Below, in pieces: positions 1 through 64,000 of a DNA stretch of 64,000 nt. A model generated the notes under the pieces. It had not been told where the DNA came from, did not search any database, and worked only from the letters and a program-made list of their open reading frames with translations. Position 1 is the stretch's first letter. Every line of letters starts with the position of its first letter. Both the position numbers and the translations under genes were made by a program. The stretch is from Artemia franciscana (lineage: Eukaryota; Arthropoda; Branchiopoda; Anostraca; Artemiidae): assembly GCF_032884065.1 (NCBI RefSeq), contig NW_027062697.1:1-64000 (forward strand). The letters are read 5' to 3'.

Positions 1-317
1 ATATATCCCCCCTGTGCCCCCCGGCGTCCCCGTTGTAGTTGTGTCCCTGTGTCCCCGTCGTCATTTATATTCCCATTGTCCCGGTCGTTATTTGTGTCCC
101 GGTGTCCCAGTCTGTAATTTCTCTTTGAGTGTCCCGGTCGTCATTTGTGTCCTGGTGTCCCGGTCTGTAATTTCGTCAGTCGACAAACAACTTCATGAGG
201 GACATACAGCTCAATCCTTATAATGACGTCAGTCGACAAACATGACATCAGTCGACACACAAACATGACGTCAGTCGACAGACACACAAACAAACAACTT
301 ATTTTTATATATATAGA
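1..317 (-). mobile_element. Helitron, 5' part, cut by window edge
   Basis: On the minus strand the element starts at 317 with TCTATATATATAAAAATAAG, the TC-start, AT-rich form typical of Helitron 5' ends. It runs off the left edge. The body carries the GACGTCAGTCGACAAACATG repeat and a GTCCCGGTCGTCATTT minisatellite, both shared with the two neighbouring copies. Its TC start directly abuts the CTAG 3' end of the next copy at 318-321, so the two lie in tandem without a spacer. No Rep/helicase coding is visible, so it is non-autonomous. Confidence 0.6.
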
Positions 318-716
318 CTAGCTGTTGGGGTGGCGCGAAGCACCACCCCAACACTTAGTTGGTGGGGCGCTTCGCGCCTCCCCGCGCGCGTAAGTCGTTA
401 CGCGCCATTGTAATTGTGTCCCTGTGTCCCACCTGTGAATATCTTGTCCCGTTGTCCCAGTCTGTAATTTCTCTTTGATTGTCCCGGTCGTCATTTATAT
501 ACCCTGTGTCCCGGTCGTCATTTGTGTCCCGTCGTCCCGATCTGTAATTTCGTCAGTCGACAAACATGACGTCAGTCGACAAACAACTTCATGACGACAT
601 ACCGCTCAATCCTTATAATGACTTCAGTCGACAAACATGACGTCAGTCGACACACAAACATGACGTCAGTCGACATACAGACAAACAAACAACTTATTTT
701 TATATAGATAGATAGA
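318..716 (-). mobile_element. Non-autonomous Helitron, short copy
   Basis: On the minus strand it starts near 712-716 with a TCTATC-repeat AT-rich end and finishes at 318 with CTAG. Just before the end lies a GC-rich stem-loop at 326-349 (GGGGTGG arm, TTC-type loop). A second stem-loop lies further in, around 360-388. A hairpin followed a few bases later by CTRR is the Helitron 3' signature. The same GTCCCGGT minisatellite fills the middle. No coding capacity. Confidence 0.65.
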
Positions 717-720
717 TATA

Positions 721-1476
721 TCTATCTATATAAAAAATAAGTTGTTTGTTTGTGTGTCTGTCTACTGACGTCATGTTTGTCGACTGACGTCATTATAAGG
801 ATTGAGCATTATACCGTCATGAAATTGTTTGTCTACTTACGTCATGTTTGTCGACTGACGAAATTACAGACCGAGACACCGGGACACAAATGACGACCGG
901 GACACCGGGACATACGGAATATAAATGAAGACCGGGACACTCAAAGAGAAATTACAGACTGGGACACCGGGACCCAAATAATGACCGGGACACAGGGAAT
1001 ATAAATGACGACCGGGACTCAGGGACACAACTACAACGGGGACGCTGGGGGGCACAGGGGGGGGATATATAAATGACGACCGGGACACAGGGAATGTTTG
1101 ATTAGCAATCACCATCAACAAAGCTCAAGGCAATCATTACAATAATGAGGTATAGATCTGAATACGGATTGTTTTTCCCATGGACAATTATATGTTGCAT
1201 GTTCAAGAGTCGGTAAACTGACAATCTATTTATATGCACAGATAATGGGACAGCGAAGAATGTTGTATATTCGCAAGTTTTACGTAGTTAAAAACATATA
1301 TATATCTATGTATATTCACAGGTGGGACACAGGGACACAGGGACACAACTTCAATGGCGCGTAACTAATATGGCGGGTAACGACTTACGCGCGCGGGGGC
1401 TTTGGGGGGGGGGGGGGCGCGAAGCACCCCAACAAACTAGGTGTTATGGTGGCGCGAAGCGCCACCCAACAGCTAG
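721..1476 (+). mobile_element. Non-autonomous Helitron, head-to-head copy
   Basis: It starts after an A at 720 with TCTATCTATATAAAAAATAA and ends at 1476 with CTAG followed by T, the A/T target pattern of Helitrons. The 3' hairpin is perfect: GGTGGCGC (1448-1455), GAA, GCGCCACC (1459-1466), then CAACAG and CTAG. A second hairpin with its own CTAG lies at about 1414-1440. The interior is a CCGGGACAC/ATGACGACCGGGACA minisatellite. It lies 5'-to-5' with the copy at 318-716, making a large imperfect palindrome centred near 718. Confidence 0.7.
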
Positions 1477-1659
<183 letters not shown>

Positions 1660-1661
<2 letters not shown>

Positions 1662-3417
1662 TTTTTGTTAGGTATTCAAGAATTAAGAATTCAAAAAGAA
1701 ATCCCAATACACCTTAAAATTAACTCCAATGACTCGAATTGTGTTTTTAAAAGCAAAAAAGCGGTAGACCCAAACAAAATTTACATTTTATTATAAATAT
1801 AGGTATCTCTTCATAACCTTATTTGCCTTTAAAATAGACGAGTAGAGACCAGAGGTAAGAACAATTTAAAATAGCAAAGTTTAGACAGACGAGCCAATAG
1901 AGGGGACAACTATGTTTGTATAGAGTAATACCTTCTTTGGAACTTTCATTGAAAAATATCTATTTTTCGGTATTTTTGACAAGAAATATGTCTAAAAAGA
2001 GTTTTGATATCATTGACAGAAAAAAATACCCCCTCCCCCCTAGACTTTATAAAAATATTTTACTCCTCTCCCCTGCATTATTGACAAATCGATGTCCCTG
2101 AGGTTAGGGCGAAAATACATTCTTAAAAAATTTATTTTAAATCCAAGTCCCCCTTTCCTCCACAAATATATGAAGTCTGAATATAGCCATGTATTATATA
2201 GAAAAGCTAGCTGATTTTGCTGGGGGGGGGGGGGGTTCAAATTGACATTTCTTGGCGTTGTGAGACAACTCTTGATATTTATTTAGGGTAAGACAGACAG
2301 CGCTCAGTGTCAAGGCCAGTATTTAATCTCGGACAAATATCTTAGTTCAAATTTATCGTTCCTAAAAATTGACAAAAGGCTCCTAATCTTGGATATGATG
2401 CATATAGGTTTAGACAGGTGGGTTGGCTTATAGTTGTGACCAAGCTAGCTGAGACTCACTGACTAGAATATTGAAAAATCCTTGCTTTTAAACATTTAAA
2501 TTTAGGCATAAATTACCATGCGGCCTAGCCTATTTGGACATAATTATTCTGCTTCACAGCACTTGTCTCATATTAAATACGTCTAATATTGATTATGTAG
2601 GCAACTTGGAAGCTTTGACCTAACTCTAAGATACAAGACTGGACAGTAATTTTGAAGATTGGGCTCCAACTTCAAATCTGTATTGAAGAGTAGACTCCAC
2701 TACTGACAAACAGTGCATTCAAAAATATTCAGTATTGTTTGTGGCTAAAATACTTTGTATTTTGCTCTAATTTCCATGTGGTAACAATCCGACAAATATT
2801 TTATAATGATATTTTATTACTATCTTAAATATTTAAAATATTTTACTTAAATATTTATATTATATAATTTTATATAATTAATTATATCATACAAATAACA
2901 TAATTTATATAATTAATATAATTTATATCTTAATATATTAATATAGCACGTATTATATAATTGATATATTATATATTACACAATTTATATATAAATAATT
3001 TATATATTTATATAATTTATAATTATTATATTATATAATCAATATGATTTTATATTACTTAAATATTTTATTACTGTCGAAGTGCTGATGAGCTGTCCAG
3101 CTACTGGGTATCTTACCCTACTTATGAAAAATTAAACACACAAAAACAGCACATCTTTGAGTGTGCCAGTCTTGTGAAGGAAACATCTTAACATAAGAAA
3201 AGCAGCACTAAAAGATTTTTCATTTTTGTGCTCCTTTTCAATGTAATAGTTGTTATCCAGACACTAGACACCCCCTCCCCCCTGATTGTCCCATATACGG
3301 TCCTAATAATAGTGTTCCTTAATCTAATCTAGCCATACATTATGGATGCTTTTTAAACAGCTTTTATTTGCATTAAGTGTAAAATGTACCAAAAAATTAT
3401 TTGAAATTATTTAAAAA
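1660..3417. other. Intergenic, no gene seen; AT-rich block
   Basis: No convincing coding sequence on either strand. 2815-3065 is a low-complexity TATA/ATTTA block. Poly-C/poly-G tracts occur near 2030 and 2221. Confidence 0.6.
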
Positions 3418-5685
3418 ACAAGAGCTATGGCACTTGTGACGAGGTCGGAAGAGCAAAGAGCTCATATGGCATGAGCTCTAGCACAATTTTAAGAATCAAT
3501 AGATTTCTTTAAAGGGAAAATCAGAGGTTTAATGCCGATCGGGATTGAAAATAAGAGCTCTGAGTCCCGAGGTCCTTCTAAATGTCAATATCCATTAAGA
3601 TCCGATCACCCACTCGCAAGTTAAATATACCTTAATTTTTCTAATTTTTCCTCTCCCTTCAGCCCCAGATGGTCAAATCAGGGAAAATAACTTTATCAAG
3701 TCAATTTGTGCAGCTCCCTGACACGCCTACCAATTTTCATCGTCCTAGCAGGTCCAGAAGCACCAAACTCACCAAAGCATTGAATCCCCCCACTCCCCCA
3801 AAGAGAGCGGATCCAGTCCGGTTTCGTCAATCACGACTCGACGACATTTATAAGCGTTTTAAAAGATTTCCGGTTTTCCTCTCCAACTCCCCCCAATCTC
3901 AACAGATCTGGTCGGGATTTGAAATAAGAGCTCTGAGGTATGAGTTCCTTCTAAATATCAAATTTCATTAAGATCCAGTCGCCCGTTCTTAAGTTAAAAA
4001 TACCGCAATTTTTCTAGTTTTTTTCCAAATTAACAACCCGCAGCTACCCCTAAGAGAACGGATCCGTTCCAATTATGTCAATCACGTATCTATAACTTGT
4101 GCTTATTCTTCCCATCAAGTTTCACCCCGATCTCTCCACTCTAAGCGTTTCCCCAGATTTCCATCCCCCCCCCAACTCCCCCCAATGTCACTGGATCAGG
4201 TCAGGATTTAAAATGTGAGTTCTATAACACGAGATCCTTTTAAATATCAAATTTCATTAAGATCTGATCACCAGTTGGTAAGTTACAAATACCTCATTTT
4301 TTCTATTTTTTCCGAATTACTCCCCCCCCCCTAGCTCCACCAAAGACAGCGGATACGGTTCGGTTATATCAGTCACTTATCTTGGACTTGTGCTCATTCT
4401 TCACCCCAAGTTTCATCCTGATCTCTCCGTTTAAGCGTTTTCTAAGATTTCTGGTCCCCCCCCCCAATGGCACTGGATCCAGTCAGGATTTAAGTTAAGA
4501 GATCTGAGTTACGAGATCCTTCTAAATATGAAATTTCATAGAGACCCGATCATTTCTTCACAAGTTAAAAATACCTCAGTTTTTTAATTTTTTAGAATTA
4601 ACCCCCCCCCCAATTCCCCCAAAGAGAGCGGATCCGTTCCGGTTTATTTCAATCACGTATTTAGGACTTGTGCTTATTTTTCCCACCAAGTTCCATCCCG
4701 ATCCCTCCCCTCTAAGCGTTTACCAAAATTTTATGTCCCCCCAACTCCCCCCAATGTCACTGGATTCAGTCGGGATTTAAAATAAGAGCTCTGAGACACG
4801 ATTTTCTTCCAAACATCAAATTTCATTAAGATCTAATTACTCCTTCGTAAGTTAAAAATACCTAATTTTTTCTAATCTTTCAGAATTAACCCTCACCCAA
4901 CTCCCCCAAAGAAAGCGGATCCGTTCCGGCTATGCCAATCACGTACCTAGGACTTGTGCTTATTTTTCCCACCAAGTTTCATCCCGATCCCTCGGCTCAA
5001 AGCGTTTTCCAAGATTTTAGGCCCCCCCCAACTCCCCCCAATATCACCGGATACGATCAGGATTTAAAATAAGAGCTCTAATACACGGTATTTTCCGAAA
5101 AATCAAATTTCAATCATATCCGATCACTCCTTCATAAGTTAAAACTACCTCATTGTCAAATTTTTCAGAATAAACCCTCTCCCCAACTCCCCAAAAGAGA
5201 ACGGATCCGTTCCGGTTATGTCAATCACGTATCTAGGACTTGTGTTTATTTTTCCCACCAGGTTTCATCCGATCCCTCCACTCTAAGCGTTTTCCAAGAT
5301 TTTAGGTTTCCCCACCCCAACTCCTCTCCAATGTCACCTGATCCGGTCGGGATTTAAAATAAGAGCTCTGAAACTGTTACCCTTCCCAACAATCAAATTT
5401 CATTAAGATCCGATCACCCGTTCGTAAGTTAAAAATACCTCCTTTTTTCTAATTTTTCTGATTTTACCGTCCCCACTCCCCCCCCCCCCAGATGGTCAAA
5501 TTGGGGAAACGACAATTTCAAATTTAATATGGTGTGGTTCCTGATACGTCTGCTCAATTTCATTGTCCTAGCTTACCTGAAAGTGCCTAAAGTAGCAAAA
5601 CCAGAACAGGCCAACAGACAGACAGACCAACAGAATTTGCGATTGCTATATGTCACTTGGTTAATACCAAGTGCCATAAAAACAG
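3418..5685 (+). repeat. ~288-bp GAGCTC-type tandem array (repeat family 1)
   Basis: About seven diverged units, each with an AATAAGAGCTCTGAG-like start (near 3545, 3925, 4213, 4492, 4780, 5069, 5358). Each continues with a TTCATTAAGATCCGATCACC block, a run of Cs, an AGAGAGCGGATCCGTTCC block and a TTTCATCCCGATC block. A distinct head (3418-3540, AACAAGAGCTATGGCAC) and tail (5490-5685) flank the array. The tail ends in a perfect 8-bp hairpin, CACTTGGT/ACCAAGTG (5654-5673). Frames inside the units are not maintained, so I see no gene. The family recurs at 7196-8185 and, reversed, at 57664-57890. Confidence 0.75.
5654..5673 (+). other. Terminal stem-loop of repeat family 1
   Basis: Perfect inverted repeat CACTTGGT-TAAT-ACCAAGTG close to the right end of the repeat family 1 element. 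It resembles the 3' hairpins of rolling-circle elements, but no CTRR follows it directly. Confidence 0.5.
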
Positions 5686-5699
5686 AAAAGAATTATAAT

Positions 5700-6089
5700 T
5701 TCTTCTTTATCCATAATTACCAAAATTGTTTACCAAAATATTATTTAAAATGTTTGATTAAAAACAGATAATACTGGTAATTTCATTTACCTACATCTAT
5801 TTTGATATCTATCACAGATAATACTGGTAATTTCATTTTTGGCTACATCTATGGATTGAATTCAACCAACCACGATCCGGTCCTGTTAAATCCATCCACA
5901 TTACAGCTAAGAAAAAGTTTTCCAATGAACTTCAAAACCACCAAAGAAAATCAAAGAACTGACAGCAAAAAAATTAAAGATAACCCTCATTTCCTTGATC
6001 GACTCTCTGTCTTGATCACCTTGATCAAAGAATCCTCATTTCCATCATCTAGGATCACTTTTGTCTTCACTATTTGGCTCTATGAATAG
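5700..6089. other. Intergenic stretch, no supported gene
   Basis: A 95-codon + frame (5802-6089) is open, but it has no recognisable domain and overlaps the lysine-rich minus-strand remnant. A short direct repeat (AGATAATACTGGTAATTTCAT) occurs near 5766 and 5817. Confidence 0.4.
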
Positions 6090-6790
6090 TTTCTTCTTTG
6101 TGGAGGTGTTTTTCCCTTCAGCAACTATCCCATCAACTAATTTGCTGCTCTTACTTTTTTTTCGCTTTTCTTCTTTTTCAAGTTAAAGTTTGACAGGGGT
6201 ATCAGTCGTTTCTTTTGAAGTTCCTTTCTTATGTCGTTGCCTGTGTTAAGAAACGCGTGTCTTTGGTTTGGGAAATGGTCTTACTTGTTCAGCGGTAGCT
6301 GTTTCTCGATCTGAAACAAGAATAGATGAGCTCCAAGCTTCTTCATTGTTCACCTCAACCTCAGGGTCTTTAGGCTGACATAGGATGTAATTTGCCAGAC
6401 AAATTGGGGCAAGTTTATTAAAATTAGGAGAGCAGGCCTGTCAGTGACCAAAAAGGTAAGAAAATCTTTCACTAAGTCCCTCATGCTGTTATCTGGGGTG
6501 AACAATGCGTGAATGTTTTGTCCAACAAGAGAAGCAATGCCATATATTGTCAAAGTCTTTCCAATGCTAGACAATATACAGCTATCTGCAGCTTTTTTAT
6601 ATTGACATGTTAATGGAAAGTACACACAAGTATCAAAAAGCTGGAGCTTGTGGCTGCAGAGACGGGAATGGTAAGTAGTTTGATGCCTGAATCCAGGACC
6701 AGATAAAGGGTGACAAGAGCAATTGGGTCCATTTGGGCATAGCGTTTGAAACGACCCCTTGCTGCCATAAAAAACACTATTTTTGCTAAA
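6060..6790 (-). pseudogene. Broken copy of an unidentified eukaryotic gene
   Basis: I do not recognise the family. Reading leftwards on the minus strand, coding-like stretches follow one another in shifted frames. The first, 6790-6620, is hydrophobic. The second, about 6640-6350, includes SIGKTLTIYGIASLVGQNIH and DLVKDFLTFLVTDRPALL. The third, about 6420-6246, runs from INKLAPICLANYIL to an acidic EVEVNNEEAW segment and ends at a stop after KPKTRVS. Past that stop, 6245-6060 still reads as a lysine-rich tail (LEKEEKRKKSKSS) interrupted by another stop. The order of helical core then charged lysine-rich tail suggests the C-terminus of a nuclear HEAT-like protein, which is inference. Two frameshifts and two stops mean it cannot be translated as it stands. 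Confidence 0.4.
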
Positions 6791-6799
6791 TTGTTAAAT

Positions 6800-7195
6800 A
6801 TATTTCATAATTCCTCTAAGCGTTTCTGATGGAGAGAGACCATTTTCCAGGCTAAAACTAATAAAACAAATCTGATATCAACAATGAATCAGGAGCGGAT
6901 TAAATAGTTCAGCAGTTATGCCGATTGAAAGTGAAGACGCAAGGAAATTATATTTTCAGACAGTCCTAGGAGAATTTACAGAATAAAAACTTAGAAATTT
7001 TTAATTCATATTCAGTGACGTAAATTTATATTCAATGAATATTTTTGTAAATGATAAATGTTATTTATTTATTTATACATGTAATTAGGTCTAAATTTTT
7101 TCTTTAAAACTGATCAATAATTCTTTAGGGAAAATTGGCATTTAAGATTTTTTGGCTTAGAAAAATGTACCAGAAAGGTCAAAAGTTTGAGAAAA
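6800..7195. other. Intergenic, nothing recognised
   Basis: AT-rich single-copy-looking DNA without an open frame of interest. Confidence 0.5.
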
Positions 7196-8185
7196 CACGA
7201 GCTCTGAGACACGAGGTCCTTCTAAATATCAAATTTCATTAAGATCAGGAATCTACAACATTTGCTTATTCTACCCACCAAGTTCCCACCCAATCTCTCA
7301 AATCTAAGCATGTTCCAAGATTTCCGGTTTCCCCCTCCAACTCTCCCCATTATCACCAGATCTGGTCGAGATTTAAAATAAGAGCTCTGAAACATAAGTT
7401 CCTTAAGAATATCAAATATCATTAAGATCCGGTCACCCATTTGTAAGTTAAAAATACCTCAATTTGTCCAATTTTTCTGAATTAACACCCCCTCCGCCCC
7501 CTACCCCAAAGAGAGTGGATTCAGTCCGGTTATGTCAATCACATATCTAGGACTTGTGCTTACTCTTCCCACCAAGTTTCATCCCAATCTCTCCCCTCTA
7601 AGTGTTTTCCAAGATTCCTTGTTTCCCCCTCCAACTCCCCCCAATATCACCGGATACAGTCGGGATTTAAAATAAGAGCTCTGAGACACAAGGTCCTTCT
7701 AAATATAAAATTTCATTAAAATCCAATCACCTATTTGTAAGTTAAAAATACCTCGTTTTTTTTCAATTTTTCCTCTCCCTCCAGCCCCCCAGATGGTCCA
7801 ATCGGGGAAACGACTGTTATCAAGTCAATTTGTACAGATCCCTGAGACGCATACCAATTTCCATCGTCCTAACATGTCTAGAAGCACCAAACTCGCTAAA
7901 GCACTGGGAATCCCCCCAACTCCCCCAAAGAGAGCAGATCCAGTCCAGTTATGTCAATCACGTATCTAGAGCTGGTGCTCATTCTTCCCATCAAGTTTCA
8001 TCCCAATCACTCCACTCTAAGCGTTTTCCAAGATTTCCAGTTTCAAAGATTTCTATTTCCCCCCTCCAACCCCCTATGTCCCCAGATCCAATTCGAATTG
8101 AAAATGGATCATTTGAGACACAAGAAATTTCTATATATTAAGTTTCGTTAAGATCCCATCACCCATTCATAAGATAAAGATACCT
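7196..8185 (+). repeat. Second array of repeat family 1
   Basis: Three to four more units of the ~288-bp GAGCTC repeat in the same orientation as 3418-5685 (unit starts near 7199, 7378, 7675, with an AGATGGTCCAATCGGGG tail-like block near 7791). The AGATGGTC block occurs in the first, last and this copy, so the arrays look like rearranged copies of one longer element. Confidence 0.7.
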
Positions 8186-8199
8186 AGATAATTTTGAAG

Positions 8200-8560
8200 A
8201 CCACACTGCCTTTCCATGATGAAAGTAGAAACAGTTCAAAATAGGGATGAAACCTTTTAATTGACAGTGAATAGATTTAAAATTATTTAACTGGATATTT
8301 CGAACACATATACAGTGTTCATCATCAGCAGTAAAACCTCAATTTTCACATTTTCCAAGATGCCAAAATCTTATGGCAGATATGCCACTTGCTAGATTAA
8401 GGAATTTAAAACATCAAAAATCATAGTGGTAAGTGTGTATTCCTTTAATGAGCCTAGGGAATATTTCATTAGATTTGAGGTGCTTTGGCTTGTAGCTTTA
8501 TAATGACAAACATTAATTAATGATCACTTGGCATGAATTAGGACATTTTTTTTTGTTGAT
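8200..8560 (-). mobile_element. Solo terminal fragment of a Penelope-like element
   Basis: The ribozyme at 8284-8338 is surrounded by sequence organised like the terminal repeat at 21500-21786 (AAATATCC/AAATATTC after the core, AT-rich flank). No RT coding is nearby, so it looks like a solo end. Limits are approximate. Confidence 0.4.
8284..8338 (-). ncRNA. Hammerhead ribozyme-like motif, Penelope type
   Basis: On the minus strand: CTGATGA core (8322-8328), then helix II GAACAC/GTGTTC with a 7-nt loop, then GAAA (8298-8301). A very short helix III follows (UA loop), then the predicted cleavage triplet AUC before CAGTT at 8293. The 5' flank GTTTTACTG pairs with the 3' flank CAGTTAAAT over most of its length, forming helix I. 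One extra unpaired base lies between the core A and helix II; the same feature is present in the intact element at 21686. Hammerheads in Penelope-like element ends are established. Catalytic activity here is inferred. Confidence 0.6.
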
Positions 8561-9079
8561 GGTTGGGTTATAATACTTTGTCCTTGATAACTGGATAGAT
8601 GAGCAAGGTCAAAACCTTGCTCAAGGGCTTATTTATCTCAATTGCTAAAGTAGGAGAAAACAGTTTTTTTTACATACCAATTAATTACCTTTAATTCGTA
8701 ACATGTTTATAAATATAGTCATATTTCAACATGTCATTATTATTATATACATGTCAAAATTTCTTTTATAGAGTCAATTGTATTGGAAATTACCTGAGCA
8801 GTTCCACAATTATGCAGAACAAGATATATTCATATGCACTACACACAGCAAACATAAACAAGCACTTGAAACAGATCTTGCATGTCAGTAGACTCATCTA
8901 GTTATAGAATATGATATTTACTGCCTCTTTTCTATAAGAGGGCAAGAAGATGTGTCCCAAGATTGGAATTTTTTGGTAGATGGATCCTTTTGAAGAAAAA
9001 AATACCCTAAATTTTGTAGATGAGTGTTATCTGGTACATATTGGGACATGTTCCAGAGTGTACAATTTTTTCTTGTCCT
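8560..9079. other. Intergenic, nothing recognised
   Basis: AT-rich, no credible frames or RNA genes. Confidence 0.5.
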
Positions 9080-9410
9080 ACTATACATGCTATGTCCTAC
9101 TACTATGCACTGGATTCTGGATCCTTTGTCTGGGAGGCCGTGGGTTTGAATCTCAGTGTACCCAATTCTTTGGTCTGGGATGAGTCAGTGGCATGACTCT
9201 GTAAGCTTAGCCAGAGTCAACCCAGCTCTAAAAGGGTACCTGGAGAAATCTGGGGAAGGTAAACAGGAAGGGTGTGCAAAAGCACAGGAAGGTTGGCCCC
9301 CAGCCTCCCATTGCACTTCCTAGCTGAAGGGCCAAGAAATAGAGATCAGCACTGCCAGTAGGGACTGTAAAGTCTAATTCTGTATCCTTTACCTTTTTTT
9401 ATACTATACA
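9080..9410 (+). mobile_element. tRNA-derived SINE
   Basis: A B-box-like GGTTTGAATC at 9143-9152 follows a degenerate A-box region near 9105-9120. A ~170-bp body with short conserved blocks follows, ending TTCCTAGCTGAAGGGCC... and ATCAGCACTGCC before an AT-rich tail. The same 3' body is found on the minus strand at 41752-42005, which supports a dispersed SINE family. No protein is encoded. Confidence 0.6.
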
Positions 9411-9775
9411 CCAGATGACACCCATCTCTAAAATTGGGTGTTATTTTTTTCTAAATATTTTACCACAGGTTGGCCAGACAATATGATCAGATAATTTGGC
9501 TTTTGTTTGAATTCACAAGCACTAAATTCTATTGAACTATAAAAGAGTAAATAAAGAAAGTCTAAAGGCAAAATATTTTTTGAGGGGAGAGGGGTATTTG
9601 CTAATCTTTGAGATAAGCTTCCTAAAAAAAAGTGTAACATACCAAAATAATTGGTCTGGATGGTTGAACACCAAACAAACTATACTAGATGGCCTCTATA
9701 GATTTTTCAGAGAATGCTAGATGGCAGAAAGCTTGCTTCACCTCCTATGTATTGCATTCCAGTACATACCACTCT
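9411..9775. other. Intergenic, nothing recognised
   Basis: Short opposed frames at 9428-9720 overlap each other and carry no domain. Confidence 0.45.
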
Positions 9776-10160
9776 CTTTTACTAAGGGGTTTGGGGAAGG
9801 AAACTTATTAAGAAAATAATCCAAACTTCATAATTCAAAGAATAATTGTAGCTAACACATTTAGCTTTGGCTCCACTAATCTTTACCCCCCCCCCCTAAA
9901 TTCCAAATAAATAGCCCAAATCATACATTTCCCAAGAATTCTCCCAATGAGTCTTTCTTATTCCACCCATGCATTTGTCAATTGAATTAACTGCAGCAAA
10001 AGAGGAACCAGAAAAACAAGATGAAAAAACAAAACAGAAAAACAAGATAGATGGCAGAATGTTAGGATTTATATTACTTGGGCTATGTATTTGCACATGG
10101 TAGGGTGGTAGAGAAGTATAGTGGAGCTGCTGTCAAAATTTGTTAGCTACAATAACCAAT
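9776..10160 (+). repeat. Diverged direct repeat, copy 1
   Basis: Shares the order of several blocks with 10800-11165: AGGAAAC..TAAGAAAA, a TTGTAGCTAA block, CAATTGAATTAACTG, a run of AACAAGA/AGAAAAACAAGA, GGTAGGGTGGTAGAGAAGTA, and AGCTGCTGTCAAAATTTGTT. Diverged, non-coding. Confidence 0.55.
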
Positions 10161-10800
10161 AATCAAGACATTTACTTTACATGTTACTATTAAAACTAAT
10201 GACAAAAATAATTAAAATTCCTTAGCTAGCTATTAATGGCATTCTTTCTTCACTAAACTTTTTTAAGTACTTTTAAACTTTTGGTTCCTTAGGATTGTTT
10301 TGAGCCTTTTTAGCCTCTTTAAAGACTCAAAACAGAATTTACACCAGGAATGGTTATTGCATTGAGAAAGTATATTTAAAAAAAGCATTAAATGATGGAT
10401 TCAATTTCTTCCTAGCTAAATCATGAATATATAGGCCTACATACTTATTGAAAACTAATAATGAGGGTTAGGAGTGTAATTTAGTCAAACTCCTAGAAAG
10501 GGGGGCAAATTTGGAGCTGATCTTTCCATATAAAATGGAAATGAGAATCAAAATGAGTAATATGGTACCATACAGGCAGAGGTAGGCAAAAGCTTAAAGG
10601 TAAAACTGATCTGTTTCTATGGATACTTTAAAACTGTAGGCCTATCTCAGTTTTATCCATACTTCCAAAGGCACTAAACTTCAGCTTGGTCAGGGGGACA
10701 GTTGTCCTCCTAGCCTACTCTATAACAGATCACACCCCTGGTGAGGATAAAACTCATTGGCAATGTAAATGAACATAATATTTTGGGTATATGCCTGGAG
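10160..10800. other. Intergenic between the two repeat copies
   Basis: No gene or RNA seen; AT-rich sequence with short purine tracts. Confidence 0.45.
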
Positions 10801-11165
10801 AATATCCTATAGATAAGGAAACATGCTAAGAAAACAATTCATAATATGGAGAATATTTGTAGCTAATTGTTGTATTCAACCCTGCTATGCTTTATCCCCA
10901 AACCCTGCCTAATGTGCAAATATATATGCCTAATTATATATTTTTAATGCATTTTTCCAGTTGCCCTCTCTTGTTTCCACCTACAAATTGAACTAACTGT
11001 GACAAAACAAGAAACAGAGAGACAAGAGTGACAGGTGTCAGAGTACATTTGAAATATATAATTATAGCTATATTATTAACACATTAGGAGGAGGGGGTAG
11101 TGTAGCATATAGCAGGGCTACATCCAAAATGTTTTAGCAACAACTACTCTGCATCTTGTTAAATA
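10800..11165 (+). repeat. Diverged direct repeat, copy 2
   Basis: Aligns by eye with 9776-10160: AAGGAAACATGCTAAGAAAA, TTTGTAGCTAATTG, CAAATTGAACTAACTGTGAC, GAGACAAGAGTGACA and GGGCTACATCCAAAATGTTTTAG. Confidence 0.55.
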
Positions 11166-13350
11166 TGAATTAGTGATATCCAATTAACCCAATTGGAAAA
11201 TTTACTGAAATGCCCTCAGGGTACTCATACAACAAAACAAAACTGTATCCCCAATTCTGGGCATAGTACACATATATACCCAAAAACAAAAAGCTACTTC
11301 CAAAAACGCACGAATATTCTTACCTTATAAAGAGTAACTACGTTTGTCTTAAAAATTGTTTCTAACGCCAGCAGTTTGCCATCTATAATGAAATTTTTGG
11401 AAAGCTATAGATTTAGAAAGTGACTGCTCCGTTTCATGGAGAGAGCCCTTTATGACTGTATAGCTACTGAAATTACAAGAGATAAAAAGGTCGCCTTGAT
11501 TTACATGGCTTCCTGAGTATATTAGCTTATTTCAGCTTGATGGTTTATACGTTGTGAACCATTTATGGGTTACCTGGGCCATTAACGTAAGGCAACATTA
11601 ATAATTTTATCTGAGATCTTGAGATTTCAGCTTCGAGCTAGGTATCTTTGAAAAAGAATACATTTGAAATTATTGTTTTATCCTATCAACAGATCAGTAG
11701 CAAATAAAAAAAATAGTGTTGATATCAAAAACAAGTTATCGTAGCTAAGTTTCTAGTATTTCTTTTATAAAAAAAACACCTTGAATTCCAAACTGGCTTT
11801 TGACTCTCAAAGACAGTGGAAAGAATAATTGATTTTTTGAGTCGTAATAAAAGATAACGCAACCAGATTGCATAATAATAATAAAAAAACAATCGAAAAT
11901 TCTATTTTATTGAGAAAACTTCTATATGCAGATATTCAGTGTTTAGGACTAGCAGGTTTTTAACAAGTGAATGAGAATCAGTTAAAAATAAGCTAAAATG
12001 TGTTCCAATAAAAAAAAACTGACGGGGTACATTTTGCTTTTGAAGGGTGTAGTTTTATTTAAAAATCAATTGATTGTTAATAATCGAAATTTTACGGACA
12101 AAATACGGTGTCAAGTGATTTCGCTAATTTAATATTTTTACTTTCATATTCTGACCAGTCAAAACTGAAAAAAAATACAGTGCTGCCCTGAAGCTTCTTT
12201 TTATGGACGAAAGAAAGAAAAAGTTACTGGAAATAAAGGTTCTTAGGTATGAATAGACGTTAGATGAGCTCAAAAGATATTTTAAAATTTTGTATCTTAG
12301 GTGGTTTAACAAAAACGTACGCTTTTGTAAAATTTCAAAAACCTGGGATTGTTGCAGTAAATGCATATATATTAAAGTAATCGGAGGACATACATCCCCA
12401 CGTCGGATTTCGCCAAATACATTCAATAAAATTGATCAACCCTATTTTTGCTTTACTAATTGTAAAAGATCGGAAGAAGGCTCATTTGAAAGGAAATCAA
12501 AGCAACCGCAAAAGAGATTCCATTTTGTGCCAAATGCTGTTCACATACCTGACCTTAGGATGGCCAGTTAGCTTGTATACTGGTTCGATGCATTACTGAA
12601 ATGCTGGCTATCTCTGAAACTTCAAAACTGTTTTTTGGACCAATTAGCATTCAATTTAGCAAAACCAAGACAAAAATAAGTAAAAACAACGTAAAAACTA
12701 CTAAGAGTAGATATACAATACATGTTAACCTATTAATAGATGCCTTATTTTTCAATTCCCATATTCACACTAACAGGTATAAAAGATATATAATATGCCG
12801 CTATTCTTTTCCCTCGTACTTACACCCCGGTGTTTTAAATGTCTCTTGAACCTTCTATTCGTTCCTTTTTTTTCGAGGAAGATCGTTCAAGATAGTAGCG
12901 CAACCCCAGAGGAAAGTTCTTGGTTCTTAGCGTGTCCTTCTTCAGCTAATTGAAACAAACTGTGTGCTTTCGCGTCTGCCTTGTCAGTGGGTCAAAGGAG
13001 GGAGCAATGTGAGAGAAATTTTCTGAGGAAAACAAATTTATATACTTGGAGAAAACAGCCATCAATACAACTACGTCAACCTTTCATTTAGAAGCAGGAG
13101 TGAGTCATACGTAGACGCCCAACCTCTAAACATGACAAAAAGTATCTATCTTCACATTACACTCAACTTTTGACACGGGATATCATATAATGATTGATAG
13201 ATTTTTTTAACTGATTTCCAAAATGATGTCAGTTATACTTTTTAATGACACCGTGTATGATAGATGCCCTGAAATAAATGACGTCACGTCGAAACTTAAA
13301 ATCAAACATGAAAACGAATGATATCGTTTATAATGACGTTATTTGTGCCA
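11166..13350. other. Long intergenic stretch, nothing recognised
   Basis: AT-rich. Frames of 82-100 codons occur on both strands at 12124-12850, but they overlap in opposite directions, are low complexity and match no family I know. I see no repeat shared with the rest of the window. Confidence 0.5.
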
Positions 13351-13358
13351 TATAAAAG
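13351..13358 (+). promoter_or_regulatory. Possible TATA box before the SKI2 copy
   Basis: TATAAAAG lies about 80-90 bp upstream of the first readable helicase codons, and an initiator-like TTCACCTC follows 22-30 bp downstream. The spacing suits a polymerase II core promoter, but short AT motifs are common in this DNA. Confidence 0.3.
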
Positions 13359-13435
13359 GATGCATACAGCAAATTCACCTCAATAGATTATAGAATTTTA
13401 AAGATGAATATTCAATCCACTTTTTTTGACAGTCT

Positions 13436-14320
13436 TAAATCCAGTGGCAAAGACACAAGGAGATAACGACTGAAGGTAAAATTAAAGATTCCGAAGGTTC
13501 AAAAGTTCACCTGGCACTTCCGAAAATTCCTAAGCAAGACCGAACATTATGGGCTGAAACCGTTAATGTCAGTGAAGCTGTTGATTTTGACAGTATGTTT
13601 CCCAACCCTGCATTCAAATGGAAGTTTGAGCTTGACAGCTTTCAGAAACATGCTATTATTAAATCGGAGAAAGGTGAAAGTGTTCTTATCGCTGCAGGAA
13701 AAACATACATCAAAGCCTTGTCCAACCAGAAATTTAGAGAGTTTAGAAGTACTTTTGAAGACGTCGGGATTATAACAGGAGATGTCCAGATCAATCCAAA
13801 GGCGAGTTGTGTTATAATGACGACCGATATTTTAAGATCCATGCTGTATAATGGGCAAAGTTCAGTTCAAGACCTAGAATGGGTCATATTTGATGAAGTT
13901 CATTACATGAACGATTCTGAACGAGGTGTCGTATATGAAGAAGTATTAATTCTTTTACCAGAACACGTGGGAATCATCATGTTGAGTGCCACTGCTCCCA
14001 ATACCTTGGAATTTGCGTCATGGGTTGGCATAACGAAGAAAAGAAAGATGTATGTTATAAGCACACCGAAGAGGCCTGTACCTTTAGAACATTATATATA
14101 TACAGGACAATCTAGAAAATCACAGGAGCATAAATTTCTTATTTTAGGAGCTGAGGGAACTCTACTGAATAAAGGCTATTTAGATGCTATAGAAGCAAAG
14201 AAACCAAAAGAGAAAGTCCATGCTCAACAGAAAGACACTGAAAAAGGCCTCTCGGAGGAGGTAGACGATATTATGATCATAGATGCAATAAAAAAGAAGG
14301 CAATCAGGTTAAAAACGTGA
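13436..14320 (+). pseudogene. SKI2 copy, segment 1: RecA1 domain
   Basis: Readable from about 13440 ([13 protein letters not shown]) through [16 protein letters not shown] (Q-motif region), then a shortened Walker A (GKT at 13697-13705), DEVH box (13892-13903) and LSATAPN (motif III, about 13984). The four residues before GKT and roughly 20 residues after it that the family normally has are absent. This should abolish nucleotide binding. The frame ends at TGA 14318-14320 because of a missing A. Confidence 0.85.
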
Positions 14321-15171
14321 CAGCTATTGCTACCCCTACTCCAAAATGGGGCCCACAGCACCAAAAGCAGCTTTGGATTCGAGTACTTGATCATCTTCGT
14401 TCCGAGGATAAGCTCCCTGTTATTTGTTTTACTTTGTCAAGGAGCAAATGCGATTCAAATGCAAATTTATTGGCTTCTGTTGACTTAACAACAGCAAAAG
14501 AAAAAGATGCTATTGCTCAGTTCTTGCACATATGCTTGGACAAACTCAAAGGCTCAGACAAGAATCTTCCACAAGTTATTCAAATGTCAAGTCTGTTAAA
14601 CCGAGGAATAGGTGTCCATCACAGTGGAATATTGCCAATTTTAAAAGAAGTTGTTGAAATGCTGTTCCAAGATGAGAAGGTTAAGCTGCTATTTGCAACT
14701 GAGACTTTTGCAATGGGAGTAAATATGCCTGCTCGCTCAGTAGTTTTTGACGATATAATGAAACACGACGACAAAGGTCGAAGACAATTGCTGCCTTCGG
14801 AATATATACAGATGGCTGGACGTGCTGGAAGGCGAGGTTTAGACTCTACTGGCACTGTTCTAATATTATGTAAAGATAATGTGTCGGAATTGGAAAGCCT
14901 TCAAAAAATGATGCTCGGAAAATCTCAAAAATTAGAATCGCAGTTTCGTGTGACTTATTCGATGATATTGAATTTACTGAGAGGAAAACAATTAAGAGTT
15001 CAAGACGTGATGAAACTAAGCTTTGGGGAGGTTCATTTCCGCTCAAAAATCGAACAACTTGAAAAGGAAATGAAACAAAGAGAGAAACCCCGAAAACTTT
15101 ACTGTAACACGTGCTCAGATATTGAAAGCTTTTATGAGGCTGCTGGAAAGTATCTAGAAAAAAAAAGCTGA
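14317..15171 (+). pseudogene. SKI2 copy, segment 2: RecA2 domain
   Basis: Begins at the shifted frame with [14 protein letters not shown]. It contains [18 protein letters not shown] (motif IV/V region), [15 protein letters not shown] (motif V) and [15 protein letters not shown] (motif VI, about 14808-14847, arginine fingers intact), then the start of the winged-helix/arch region. It ends at TGA 15169-15171 after an extra A in a 9-A run. Confidence 0.85.
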
Positions 15172-16429
15172 AGTGTACAAGCACGTTTTACACCCCCAAG
15201 TAATTAAGGCATTTAAACCTGGACGTTTTTTAACAGTCGTCGACGATGAATGTGTTTTAAAACTTGGTCTCCTTTTAGATGTCAATAACCTTTCTAAAGA
15301 GCCCATTTTTAAGACTTTAGTCCTTTGTGGGAGCAGAGAAATAAAGAGAGAAAACTCAATGAAAAAAAAACCAGATAAAACGAGACCGAAATCTGCCCTA
15401 ACACCAAAAATGGTAGCCCTTGTAAAACATACATATTTTGTTCCACATGGTCGGGACGGTGACGTTTTATCTTTGAAGGTAGAAGACATTGCAGATGTTA
15501 CCAACTCCACCCTAAAAATAGATTGCAAGGCCATATTAAATGACTGGAACGCAAAACCAAAGGAAGATTCTCCTTGTTCTAAATTTGTGAAAGCAGTTGA
15601 TACCTTATTGCGTATATCAAAAGATCCCAACTTCAGTTACCTTAATCTGGTAGAATATTTAAAACAGAAAACCTTGGACATGGTTTTGCTAGTGCAAGAG
15701 CTGCAAAAAATCAAACCAAAATATGAGGATTTCAATTGTTGCTTGTCCTCATCTTTTGATGACCATTTGAATTTCACTATGCAAGAGCGAGAAGAATACG
15801 ATCAGTTGGCTTACCTCACATCGGACGAGCGTCTTGGTAATTCAACAGAATATGCTGCAAAATTGAATGTTTTGAAATCTTTCGATTATGTTAATTTAGA
15901 TAACATAGTTCAACTGAAGGGACAGGTAGCGTGCAGGATTGGAAAACAAGAATTAATGCTGACCGAGTTATTATTCCACAATATTTTGACAGATTTACCA
16001 GAAGAGGATATTGCAGCATTACTATCATGTTTAGTTTTCAATCAAAAGACTGAGATGGGGCCAAACCTTACTCCTTCTCAAAAGGAAACTATAGATCGCA
16101 TTCAAAAGTTAGCAAGGGACATTGGTGAAACTCAAAAACACTTCGGTTTACTAGAAGATGTTGATGACTATGTTGATCAGTTTCAATTTAGCCTAGTTGA
16201 GGTGGTCTATAAATGGACGATGGGTGTGTCATTTAGAGAAATAATAGAACTGACTGACGTCCAGGAAGGCTCGATAGTAAGAGTGATACAGCAACTTCTA
16301 GAGACTTTAGAGGATCTTCGTAAAGCCGCTCAAATTCTTGGTAATCCAACACTCGAAAGTAAGATGGAGGCTGCTTCAACAAAAATAAAGTGTGATATTG
16401 TTTTCCAAGGCAGTCTATATTTAGAGTGA
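15167..16429 (+). pseudogene. SKI2 copy, segment 3: arch insertion and DSHCT domain
   Basis: Continues in the original frame as [20 protein letters not shown], then a lysine-rich insertion (15350-15410) typical of the SKI2 arch. The complete C-terminal DSHCT domain follows: LPEEDIAALLSCLVF, then VYKWTMGVSFREIIELTDVQ, and the end SKMEAASTKIKCDIVFQGSL. The natural stop is at 16427-16429. This 418-codon segment is uninterrupted. Confidence 0.85.
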
Positions 16430-16814
16430 ACTTCGTATAAGTAAAAGGTAGTAAAGGTAGGTAGTATAAGTAAAATTATTGAAAAAGGTGAATATTGTGA
16501 GCTTAGACTTCCTCTTACAGTTAGCCTTGAATTTGCATGTCTCCAATTTTTTACCATGTAAAATAAACCATATGTTTCTTATATTTTTTAAGATTTAATT
16601 AGGATTTAGTAAGGTTTTGCTTTATTATAAACTTCGGTAGATGGTTTCTTATTTTATGATGGAAATTCAGTGGAATGGAAGTGTGTAATCTGTAAGCTTT
16701 TTGCCTTAGAAAAATTCTTCTAAATTTCAGGAAACCGTAGGATTAAATTGATTAATTTTACGGGTTTATAACCACAGTGTTTTCACAGTTACATTAAGCA
16801 TCACAACGTAAGAG
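16430..16814. other. Intergenic between the helicase copy and retroelement
   Basis: GTAGTAAAGGTAGGTAGTATAAG-like short repeats at 16440-16470; AT-rich otherwise. No poly-A tail can be assigned to the helicase copy. Confidence 0.5.
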
Positions 16815-17061
16815 AGATAGAGAGAGAAAGATGGGTTTATTAATATAAATAACAAAACAAAACAAGCAAATGGCCCGAAGCAAAGCTTGTTTGGGCTTAC
16901 AACCCCAATACACATACAAATAAAACAATACGAAAAAGAAGAAAAAATATAAAGAAAAGAAAAGGAAAAGAAAAAAGAAGGAAAGAAGAAGAAAAAAATC
17001 AATTACCCTGCATTTCAATCGAAACGGATTTACACTTCAAAAGAGACAAAACAATAAGAAA

Positions 17062-17680
17062 CTAAAACCACTTTACCAGTATCGCCAAAATCAAAACCAA
17101 CATCTTTGCTCCACTTGAGGTCCACTCAACTATCAAAACCATAAATATTAGGCAAAATAGCTTTAATTCCTGCCGAAATTCAAAAAAACTATCGATGTTT
17201 CTCAAAGTCGTAGGTAAACAGTTCCATGCATGGGGTCCTAGATGCCGAATAGAAAATTGAGATCTACGAGTAATAGAAAGCGGACGACGAATTATATCGG
17301 ACTGTCTCGTAGAATGTGTATGAATATCACTTCCTAATTCAAACATACTTTTAAAACATATTGGTAAACAATTTTGAAAATATTTATATATAAACAGGCT
17401 TCGATAAAAAATAATAAGTCCTGCTAAAGGCAAGATTTTGCATTCTATATACCTTTTTTGTACCGAGTCTTTAAAACCTACACCACATAATACTCGAAGC
17501 GCTTTATTCTGCAAAACTCGAACACAATGGAGAAGAAATGTATTACCCCAAACATTGCAACAGTATAGCAGATAAGGATGAATTAAGGAATAATATATTG
17601 TTCTTAAAATATCTCTTGGGAAAATATACTGCAACTTTCTTAAAATGCCAACATTCCTAGCGAGTTTAAGACTAATATAT
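17062..17680 (-). pseudogene. Retrotransposon RT, C-terminal segment
   Basis: Continues in another frame: SLKLARNVGILRKLQYIFP, then ILRTIYYSLIHPYLLYCCNV, ALRVLCGVGFKDS and HLGPHAWNCLPTTLRN. The YxSLIHPYLxYC and GxxxWNxLPxxLRN pattern is the conserved C-terminal region of LINE polyproteins. It ends at a stop near 17062. Confidence 0.75.
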
Positions 17681-18150
17681 GTTTTCTAAAGCTGAGAAAT
17701 TCATCAATTAAAACTCCTAGATATTTTGTACAATTTATTCTTAAAATACTCATACCAGCAATATTAAGTCTGTCTATCCAAGGGTAATAATTTGAGCTCC
17801 TACCATACCATAAAAAGCAAGATTTACTATAATTCAAATTTAACTTATTAAGCTTCATCCAATTTTGTACAAACTCCAGACAAGAACTAATACGACTCAA
17901 CAGCTGAATTCCTCTTCGTGCAGCCACAGCTATATGAGTGTCATCCGCAAAGCTGGGAACAATTACGTTTTCCCCGTCACATCCAATGTCAAGATCATAC
18001 GAAATCATATTAAAAGCTCTATATAAATCATTTATAAAAATTAGAAATAACAGGGGACCAAGAACAGATCCTTGAGGTACTCCAAATTTAACACTACTAA
18101 CTGAAGAAACATTATCTCCTAGTTGTACATATTGAGTTGTAAGAGTTGTA
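17640..18150 (-). pseudogene. Retrotransposon RT, palm segment
   Basis: Readable as VPQGSVLGPLLFLIFINDLY, then FADDTHIAVAARRGIQ, carrying the catalytic FADD box (17940-17951), then NKLNLNYSKSCFLWYG and TKYLGVLIDEFLSF. It ends at a frameshift-induced stop at 17640. Family: LINE RT of the Jockey/CR1 group, judged by motif spacing. Confidence 0.75.
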
Positions 18151-19424
18151 AGATTAGTTGACTAAGTTGTCATAAGTGTAAGACTATAAGACTAGTTGTA
18201 AGAATATACAGAAAATATTCCAACAGTGAATTTTTCGTGAATCTAACGCATTCTGCGTTGGTTGACATCATTTATCTTATAGTCTTGTTCTTCTATTATA
18301 ATCCTTATGGAGGACTACATTGTCAAAAAGGTCTTAAAACTAAAAATATTCTAATCGTCTCTACTACCGCTTATTTATTAACTGTCTGTATGAGTCTGCA
18401 TGAAATATAACGTATTCAAATATGTTCCAATCAAAAATGTTTCAGGAATTAAAAAATAAAAAGCAACCCTCCTCGCTAGCACAGACAGTTTTCAAAACAC
18501 ATCCAATAAAGAATATTAGATAGCCACTTTCTTCAACATAGTGAAACTGGAAGTCGTCCTACCCTAGTCCCAAACAATAAAAATTCAGCTTAAATTGTTT
18601 GTAATTTATGATTTTTGACCAAAAACCACATTAATGAGTAGTGTAGCCGTAATGGCGCTGGAAGTCGCCCGGCCCCAGTTCACACCAATAAAAATTCAAC
18701 TAACGTTGTTGCTACGATTTTTCATTTTTATGTACACAATTAATTAATTTTATATTCTTTTACCAATGATTGCTCACTTCTAGAAATTGTGCTTCTTACA
18801 AATATGAAAATAACATCGCTTTTAGTCTCTTACCCTACAACCAAACAAAGAAAAGGCTGTCAACAAAACTTGAATGTTTGATTAAATACTACAACTACTG
18901 TGATGATTGGTCAATAGTTGAGACTAAAGAACAGAGTATCTTTCAAAGTAAATAGTAAAAAAGTATAAAGAGAGTACCTTCCAAAAGAATTTTGTCAAGC
19001 ACCCCAATACTCAACCAAACTCGAGATAATCCTGTATTTGATTTTTTAAAGGTAACTTACTAATGCTGAAATAAATTTTAAAAACCAAAATGATGACCAT
19101 ATCATATGGTTACTACAGTTACTCATCAATCTTGACTCGCGAAGACCAGAAATTGGAATGTGTTAAGAATCAATATGGGTTATTCTTTGCCAATTCCTGG
19201 TACAATACCATAAAATATTGAGTTCCTCCCTTGCGAACAATATGGGCATGACTAACATTGGACGTTCGAATGCACGGATTCCTGCATTCTTAAAGCCATG
19301 AAAAAAACCCGAGCATGAGATTATTGATGCAGAATATATTAGTAATATAAAAGAGGTAGCAGAAAAATCTATGTAAAATAGGACCTCTAACATTTAACAA
19401 GTAGTTAGCTATTTTATAGAAGGG
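18151..19424. other. Intergenic with a small duplicated block
   Basis: 18545-18600 and 18655-18710 share CTGGAAGTCG, CCCCAGT/CCCTAGT and CAATAAAAATTCA, giving a diverged ~112-bp two-copy repeat. No gene is recognised; 60-76-codon frames at 18770-19480 look random. Confidence 0.5.
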
Positions 19425-19772
19425 TACAACAACAAAAGAGAGAATAATGAGGACTTTTTTCCCAAGACAGTGAACCAACAAAACCTATTTGAATATTTCG
19501 GCCCTATATCTAAGGGCCGTCTTCAGCAAAGGAAAAAATAAAAAACAATAAAACACTTACAATAAAAGTTCTCAGTTAAAAATCCATTTTTTATTTTAAA
19601 ATAGCCTTGGCATCATTACTTCTTAACGAAAAGTTCAGCCAAGACTGTCTGATAAAATCTAACATTTTACAAGATAAAAAGGTTCATTCATTTCACTAAC
19701 TGTATTTATTAAAAATTGGATTGATTTCTTATTGCGATATTTGCCTTCTCTGCAGCTAATCTGATAGTTCTT
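19425..19772 (-). repeat. PLE left inverted terminal copy
   Basis: Near-identical reverse complement of 21440-21786, from GTACAACAACAAAAGAGAG at its outer edge to GCTAATCTGATAGTTCTT at the inner edge. Confidence 0.85.
19490..19531 (-). ncRNA. Hammerhead-like motif, left PLE end
   Basis: Mirror copy of the motif at 21680-21728: core boxes on the minus strand correspond to plus positions 19522-19528 (CTGAAGA) and 19498-19501 (GAAA). Confidence 0.55.
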
Positions 19773-19774
19773 AT

Positions 19775-21010
19775 GTTAAATCAACCCATGACCAGACTGA
19801 TCAATTTGCTCAAAAAGTAATAAATGAATTAAAAACTTTGAAAGAAAATGGCAGAATCACTCCACAGTTGTACAATAAATTCCTCCCTCGTGGTGTTTTT
19901 TGCTCAAAGTTTTATGGATTACCAAAATTGCACAAACAAGGCATTCCTCTAAGACCCATTGTAGCTAGCACAAAATCACCTGCCTCAAACATTGGAAAAT
20001 GGTTATGCACTGCATTTAAACCATTGCTTCACTCCCAAAAATCTTATATAAAAAATTCAGTTGATCTTGTAGAAAAATTGAAACAAATAGACATTTCTGA
20101 AAATTCCATATTAAGCAGCTTTGACATAGTTTCTATGTATACTAGTATTGATGTTTCAAAATCTGAACAATTATTACAAAATAAACTGGAAAACAATTAC
20201 CATCTAATCGAAGAGTCAGCAATAGGTCTAGACATTGATGTTCTCATGCATTTGGTTAAATTATGTAACAAATATTCCATGCACTTCCAGTTTCGAGATT
20301 CATATTACAACCAGGTAAGGGGCCTTCCTATGGGAGCACCTCTATCAGGCCTACTCGCAAATATTTTCGTCGAAAATCTTGAAAATTGGGCCCTAGATTC
20401 GTATTTTCTTAATCATGTGTTTTGGGGACGTTTCATGGACGACATAATTTCAGTTTGGAATTATGGCGAAAGTGAACTTAAAGGTTTTCTAGAACATTTA
20501 AATACTTACGATAGAAACCTGCAATTCACTCTAGAGACCGAAACAGATGGAAAAATACCTTTTTTAGATGTATTGATAATACGCAGTGTGAATAAACTTG
20601 ATTTTACGGTTTACAGAAAACCTACGCATAATAATAGATACCTTCACTTCAAATCTAACCATCCTCCACAGGTTAAAAGAGGTGTGGTAATATTTCTTGT
20701 GGATAGAGTACTTAATATCTGTTCAGAGCCGTATATTAAAAAAGAATTAAATTTTATTACAGACATACTTTTTGGCAACGGGTACCCAATTTCTCTCATA
20801 AATACTGTTATTGCTCAAAGATTAAAGATGCATTCTTCTAAAGCCTTAAATCCCACACCAGTAAATGATTCAAATAAACCCACAAGCACGATTTACCTAC
20901 CTTATATTCCGAAAATTACTTCAAAAATGAAAAAAGTTTGTTTAAAAAAACAATTTACGTGTTGTATTCACAAGCAATTTAAGTATAATGAATCTTGTCA
21001 ATTCTGGTAA
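19775..21010 (+). CDS. PLE reverse transcriptase (5' truncated)
   Basis: Telomerase-related reverse transcriptase of Penelope-like elements. Open from the left junction (KSTHDQTDQFAQKVINELK), so its true start is lost. Motifs in order are FYGLPKLHKQGIPLRPI, SFDIVSMYTSI (first catalytic Asp), RGLPMGAPLSGLLANIFVEN, the FMDD box in FWGRFMDDIISVWN (second and third Asp) and GKIPFLDVLI. All three catalytic aspartates are present. The frame stops at 21008-21010 and the nuclease continues one frame over, so RT and nuclease are split by a single-base shift around 20990-21010. PLEs usually carry both in one ORF. Confidence 0.85.
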   Translation, partial: VKSTHDQTDQFAQKVINELKTLKENGRITPQLYNKFLPRGVFCSKFYGLPKLHKQGIPLRPIVASTKSPASNIGKWLCTAFKPLLHSQKSYIKNSVDLVEKLKQIDISENSILSSFDIVSMYTSIDVSKSEQLLQNKLENNYHLIEESAIGLDIDVLMHLVKLCNKYSMHFQFRDSYYNQVRGLPMGAPLSGLLANIFVENLENWALDSYFLNHVFWGRFMDDIISVWNYGESELKGFLEHLNTYDRNLQFTLETETDGKIPFLDVLIIRSVNKLDFTVYRKPTHNNRYLHFKSNHPPQVKRGVVIFLVDRVLNICSEPYIKKELNFITDILFGNGYPISLINTVIAQRLKMHSSKALNPTPVNDSNKPTSTIYLPYIPKITSKMKKVCLKKQFTCCIHKQFKYNESCQFW

Positions 21011-21503
21011 GGATAAAACCCCAATTACTCGTCTACGAGGGGTGTATCAAATACCATGTAGTTGTGGAAATAATTACATTGGTCGAACCCACCAAAATTT
21101 AGGAACAAGATTACAGCAACACAAAGAAAGTATTGAAAAAGCGTTAAAATCTAAAAATAACTCTATATCTTTCGATTCAGCTTTAAGTAGTCATATTTTT
21201 GAAAATCCAAACCATTATGTTCTATTTGACGAAACAATTCTAATTAGCAATGACCTAGGAATCAAACAAACTGTCCGTGAGGCAATCGAAATCAAACGAA
21301 ACTTAAATAATAATAAATCCCTAAATAGAGACTTGGGTGAATACACACTCAACCCTATGTACACAAAATTAATTATAGAAAATAATCTAATTCAAAATAA
21401 AACAAAAATAGGAATGAACAAAAACAAGCCCAATATCAAAAGAACTATCAGATTAGCTGCAGAGAAGGCAAATATCGCAATAAGAAATCAATCCAATTTT
21501 TAA
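20988..21503 (+). CDS. PLE GIY-YIG endonuclease domain
   Basis: Translated in a different frame from the RT: MNLVNSGKDKTPITRLRGVY. The GIY-YIG core reads GVYQIPCSCGNNYIGRTHQN, with the following Arg (TRLQQHK) and Glu (REAIEIKRN) of the family in place. This domain cleaves target DNA for endonuclease-plus PLEs. The CxCGxxYIG form with a cysteine pair is typical of PLE nucleases. It ends at TAA 21501-21503. The overlap of 23 nt with the RT frame marks the shift. Confidence 0.85.
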   Translation: MNLVNSGKDKTPITRLRGVYQIPCSCGNNYIGRTHQNLGTRLQQHKESIEKALKSKNNSISFDSALSSHIFENPNHYVLFDETILISNDLGIKQTVREAIEIKRNLNNNKSLNRDLGEYTLNPMYTKLIIENNLIQNKTKIGMNKNKPNIKRTIRLAAEKANIAIRNQSNF

Positions 21504-21786
21504 TAAATACAGTTAGTGAAATGAATGAACCTTTTTATCTTGTAAAATGTTAGCTTTTATCAGACAGTCTTGGCTGAACTTTTCGTTAAGAAGTAATGAT
21601 GCCAAGGCTATTTTAAAATAAAAAATGGATTTTTAACTGAGAACTTTTATTGTAAGTGTTTTATTGTTTTTTATTTTTTCCTTTGCTGAAGACGGCCCTT
21701 AGATATAGGGCCGAAATATTCAAATAGGTTTTGTTGGTTCACTGTCTTGGGAAAAAAGTCCTCATTATTCTCTCTTTTGTTGTTGT
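21440..21786 (+). repeat. PLE right terminal repeat
   Basis: Forward copy of the inverted pair. It contains the C-terminal nuclease codons, a short AT-rich spacer and the hammerhead motif, and ends at CTCTCTTTTGTTGTTGTA. Confidence 0.85.
21680..21728 (+). ncRNA. Hammerhead-like ribozyme motif in PLE end
   Basis: CTGAAGA (21686-21692), one unpaired C, helix II GGCCCT/AGGGCC with a short loop, then GAAA (21713-21716), UAUU and CAAATAGG. The upstream CCTTTG can pair with CAAA.AGG to give helix I. The core matches the CUGANGA...GAAA consensus. Helix III is minimal, as reported for PLE hammerheads. Confidence 0.6.
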
Positions 21787-22449
21787 ATTGGGACAAAACT
21801 TACGATTTAGTGTAAAGAGCGAGGTATTAACGAGGGTACAAACCCCCTCGTACACATAATAAAAATATAAGAATATAAAAGTTTGTTACGTAAGTTAATT
21901 CTTAAGTTACGTATATTTTTTACTAATAAAAACGTTCGTTGAATATTAAAAGTTCTAGTAGCCTTTTTAAGTAACCGAAAAATTGGAGGGCAGCTAGGCT
22001 TCCTTCCCCACCCCTTATTTCTCAAAATCGTCTGATCAAAACTAAGAGAAAGCCATTTAGCCAAAAAAAAATTAATATACTAATTTCATTTCAATAATTT
22101 ATGTGCGGAGAGCAAAAATCAAACATGCATTAATTCAAAAACGTTCAGAAATTAAATAAAAAAAACTAGTTTTTTTTAACTTAAAGTAAGGAGCGACATT
22201 AAAACTTAAAACGAACAGAAATTACTCCGTATATGAAATGGGTTGTCCCCTCCGCAGTCCCACGCTCTTTACGCTAAAGTTTTTAATTTTTTTAAAAAGT
22301 AGAATTGTGGCAAAGAGTCAAACTTTAGCGTATAGAGCGAGTGACTGCGGAGGGGACAACCAATTTCATATACAGAGTAATTTCTGTTCGTTTTAAGTTT
22401 TAATGTCGCTCCTTACTTTCAGTTAAAAAAACTAGTTTTTTTTATTTAA
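21787..22449 (+). mobile_element. Long-inverted-repeat family 2, partial arm
   Basis: Begins mid-element next to the PLE (GGGACAAAACTTACGATTTA) and runs through the GAGCGAGGTATTAACGAGG and TCAAAATCGTCTGATCAAAA blocks into the inner hairpin at 22155-22449. Same orientation as 24256-26032. The outer part with the 18-nt palindrome is missing, perhaps cut off where the PLE sits. Confidence 0.7.
22155..22449. repeat. Family 2 inner hairpin
   Basis: Two ~125-bp arms (AAGTAAGGAGCGACATTAAA ... and its reverse complement) separated by ~40 bp, bounded by AAACTAGTTTTTTTTA on both sides. Recurs at 25692-26032, 45355-45635, 47005-47292, 50415-50712, 62500-62785 and as a half at 60265-60430. Confidence 0.85.
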
Positions 22450-22626
22450 TAGATATACTAAGGACCAAACTAAAGTAAAATTTTCTGCACAGCGTTTAGG
22501 TGTTTAGGTTTCTACATTACTGCAGCGACACAGGCGCTCAAGTGCTTCCCGCACGGTGATCATTTTTTGAAGTCCCTTCAGTTTGTTAATCTCAACCAGT
22601 ATTCCGTCACTAGGTGTCGTAGTGAA

Positions 22627-22627
<1 letters not shown>
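22450..22627 (-). repeat. ~180-bp repeat shared with the histone spacer
   Basis: Reverse complement of 53635-53832. On the minus strand it has a short coding-like frame, SDGILVEINKLKGLQKMITV then REALERLCRCSNVET and a stop (22504-22506). In the 53.6-kb copy an inserted ~25 bp breaks that frame. It could be the tail of a captured gene; I do not recognise it. Confidence 0.6.

Positions 22628-22697
<70 letters not shown>
22628..22697. repeat. (TA)n microsatellite
   Basis: About 35 TA units joining the 180-bp repeat to the satellite array. Confidence 0.95.
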
Positions 22698-22700
<3 letters not shown>

Positions 22701-24253
22701 TAGTTTTATACACTCTGATAACTCTATCGAAATGTTCTCAAATTTTAAGAAAAAATGGTCACTGCACAGTTGTATATCTATAAACAAGAAGCTATTTTCC
22801 TAGTTTCATAGTTTTATACATTCCGATAATTCTATCGGAATGTTCTCAAATTATGAGAAAAAAATTACCAATCTGCACTGGTATATCTATAAAAAATGAA
22901 GCTCTTTTCCTAGTTTCATAATTTTATACATTCCGACAACTCTATCGGAATGTTCTCAAATTTTGAGAACAAAATGACCACTTTACAGTTGTATATCTAT
23001 AAAAAAGAAGCAATTTTCCTAGTTTCATAGTTTTATACATTTTGATAACTCTCTCGGAATGTTCTCAAATTTTGAGAAAAAATGGTCACTTTAAAGTTGT
23101 ATATATATATAAAAAAGAAGCTATTTTCCTAGTTTCATAGTTTTATACACTCGGATAACTCTATCGGAATGTTCTCAAATTTGGAGAACTAAATGACCAC
23201 TGTACAATTGTATTTTCCTAGTTTCATAGTTTTATACATTCCGATAACTCTAACAAAATACTCACTGTATAGTTGTATGTCTATAAAAAAGAAGTTATTT
23301 AGGAAAATAAGTTGTACATCTATAAGAAAAGCTATTTTTCTAGTTTCATAGTTCCATACATTCCGATAATTCTATCGAAATGTTTTCACGTTTTTAGAAC
23401 AAAATGGTCACTGTAAAGTTGTATATCTATAAGAAAGAGGCTATTTTCCTAGTTTCATACATTCTGATAACTCTATCGAAACGTTTTCAAATTTTTAGAA
23501 CAAAATGGTTACTGTACAGTTGATATATCTACAAAAAAGAAGCTTTTTTCTTAGCTTCGTAGTTGTATACATTCCGAATACTCTATCGAAATGGTCTCAA
23601 ATTTTGAGAACAAAATGAGCATTATACAGCTTTATATCTATAAGAAAGAAGCTATTTTCCTAGTTTCATAGTCTTATACATTTCGATAACTCTATCGGAA
23701 TGTTTTCAAATTTTGAAAACAACATGGTCACTGTACAATTTTATATCTATAAGAAAGAAGCTATTTTCCTAGTTTCATAGTCTTATACATTTTATTAAGT
23801 CAATCAGAATGTTCTCAAATTTTGAGAACAAATGGTCACTTTAAAGTTGTATATCTATAAAAAAGAAGCTATTTTCCTAGTCTCATAGTTTTATACATTC
23901 CAATAACTCTATCGGAATGTTCTCAAATTTTCAGAACAAAATGGTCACTGTACAGTTGTATATTAATAAAAAAAAGAAGCTATTTTCCTAGTTTCATAGT
24001 TTTGTATATTCTGATAACTCTATTCCTATAAAACTTAATGAAAAAGAAGCTCTTTTCCTAGTTTCATAGTTTTATACATTTTGATAACTCCATCGGATTG
24101 TTCTCAAATTTTGAGAACAAAAAAAAACCACTGTACAGTTGTATATCTATAAAAAAGAAGCTATTTTCCTATTTTCATAGTTTATACATTCATTTAAATC
24201 TATCGGAATGTTCTCAAATTTTGAGAACAAAATGACAACTGTACAGTTGTATA
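22698..24253 (+). repeat. AluI-type ~110-bp satellite, block 1
   Basis: About 14 diverged monomers with one AGCT each (GAAGCTATTTTCCTAGTTTC). Each monomer carries two consecutive hairpins: ATTCCGATA-ACTC-TATCGGAAT, and GTTCTCAA-ATT-TTGAGAAC. Several units are truncated. It resembles the Artemia AluI heterochromatin satellite (recalled length about 113 bp). Confidence 0.85.
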
Positions 24254-24255
24254 TC

Positions 24256-26032
24256 AACAGTTCGTGGTAACGAACTGTAGTAAGGAGCGACCCGGCTCAA
24301 TAGTAACCAAAACTCTAAAAATTGAATTTTGATATTAATAGCTACATCAAAAGAATTGCATTTTAATGCTGATTTTAAATATATAAGTTTCATCAAGTTT
24401 AGTCTTACCCATCAAAAGTTAAGCGCCTGAGAAAAATTTGCCTTATTTAGGAAAATAGGGGGAAACACCCCCTAAAAGTCGTAGGATCTTAACGAAAATG
24501 ACACCATCGGATTCAGCGTATCAGAGAACCCTACTGTAGAAGATTCAAGCTCGTATCTACAAAAATGTGGAATTTTGTATTTTTTGCCAGAAGACAAATC
24601 ACGGGTGCGTGTTTATTTGTTTGTTTTTTTTTCCCCAGGGGTCATTGTATCGACCAAGTGGTCCTAGAGTGTCGCAAGAGGGCTCATTCTAACGGAAATG
24701 AGCAGTTCTAGTGCCCTTTTTAAGTGACCAAAAAAATTGGAGGGCATCTAGGCCCCCTCCCACGCTCATTTTTTTCCCAAATTCAACGGATCAAAATTCA
24801 ACGGATCATTTTGTTCAACATAGTCGAAAACCATAATAACTATGTCTTTGGATATGACTTACTTCCCCACAATCCCTGGGGGAGGGGCTGCAAGTTACAA
24901 ACTTTGACCAGTGTTTACATATAGTAATGGTTATTGGGAAGTGTACAGACGTTTTCAGGGGGATTTTATTTTGTTTGGGGGTGGGGCTGAGGAGATGGGG
25001 CTATGTTGGAGGATCTTTTCTTGGAGGAATCTGTCATGGGGGAAGAAAAATTCAATGACAAGGTCGCAGGACTCTCTTGCATTACTATAAGAAAACAATG
25101 AAAAATAAACATGAAAACGTTTTTTCAAATGAAAGGAAGAAGTAGCATTGAAACTTAAAACGAACAGAGATTATTACGCAAATGAGGGGTTCTAAAAATA
25201 CTTTAGCATAAAGAGCGAGGTATTTAGGAGGAGATAAATACCTTGCTCTTTATGCTAAAGTATTTTTAGTAATTTCAACTATTTATTCTACGGCCTTTCC
25301 GATTCAGGGGTCATTCTTAAAGAATTGGGACAAAACTTACGATTCAGTGTAAGGAGCGAGGTATTAAGGAGGGTACAAACCCCCTCGTATACATAATAAA
25401 AATATAAGGTTATGAAAGTTTGTTACGTAAGTTAATTCTTAAGTTACGTATATTTTTTACTAATAAAAACGTTCGTTAATAATTAAAAGTTCTAGTTGCC
25501 TTTCTAAGTAACCTAAAAATTGGAGGGCAGCTAGGCCTCCTTCTCCACCCCTTATTTCTCAAAATCGTCTGATCAAAACTAAGAGAAAGCCATTTAGCCA
25601 AAAAAAGAATTAATATACAAATTTCATTTTAATAATTTATGTGCGGAGAGCCAAAACCAAACATGCATTAATTCAAAAACGTTCAGAAATTAAATAAAAT
25701 AAAAACTAATTTTTTTAGCTGAAAGTAAGGAGCGACATTAAAACTTAAAACGAACAGAAATTACTCTGTATATGAAATGAGTTGTCCCCTCCGCAATCCC
25801 TCACTCTTTACGCTAAAGTTTGACTCTTTGCCACAATTCTACTTTTTAAAACAATTAAAAACTTGACTCTTTGCCACAATTCTGCTTTTTAAAACAATTA
25901 AAAGCTTTAGCGCAAAGAGCGAGGCATTGCGGAGGGGACAGCTCATTTCATATACGGAGTAATTTCTGTTCGTTTTAAGTTTTAATGTCGCTCCTTATTT
26001 TCAGCTAAAAAAATAGTTTTTTTTATTTAATT
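24256..26032 (+). mobile_element. Long-inverted-repeat family 2, full arm
   Basis: Starts with AACAG and the perfect palindrome AGTTCGT-GGTA-ACGAACT (24259-24276), then AGTAAGGAGCGACCCGGCTC. Next comes an internal hairpin around 25120-25290 (TTTAGCATAAAGAGCGAGG inverted), the GGGACAAAACTTACGATT block, and the inner hairpin at 25692-26032. The inner hairpin has a tandem duplication of TTTGCCACAATTCT. No gene. It interrupts the satellite, so it inserted into the array or was amplified with it. Confidence 0.75.
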
Positions 26033-29000
26033 TATATAAAAGATGCTATTTTCCTAGTTTCATAGTTTTATACATACCGATAACTGTACCGAAAGGTTCT
26101 AAAATTTTGCGAACAAAATGACCACTTTACAGTTGTATATCGATAAAAAAAGGAGCTATTTCCCTAGTTTCTTAGTTTTATACATTACGATAACTTTATC
26201 AGAATATTCTCAAACTTCGAGAATAAATGGTCACTGTACATTTTTATATCTATAAAAAGAAACTATTTTCCTAGTTTCATAGTTTCATACATTCCGATAA
26301 CTCTATCGTAATGTTCTTAAATTTTGAGAACAAAATTACCACTGTACAGTTGTAAATCTATAATAAAGAAGCTATTTTCCTAGTTTCATAGTTTTATACA
26401 TTCCGTTAATTTTATCAGAATGTTCTCGAAATTTGAGCATATAATGACCACTATACAGTTGTATATCTATAGAAAAGAAGCTATTTTCTAGTTTCATACT
26501 TTTATATATTCAGATAGGTCTATCCGAATGTTCTCAAGATATGAGAACAAAATGACCACTGTACAATTGTAAATCTATAAAAAAAAAGCTATTTTCCGAG
26601 TTTCACAGTCTTATACATTCCGATACCTCTATCAGAATGTTCTCAAATTTGGAGAATAAAATGACCACTTTACAGTTGTATAGCTATAAAAAGAAGCTAT
26701 TTTTCTAGTTTCATAGTTTTTTTACAATCCGATAACTCTATCGGTAAATTCTCAAATTTTGAGAACAAATGGTCAAGGTATATTTGTATATCTAAAAAAA
26801 AGCAATTTTCCTAGTTTCATAGTTGTATTGATTCCAATAACTCTATCGGAATGTTCATAAATTTTGAGAACAAAATGACCACTGTACTGTAGTATATCGG
26901 TAAAAAAGAGGCTATTTTCCTAGTTTTATAGTTGTATACATTCTGATAACTCTATCGAAATATTTTCAAATTTTTAGAAAAAAAATGGTCACTTTACAGT
27001 AGTATATCTCAAAATTTGAGAACATTCCGATATAGCTGTCAGAATGTATAAAACTATGAAACTAGGAAAATAGCTTCTTTTTTGTAGATTTACAACTGTA
27101 TAGTGATCATTTAAAATTTAAAATTTGAGAACATTTCAATAGAGTTATCAGAAAGTATAAAACTATGAAAATAGAAAAATAGCTTCTTTTTTATAGATTC
27201 AACTCTACAGTGACAATTTTGATCTAAAAATTTTAAAACATTCCAAGAGAAATATTAGAATGTATAAAACTATGAAACTAGGAAAACAGCTTCTTTCTTA
27301 TATATATGCAACTCTACAGTGACCATTTGGTTCTCGAAATTTAAAAGCATTCCGATAGAGGTATCAGAATGTATAAAACTAGGGAACTAGAAAAATAGCT
27401 TCTTTTTCATAAATATACAATTGTACAATGGCTATTTTGTTATTAAAATTTGAGAAAATTCCGATAGTTATCGGAATGTAAAAAACTATGAAACTTGGAA
27501 AATAGCTTTTTTTTATAGATATAAAACTGTACAGTGGTCATTTTGTCCTTAAATTTGAGAACATTCCGATAGAGTTACTGGAAAATATAAAACTATGAAA
27601 CTAGGAAAATAGCTTCTTTTTTATAGATATACAGCTATATAGTGGTTATTTTGTTCTCAAAACTTGAGATAATTCCGATAGAGTTATCGGAATGTATAAA
27701 ACTATGAAACTAGGAAAATAGCTTCTTTTTATAGATATACAACTGTAGAGTGGTTATTTTTTTCCGAAAACTTGAGATTATTCCGATAGAGTTATCCAAA
27801 TGTATAAAACTACGAAACTAGGAAAATAACTTCTTTTTTATAGATATACAACTGTACATTGGTCATATATTCTCAAAATTTGAGAACCTTCCGATATAGA
27901 ATTTCTATATCGGAAATTCTGAATATAATTCTGAACATATCTGAATATCTGAGTATATATAACATATATAGAAATTCTGAATACTCTATCGGAATGTTTT
28001 CAAATTTTTAGAAAAAAATCGTCACTGTACAGTTGTATATCTATAAAAAAGAAGCTATTTTCCTAGTTTCATAGTTTTATACATTCCGATAACTCTATCG
28101 AAAAGTTTTCAAATTTTGATAACAAAATTTTTCTAGTTTCATAGTTTTATATATTCCGATAACTCTATCGGAATATTCTCAAATTTTGAGAACAAAATGA
28201 CCACTGTACAGTTATCTATAAAAAAAAGCTATTTCCCTAGTTTCATAGTCTTATAAATTCCGATAACTCTATCGGAATGTTTTTAAATTTTGAGAACAAA
28301 ATGAACACTGTACAACTGTATATCTATCAAAAATAAGCCATTTTCCTAGTTTCATAGTTTTATACATTCCTATAACTCTTTCGGAATATTCTCAAATTTT
28401 GAGAACTAAATAACCACTGCATAGTTGCATATCTTAAAAAAAGAAACTATTTTTCAAGTTTCATAGTTTTACACATTCCAAAAACTCTATCGGAAATATC
28501 CCAAAATTTGAGAACAAAACGACTAATGTACAGTTGTATATCTATAAAAAAGAAGCTATTTTCCAAGTTTCATAGTTCTATACATTCCAAAAAATCTATT
28601 GGAATGTTCTCAAATTTTTGAACAAAATGACCAATGTACAGTTGTATATTTATAAAAAAGAAGCTAAATTCCTTGTTTCATAGTTTTATACATTCTGATA
28701 ACTCTATTGGAATGTTCTCAAATTTTGAGAACAAAAAGGTCACTTTACAGTTGTATATTTATAAAAATAAGCTATTTTCCTAGTTTCATAGTTTTCTAAA
28801 TTCCGATAACTCTATCAGAATGTTCTCAAATTTTGAGAACAAAATGACCACTGTACTGCTGTATATCTATAAAAAAAGAAGTCATTTTCCAAGTTTCATA
28901 GTTTTATACATTCCGAAAAATCTATTGGAATGTTCTCAAATTTTTAGAACAAAATGACCAATGTACAGTTGTATATTTATAAAAAAGAAGCTATTTTCCT

Positions 29001-30125
29001 TGTTTCATAGTTTTACACATTCTGATAACTCTATCGGAATGTTCTCAAATTTTGAGAACAAAAAGATCACTTTACAGTTGTACATCTATAAAAATAAGCT
29101 ATTTCCTAGTTTCATGGTTTTCTAAATTCCGATAATTCTATCGGAATGTTCATAAATATTGAGAACAAAATGACCAATTTACAGTTGTATAATTATAAAA
29201 AAAATAAGCTATTTTCCTAGTCTCATACTTTGATACATTACGATAACTCTATGAGAATGTTCTCAAATTTTGAGAACAAAATGTTCACTGTACAGTTGTA
29301 TATCTTAAAAAAAGAAGCTATTTTCCAAGTTTTATAGTTTTATACATTCCGATAACTCTATTGGAATATTCTCAAATTTTGAGAACAAAATGACTAATCT
29401 ACAGTTGTATATCTATAAAAAAGAAGCTATTTTCTTAGTTTTCTAGTTTTATGCATTCCTATAACTCCATCGGAATGTCCTCAAATTATGAAGACAAAAT
29501 GACCAATTTACAGTTGTATATCTGTAAAAAAAGAAGCTATTTACCTAGTTTCATAGTTTTATACATTCTGATAAAACTTTCGGATTGTTCTCAAATTTTC
29601 AGAACAAACTGACCAATCTAAAGTTGTATATTTATAAAAAAGAAGCTATTTTCCTAGTTTCATAGTTGTATACATTCTGATAGCTCTATTGGAATGTTCT
29701 CAAATTCTGAGAACAAAATGATCACTTTACAGTTGTATATCTATAAAAAATAAGCTATTTTCCTAGTTTCATAGTTTTATACACTCCGATAACTCCATCG
29801 GAATGTTTTCAAATTTTAAGAACAAAATGGTCACTGTACTGTTGTATATATATAAAAAAGAAGCTATTTTCCTAGTTTTATAGTTTTATACATTCCGACA
29901 GCTCTATTGGAATGTTCTCAAATTTTGAGATATACAACTGTACAGTGGCCATTTTGTTCTAAAAATTTGAAAACATTTCGATAGAGTTATCAGAATGTAT
30001 ACAGCTATGAAACTAGGAAAATAGTCTCTTTCTTATAGATATACAACTGTACACTGATCGTTTTGTTCTTAAAATTTGAAAACATTCCGATGGAGTTATC
30101 GGAATGTACAAAATTAAGAAACTAG
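26033..30125. repeat. AluI-type satellite, block 2, with inverted segments
   Basis: About 36 further ~110-bp monomers. Orientation is + for 26033-27005, - for about 27006-27895, + for about 27960-29932 and - for 29933-30125. The 27896-27960 junction is an AT-rich scramble (GAATTTCTATATCGG...). The + to - switches at 27006 and 29932 both lie at the TCTCAAAATTTGAGA palindrome next to GTATATC. Confidence 0.85.
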
Positions 30126-30539
30126 GAAAATTTTTCCTAAACTTTTTTTAAAAATACCATAAATTGCAATTTGTTTCATAACTAATAATTAGATTATCAT
30201 TCTATAATATTTCTATTTCTTTGCTATCGTAATTAGTAGAAATAAAACTTTTTAATATTATTTAATATTTTTGACTGGTTAATTTAAATATTTAATTTCT
30301 TTTAATGAATTATAAAAATATTTTGTTAATAACATACCTAATAAACACAATTAGTGAAGTATTAATCGTATTTATTTAATAGACAATCCCAAAAGATGAT
30401 CATATCTTATTCACAATCAACCGAGTTTATCATAGATCGTAATACCAAACAGATCCAATGACTTCTTAGCGGAATAACACCATCTGTTGATTGTTGGTTG
30501 TTGATTGTCACAATACATCTGTTTATTGTCACAAAATAA

Positions 30540-30710
30540 ATTGTGTATTTTGTAAATTTTGATTTATATTTACTAATAGTATTCACTAAGTTGTACACGA
30601 GTAACAATAAATCTATAATGTTATTACAAGATGTTAAATTATGTATTAAGACAACTAGTAGAATAATCTTAAAATAGATATGTTAAGACTTAAGAAGTGT
30701 TGCGTTCTTA
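30540..30710 (+). repeat. Left arm of an inverted repeat in the AT island
   Basis: Its reverse complement (AACACTTCTTAA ... TTTAACATCTTGTAATAA ... CAACTTAGTGAATACTATTA) matches 34545-34700 at about 75% by eye. Confidence 0.6.
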
Positions 30711-33700
30711 TTATGAAGTCAGTAATTATGTAAATTATATTAATTATTGTTTACAATCTTTTATCAAGATTATCAAAAAATCTTGAAAGATTATCAAGAA
30801 TATAACCATTTATTCCTTAAATCATTTTTCGATAGAACTTTATTATCAAACAATTTGAGTTCAAGTTTTTAAGAAACTCGAAACTCTATTTCAAACATTG
30901 TATTTTCTTATTCACATGTAAATTACATAAAGAAAAATAAATTAAAAATAGTTTTTTTTGAAAAATCATAAAATAACACGTAAATCAATTATACGTTTGA
31001 TAATAATTATAATAAAGTTAATGAAAGTTATATTCCGGTACTAAATCACAAAACTAATTATTTGGTTTTAACAATTTACATCATCAAAAAACTAGCATAA
31101 GTATATCAATAAATATGAGATTAAAATATAATTTTTAACTAATTTTTTTATCTTAAAAGGATTTCACAATATAAAATATAGCTATAAAAATAATGCAAGT
31201 TTTTCTACAGTTAACAATAATACAATCATGACTAATAGATTTATCTTTTCTACTTTTACATTAAATACACACTTTGTTAATTAACAATCCTTAGAAAAAC
31301 TTAAATTAATATTATAAGATTACAAATTGTTTGAAAAATGTATGAAGATTTATTAAAAACAAAATCATATTTAACAATATAGTGTCATTCGTTTCTTACT
31401 AAACGGGTTTTTATATAAAAATTAGTTATTATATTATACTTGTTTAAAGCATAAAATGTTCAAAAGAATTTAATTATAATAAATCAGATTAATATAATAT
31501 TGATTATGGTCAAAAATGCTATTTGACTTATATGTTATAACTTGGAATATAACATATATAAACTTGTATTATTTACAGAATCATTATGCTATTTTCAAAT
31601 ACTTTTTCTCTATATTCTATGAAAAACTTAAAAACTAATTTCTCTTTGTTTTTGGGTCATTCTACAAATTAGGTTATTTATTTATTTGATTACTTTTTTT
31701 AATATCTTTTTGCGTGCTATATATTTACTTGGTTAGATTCAAACAACAAGACCATTGGTTATTATATTAAATCTTGATCTATATGTTAGAATTATGCTAT
31801 TGATCTATAGCCTGTTACAAATAAATTTTGTTTATTTATTTGAATGATGTTCTTATAATCCAAATTGAGTAATATCTGCTACCATTTTATTTCTGTTGAT
31901 ATTTATAAAATTGTTTTCAGATAAATATTTATTATAGTTATTATTTTATATCAAATATTCTGTGATCCAAAGAGTTTACATTGTAGACTAGTATTTATTT
32001 TCAATTATTTAGACAATAGGTTTAGCTTTTATAGCTAAAACTCAAGGTGCAGTGTACATGGATATTATATAGTTAATTATATAATTACTAGTAATTGAGA
32101 TATACAAACTTTATTCTATTTTATATCGTTTAATATATTTCTTCCTTAATTAGATATCGTATTATAATAAAGTTTTATATTATTTTTGAATAAAACACAA
32201 TTCTATAATTTAATATTTTGTATTTAGATTTTGAACTATAATTTAAGGAGTATTATAACATCATAACAAATATTTTGTTGATTTAGTAACAATTCTATAA
32301 ATAATATATAAAACAAATAGATAGAAACTGTCAACATGAGATTCGAACATGCATCTAAATATAAATTTTATTTGATTTTAAAACTTCTATGGTAATATAA
32401 TCATTATATAAAACATTTTATTATTTTATCATACAAAATAACAAAATTTTATCATATATAAATAAATTTATTAATATATAGAATGAACAACTATTTAATA
32501 TATATAAAAGACTTTACTAAGTAAATATAAAAATATTTTTATATATTTCTATTGTATAAAAAAAATATTTCCGTATAAAAACGATATTATTAAGATTCGA
32601 ACATAAACACACCTTTTTTCCAAAAACACAATTCCTGGTTGGAATCTTGATATTTGCACATTATTACAATAATATTTTTATAATAAGACAAAAAATGATA
32701 CCAAAGAAGGTTAAAAAATTAAGAAGAAGCAATTGTATTCACCTGTTAATTCTATTTATAACTAGTTGTATTGTTTTACTTTGTTACAAGAATAAACATT
32801 TACAACTTAAAAGAGACAATATAAAGTTTTCATTGCGTTATGATATATTCTATTTATATATAAATATAGATTATATATTATAAGTTAGCTAAAGATTTTG
32901 TATTCTTCTATTTTTTTGATAAATTACCATTGTAGAAAAACATTTAATAGAATCTATAAGAATTTAAGAATAAAAATATCATTTAATTTCTGTAAATTAT
33001 TATATAAATTAGTTATCACTTATTTTTGTTTAATTTAATTAGATAAAATTTTAAAAATATAATCATTGACATAGTGTTGAGAAAGTTTTTTTTTAGCAGT
33101 GAAAAAATATTGTCCTATAATTGTTCTTTATACTTTAACGCTTAAAAGAATTCTTCTACAATATAGGATACCAGTTTTTATTATTTATACTGATAGAAAA
33201 AAATACTTAATAATTAAAGTAGATAATAATTTGATCACCATCCTGTTTCATTTATCAATAATTAAGTTTAATTTAACTTTACCTTAAACACCATTTTTGA
33301 ATCTCAATGTGAGATTTTTTTGTTTTAACTTTAAATCCGATTAGATTATTTTACTGATAAAATTTACATCTTTTTATTGTATTTACATAATAAAATATAA
33401 TCAAAAATTACTCTTTTTTTATTTTTTGTGAACATTATGGATTTATTCATGTTATATTTGATCTATATTTAAATCTAAATTATTTATTGTGGAGTCTTTT
33501 ATTGTGATTTAAAATTATTTAGTTAATAGATTACTATTTCTTACCTAGTTAAAATAAATTTCTTATATTTGTAATATCATTACTTAAATAGAAGAAATCT
33601 TTAAACGCTAACACTCAGTTTTAATACAATATTGGATATTGATGATATTAAATTATTCTTATTATTGTATTACAATCTTATTTTAACAATGTTAATAAAT

Positions 33701-34477
33701 ATTAGAAATTATTTATTTTTTATATGACTATAAAAATATAAATCTCGAAATATATTTTATTAGTGCATTTTATACATTATTTATAGAAATAAAATATGTT
33801 AAATTGCAAGTTGTATACCATTTTATTTTTTATCTATTCTTGTTAATATAAAAATATCATATAATATGTTTTTGATAGCATAATATAATTTTATTGATTA
33901 TTAAACACAAAAGTAAATACTGGGATTCGAACCAATTACTTATAAAAATTAGATCAATATTTAAAATAAAATTTTTAAATAAATGATTTGAAGAAATAGT
34001 TTATTAATCAAAAAAATTTAGACGAAATCTGTTCTATTAATCATAGTAATAAGAAAAATCATTAAATTGTAGTACTATAAAATATAATATAGCAAAGTGA
34101 TTCGAACTTCTGTACAAATATAAAATATAAAATATAGAACATCAGTATATGATAATAAAAAATTCCCTCTAAAGTATTAATTTATTATGCAAGAACATAC
34201 TAATCAATATACAACATAGAAATAAAAAAGCAAATTAAAAAAACGGTAGTTAAATAATACTGTAAATTTTAGTTTTAAAAATATACCTTTTTTCTATGAA
34301 TTATAATATTTTTAATTAATATTCAATTTCTGATTATCATTTATTGAAACAAATACTATTTAAAATAATATTAAAATAATTTAAGAAACCTAATAATTCA
34401 TACAATTTATTCAAAATAATAGTAGTAATCATAAAAATTTTGTATTCCTAATTTTCTAATCTTATTTTCGACTACTT

Positions 34478-34519
<42 letters not shown>

Positions 34520-34544
34520 GAATTATTTAAATATTTTATTAGAA

Positions 34545-34700
34545 AGATAACCTAACACTTCTTAAATTTAAACATATTTATTTAAGATTATTCTTCTAAT
34601 TATTTTAATATTTAATTTAACATCTTGTAATAAAATTAGATATTTATTTTACTTATGCGCAACTTAGTGAATACTATTAATGTATTTATTAAATATTCAT
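34545..34700 (-). repeat. Right arm of an inverted repeat in the AT island
   Basis: Contains ATTTAACATCTTGTAATAA and CAACTTAGTGAATACTATTA in reverse-complement relation to 30540-30710. The arms are about 4.1 kb apart. Confidence 0.6.
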
Positions 34701-36430
34701 TAAATCTTCAAGTATAAAAGTTTCTAAATATCATTATATTTTATACAATTTATAAATAAAGATTGCAAATACAATTTTGCTGTTTTTCAAACCTTAAAAG
34801 TAAACATATTTACATATTTCCGTATTCTATATGTATTTTTAAAAGAATAAAATAATATTTATTATCCATTATCATATTTTCTTTCAATTTTCGTTTTAAA
34901 CAAGTGAACGACATAATAAAAAAAAAGATTTATTTATGCTAGAAGAATCAATATACCAAAATTCAATGAAAAGGATTCATTATAGATTTATAAAGGTTAA
35001 AGAGATATTACAAATTATATAAGAAGACTGAAAATAAAACAATCATTACTATATAATCTAAAATTATTAGAGATATAAATGCAAAATTGTATTTTCTTAT
35101 CAAAAACAAAATGAGTTTGTCAGATTTATGATAATTATGTTAAGAACATTCTAACGTAGTTTTAATATGTTTAGTAAGATGAAATAAAAATCGTGTAGGT
35201 ATTAATTTTAATAATACTTCGGGTATAATTCAGATTTATTCGATTGTATGATAGAGATTTCGGCTTTGAAAATAGTATAACATTATACAGATATAAGTTT
35301 AGTGCCATAATACAGCTCAAAATATCTAAGAAATAGACTTTATAAAACATTAAAAAATGAAAATGCATCTTTATCTTACAAAGAGAACATGGTAAAATTT
35401 TTATGTTGAATAGAAGAAAAATATCTCAAAAATAACATTGGACATCTGATTAAGATATTATTATTAACTCTCAACAAATAAGAAAAGTGTAATCTTTTAC
35501 AATTTAAATTTTATCAGGATTTTTCTCTTTTTTTTAGATAAAAACAAAAATGAGCTAATTTGTATTTAACTGAGGCTAGGCAACATTAAAAAGGTATAAT
35601 AAAATACATTAAAAATAATCTTAGATTAAATAAAGCCTTGTGATACGCGTGAAATATTTTTGAAGCAGAAAACTCAAAAGCAATCAAAAATTAATTGATG
35701 TCTTTAGGAATAGAAAGAGTTTAGTATAAAACAATGGTATAAAATTTAGATATAGTATATATTAATACATTATTATTTTAAAGAATAATCAGAACCATGT
35801 TTAACTGTTATTCTGCTAAGATTCTCTTACTAAAATATTATAAACGAAGTTCTCTATATTTAAGGATTGATAAAGAATTCTTTAATTTAATCACAAATAC
35901 TATATTAAGGAATAATAACTTACAATTAATAATAAAATAAATTATTGTCATTTAAATATAATTTAATATTTATTTTAAATGATTGGTTTGTTTTTAATTA
36001 AATATTTAAAAACATTTTCTTATAAAATAAAAAGAAGATTTTTTACAATAATTGGTTAAAAAAGAAAATTATATTATTATATAATTTAAATTATTGTTTA
36101 TTAACTGTAAACGAACAACAAATAATTTTAAATTAATTTATGAATATTGATTTAACAACATTCGTTATAAAAAAAAAACAAAAGCACTGTAATTTATAAG
36201 CATAAAACATATTACAATGATGTTTGTTTTATAAATAACTAACTAACGTCTTTAATTATTGATAATATTTCAATGAAAAAAGATGGTTAGAACAGATCAA
36301 ATGAAATGATTTTGAAAAAAGATGCGAAAATAGCATTGTGTTTTTAAACTTTAATTTTAAAAATAATCAATGACTACTTGGTTAATAATTTGTTAACTAC
36401 TTGGTTAAACTTTATACATCTAACTACTGA

Positions 36431-38377
36431 CATCACATCTAAACATCACATATCTGATTCGACCAAACAGCTATTAACCAAGATAAGACAATTCAAATAG
36501 TACCAATTGTATGGAAGCAAGAACCAGCAAGACCTGAAAAGGAACTATTCAGCTGAGAAGGTACACCCACCCAAAACTCTCGTAGACACCAACAAAGAAT
36601 ACGACTGTCAACTATAAGAGTTGAAACCCAAACTATAGAAGTTGAAAAAAAACTATATAGAAACCCAACATAAGCCTAATTTAATAACTAGTGTATCGTT
36701 TACTAAGTAAGGTTTTAAGAACTATCTAAATCAAACGACTCATACGAAAATTTAACAAACATTAAAAAAAATTAAAAACTTCAACAACTCGTAGTATTTT
36801 TAACAGTAAAAATACTCTGAGGTGAAAAACTGAAAACTGACATTAATTAGCAAGAGAGATAATATACCAATTCAATTCATGAAATGGGCAGAGACATGAA
36901 AATTAATGCATAGGTGTGAAAGAAAACATTGTAAACTTAGTGATGAACGATAAAATAATGTGCAAACAGTGGATTGTAAAATTGACTTAATAAAAAATTA
37001 TGAAATTTTACCATTGGTGATTTGATTATGATGCAATTTTAATGTAAGTTTACCCTTAAATGTTTTAGAATAACTGGGTTCAATTGAAAGCTAAATAAAA
37101 TAAATAAACACTTTAATTATAATAAGGTCAATTTGAATACAATAAAAAAAAACAATTGAAATCAGGAATTCACGTGTAAATCCATTTATTGTTCAAGGGC
37201 TTTTTTTTAATTTAAGGTGTAGGAGTATAATTAATAAAAAGCTAAATAATCATTTTGTGGTGAAGGAATTATATAAAGAATCTTTCATAAAAAATAAATA
37301 ATAAAAAAAAAAAGGATAAAGATCCTCCAGAGCCATTGCTGGCACATAGGGCGTCGAATCAACGTTTCAGTTGCTGAAATAATTTTAAGGAAACACAAAA
37401 TTTAAAAGAATATTAGTCAGAATGATGAGGATATCATTCTACAGCGGGAAAGAGGAAATGTGACATACAGGTCTGCAATCTCCCTATAAAATTCAGGACC
37501 GAATCCCTCATTCATTTCCCCTAAAAAAATTTCAAAATAAGATTATTTTAAACATTTGAAGGTTTTAAAGTTAAATTTATTATTGTGTAAGATTCGTGCT
37601 TTTGGGCAGGTCTCGATTTGTCTGTTTTCTTGTTACAGCAAACAAAAGTGTTTGTTTTGAACTAGCCAATAAAAATCGAATTTCTAAAAGTAGAAATCAA
37701 CTAGTTTATTTGAACCCAACGAACTAAATGAGAAAATCATTGTTATTTCTAAAAAGTGACAATTGATTAGGATTGAGAAATACTAGTTATTGTGAAAGGG
37801 CAATACATCTTTTAGTGGAGGTCAAACCATATAGTGTTGCTAAGTAATACCAGTTTGATTGCGAAACTACAATATCCCTCTAAGAGGAGGTCGAACTCAG
37901 CAAATAAGAGAGGATTTAGAAATCCTGTCCTCATAAAATAAGATTTAGCGGCAAGATGGGAAAATAGTTCTATTTTGGCGTCGATGCAATACATTCCACA
38001 CAATCTTATGTGTGGCCACAGTTCCTGTGGTCATTACGATCTCAATTGAATCTACACAATTTAGGATATCTGGACATTGCTGAGATGATTCTGTCTCCCA
38101 GATCACTGACGATTTCAATAAAGTCGTCATTCCATTCTAGTTCCTCAACTATTTAGCTCCCATGAAATTATCTTGATTTGAATATCCCTTATATTATACC
38201 GAAGGTAAGCTCCCAAGACTCAGGAAAAACCCCTGGCAATATTCATAAAAAACCTGATAACATAGCACATAAATAAACCCCCTCCGTAACAGTTGGCACC
38301 GCCTGTAAGACTTGACAAAATGGCGCTTGTATTTTAAATTTTTGTTTTCATTTAATGTATCAAAAGTAATATTATAA
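36431..38377. other. Intergenic, nothing recognised
   Basis: GC content rises again. 36600-36665 has a short direct repeat (AACTATAAGAGTTGAAACCCA / AACTATAGAAGTTGAAA). Minus frames at 37812-38130 (61-63 codons) are overlapping and unassigned. Confidence 0.45.
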
Positions 38378-39040
38378 ATGGTTGGGTTTTACCGTTTAGG
38401 GAGAACTGGGACAGGGACACTTGGAATTATTACTATGGCTCTTACTGTTATACTTGTCTCTGTGGCCTTTTCCACAAACTATTGGCTTGAAAATTGGGGA
38501 GATAAATATTATGGTGACAAGTTTGAGAAATTGGGTCTTTAGTTCCATTCCATTACTTCCGTTTATTACCAGACCCTAAAGATCCTTCATACTCAAGATT
38601 TTTTACAGGTTTTCCTTGGGTATTTAGCGCGTATACTACTGAATATGGTGAAATAAGGGATTACTTATTGCCGCATTTTTCATAGCCATCAAGACATTTT
38701 TTTTACATTTTGTTTCATATGTAAGCTGATAGCCCTGGGAGGCACTGCGACCTTTGTCTTTTGCTTTATGTATGACTACCAAGTTTTTTTCCTCCAAGCA
38801 TTTAGATGGATTACTCTAACCGGAGGTTCTTTTGGCTTTATTGCTGTCGTCGTCTATGGAACGTTAGGTGATACTTGGAACTGAATGCTTAACTACGAGC
38901 ACAAATTCTTGTCCAGGTCCTTTGCTTTGGTCGTCGTTGAAACAAATTGCATGATTATGACCTCTATTTTGTTCTTCGTTGAAGCCAAAATCCAGAAAAG
39001 AAAAATAGAAACGACTAAATCGAATGCATATTTATACTGA
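38378..39040 (+). pseudogene. Claudin-like (Pasiflora-type) tetraspan pseudogene, copy A
   Basis: Starts MVGFYRLGRTGTGTLGIITM and has the first membrane span and FSTNYWLENWGDKYYGDKFE. The tryptophan of the claudin GLW signature is a stop (TAG 38540-38542, TGG expected). In another frame follow LPDPKDPSYSRFFTG and WVFSAYTTEYGEIRDYL, then GGTATFVFCFMYDYQVFFLQ (span), FGFIAVVVYGTLGDTWN with a stop, NYEHKFLS, and the last span to ILFFVEAKIQKRK..., stop 39038-39040. The domain order, the GLWxHCFRSLPDP pattern and the NxEHNFLSWSF pattern match arthropod Pasiflora/claudin-like septate-junction proteins. Multiple stops and shifts, no introns. Confidence 0.7.
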
Positions 39041-39300
39041 TAGCCTTTGGAGGCACTGCGACCTGTGTCTTATGCTTTACGTATGACTACCAGGTTTTTA
39101 TCTTCCAAGCAATTGATGGGAACTCTAAACGTAGGTTCATGTTGCTTTATTGCCATCGTAGTCTTCTGAGCATTAGGTGATTCCCGAGACTGGATGCGTA
39201 ACTACGAGCACAATTTCTTGTCTTTCTTGGATTCCATGTGGCCTTACATCTATTATCTCCTTGCAAGTTTTTTGATTGAATAAGAAGTACTAATAATGTG
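39037..39300 (+). pseudogene. Claudin-like pseudogene, copy B (3' half)
   Basis: Starts exactly at the end of copy A with a second CTGATAGCC..GGAGGCACTGCGACC block. It repeats the third span, DYQVFIFQAI, then in other frames DSRDWMRNYEHNFLSFL and a final span to FLIE before TAA. It is a partial tandem duplicate diverged from copy A. Confidence 0.6.
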
Positions 39301-40180
39301 TTGTAAGCTTTTATTATGATTATCATTGTATGCTGTGCGCCAATTTTACTGTTTAAAGTGTTTGATGTTGTGTTGGAGAGAAGGATCCAAGCAACTTGGA
39401 CTCCATTTCTGTGTTTAGCTTTCTATAATTTAAAATTCAGCTGTTTTTTATGTGTTGGTATTGCCTTTTGATTCCTTGTCAAGAATTCTTTTGATGGAGA
39501 CACTGGTTAGAAGGAGAACAATAATAACCTGCTCTCTCTTATAAAGCAAAAAGAAAATATCACTCTTGTGTTTTATTTTTTCTTTCCAATTTTACTAGCT
39601 ACTTGTAATTTGGCACCACAAGAGTATAAAACATAGCTTATTTCGTATATTTGTGTCTTTGCTCAGAAGTCACATTCGATTCACATTTAGTAACTATAAT
39701 AACAACCCAAACATAAGCTCCTGTAAAGTACTTAAATGGAAAAAAGAAGTATTCTGTTTGCTAGCAATGATTTCAGGGGTCTTCTAACCAGGATATTCCA
39801 AATTCTTAAGAGAAACTTTTATGAATACAAAACTGCAGAAACATTCCCCTGGATTACAACACTAGGCTGACTATTCTTTCTAAATGAAGAAAAGACAATG
39901 CTTATTGCCTATTCATTAATGGATATTTTAAAAATATGTGTGTTATCATTACTACTGACATCATCATGATAATACCTAGAGATAAAGGTCCCCCCCCCCA
40001 AAAAAAGGGGCTAAAAGACCCCTTTTCCCAGCGGGAGGAACCTGAGCTTACCTCTGATCCTGGTAATAACAATAGTATGATGAGGAAATTATTCATGAGT
40101 ATGGATTTGAAATATTTCATGAATTACTCCATTCATATTATGCGTAAGATATCTTAACTGTTATCTATGCAGTAATTATA
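39300..40180. other. Intergenic, nothing recognised
   Basis: AT-rich. A CCCCCCCCCC-A7-GGGG motif and inverted CCCCTTTT/AAAAGGGG lie at 39990-40030. Confidence 0.45.
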
Positions 40181-40184
40181 AAGT

Positions 40185-40430
40185 GCAAATTGAAAATTGC
40201 GGAAATAAATATTATGTTGACACGTTTGAGAAATTGGGTCTTTGGGTCCATTTCTTCCAATCATTACCACTGTGAAGATCCTTCATTATCAAGATCTTTC
40301 AAAGGTTGTTGATGGATATCTACCCCATCTAATACTGGGTATGCTGAAATAAGGGATTATTTAATGCCAGCGTTTTTCATTGCCGGACTGTTATTTTTGT
40401 TACTTCAAGTTATTTAATTGAATAAGAAGT
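40185..40430 (+). pseudogene. Claudin-like pseudogene, copy C (5' middle part)
   Basis: Reads YYVDTFEKLGLWVHFFQSLP with the GLW tryptophan intact. Shifted fragments of the following segment come next (TPSNTGYAEIRDYLMPAFFI-like), then an end resembling the tail of copy B (AATAAGAAGTA). No complete frame. Confidence 0.55.
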
Positions 40431-41751
40431 AGTAAGAAGACATGGAATAAAGACATGGTAAACTTGAGATTTCCAATTCATTTGTAATTTGAATATAACA
40501 TATGTTGGTATTGGGGTTAAAACTATAAGATGAAATTTTGAATTTTTCAGTAACACCAATAAGCAAATTACACCGTTTATAAATGTAAAAAAAGATAAAA
40601 CAATCACTATTTTTAGGGAATGATGTACGATATAAAGAATATTAAGACTCGAATAAACAAGAAATTTTTTGTTAAGCCCCTGGGGAAAATATCTATTCCC
40701 AAAACATAAGAAACTCTATTCTATAAAGTTGGATTAATATTTACAAAAGTGCTAACCTGCTTTCAAGAAGTAATAAAGTATTTTATAAAAGATTATAACA
40801 AAGTTGTGACTTTTAAGAGCCTGTAAATATTTCTTTATACAGAAGAATATATATTTGTACTGAAAGTGTAGATTACCACGGAAGATAACTTCCGGGTGCT
40901 TAGAGAGACTACATGATGAAGAGAGACAATCCGTCAGTATTTCATTATTGGAGTATCATAGTATCTATTTTACGAGTAAGTTGTGTTGATTTATGTTTTG
41001 CAATCTAATTGACAATTAAAATTTGGCACATTGTTTTCTACAATTGATGTTGAAATTTAAATCTTATTTATGCGGCCTCGAGGACCTCTAATAAGATTAA
41101 TGGGTTTTACCGGCCTTGTTTATGAATCAGTGGGCTCAGGCATATACGTTTCTGAGAATGTGTTTCTACAAGGATTAGTTCTTGGTTGAAATAACACTGA
41201 CTCAGCTGCAAGAGAATTTTAGAAATATATTGAAGAAGAAACAGGTCGATATAAAACGAATTAACTTGTACTTGGATTGCTGCACCATTCCAACAGTTCG
41301 ACCTTTATACTAGCACACATGGTTCTGATCTATGATGAAACATATCTCACATATATGTACATTCCAGTATATCACATATGCTGAAAGACCCTAACATTTG
41401 ATATTATGAGCTAGACGAAATTCCAGTCAAGATTATCTAGTATTTACAGAATCTTATTATCTTCCAAACTTTGACTTCACTGCCGCTAATGCTAAAATTG
41501 CAATTATGTCATTATTTGTGATATAATTTAACCCTGTGTGCTATTCGAAAAGATTATCTTTTTGGTAACAGAGCAGTAGCATCTTGCAACGCAGGTTGGA
41601 TTAACACATATCATCTGGTTACTCTTGATACGGCTCAGCTATGAGCCACCTTCGTTTTTTATTGGACATCCCTGCTACTCTTTTGCCGCTAAGATACAGT
41701 TAGCAAAGAATTTTACCTTTAAATTTCTAAGGATAGTGAAAATGAAAGAGA
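40431..41751. other. Intergenic with short coding-like scraps
   Basis: 41110-41190 reads MGFTGLVYESVGSGIYVSEN and VFLQGLVLG before stops. 41570-41640 reads AVASCNAGWINTYHLVTLD. Both may be decayed exons of something I cannot name. Nothing else seen. Confidence 0.3.
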
Positions 41752-42005
41752 AAAAAAAATAATGCATTGAATTCATAGAGTCCTAACCGGCAGTGTTGAT
41801 CTTCTTTTCATGCCCCTTTAGCTAGGAACTGTAATAGGGGGTTTGGAGACCTGCCATGAGACACTTTTACAAACATACAGATTCATACAGATTCATCCTA
41901 ATGACCCAGCACAAACAAAATAATGACCAAAACCAGGACTTAAACCTTTGTCCCCAAATACATAGTGTCTCAAGTCTAGCAGGCTAGCCAGTCGGCTAGG
42001 ACGAG
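41752..42005 (-). mobile_element. tRNA-derived SINE, second copy
   Basis: On the minus strand: A-box-like TAGCCGACTGG (plus 41988-41998), B-box-like GGTTTAAGTCCTG (plus 41934-41946), then a body ending GTTCCTAGCTAAAGGGGC... and ATCAACACTGCCGG. The 3' body matches the SINE at 9080-9410 and the head is more tRNA-like than in that copy. Confidence 0.65.
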
Positions 42006-42920
42006 CAAGTTGTTATTATTGATTAAGGCTGGACGGACTCGCAAAGAATCTTCTTATACCTCCCATGTTAAACATTTGGAGTTTGCCTGACGTTCCTGAA
42101 TTAGTGATTTTGGTGGTTTTTATGTCAATAGAAGTAAAAAAATCTGGTGAATATTTTGGCATAATCAAATCTTAAAGCCGACAATTATTTTTTTTATAAT
42201 TCCAAAATAATTATAAAACCTGTTTCGGGTTTGCATTCTAGATTGCTATGCTTGACATTGTTGTTGTGGGTATCAAAAAATAGAGCAAAAAATTTTCTAT
42301 TCATCAATAAGAAGCTTTTTTCTATAATATATACCTCCTGGCTGCAGTCCCTTCAAATACTTTACATATTTGTGTTCCGAAGTCAAAATTTCTCTTCAAA
42401 AGGTTAGATTGAGCTGTAATCGGAGCATCTAAGAATGCAAAAATTACACCAAGGGGCTAACCACTCGGATTGTTCAGGAGCGATTCAGTCAAGCATTATT
42501 TAGTTCTAACCTGTTTAAACGGAGTCTAGAGAAGAAGTAAGGTGCAGACACCAAACTACCGGTTAATGAATATATAAGAAAATTGTATTGTATAAATAAT
42601 TAAGGATAAGCTACGTCTAATCCTAGAGATAAATTGAACACAGCTCAAGGGCCGAATAAGAAGCAATGGTTTTATTTTAAAAAGATTGATCTATCGTTTT
42701 GGTTTAATTAAAATAAATTCAGGACAAATTTATGTATTGTAGTATAAGTACAATTTTGCATAATCTTCGTACTGAAATAAGAATTAAAAATATATAAAAC
42801 AAGCTAATTAATAACTAATGAATGAAACAAAATAACTAATGAACGAAACAAAATGTCCCCAGAATATTTAAATTTATTATAGCAAAACCCGAGTCTTGCT
42901 GTAGAACTACCAAAGCAAAC
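42006..42920. other. Intergenic, nothing recognised
   Basis: AT-rich, no frames or shared repeats noticed. Confidence 0.45.
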
Positions 42921-42923
42921 TAC

Positions 42924-43105
42924 AAAAGCAGTCAATGACCAGTCTCAAGTCCAAGGCCTTTCCAAGAAAGAATCCCACCCCTTGGTAAATAAACCCCAAT
43001 AAAAATTACCCATACTAAAGCAGTCAAATGACCAGTCTCAAGTCCAAGGCCTTTCCAAGAAACAATTCAACCCTTTAGTAAGTGAACCCCGATAAAAATG
43101 GTCAA
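42924..43105 (+). repeat. 93-bp tandem duplication
   Basis: Two units starting AAAGCAGTCAA(A)TGACCAGTC at 42924 and 43017, each ending CCCCAATAAAAA/CCCCGATAAAAA. Few differences, so fairly recent. Confidence 0.8.
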
Positions 43106-43153
43106 AACCCTCATAAGGTTCTTATATAGTTCTTGTTATTGACCACAGTAACA

Positions 43154-43671
43154 TGGGAAAAAAAAAGAAATATACGAGGGCTCCATTTGCCAAATGTGCA
43201 GGCCCATCGTGAAAAGTTGAAATTAAATTATCGGGCTAGAGGCAGACTGCGTTTACCAAAATATATGTTAGAAGACTTAACGGATGCTTCGGTTCACGAC
43301 GAATCAAGTTCCGAAGGAATTGGAACAAATTCCCCTTTTGTGTTGAAAGTTATCACTCCTGGAAGAAATTTGGGGTCAGACCTTCTAAAAGGCTCACGCT
43401 GGATTGTGGATCTGCCTTACCTTTTTTGAGAATTATGAAAAGCTCGTGATTCGCCGCATGTAAGTTTTTTCTTTGTCTTTCATTTTACGTCATTGATTTA
43501 CTGCTATCAAAATTATTAGGATGGGGAATTATTCTGGGTTGCAATTAATACAACTTGTACCTTATTAATTCTTGATAATTGCCTTTTCTGCTATAGAGAA
43601 AGAATGTTCGATAACTTTTAAAGATATTTTCATCCCAAAGCAACAGAACGCTCCGACGGTATCTACTAAGG
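43154..43671 (+). pseudogene. Possible two-exon gene fragment, unidentified
   Basis: An ATG at 43154 is followed by a run of nine A. In the shifted frame a long reading follows: KRNIRGLHLPNVQAHREKLK, then RGRLRLPKYMLEDLTDASVH and VITPGRNLGSDLLKGSRWIV. A T-run shift near 43423 leads into FENYEKLVIRR, and then a strong GTAAGT donor at about 43461. An acceptor-like CTGCTATAG precedes 43597, and the next stretch ends at an AAG/GTTAGT donor near 43671. I do not recognise the protein. The two shifts suggest decay or sequencing error in homopolymers. Confidence 0.35.
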
Positions 43672-43764
43672 TTAGTTTAATTTCACTATTGTTGGTTTTA
43701 CCAACAATTTAAAGCTTATATAGAATAGTCGGCAGTTGTTTCGCTATTTCTTTAGCAATCTCAT

Positions 43765-44060
43765 CTTCGTTTAGACAAGACAAGATTTATTTCTACAAAA
43801 CGGCTATCACAAGCCCAAAAGGGCCAAATTCACATTTTAGTCTCAATAAAAAAATTAAAAAAATGGTGAATGCTAATCAGTAATAAATATCAAACCAGTT
43901 CAAACTCATAAAATTGCAATCAGTAAAATAGTCAAACCATAAAAAGTCTTAAATTAAAACCGGGAAAACAAATTTAAACAAAATGACAATTTAGTTTACC
44001 TTGCAAGAATTGTAAAGTTTGCAGTTGTAAAATAAGCATTAAAACTATAAGTTAAAAGTG
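43765..44060 (-). mobile_element. Non-LTR retrotransposon 3' tail
   Basis: On the minus strand it ends GGCCCTTTTGGGCTTGTGAT ... AAATAAATCTTGTCTTGTCT. The GGCCC..GGGCTT hairpin and the AATAAATCTTGTC end match the layout of the 3' region at 16815-16900 (GGGCTTACA, GGCCATTTG, TTAATAAACCC). No coding. Confidence 0.5.
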
Positions 44061-44189
44061 GAGCGATAAGAGCGAAGGGTTAGTAATTTAAAATTTCAAA
44101 TATGTGAAGGATGAACGTTCTTCTATATCTTTCAGTGGAAACTCTTATTTGGGCAAGAAGGGGGATGTTTGTTGAATTAGAACGTGGGG

Positions 44190-45051
44190 CAGTGGCGAAT
44201 GCAGGGGGCACCCTCCCCCTGACATAGTAGTAGATTTGTGGTTGGGACCGCTTCCTCTGGTTCTTTTAGGGACAAATTTTTTTATATTTGGTTTTTAATA
44301 GTCGAGTTTTTAGTAAGTTTTTAGTTATTAAGGCTGTTTCTTTTTGCAAACAAGTTTGAAACAAGGTTTCAGTTACTTTTTGCAGTCTCTGTTAGATTTT
44401 TATTAATGACACATGTCCCCAAAAAGTATTTAATTAAATTCAAGTTTATCAAGGGGATCTGTTCGTATTACCACAAATGCCAACTGGGAGGCGAAAATTT
44501 TCATTCGTAAGAAGGGGAGATTTAAAATTCTGACTTAATCCGCTGCTAATAGCAACAATAAGAAAGCATTATATTTCTATTTCTTTGTTCTATTTTTCCT
44601 GCTACACCATCAAACGAACTATTACTTAATGTTTAATCAACAATTAGTTCCAAAGAATGTATGATACCAAAATATGGTACTAATTTTTTTTTTTTGACAA
44701 TACAAAGTTTAAGTAACTCGCTATAGTCGCCAGAAGTGCAAATGCTAAAAATTATGCAGACAAGATTTAATATATTATTTTTTTGTAGAGGGTGAACAAC
44801 CTTTTAAATGTGTTTTATGGCGAGGTGGTTCTTATAAACTTACTTTTTTTGTATCAATATTTCTAATTGACTTTAATTTCAATAGAACTCATCAGATTTT
44901 ATATTAAATTAAAGTCCATGTCCACTACCTACCCACGACTTAGAAATTGTTGCAGTTCCATTTAAATTGTTGGTATTTCTTTGTCCACAAGTTTATCGGA
45001 GTAACCTTTCATGTACACCCCCCCCAAAAAAAAATCCTAGATCCGCCCCTG
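44190..45051. mobile_element. Non-autonomous hAT-type DNA transposon
   Basis: Left end CAGTGGCGAATGCAGGGGGC; right end, reverse complemented, CAGGGGCGGATCTAGGATTT. Flanked by 8-bp near-identical target copies, ACGTGGGG (44182-44189) and ACGTGGCG (45052-45059). The 8-bp duplication and CAG-start terminal repeats are hAT features. No transposase remains in the 860-bp interior. Confidence 0.7.
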
Positions 45052-45102
45052 ACGTGGCGGGTGGGTAAATATTCACTAGGGAAAGGAGAAGTAGTACAAG
45101 GG

Positions 45103-45295
45103 TTATGCACGATATTGTTGGCAAAATAATAAGGAAATTTGTACTCTCATTTCCTCAAGGGTGACTAGATTTGCTCTCCGAAGAAGGGAAATGTAAGGCC
45201 CTTTACCCTGTTTGAAAATAATTCTTAGACACGTTTTTTGAACTGCCTCTATTCTGTCCCACAATTCATTGGACATGCCAGAATGGCAAACAGAG
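45103..45295 (-). pseudogene. Scrap of LINE reverse transcriptase C-terminus
   Basis: Minus-strand reading CHSGMSNELWDRIEAVQKTC, then LRIIFKQGKGPYISLLRRAN and LVTLEEMRVQISLLF. The RIExVQKxxLRIIF and LxTLEEMR pattern is the conserved tail of CR1/Jockey-type polyproteins. About 60 codons only. Confidence 0.65.
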
Positions 45296-45354
45296 AAACA
45301 GAAAAAAAAGCACAAAAAAAATGTATTAATCCAAAAACATTCAGAAATAAAATG

Positions 45355-45635
45355 AAAAAAAAACAAGTTTTTGAACTGAAAGTAAGGAGCGACATTACAA
45401 CTTAAAACAAGCAGAAATTACTCTGTATATTAAAAGATTTTCTCCCTTCTCAACGCTCTGCTCCTTACGCTAAAGTTTTTTACTGTTTTAAAAAGTAAAC
45501 TTGAGAAAAAGAGTCAAACTTTAGCGTAAAGAGCAAGGTGTTGAGGGAGGAAAAGCCCCTTTGATATACGGAGTAATTACTGTTCGTTAATTTTGCTCCT
45601 TACTTTCAGTTAAAAACTTCTTTTTATCATTTTTT
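45355..45635. repeat. Family 2 inner hairpin, solo copy
   Basis: Arms AAAGTAAGGAGCGACATTAC... and its reverse complement around a TTTTACTGTTTTAAAAAGTA loop. It has no outer arm of its own and lies directly left of the autonomous-looking element. Confidence 0.75.
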
Positions 45636-45674
45636 TTCCAACATAAAGCGAACTTACCAGTAGAGGTAATTTCG

Positions 45675-47292
45675 AACAGTTCGTGGTAACGAACTGTAGT
45701 AAGGAGCGACCCGGCTCAATAGTAACCAAAGCTCTAAAAAACAGAATTTTGATATCAGAACATCTCAAGAATCGCACTGTTATGCCGATTTTAAATATGT
45801 GAGTTTCATCATCAAGTTTAGTCTTACCCATCAAAAGTTACGAGCCTGAGAAAATTTACCTTATTTTCGAAAATGAGGGAACCCCCCTAAAAGTCATTTA
45901 ATCTTAAAGAAAGTAACACCATCAGATTCAGCGTATCACAGAACCTTATTGTACAAGTTTCAAGCTCCTATCTACAAGAATGTAGAATTTTGTCTATTTT
46001 GCCAAAACACAAATCCCAGATACGTGTTTATTTATTTAATTCTTTTTTCCAAGGGTGATTGTACCGACCCAGTGGTCTTAAAATTTTGCGAGAGGGCTCA
46101 TTCAAATGGAAATGAAAAGTTCTAGCGCCATCAAAATCCTGATATAGCCATTTTATTCAGCATAGTTGAAAAACCTTATAACTATGTCTTTCAGGACGAC
46201 TTACTCCCCCAAAGTCCCCATGGGAGAAGCTGCAAGTTAAAAACTTTGACCAGTGTTTGCACATAGTAATGATTATTGGGAAGTGTACAGACGTTTTCAG
46301 TGGGATTTTTTGGTTGGAAGGAGGGGTTGAGAAGAGGAGGTTATATTGGGGAAACTTTCCATGGAGGAATTTGTCATGGGGAGGAAAATTTTCCATGAAT
46401 GGGAGGGGGCAGGATTTTCTAGCATGATTTAAAAAAACAATGAAAAAATAAATATGAAAAAGTGTTCTCAACTGAAAGTAAGGACCAGCGGTAAAACTTA
46501 AAAAGAACAAAAAATATTACACATATAAGGGGTTCATTCCCTCCTAATCTCTCAGTCTTTACGCTAAAGTATTTTTTAGTAATTTCAATTATTTATTCTA
46601 CGGCCTTTGTGATTCAGGGGTCATTCTTAAGGATTTAGGACAAAATTTAAGCTTTAGTGTAATGAGCGAGGTATTGACAAGTGGGCGAGCCCCCCTTATA
46701 TACGTAATAGATACCTGCGAATATAGAAGTTCGTTAGGTAAGCTAATTCGTAAGTTACGTTTATTTTTACTAATGAAAACCATCGTAAAAAACTAAAAGC
46801 TCTAGTTGCCTTTTTAAGTAGCAAAAAATTGGAGAGCAGCTGGGCCTCCTTCCCCGCTCATTTTTCTCAAAATCGTTCGATCAAAATTATGAGAAAGCCG
46901 TTTAGCCAAAAAAAATAAAAATTCAAATTTCGTTTTAATTATTCATCTGCGCAGAGCCGAAATCAAAACACGGATTAACTAAAAAAAACGTTCAGAAATT
47001 AAATAAAAAACGATTTTTTTTAAATGAAAGGAAGGAGTAACACTAAAACTTAAAACGGACAGAAATTACCCAGTATATGAAAGGGGCTTTTCCCTCCTCA
47101 ACGCCCCACTCTTTACGCTAAATTTTTTACTGTTTTAAAAATTAGAGTTAAGAGAAAGAGTCAAACTTTAGCGTAAAGAGTGGGGCGTTGAGGAGGAAAC
47201 AGCCTCTTTCATATACGGGATAATTTCTGTTCGTTCTAAGTTTTAATGTTGCTCCTTACTTTCATTTAAAATACTTGTTTTTTTATCTAATC
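45675..47292 (+). repeat. Left long inverted arm
   Basis: Palindrome at 45678-45695, CCGGCTCAATAGTAACCAAA block, CGCTCATTTTTCTCAAAATCG block, nested inverted GTAATGAGCGAGGTATTG region, and inner hairpin at 47005-47292. Confidence 0.75.
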
Positions 47293-48000
47293 ATTAAAAA
47301 GTACGGATAAAGGTTCTGAAAGAATGTCTGCAAAGGCTTTAAAGGATTTGAGAAATAAACTAGCTAATTTGATCCTCCTAACTCATAAAAGCATATTGGT
47401 ATTTTTAATCGTACTAATAAGAACTTTGTGAATTACTCGAATAAAAATTTAAATGATAGTTGAGATGCAACTGAATTTGGGGCACGGATTTTTACTTTGA
47501 ATTTGATTTTAGGGAGTCAAGTGAGACTTAATTTTTCTTGGAATTTGGTTAGTAATTTCCGTTGGAATTTGGTAAATCGACACGGGTCTGTTTAGATCCT
47601 GTCATGCCCCAAAGGATTTTGTAAAGTTTTGAAATACTTGGCTTTCCTGATCGGTAGTTCCAGGACAGTTTTTGGCTTGGTTACATACATATATAAAATT
47701 GGGTGGTTTAATCTGACAATGAAATACAACAAACTTTCGGTTAGATCGTATAATTTCCACTTCTCGCCCATTTCTAGCTATATTTTATATTTTATTTCAT
47801 ATTTTAATTACCCTACATCGCTCACTACTCTACATACTACCTATTCTTTTTGAAGCTATAGCACTTTCCTTTCTACCAAAACAATATAATCGCTACTTTA
47901 CTATTTTACTTCCTCACAACCAATTAGCATTTTATTTATAGGTGCCAAGACATCAATTTGGTTTCAAATATGATGTTTTCTAAAGAACATAGAGCTGGAT
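47293..48000. other. 5' flank of the transposase gene
   Basis: No long frame. An acceptor-like TTTTATTTATAG lies at 47930-47941 just before a short coding-like stretch, so an upstream non-coding exon or intron is possible. No promoter is assigned. Confidence 0.35.
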
Positions 48001-48036
48001 TGCACTCAAGACTCATCTTCAAATACGAATCATGTC

Positions 48037-50283
48037 ATGAGGAAGCCACAATTCACACAGAAAAACCCCTTGCTCCTAGAAGGCTTAAAAAAAAAAGACT
48101 CAACGAAAACCGTAGTCAAAAAACGGAAAAGGACTGATTTTGATAGTGTAAATACTATCAGAAAGAAACACAAAACCGAAACAGGAACAGTAAGTGTCAA
48201 CAAAGAGGTAGTGGTTGGTGCAATAAATGGTGGAATGACTCACGCCCAGGTTCAAGAACTTTTCTCTACCATTGGAATAAATACCCCGTCTCAAAAAGTC
48301 TGTACGAAATTTGAAAAAGAAATTTGCGTAGAATTGGAAAAAGTTCTCTATGACTATCTTATCGAAAATGGGAAAACCGAGTGAAGGATGGCACTGGAAG
48401 CAGGTGAGAAAATTCACCCAAATGGAGCTGTAGAGACATGTTTTATAGTTGATGGAAGCTGGTGTACACGAAGTTATGGGAATAGATATCGTGCACTCTC
48501 AGGCTGTGGAGTGGTGATAGGTTTCTATTCGAAGAAACTCTTAAATCTAGGAATTAGGAACAAATATTGCTGTACATGCGTGAAATACAGGCATCAAGTT
48601 AATAGATCTGTTCCTGAACATACATGTTTTATGAACTGGCAGGGGCCCAGTACAGGTATGGAGTCAGATATATTAGTTGACGCATTCCGAATAGCAACAT
48701 CCATGCACAATCTAAGATATACTCGATTTGTTGCCGACGGCGATTCAAGTACCCATTCTGAAATCATTGCAAGGGTACCATATGGCAGAAATGTAGAAAA
48801 AATTGAGTGTGCTAATCATGCGTGCAAATGCTTGAAAAACAGACTATATAAGAAGCAGCATGAAAATGCCGAATGCAGAAGATTTCTTAGTGCCGCAATA
48901 ATAAAGAAAATGTGTGATTTTGCCAGAAATGCAATTGTATGTGCCACCACAGAGAAAAAAAGCGTGAAGGATCTCATCAGTGCGCTGAAGGCAATTCCTC
49001 TACATTTTTTCCGTGGTGACCATAGATTTTGTCCTACACGCTGCTCGTTCTCCGGGAAAGTTCTACAGGTCAATCCTGAAGACATCCCTAGCAACATCTT
49101 TCTCAGCCATGTGTATTCAGCCTTTGATACGCTGACCAGAAGGGCTCGTCTACTGATAGGAAACCACACGAGCAACCTGGCAGAATATTTTATGAGCATA
49201 GTTGCAAGGCTTATAGGTGGCAAAAACATCATGGTTAGCCAAAGTGCGCGATATACCACCCGTGTTAAAGCAGCAGGAATCCGATTTACGAAAGGTCACT
49301 CTGCTCGCCTTGAAATATTTCGAAGAACTGTAGGATCTACACCAAGTAGGCAGCTGAAAAAACTTGCACAACAGCGGGCCATGACTACTGCTCGACGTAA
49401 AAAACTGTCTGCTAAAAAGTGCCTTTTCACTAATGCTTCCACAAAACTCCCTTCAAAAGAAATCAGGGAGCCAACCGGAGCAGACAAAAACTACGGCTCG
49501 AACGCAACTGCTCCGGATCTTGATTGCAGTGCGCTCGAAATTGCAAAAACAGATTTTTTGACTCGTCTCCAATGTACTGCAACAGATATCCTCAGTATCG
49601 AAAAAGCCACTAGGCTTCAGAGAAATTCTATCGATAATAGCTGGATAGAATACAGAAGAAACAGAATTACAGCTACCGTAGCTGGTGCTGTTTGTAAAAG
49701 GCGGTTGAAGACTGTGGGCTCATTAGTTCGGCAGCTGCTGTATCCCAGAAACCGCCAAACAAAGGCAATGGAGCATGGTCAGATGTATGAGCCTGTAGCT
49801 ATTGCAGCTTTTGCAAAGAAAATGGGTTGCATTGTGAACTCTGCTGGGCTTTTCATTCACAAGGAATATTGGTTTCTAGGGGCCAGTCCGGACGGGATAG
49901 CAATTTTTCCTTCGGGTGAGAAGGCTCTTTTGGAGGTGAAGTGCCCTTTGACAGCAAAAGGGCTTACATTGGAAGAGTGGATAGCGCTTAAAAAATATAC
50001 ATGTCTAGAAAAGAAAGTTAATAGTGAAATAAAGCTGAAAAGAACACATGACTACTATTACCAAATTCAAATGCAATTGGAATGTTGTGACATTGATTTT
50101 TTATACTTTGTAATATTTTTAGGGGAAGAGGAATTATATTATGAAAAGATTGGTCGTGACCGAGAATTCTGGTCTAACAAAATGCTGCCAAATCTAAAAA
50201 AAATTTATTTTGAGGCACTGTTACCAGAAATTGTCGACGGAAGGTTGCCAAGAAGTATGGAGATACGAGAACCGTTTATATAA
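48037..50283 (+). CDS. Mutator-like transposase fused to YqaJ nuclease
   Basis: One frame of 748 codons plus the final stop, interrupted only by a TGA at 48382-48384; a CGA to TGA change is likely. The uninterrupted part from 48388 has 631 codons. Before the TGA: a basic N-terminus with KKRKR and KKHK nuclear-signal-like clusters. After it, residues about 18-330 show IVDGSWCTRSYGNRYRALSG (Asp22), FVADGDSSTHSEI (Asp117, Asp119) and KIECANHACKCLKNRL, the pattern of the Mutator-like DDE domain found in many aquatic invertebrate proteins. Residues about 420-570 form a YqaJ/lambda exonuclease fold: RRNRITATVAGAVCKR, GQMYEPVAIAAF, GASPDGIAI (Asp502), LLEVKCP (Glu516, Lys518) and YYQIQMQL (Gln559-563). 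All expected PD-(D/E)XK residues are present. It probably moves the surrounding inverted-repeat element; the nuclease role is unknown. Confidence 0.75.
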
Positions 50284-50414
50284 ATCCAACTGTGCTAGGT
50301 ATGGGTAGTTATCATGTGTCATTACAGTCTTATCCGAATACAAATTCAGATATACAAATACTCAAGCAACAATCGAACTTTAGAATATTTTTTAATGAAC
50401 CCGTATGGATAAGC
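50284..50414. other. 3' flank of the transposase gene
   Basis: Short AT-rich stretch between the stop codon and the right arm. No poly-A signal is clearly placed. Confidence 0.4.
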
Positions 50415-51849
50415 TAAATAAAAAGAACAAGTTTTTTTTTAACTGAAAGTAAGGAGCGACATTAAAACTTAAACGAACAGAAATCACTTCGTATATGAAA
50501 GGGGCTGCTCCCTCCTCAACGCCCCGCTCTTTACGCTAAAGTTTTTTACTGTTTTAAAAAGTAGAATTGAGAGAAAAAGAGTAAAACTTTAGCGTAAAGA
50601 GCGGGGCGTTGAGGAGGGAGCAGCCTTTTTCACATACGAAGTAATTTATATTCGTTTTAAGTTTTAATGTTGCTCCTTGCTTTCAGTTAAAAACATGTCT
50701 TTTTTTCATTTAATATCTGAACGTTTTTGAACTAATGCATGTTTTGATTTTGGCTCTCCACAGATGAATAATTAAAACGAAATTTCATATTTATATGGCT
50801 TTCTCATAATTTTGATAGAATCACTTTGAGAAAAAAGGAGCAGGGGAGGAGGCTTAGTTGCCCTCCAATGTTTTGGCTACTTAAAAAGGCAACTAGAACT
50901 TTTAATATTTTACGAACGTTTTTGCTAGTAAAAGATCTACGTAACTTACGAGTTAGCTTACGTAACGAACTTCTGATTTCTGTTAGTGTTAAATTTTAAT
51001 GCTGCTCCTTACTTTCAGTTGAAAAAACTGTTTCATATTTATTTTTGTATTGTTCTATTTTGAAATAAGGCTAGAAAATCCTGCGCTCCCTTCATGGAAA
51101 TTTTCTTCCCCCATGACAAATTCATCCATGGAAAGTTCCCCCAACATAACCCCCTGTTCTCAACCCCCCCCCCCCCCAACCAAAAATCCTCCTGAAAACG
51201 TCTGTACATTTCCCAATAACCATTACTATATAAACACTGATCAAAGTTTGTAACTTGTAGCCCCTTCCACGGGGATTCTGGTGGAATAAGTCGTCCCCAA
51301 AGACACAGTTATAAGGTTTTTCGACTATGCTGAATAAAATGGCTATCTCAGAATTTTAATCGGGTGACTGTGGGAAAATAATTAGCGTGGGAAGAGGCCT
51401 AGGTGCCCTCCAATTTTTTAGATCACTTAAAAAGGGTACTATATACTTCATTTTTTTATATATAATTCACTTGTATATAACTTCATTTCCGTTGGAATGA
51501 GCCCGCTCGCAACATTCTATGACAACTGGTTCGATATAATCACCCCTGGAAAAAAAATCCATATTTTTGCTGATAGAAGCTTAACACTTCCACGGTAGGG
51601 TTCCCTGATAGGCTGATTCGGATGGGTGTAATTTTGATTTTATTACTTTTATTGGGTGTTTCCCTCTATTTTCTAAAATAAGGCAATTTTTCTTAGACTC
51701 GTAATTTTAGATAGGTATCTCATATATTTAAAGTCAGCATTAAAATGCGATTTTGTTCATGTAGCTATTGGTATCAAAAATCCGTTTTTTAGAGTTTTGG
51801 TTACTATTGAGCCGGGTCGCTCCTTAGTACAGTTCGTTACCACGAACTT
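50415..51849 (-). repeat. Right long inverted arm
   Basis: Reverse-complement counterpart of 45675-47292: hairpin at 50415-50712, GGCTCTCCACAGATGAATAA block, then CCGGGTCGCTCCTTAGTACA and the palindrome half-sites AGTTCGT (51831-51837) and ACGAACT (51842-51848). The middle hairpin section is shortened. Confidence 0.75.
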
Positions 51850-52650
51850 TTTGATAAAATGAAATAAATTTGTCACTTCGCTGCGAGCAATTATTTAAAT
51901 TATATTTTTCTAAATAGGTCTGCATGAAGTAAAAACCCAAAAATATGTACTTTTTATTTGTAATTTCCACAATTTTATACCGCGTCTCCTGGCAAATAAT
52001 GATGACCAGACCACAGGCACACACGCAGGCGAGGGATTCACCCACCTTAAATTTGTATAATGCTTAATTTTCTCAGCGAAATGTTTAATTTTCCTGTGTT
52101 TTCCTGGTATTTCTTTCGTAAGAGTTGAACCCACCTCCTCCAAAAAAAAAATCTCGAATAATAATTTCTCTAATTTTCTCCTCAAATAATAGTTCTTTTC
52201 CAAATAAATATTCCTATTTACTTGTCGAATTACGAAGAATGAATATACATTAATTATAATTTTCAGTGAGAAACCCCTTGAGTTTAATGACGGCAGTGAA
52301 ATCTGATAACCTTGAGTGTTTGTGTGATATCCCGCGATTGAAAAAGAATTGAAAAGACAGTATAATTTCTGGAGGAGCGTTCGGCCTTAAGTGGACACTC
52401 AAACAGCCAATGTGTTTTTTCGGTTTTTAATAAAAAAAATACCTTCATACGTCACACTGCAAATTTTTGGTAGTAGCGGGCACGAAAGTTAAAAAGAAAA
52501 AACGAGGAGGAAAAATCAGAAAAAAAACGAGATGAAACATGGTGTCAAACAGCTTAAGAAAGTGTAGTACTCTTTTACAGTAAAACGACACAAATATAAA
52601 TAGTTTCGCTTAATTTCTTTTTTTCAAATCTTGCACAAAAAAGAAAAGGT
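51850..52650. other. Intergenic, nothing recognised
   Basis: Two overlapping minus frames (51824-52203) have no domain. AT-rich otherwise. Confidence 0.45.
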
Positions 52651-52654
52651 TTGA

Positions 52655-53150
52655 TACAAAAGGCTTAGACTCTTAAAAGTGACTGTTGTTGTTGGTATTG
52701 TTTTCTTATTTAACAATACAACACAAGAATCGCAATCTTTGCAAAAACAAAAAAGAAAAACCACAGATTACCTAGAAATGACTCGCTAGGCCTCTGAGCA
52801 GAAACTGTTCGCCTAAACAGAGTGGTTCCCTGAATATACCTTAAAATATACGACACAAAAAGTTTAGACTCTAAAAATTACTGTTGTTGTTGGTATTTTT
52901 TTTCTTATTTAGCAATACAACACATGAATCGTAATCTTTCCAAAAACAAAAAACAAGAGCCACAGATTACCTAGAAATGACTCGCTAGGCCTCTGAGAAG
53001 AAATTGTTCGCCCAGGTAGAGCGGTTCCCTGAATATACGTTAGAATTTTCAATACAAAAAGATTAGACTCTAAAAATGACTGTTGTTGTTGGTATTTTTT
53101 TCTTATTTAACAATCCAACAAACGAATCGCAATCTTTGCAAAAATAATTT
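52655..53150 (+). repeat. ~197-bp repeat array, left of histone segment
   Basis: Two full units and one partial, with starts (TTAGACTC) at about 52665, 52865 and 53064. Each contains GACTGTTGTTGTTGGTATT, ACAGATTACCTAGAAATGAC, GACTCGCTAGGCCTCTGAG and GGTTCCCTGAATATAC. The last unit breaks off after ATCGCAATCTTTGCAAAAA, about 40 bp before H2B coding begins. The array is repeated in inverse orientation at 57176-57662. Confidence 0.85.
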
Positions 53151-53191
53151 TTTTTTAATAATAATAATTTTTTCGCAAAAAATAAATTTTT

Positions 53192-53546
53192 GCAAAAAGC
53201 AGCAGAGAAAGCTGGTAAGGTGTAGAAAAATATTAGTAAAACTGATAATAAAAGGAAACGAAAGAGGAAGGAAAGCTACGCCATTTACATTTACAAAGTT
53301 CTCAAGCAAGTGAATCCCGACACTGGTGTTTCTAGAAAGACAATGAGCACCATGAATAGCTTTGTCAATGACTTCTTTGAAAGGTTTGCTGCGGCAGCCT
53401 CTCGTCTAGCTCGCTACAACAAGAGGTCCACCATCACTAACAAAAAGGTTCAAACTGCTGTGAGGCTGCTACCACCCGGTGAACTTGCTATGCACGCTGC
53501 TAGTGAAGCCACTAAAGCCTTAACAAAATGCACAAGCTCCAAATGA
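53192..53546 (+). pseudogene. H2B: Histone H2B pseudogene
   Basis: Core histone H2B, partner of H2A in the nucleosome. Readable from KAAEKAGKV, then TAG (53223-53225), then [72 protein letters not shown], and the normal TSSK end with TGA at 53544-53546. The first ~10 residues and the start codon are missing, replaced by AT-rich sequence from the repeat junction. Several usually conserved positions are changed (ERIAAEASRL to [17 protein letters not shown] to TKCTSSK). A non-functional copy of a replication-type H2B. Confidence 0.9.
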
Positions 53547-53595
53547 GGGGGTTTCCCCCGACTATTAGTGCTCAGTCAGCCAAACCCTCCCAAAT

Positions 53596-53610
53596 AGCCC
53601 TTAAAGGGCT
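53596..53610 (+). terminator. Histone 3' stem-loop after H2B
   Basis: AGCCCT-TAA-AGGGCT, 50 bp past the stop, followed by AACAC. The stem has six pairs; the loop is three bases instead of the usual four, consistent with decay. Confidence 0.5.
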
Positions 53611-53634
53611 AACACTTTTATCAAATGCTCGGTT

Positions 53635-53832
53635 CACTACGACATCTAGTGACGGAATACTGGTTCTTTAAGTTCCCAGGGCCATCTTGGGATTAACAAA
53701 CTGAAGGGACTTCAAAAAAGGATCACCGTGCGGGAAGCACTTGAGCGTCTGTGTCGCTGCAGTAATGTAGAAGCCTAAACATCTAAACGCTGTGTAGAAA
53801 ATTTTACTTTAGTTTGGTCTTTAGTATATCTA
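53635..53832 (+). repeat. ~180-bp repeat in the histone spacer
   Basis: From GTTCACTACGACATCTAGTG to TTTAGTATATCTATACGG; reverse complement of 22450-22627 with one ~25-bp insertion (TTTAAGTTCCCAGGGCCATC region). Lies between H2B and H4. Either a spacer piece copied elsewhere or a mobile element inserted here. Confidence 0.6.
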
Positions 53833-53886
53833 TACGGAGCGCCAGCCACGCGAAAGAGTCACATTTTGACGGGAAGAGTTTAATAA

Positions 53887-53892
53887 TATAAA
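53887..53892 (+). promoter_or_regulatory. TATA box of H4
   Basis: TATAAA 80 bp upstream of the H4 ATG, which fits the short leaders of replication-type H4 genes. Confidence 0.5.
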
Positions 53893-53921
53893 TTGAGCGG
53901 GCTTTGAAGGAAATTTCTTAG

Positions 53922-54278
<357 letters not shown>

Positions 54279-54308
54279 TGGTCCCCCTGAAATGTCTGCC
54301 TATCCCAC

Positions 54309-54328
54309 GACCTTTTTAAAGGCCACCA
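54309..54328 (+). terminator. Histone 3' stem-loop after H4
   Basis: GACCTT-TTTA-AAGGCC followed by ACCA, 31 bp past the stop: 6-bp stem with one A-C mismatch, 4-base loop, and the canonical ACCA flank. Directs replication-dependent 3' processing in intact histone mRNAs. Confidence 0.7.
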
Positions 54329-54349
54329 AATCTTTTAGATACTTTTTAG

Positions 54350-56710
54350 CTCACGTTTTTGAGCCTTTTCTTTGTTGTGCCTTTAAAACGTCGGTAAATA
54401 CTTTTCTTTTTTCGTCTCAGGTATAATATCCGATTAGAAATATTCAATAAAATTCTCCATTGCTATTTTACTGTATTTAGCTTTTTCTTGCATATTTTTG
54501 AATAAAGTTGCGTATTCACACCATGGAAATATTCAAAGAAATAATTGTTGCTATTTAACTGCACAAGCCCATTCTTTCTAGTTTAAATGAAGATAGTAGG
54601 AACGGGGGAAAATGGGTTCCTTCTCTTTGCTAGATTGCTGCTAGACCTTACAATGTGGATAAAAGTATTGCATTAGTTATTTGCAGTTAATAAACAAGTA
54701 TGAAAAGCTGGGAAAATTTTAGCTACCAAATGAATTTCCTTGTAAACTGACTCTGAGAATGAAGCCCGAAATCATGAGTTTCAAACTACAACAAAAGGCA
54801 TCTAACTGTCTTTACTTTAGAGGTCGGGAAATAACAGCAAATCGACTTTTATCTGGTATTCTTTTCAATACTTTTCTTTTGTGCTTTTCAATGCTAAACA
54901 TTGAGAATATTAGTTTGTTACAACGCTGCTTTTGGTCTTTTAAAATACAAGACGCCTTAAACCTATAAAATTAAGCTATATATTAAGCTATATATATATA
55001 TATATATATTAAGCTATATATAGTAACAATTTGTTGCCGTTTTTTTTAAATTTATTTATTTATGATTTGTAATGTTTTTTTAAGCAAAACTTGAAAATAT
55101 ACTGTAGAAAGGGACATTTTTCCCGTTTAACACAATTCCTTTATCAGTGGAATGGATATTAAAACTTTCAGATAGCCTTAGATCGAAATAAATAAAAGTG
55201 GGTTTATTTGTGATTATATAGCAACAATTCGTTATGCGCTTGTAACTTTGGTAAAAAAAATTGTTGGCATTTGTGTTTTAACCTTTTTTTTTTATTTTAT
55301 TTATGATTTCTAATGTTTGTTTTTAAGCGAAACTCGAAAATATACTGTAGAAAGGAACACTTTTCTAGTTAAAACAATTCCTTTTTTGTTGATCGAAACA
55401 AATCTGGGATCGAACACTTTTTTTTCTGGGAACGAAACAAATAAAATGCAGTTTGCTTCAACTTTACGTACAACCCCCCCCCCCCCCCCATTCCCACCTT
55501 CATCTCAAAAATATTATAACACCATTTTTATCTTTTCACAATATAATACTAAAATAAAGTAAAATTTATTTTTATTAGAATGCAAATTTAACATACAAGC
55601 CTCAAATTTTCGATATTTTTGGCCCTTTGAAATACAAGACTATAAGTAATAAAAGCCTTTGTAGTGAAAAAAAATGCATCCGAGTTTTTTTACTCATCTT
55701 TGGTTGAAAACTGTCGTGCTAAAGGGATTCTGATAAAAAAGGGAAAAAAAGAAAAGAAATTCAGAGATGCTTGTTTTTAAAAGCCTCCTTATCCTCCTCA
55801 AATCCTCCGTGTACTACCACTTATAGACTTCAATACCTAAATCTAAAAGGTAAACATTCCTTACTTACTTATTCATATAAATATAATGATTGTAAATGTG
55901 TCAAATACTTTTTTTACGATTAGGCTAATTTGTGATTTTTATTGTTTGATATTAAACAAACTCAAAAATATACTCCAGCAAGGGACACTCCTCAGGTTAC
56001 AAACAGTTTAGTTTTAAGTGATATGTATATTGAACTTCTATATAGGCTGTGATTAAAACAAATAAAAACAATTCAATTCCACTCCCCCCCCCCCCCCTCC
56101 CTCGGCATCTCGAAGCCTTACAACGTAATTCTTGTCTTTTTAAATATAATACTAGAATAAAATGAAATTCATTTTCATTAGAATACGAGCCTGACACTTT
56201 CAGCCTCAAATTTAAGTGTCGTTTCTTATTGCTTTATCTTCTGTGTTTTTTGTTGAAGTCTCGGAATTAATTTCCGTAAGATTTTGCAAACACACATGCA
56301 TGTATGTTACATTGTCTGAAAGCACTTGTACTGGATTTCACTAATGAAAAATAAAAAGTGTGAATCAGGGATCTAAATTCCTAGCAAAAAGGTGTTTATT
56401 GACATTGAACACAGGTTTTGATGGAATTTCCACTATTCTCTGCCCCTTTGCTGGCAAATTACCATGGATGAAGCTTTGAAAAAATGTCTAACTATATAAA
56501 AATGACCTGTCTATCCTTAAGTTAAGGTATCGTTCCTCAAAAGCTTACCTCCTAATCAAAAATTCGAATAAAGTATTTTCAAACAAACACAATCACGGCC
56601 GAAATTCCTTCGCTAGCGCTAACAGAAAAATGTTAACCCGGGTACGGCGGTTTCCAACTTTGAATGTATTCAGTATTTAGTCGCACTACTGACAGAGAAA
56701 AGTAGAGAAG
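54350..56710. other. Histone spacer with a three-copy diverged repeat
   Basis: Blocks at about 55060-55200, 55300-55620 and 55930-56220 share AAAATATACTGTAGAAAGG / ACTCCAGCAAGGG, AATAAA, a poly-C run, ATAATACTA(A/G)AATAAA and AGCCTCAAATTT. A (TA)n tract is at 54990-55020. No H2A or H3 coding is found here or elsewhere in the window. Confidence 0.55.
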
Positions 56711-56718
56711 AGTTGAAC

Positions 56719-57206
56719 ATGTCTCAAATTGAAGCTGAAGTGGCACCAGTATCTTTAGAATCTCAGAGCATGGTTTCACCAGCAAAGAAGGAAAAGAAAG
56801 CAAAGGCTTCAAAACCAGTTAAGGCTTCAAAACCTAAAGGGGATAAAAAAAAGTCAAGGCACTTGGAAACCAACCAAAATACACGGAAATTATCACCAAA
56901 TCCGTTGCTGACCTGAAAGAACGTGGGGGACCTAGTCGTCAGGTCATTCCAAAACACATAATGGGCAATTTTCAGGTTGGCAATCATACCAAAGTTGTGA
57001 ATATGCATCTTAAGCAAGCTTTGAAGCGTTGCCTTGCAAATAGAATTGTTATAAATCCCAAAGGTACTGGCGTAACTGGTTCTTTTAAACTTAAAAAGCC
57101 TGTTAAGGCCAAAAATTCCAAGGCTGTAAAGCCTGCCAAACCCACAGCTAAGAAAACCTTAGTCAAGAAAACATTACCAGCAACAACTGTCATTTTTAGA
57201 GTCTAA
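56719..57206 (+). pseudogene. H1: Linker histone H1 pseudogene, frameshifted, 3' fused to repeat
   Basis: Linker histone with lysine/alanine-rich N-terminus (MSQIEAEVAPVSLESQSMVS, then PAKKEKKAKASKP). An 8-A run at 56845-56852 lacks one base. In the next frame the globular domain follows: VKALGNQPKYTEIITKSVAD, LKERGGPSRQVIPKHIMGNF, HTKVVNMHLKQALKRCL and GTGVTGSFKL. Then comes a short lysine-rich tail (AKPTAKKTLVKKTLP) that runs directly into the ~197-bp repeat at about 57176, which supplies the last eight codons (ATTVIFRV) and the stop. The natural tail is cut, so this copy could not be a normal H1 even without the frameshift. Confidence 0.88.
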
Positions 57207-57662
57207 ACTTTTTGTATCGTATATTCTAACGTATATTCAGGTAACCGCTCTACCTGGGTGAACAATTTCTGCTCAGAGGCCTAGCGAGTCATTTCTAGGT
57301 AATCTTGGTTCTTCTTTTTGTTTTTTCAAAGATTGCGATTCATGTGTTGTATTATTAAATAAGAAAACAATACCAACAACAACAGGCATTTTTAGAGTCT
57401 AAAGTTTTTTTTATCGTATATTCTAACGTATATTCACGGAACCGCTCTACCTGGGCGACCGATTTCTGCTCAGAGGCCTAGCGAGTCATTTCAGGGTAAT
57501 CTGTGGTTCTTCTTTTTTGTATTTTCAAAGATTGCGATTCATGTGTTGTATTGTTAAATAAGAAACAAAAACAACAACAACAGTCATTTTTAGAGTCTAA
57601 ACTTTTTATATCGTATATTCTAACGTATATTCAGAGAACCGCTCTACCTGGGCGAACAATTT
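57176..57662 (-). repeat. ~197-bp repeat array, right of histone segment
   Basis: Inverse orientation of 52655-53150. GAGTCTAAA marks at 57199, 57395 and 57593; each unit has CCGCTCTACCTGG, GAGGCCTAGCGAGTCATTTC and AAAGATTGCGATTCATGTG. It begins inside the H1 coding sequence and ends near 57662. Confidence 0.85.
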
Positions 57663-57663
57663 T

Positions 57664-57890
57664 TGCTCATCTAGGGGGCTAAAGGGAGAGAAAAATTAGA
57701 AAAAATTAGGTATTCATAACTTTAGCTCTTATTTTAAATCCTGACCGGCATTAAGCATCTAATTTTCCTTTTTAAATCAATCTATTGATTCATATAATTT
57801 TGTTAGAGCTCATACCATATGATCTCTTGGCTTTTAGCTCTTCTCACCTCATCACAATTGCCATATGAGCTCTTAGCTCTTGTTATAAAA
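57664..57890 (-). repeat. Repeat family 1 head fragment, reversed
   Basis: Reverse complement of 3418-3660: AACAAGAGCTAAGAGCTCAT, AAATCTATTGATT block, ATTTTAAGAGC/AAATAAGAGCT and GGTATTTTTAATTTTTC-type end. Abuts the right 197-bp array. Confidence 0.65.
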
Positions 57891-59210
57891 TCACTTCAAT
57901 TTTCTTTGAAAATCGTTCTGTTTTGTTTTTTTTTGTAAATCATGTTTAAAAGCAAAAAGAGCCGAAAAAAACTAAAATTTCAAGTTTATTTTAAGACGCG
58001 TGTTTTCCTTTTCTTTCTCTCATTTGTATCCTCTTTTTTGTATACAAATCGAATTAGGCTTACATTTTCTTTATTTTGATTTTTATCCATTTATGAAAAT
58101 TTATAGCAGCTATAATTTTTTTTAACGAATGCTCTCTGGGCAGTGGCATGGCTCAGAAGTTTTTCAGTTTCGTGTTAGTTTTTGTATTCTCTCTGAAGTT
58201 ATCAAAGTGCCCTCTCTAAATGCCCTAAGTCACTCTATGTGCCCTCAGGTTGCAGTTGTCTCAGATTTTGTGTATATCACCTCTGTTACTCTTCTAATAA
58301 AATATGGGGCTAATACATGTTCTTCTATGAAATTATTTTGTCTTCTCTTATTTTTTTTTTATTTTTATCCATTTATGAAAATTTATAGCAGCTATCATTT
58401 TTTTTAACGAATTCTCTCTGGGCAGTGGCATTGCTCAGAAATGTTTCAGTTTCGTGTCAGCTTTTGTATTCTCTCTGAAGTTAAGTTGAGGTATGTTTTC
58501 AATGAAATATGTTTGAAGCCTGTTTAGGAGTAATTATAGTCCAATCTTTTCCCTAAACATCTATCTGCATTTTTTTAGGGGAATAATAAGTTTGATTGAG
58601 CCTGAGAAGAGTTTTGAAGCCTGTTTAGGAGTAATTATGGTTCAATCTTTTCCCTAAGCATATCTACCTGTATATTTTTAGGGAATCGATGATGAGAATT
58701 GATGGATAGGGAATGATGAGAATTGAAACTTTATCTTCATTTGTTTTAAGTTTATCTTTATTTAATCGCAAACTTGTTTTTTGGCTAAAAATAATCAAAT
58801 CAACTTAATGATGCTTAACAAGTGCCCTCAAATTGCAGTTGTCTCAGATTTTGTGTAAATCACCTCTGGTACTCTTCCAATAAAATATGGGACTAATACA
58901 TGTGCTTCTATGAAATTATTTTGCCTTCTATGTCAAATACTCATAAAATAATCTTATAAACTTACGTAGAACTTTCACTTCAAGTCGCAGCTTTAGTGGC
59001 TTCCTTTTTTAAGGGAATTCTATAGCATTTTAGGTGACGGACCTTTAAATATGAGATTTGAAATAGTGAAGTACAGCTTTCTTGAAGAAGCCCCTTTCAG
59101 ATATAATCAATATATAACAGCCTGGTTAATTAATTAATTATCGGATTGTTAATTAATTAGGCAATTGAACATTAAATGGATTAAACAATGGTTGATTTAT
59201 GAACTGCACT
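57891..59210 (+). repeat. Spacer with tandem duplication (~285 bp)
   Basis: 58080-58205 and 58365-58485 are near-identical (TTTATGAAAATTTATAGCAG, CTCTCTGGGCAGTGGCAT, TTGTATTCTCTCTGAAGTTA). 58245-58345 and 58820-58930 share TTGCAGTTGTCTCAGATTTT and AATAAAATATGGGACTAATA. A TTTGAAGCCTGTTTAGGAGT block occurs at 58512 and 58613. Non-coding. Confidence 0.65.
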
Positions 59211-59312
59211 ATTTAAGTGTACTGGACATCTGTATATGCCTGTATGTACTCTTCAGCATGGCTTATATGTTTCAATGATTTATTTAACAAATCTTTTTTA
59301 TGTTTTGTTTTC

Positions 59313-59489
59313 AGTTTAGCCGTTGAACCCTTATATCTTCAACTATGCCAAGCCAGTCCTTCTTTCGAAACACCCCATCTACAAAATGGTCCAACTCCAG
59401 TTGAAGTCAGTAGACGACTCAACTCACTACCCTGTTCTCTTAGCTTCCCTAGAAACGAGCTGTCCTCACTGCTACAACTAATCCTTTAG
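59313..59489 (+). CDS. Possible terminal exon, unidentified protein
   Basis: A good acceptor (TTTTGTTTTCAG, 59301-59312) precedes a 58-codon open stretch in the only frame without stops: LAVEPLYLQLCQASPSFETP, HLQNGPTPVEVSRRLNSLPC, SLSFPRNELSSLLQLIL, TAG 59487-59489. A GTAAAA follows the stop. Composition looks protein-like and unlike nearby repeats. No domain is recognised and no upstream exon is seen. Confidence 0.3.
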   Translation, partial: SLAVEPLYLQLCQASPSFETPHLQNGPTPVEVSRRLNSLPCSLSFPRNELSSLLQLIL

Positions 59490-60264
59490 GTAAAACCTAT
59501 ATTCTTGCTAATCAGGATAATTAAATGTCTTAGTTAACTTTCAGATGTTTTATGATAAAATTTGCTGCACCGTCCGCTGCTTAAGGGTATGGTACTACTA
59601 TTGGGAAATATATAGTTAATAGCTGTATGGAAGGTTAATTTATTTTATAGACAAAATATCTTTCATGTGATACAATAAAGAACAGTCTAGATCCTTATAG
59701 TTAATCTCAGCTAAGGTAGTGCTGACTTAAAAGGAAATCTAGTTGTAGGCTACCTACCACGCTCCAGTTTTGCTGCCAGGTCATCAATCGCTGTTGAACC
59801 TTGACTTTGCTATCAATGTTCCCTTACTCATGAGTGACTTTAAAAAGAAAGTTCTGTACCAGCTCCCTGTTTTGCTCCATGATCAATAGTATCATGATCG
59901 CAAAGACGAATCTAACAAATTTCGGAAGCTTGAAGATTATCTATGATGGAAGTCAAATCAAACTTTGGTTTTGTCCTAGTGAGATAGTTTATTCTTAGTT
60001 TATAATGATTTTCTTAATTTTAATATTTAAGTATTAATACTACTTCTGATTCAAGATGGGTGGATTTATCGTAAAACTCCAGCTATTTATTCACATACTT
60101 AATATACTTTTGACCGGTCTTGATGTTTTCCTTCCTCCAGTCCAGGCATCTTATATCCTGTTTTTAAAACGTAATGCAGTTTTGGACTTGTTGCTGTTGT
60201 TCAATTAGGTTCATGCACATAATCTCTGCTCTTGTTATGTTTTCTCCAATTTTGAGCTCAGGTA
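59490..60264. other. Intergenic, nothing recognised
   Basis: AT-rich; no frames or shared repeats noticed. Confidence 0.45.
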
Positions 60265-61823
60265 AGTTTGACTCTTTCCCTCAACTTTACTTTTTAAAAC
60301 AGTAAAAATCTTTAGCGTAATGAGCGTTGCGTCGAGGAGGAAACAGCTCCTTTTATATATGGAGTAATTTCTGTTCATTTTAAGTTTTAATGTTGCTCAT
60401 TACTTTAAATTTAAAAACACTTGTTTTTATTTAATTTCTAAACGTTTTTGAATTAATGCATGTTTTGATTTTGGCTCTCCGTACATCAGTAAGTAAGACG
60501 ACATTTGTATATTAATTTGTTTTTTTTTGGCTAAATGACTTTCTCATTATTTTGATCGGATGATTTTGAGAGAAAAAGAGCGGGGGAATAGGCCGAGTTA
60601 CCTTCCAATTTTTTTGTTACTTAAAAAGGCAACTAGAACTTTTAATTTTACGAACAATTTTATTAGTAAATATATACATAATTTACGAATTAACTTACGA
60701 AACGAACTTCTAAATTCGTATGTTTTCATTACGTATATAAGGGGGTTCGCCCCCTCGTCAATACCTCGCTCTTCACACTAAAGCTTAAAATTTGTCCCAA
60801 TTCCTTAAGAATGACCCCTGAATCACAAAGGCCGTAGAATAAATAGTTGAAACTAATAAAATTACTTTAGCTTAAAGAGCGAGGTATTAGGAGAAGGTGA
60901 ACCCCCCTCACATGCGTAATAATTTCTGTTCGTTTTAAGTTTTAATGCTGCTTCTTACTCTCAGTTCAAGAAACTTTTTCATATTTATTTTTTCATTGCT
61001 CTTTAAAAAAATGCTAAGAAATCCTGCAACCCCTTCCTGAAAATTCTCTTCCTCCATGATAAATTCCTCCATGGACAGTTCCTCCGCATAACCCCCTTCC
61101 CTCAACCCGCCTCCCCAATTAAAAAAGTCCTCTTGAATGTGTCTGTACACTTCCCAATAACCATTACTATGTGTTAACACTGGTCAAAGTTTGTAACTTG
61201 CAGCCCTTTGCACGGAGACTCTGGGGAATAAGTCGTCCCCAAACACATAGTTTTTCGGTTTTTTGACTATGATGAATAAAATGGCTGTCTCAGAATTTTG
61301 ATCTGGTGACTTTAGGAAAAAACTGAGCGTGGGAGGGGGCCGAGGCGCCCTCCAATTTTTTGGTCACTTAAAAAGGGGACTAGAACTTTTAATTTCCGTT
61401 GGAATGAGCCCTCTGGTAGCATTCTAGGACCACTGGGTCGATATGATCAACCCTGAAAAAAAACTAAAATTAAAAAAAAATAAAAATAAACACGCATCTG
61501 TGATCTGTCTTGTGGCAAAAAATACAAATTGAAACTTCTACCGTAGGGTTTTCTGATACGCTGAATCTGATGGTGTAATTCTCGTTAAGATTATATGACT
61601 TTTAAGGGGTGTTTCCCCCTATTTTCTAAAATAAGGCAAATTTTCTCAGGCTCGGTACTTTTGATGGGTAAGACTAAACTTGATGAAACTTGTATATTTA
61701 GAAATCAGCATTAAAATACGATTCTTTCGATGTAACTATTGACATCAAAATTCCATTTTTTAGAGTTTCGTTTACTATTGAGCCGGGTCGCTCCTTACTA
61801 CAGTTTGTTACCACGAACTGTTT
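60265..61823 (-). mobile_element. Long-inverted-repeat family 2, reversed arm
   Basis: Same orientation as the right arm at 50415-51849. Starts mid-hairpin (loop TTTAAAACAGTAAAAATC), so its inner end is truncated. Runs through the nested inverted GAGCGAGGTATTAGG region to CCGGGTCGCTCCTTACTACA and the degenerate palindrome AGTTTGTTACCACGAACT. A 73-codon frame at 60560-60781 is repeat-derived. Confidence 0.75.
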
Positions 61824-62035
61824 GAAAGGCTATAAACTAACCCTTGTAATAAGCTGTTAATCTGATAATCTGAAGGGAAATAAGCAATTGAAACTAAAAA
61901 CAAAATCATTTTTATTTTTAAGCTGGCCATGAACAAGGTTTAACAAATGGGCAGGCAAAGAAGTCTTCAGTTAGCTTTGACTTAGTAAAGAGCGGTATGT
62001 CTCCCGTTTATTTTTTCTGTGGTCAAACAGTGCGT
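61824..62035. other. Short spacer between family 2 copies
   Basis: No features seen. Confidence 0.4.
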
Positions 62036-62785
62036 GGTATCGAACAATAAGTAAGGAGCGACGTGGCTCAATATTAAGCGAGACTGTAAAATACAAACTT
62101 TGCAATCAATAGGCACATCAAAATATTTGGCTTACTATGCTGATTCTAAATTTATAAGATTCGTTAAGTTTAGTGTTACTCACCAAAGGATAAAAACCTG
62201 AGAAAATTTGCCTGACTCTTGAAAAAGGGGGAGAACACCCCTTAAAGGTCACGGAATGATATTGGAAATCACACAATCAGATTCAGCATATCAGAGAATC
62301 CAACTGTGGAGGTTTTGAGCTTCTTGAGCTGTGGAGGTTTCTTAGAATTCTTAGAATGGGATTTTGTAAGTAAGGGAATTTTCTACGGGAAGAGTTTTCC
62401 ATGGGAAGGAAGTTTGTGGGGGAACTTCCTAGGGGAAATTTAAACCAAAGGGTGGGGATTTCCTGGCATTATTTGAAAAATAGTGATAAATTAAATTTTA
62501 AAAAATTAATAGGAAGTAGAGAGTAAGATTAAAACTTAAAATGAAATAACTTATTCCATATATGAGGGTTGCCGCTCCCTCCAAAAAATAGTTAAATAAA
62601 ATCATCACAAATACAGTTAAAATACAGTATCACAAAAATAGTTAAATGAAATTATGACAAAGAGTGAGATTTAAGCATCAAGAGAAGGTATCAAGGAGGG
62701 GGCAGCCCCTTTCATATATGGAATAATTTCTGTTCGTTAAAGTTTTAATGTCGCTTCTTATTTTCAGTAGGAAAAACTAGTTTAA
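62036..62785 (+). mobile_element. Family 2, old diverged copy
   Basis: Starts AACAGTGCGTGGTATCGAAC (palindrome degraded), then AGTAAGGAGCGACGTGGCTC, with a strongly shortened middle and an inner hairpin at 62500-62785 with an internal duplication of ATAGTTAAAT(G/A)AAAT. Confidence 0.65.
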
Positions 62786-63366
62786 AATAAATTTAGTTTC
62801 TAATGAAAAATCCATGATACATTACACAGTAGAAATTATCACGGTACCTGTGGTGCTCTGATATTAGAGTGTTTTGTTTTCTATAATTAGAGGTGGTTCT
62901 ATGGAGTCTTAGCCCCCTCCCATCCTCTCATTTATTGATGGATTGTATACTTTTTTTTAAATCTTGATCATTCTGGAATTATTTTTAAAGTAGTCCTAAA
63001 TGACTAAATATCTACTATTAAAATTAATTTCAGTAATTAACTTCAGAAGATAAGTTAGTTTATCACATAACCAAACACGATGCTCCTTCACTCATTTGAT
63101 CGGTGATAACAGTAAACAAGAAGTGCCACAAAAGAAATACCAAAGTTTTCTTTCCTCTCCCCCCTCTTCCGTTCCAGAAAGTAGATGTAGGCCTTTTGAC
63201 TGTTGGAAAATTAGATAGTTTCTTATTCTATACAGCGTCAAAACGTCGTGATCAAAGGATCAAATGAAGTTGAAACCTCATGGGAAGGAGTAAAAAGTGA
63301 AGCTCTGAACAGGTTTGGGTGGGAGAATGGCCTCTATAGCTCCATTGGCCTGATGGCGATACTTTC
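62786..63366. other. Intergenic, nothing recognised
   Basis: No gene, RNA or shared repeat seen. Confidence 0.4.
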
Positions 63367-63367
63367 A

Positions 63368-64000
63368 GACAGTTCGTGGTAACGAAGTGTAGTAAGGAGC
63401 GACCCGGCTCAATAGTAACGAAACTCAAAAAAACAGAATATTGATGCTAAAAGATACATCAAAAGAATCTAATTTTTATGCTGATTCTAAATATATAAGT
63501 TTCATCAAATTTAATCTTAGTCACCAGAAGTTACGAGCCTGAGAAAATTTGCCTTATTTTGGAAAATAGGGGTAAACACCCCCTAAAATTCAAAGAATCT
63601 TAACGAAAATCACACCATTGCATTCAGTGTATCAGAAAATCCTGCTGCAAAAATTTTAAGCTCCTATCTACAAAAATGTGGAATTTCATATTTTTTGCCA
63701 GAAGACAGATCACGGGTGCGTTTTTACTTGTTTGTTTGTTGTTTTTTTCCCCAGGGGTCATCGTATTGATCAAGTGGTCCTAGAATCTCGCCAGAGGGCT
63801 CATTCTAACGGAAATTAAAAGTTCTAGTGCCCTTTTTAAGCGACCATAAAATTGGAGGGCACCTAGGCGCCCTCCCACGCTCACTTTTTTCCCAAAGTCA
63901 ACGGGTCAAAATTTTGAGATAGCCATTTTGTTGCGTATAGTCGAAAAACAAAATAACTGTGTCTTTGGAATGACTCACCTCCCCAAACTCCCTGGGGGAG
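63368..64000 (+). mobile_element. Family 2 arm, cut by window edge
   Basis: Starts GACAGTTCGTGGTAACGAAG and AGTAAGGAGCGACCCGGCTC and follows 24256-24900 closely (TTTGCCAGAAGACAGATCAC, GGAGGGCACCTAGGCGCCCT). Continues past the right edge. Confidence 0.75.

Follow-up and report, generated by a model that had tools for sequence, protein, structure and literature searches.

A probable KolobokE-type DNA transposon of the brine shrimp Artemia franciscana that carries a transposase-nuclease gene and two nested copies of a foreign repeat

We found a gene in the genome of the brine shrimp Artemia franciscana that very probably encodes the two-exon transposase of a 10.36-kb cut-and-paste transposon of the KolobokE type, and the two long inverted arms beside this gene appear to be foreign repeats nested in the element. 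The window, i.e. the whole stretch of DNA that was analysed, comprises the first 64 kb of contig C111, and the searched genome measures 1.27 Gb. The original prediction of a DNA transposon with many related copies, in which a YqaJ/lambda-exonuclease-like nuclease is fused to the transposase, was borne out by our data. The same prediction also took gene and arms for one unit at 45675-51849 with the arms as termini, and named gene copies with different ends as evidence against such a unit. Copies of this kind were indeed found: they pass both arms and continue to TTAA-flanked ends, so that the unit spans 42027-52386 and ends outside the arms. Its features are given below with their window coordinates and strand.

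42023..42026, no strand: target-site duplication TTAA, left; read from left ends in varied flanks and from two paralogous empty sites
42027..52386, + strand: KolobokE-type DNA transposon, complete but broken copy of 10,360 bp; limits from homology to the C9 copy, right limits of copies and TTAA flanks
42027..42042, + strand: left terminus GGCTGGACGGACTCGC, a short imperfect terminal inverted repeat, 5'-RR
43153..43459, + strand: exon 1, encoding the transposase N-terminus; start codon predicted, coding frame seen from about 43202
43460..47941, + strand: intron of 4.48 kb, predicted from splice sites, phase and homology; holds the left arm
45672..47294, + strand: left arm, one copy of an interspersed, non-coding repeat that is abundant; it sits nested in the intron, inner boundary approximate
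47942..50283, + strand: exon 2, DDE transposase core and YqaJ/lambda-exonuclease-like nuclease, to the stop codon
48451..49185, + strand: catalytic and finger residues, assigned by motif
48451, 48736 or 48742, and 49183, + strand: catalytic D, second D and E, respectively, assigned by motif
48568-48627, 48808-48819 and 49021-49044, + strand: CCHC finger, CxxH and second finger, respectively
49642..50088, + strand: YqaJ domain (PF09588, E 2.2e-19) with E (49789), D (49891), E-x-K (49933-49941) and Q (50062)
50411..51854, - strand: right arm, the same repeat again, in inverted orientation and beyond the stop codon; inner boundary approximate
52371..52386, - strand: right terminus, with CC outermost (YY-3')
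52387..52390, no strand: target-site duplication TTAA, right

The limits of the element were read from its copies in the genome. A protein search gave at least 71 gene matches, the window included (70 of 1617 candidates scored), with 81-98% identity to the window gene and values below 92% in three of the 71 matches listed; stop-free frames of 730-784 codons were present in 15 of these 71. Every one of the six longer copies that were fetched (L039-L044) aligns past the right arm, and the right limit of the alignment lies at window positions 52373-52391 in five and at 52005 in the sixth. Two copies were extended leftward, where their alignments start at 42423 (C19, locally duplicated) and at 42023 (C9). 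The long alignments between copies and window are 95-98% identical and run across and beyond both arms.

TTAA immediately followed by GGC marks all 14 left ends inspected, in differing flanks. Twelve of these were matches to a query starting with TTAA, which favoured the detection of TTAA, and the two that were not picked by search are the window itself and the C9 copy, which was reached from the gene. GCC immediately followed by TTAA was seen in 12 of the 13 right ends with a located terminus, three of which came from searches with TTAA inside the query that likewise favoured its detection; among the nine right ends located by way of the gene and not by an end search, eight have TTAA. The sole exception among the 13 is the C9 copy (L040), with AATTAA in place of TTAA, and in L044, the fourteenth right end inspected, no right terminus was found. 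The terminal dinucleotides are GG in 14 of 14 left ends and CC in all 13 right ends located, and nine of the ten copies with both ends in hand, the window included, carry TTAA on both sides.

Searching the genome with the window flanks joined through a single TTAA furthermore gave two paralogous empty sites, on C7 (83%) and C16 (80%), with one TTAA at the junction in each alignment, as well as the window's own flanks and three weaker matches to one side only. The host sequence of a copy on C3 is an arm-type repeat. Its flanks, when joined, resemble the best fully junction-spanning copies at only 73-74%; the three best shorter window matches show no TTAA at the junction position, and this site was not counted as a clean empty site. 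The element thus inserts at TTAA and duplicates it, and the TTAA-bounded limits together with the single-TTAA empty sites identify 42027-52386 as the mobile unit. Empty sites had been proposed as a check on the arm-bounded unit; they exist, but they belong to the longer one.

The ends occur close to the gene elsewhere in the genome as well. Among the matches listed, 31 of 40 right ends have a gene or YqaJ match on the same strand at a distance of 0.9-2.2 kb, and 29 of 40 left ends have one at 2.0-7.6 kb; nine right and 11 left ends lack a gene match, and misses of this kind are expected. The count was based on 70 gene places from the 71 matches listed (the second piece of one split copy was omitted) and on 85 of 150 YqaJ places (those judged to overlap the gene list were omitted). 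None of the best 40 matches to the arm terminus lies within 15 kb of a gene or YqaJ match, the query being taken from the gene-less copy at 24 kb, so that these 40 are the nearest relatives of that copy and not a random sample.

The structure of the gene also points beyond the arms. An open frame of 748 codons had been described; in the window it is interrupted by an in-frame TGA at 48382-48384, which leaves 115 codons before and 632 codons after the stop, and exon 2 suffers from a frame shift in addition. Exon 1 is frame-shifted in the window copy and open in L047 and L048, where the open stretch matching window 43202-43459 runs into the donor GTAAGT (43460 in the window) and its phase fits exon 2 past the acceptor at 47941. 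A sister family on C5 starts exon 2 at the same residue and in the same phase (43% identity in the joined region) and has an exon 1 homologue upstream of it (33% identity, E 1.3e-11), with an intron of about 1.46 kb. Of two relatives that hold the whole region in a single frame, one (L073) gives an alignment that crosses the exon junction (24%, E 5e-8) and the other (L072) aligns inside exon 2 only (E 1.2e-05). Exon 1 alone has no Pfam match; in the joined protein the PF20700 match becomes a little longer, its start moving from profile position 28 to 13. We infer from splice sites, phase and homology that exon 1 is spliced to exon 2 to form a two-exon transposase. With its N-terminal part in a separate exon at 43153-43459, the gene would not be enclosed by the arms: since exon 1 lies outside and the acceptor of exon 2 is at 47941, the left arm falls within the intron and the right arm past the stop codon. 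The inverted repeats that were described around the gene are real and anti-parallel, but it is exon 2 that they flank. The window copy is no longer able to make the whole protein. Copies without its faults, i.e. the frame shifts and the TGA, exist elsewhere in the genome, and the last 632 codons are stop-free in 20 of 29 loci, the 632-codon piece of the window among them.

Profile matches to PF20700 (Mutator-like transposase; E 9.7e-08 before the stop and E 2.7e-47 after it) and PF09588 confirm that Mutator-like and YqaJ regions share one frame, as the original prediction had it. Compared by sequence with solved structures, the YqaJ part is closest to 3syy, an 'Exonuclease' (E 8.3e-05); lambda exonuclease 1avq gives only E 0.45. 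Of 29 loci, window included, 27-29 have the catalytic and zinc-binding residues intact. The C, C, H and C of the CCHC finger, which lies downstream of the first catalytic D, are present in 28-29 of 29, and so are the H, C and C of a putative second zinc finger between CxxH and the last E. Among 20 stop-free loci pN/pS was 0.58 overall, 0.53 in the transposase part and 0.78 in the nuclease part; these are rough values, affected by decay after insertion and by non-independent pairs. They were calculated from the last 632 codons after L033 (shifted register) had been dropped from the 30 loci and nine of the remaining 29 had been left out for stops. Such ratios are in line with a lineage under selection, which would act more weakly on the nuclease part.

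Genome-wide, at least 114 places matched PF20700. Some of them belong to families that have single open frames of 800-956 codons and many copies of near-equal score, so that the genome contains several other relatives.

The arms are copies of an abundant repeat. Left and right arm are anti-parallel and, when aligned with each other as had been suggested, 81.3% identical over 1154 common columns. Compared with the unlinked copies at 24 and 60 kb, each arm shows 80.2-81.5% identity, and these two copies are 80.5% identical to each other. The arms had been said to recur without the gene at least five more times in the window, and five copies or pieces were confirmed (about 21788-22450, 24256-26033, 60264-61827, 62023-62298 and 63360-63968), two of them near full length. 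The longer ones gave BLAST E-values of 1e-100 or below, so that their likeness is not due to chance. Both arms have a sharp outer end with a AGTTCGTGGTAACGAACT palindrome, and on the inner side they share an end that follows a large hairpin. Each arm has such an inner hairpin end of its own and gives the impression of a full copy of one repeat. TCA precedes five of six outer ends examined. A separate target duplication for each arm had been named as a second sign against the arm-bounded unit; inspection of the arm ends by eye revealed no clear one for either arm. The outer ends show no TTAA, which makes the transposase of this element an unlikely mover of the arm repeat. The claim that the element drives the gene-less arm family is not supported.

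Left-arm sequence beside exon 2 is kept in 27 of 30 gene loci, the window included, and absent from L024, L025 and L036. L024 and L025 lie 21 kb apart on C12 (near 36.83 and 36.81 Mb) and have in common a 4.2-kb internal loss that removed the left arm, as if by local duplication. In the C5 sister family, no arm sequence was found upstream or in the intron, and the downstream stretch holds arm-type repeats. A gene-less inverted pair of arms is present on C1 (L069, C1:21439760-21444020); it measures about 4.1 kb, its arms are 99.65% identical, and 68 kb from it there is a second, equally spaced pair of matches (C1:21371854-21375990).

Other parts of the window hold unrelated features. Host-like helicase exons with DEAD and DSHCT domains, which we take to be SKI2/MTR4-like by domain content, were seen at 13439-16429 (+). 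At 19760-21503 (+), a reverse transcriptase precedes a GIY-YIG domain whose frame overlaps with its own, presumably an arrangement as in Penelope-like elements. At 17062-18161 (-), two overlapping frames seem to be what is left of a retroelement; of these, the upstream frame (17640-18158) has a match to reverse transcriptase PF00078. The G+C content of 30001-36000 is only 18-21%, compared with 33% for the window.

Could arms and gene nevertheless form one autonomous transposon with long terminal inverted repeats that mobilizes the gene-less arm family? Exon 2 is flanked by inverted arms whose sharp ends face outward, the left arm has been retained at most gene loci, and the C1 pair demonstrates that inverted pairs of the arm repeat do occur. 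Against this stand the six longer copies that all extend past the right arm, the true ends with TTAA duplications on both outer sides, the position of exon 1 outside the left arm, the gene copies L024 and L025 that lack this arm, the absence of TTAA from the outer arm ends, and the fact that the arms are no nearer to each other than to unlinked copies. This explanation is almost certainly wrong. It is very unlikely, too, that both arms entered jointly as a single foldback insertion with inverted arms, which was later split by the DNA that now holds exon 2. The outward orientation of both arms and the gene-less inverted-arm unit on C1 would agree with such an event, and the equal divergence of all arm pairs would be compatible with one old insertion; but each arm resembles a complete repeat copy with its own inner hairpin end, and exon 2 had probably been linked with exon 1 beforehand, as in the C5 sister family, so that its arrival between the arms is improbable. 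The inverted pair might also have been kept for a function, if the primary transcript formed a long double strand by folding around exon 2 and small-RNA silencing or circular RNA limited the activity of the element. We see a small chance of this at best, and shared descent accounts equally well for the retention of the arm in 27 of 30 loci.

The name of the matching Pfam model, Mutator-like transposase, could suggest a Mutator element (MULE) proper instead of Kolobok. MULEs duplicate about 8-11 bp of their target, whereas the duplication observed here is the 4-bp TTAA, both in nine of ten paired copies and in the comparison with empty sites. The additional zinc fingers and the lambda-exonuclease-like domain that follows downstream moreover fit KolobokE as presented in PMC9587614. 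A MULE is highly improbable on these grounds, and the superfamily is Kolobok rather than Mutator proper, despite the name of the model.

For the KolobokE element with two nested repeats, the following course of events may be proposed. The transposase would most likely bind the short GGC... termini, excise the element and insert it at TTAA, with cut-and-paste presumably carried out by the DDE core. A probable task of the nuclease domain is the trimming or resection of DNA ends in excision or repair. Two copies of the abundant non-coding repeat very probably entered the progenitor of the family, where the intron received one and the stretch past the stop codon the other, and both have since been copied along with the element. 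A KolobokE family with many similar copies, defined ends, empty sites and a two-exon gene makes the role of the fused nuclease testable. Our data furthermore indicate that an abundant repeat flanking an exon in inverted orientation can be mistaken for transposon ends.

In PMC9587614, the Kolobok superfamily is characterized by a TTAA duplication, 5'-RR...YY-3' termini, a DDE transposase with C/DxxH between the second D and E, and a zinc finger between CxxH and the last E. Kolobok elements of Xenopus, as described in PMC6004289, have TTAA duplications in common with the brine shrimp element; they are 6.8-13.9 kb in full length and have short terminal repeats starting with AG. Their transposases are described with a THAP domain, and the word YqaJ does not occur in that paper. 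KolobokP belongs to the same superfamily and, according to PMC9587614, also combines an accessory nuclease with long repeats; the repeats of the brine shrimp element differ in being internal, inverted and foreign. A piggyBac assignment was considered in view of the TTAA duplication and rejected, as PF20700 is the only Pfam transposase match.

No transposon that pairs YqaJ with a Mutator-like transposase was found in the open-access literature searched, judged by titles and the first part of abstracts, and no paper on YqaJ together with Kolobok was found there. For Artemia together with Kolobok, the literature searched gave a single paper, on a yeast. Artemia is not named in the main text of PMC9587614, and the word Mutator is absent from the main texts of the Artemia genome papers PMC11492255 and PMC10827361.

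KolobokE is the closest counterpart. PMC9587614 places a CCHC finger downstream of the first catalytic D and a lambda-exonuclease-like domain further downstream in these elements, and the brine shrimp element shares both with them, along with TTAA, the RR...YY termini and DDE with CxxH. None of the features named there that we tested on the brine shrimp element revealed a difference. What sets the brine shrimp family apart from the KolobokE described there are the two nested copies of a foreign repeat; the window copy is 10.36 kb long. The element very probably represents a further family of the known KolobokE type, in Artemia franciscana, and owes its unusual look to these two nested repeats.
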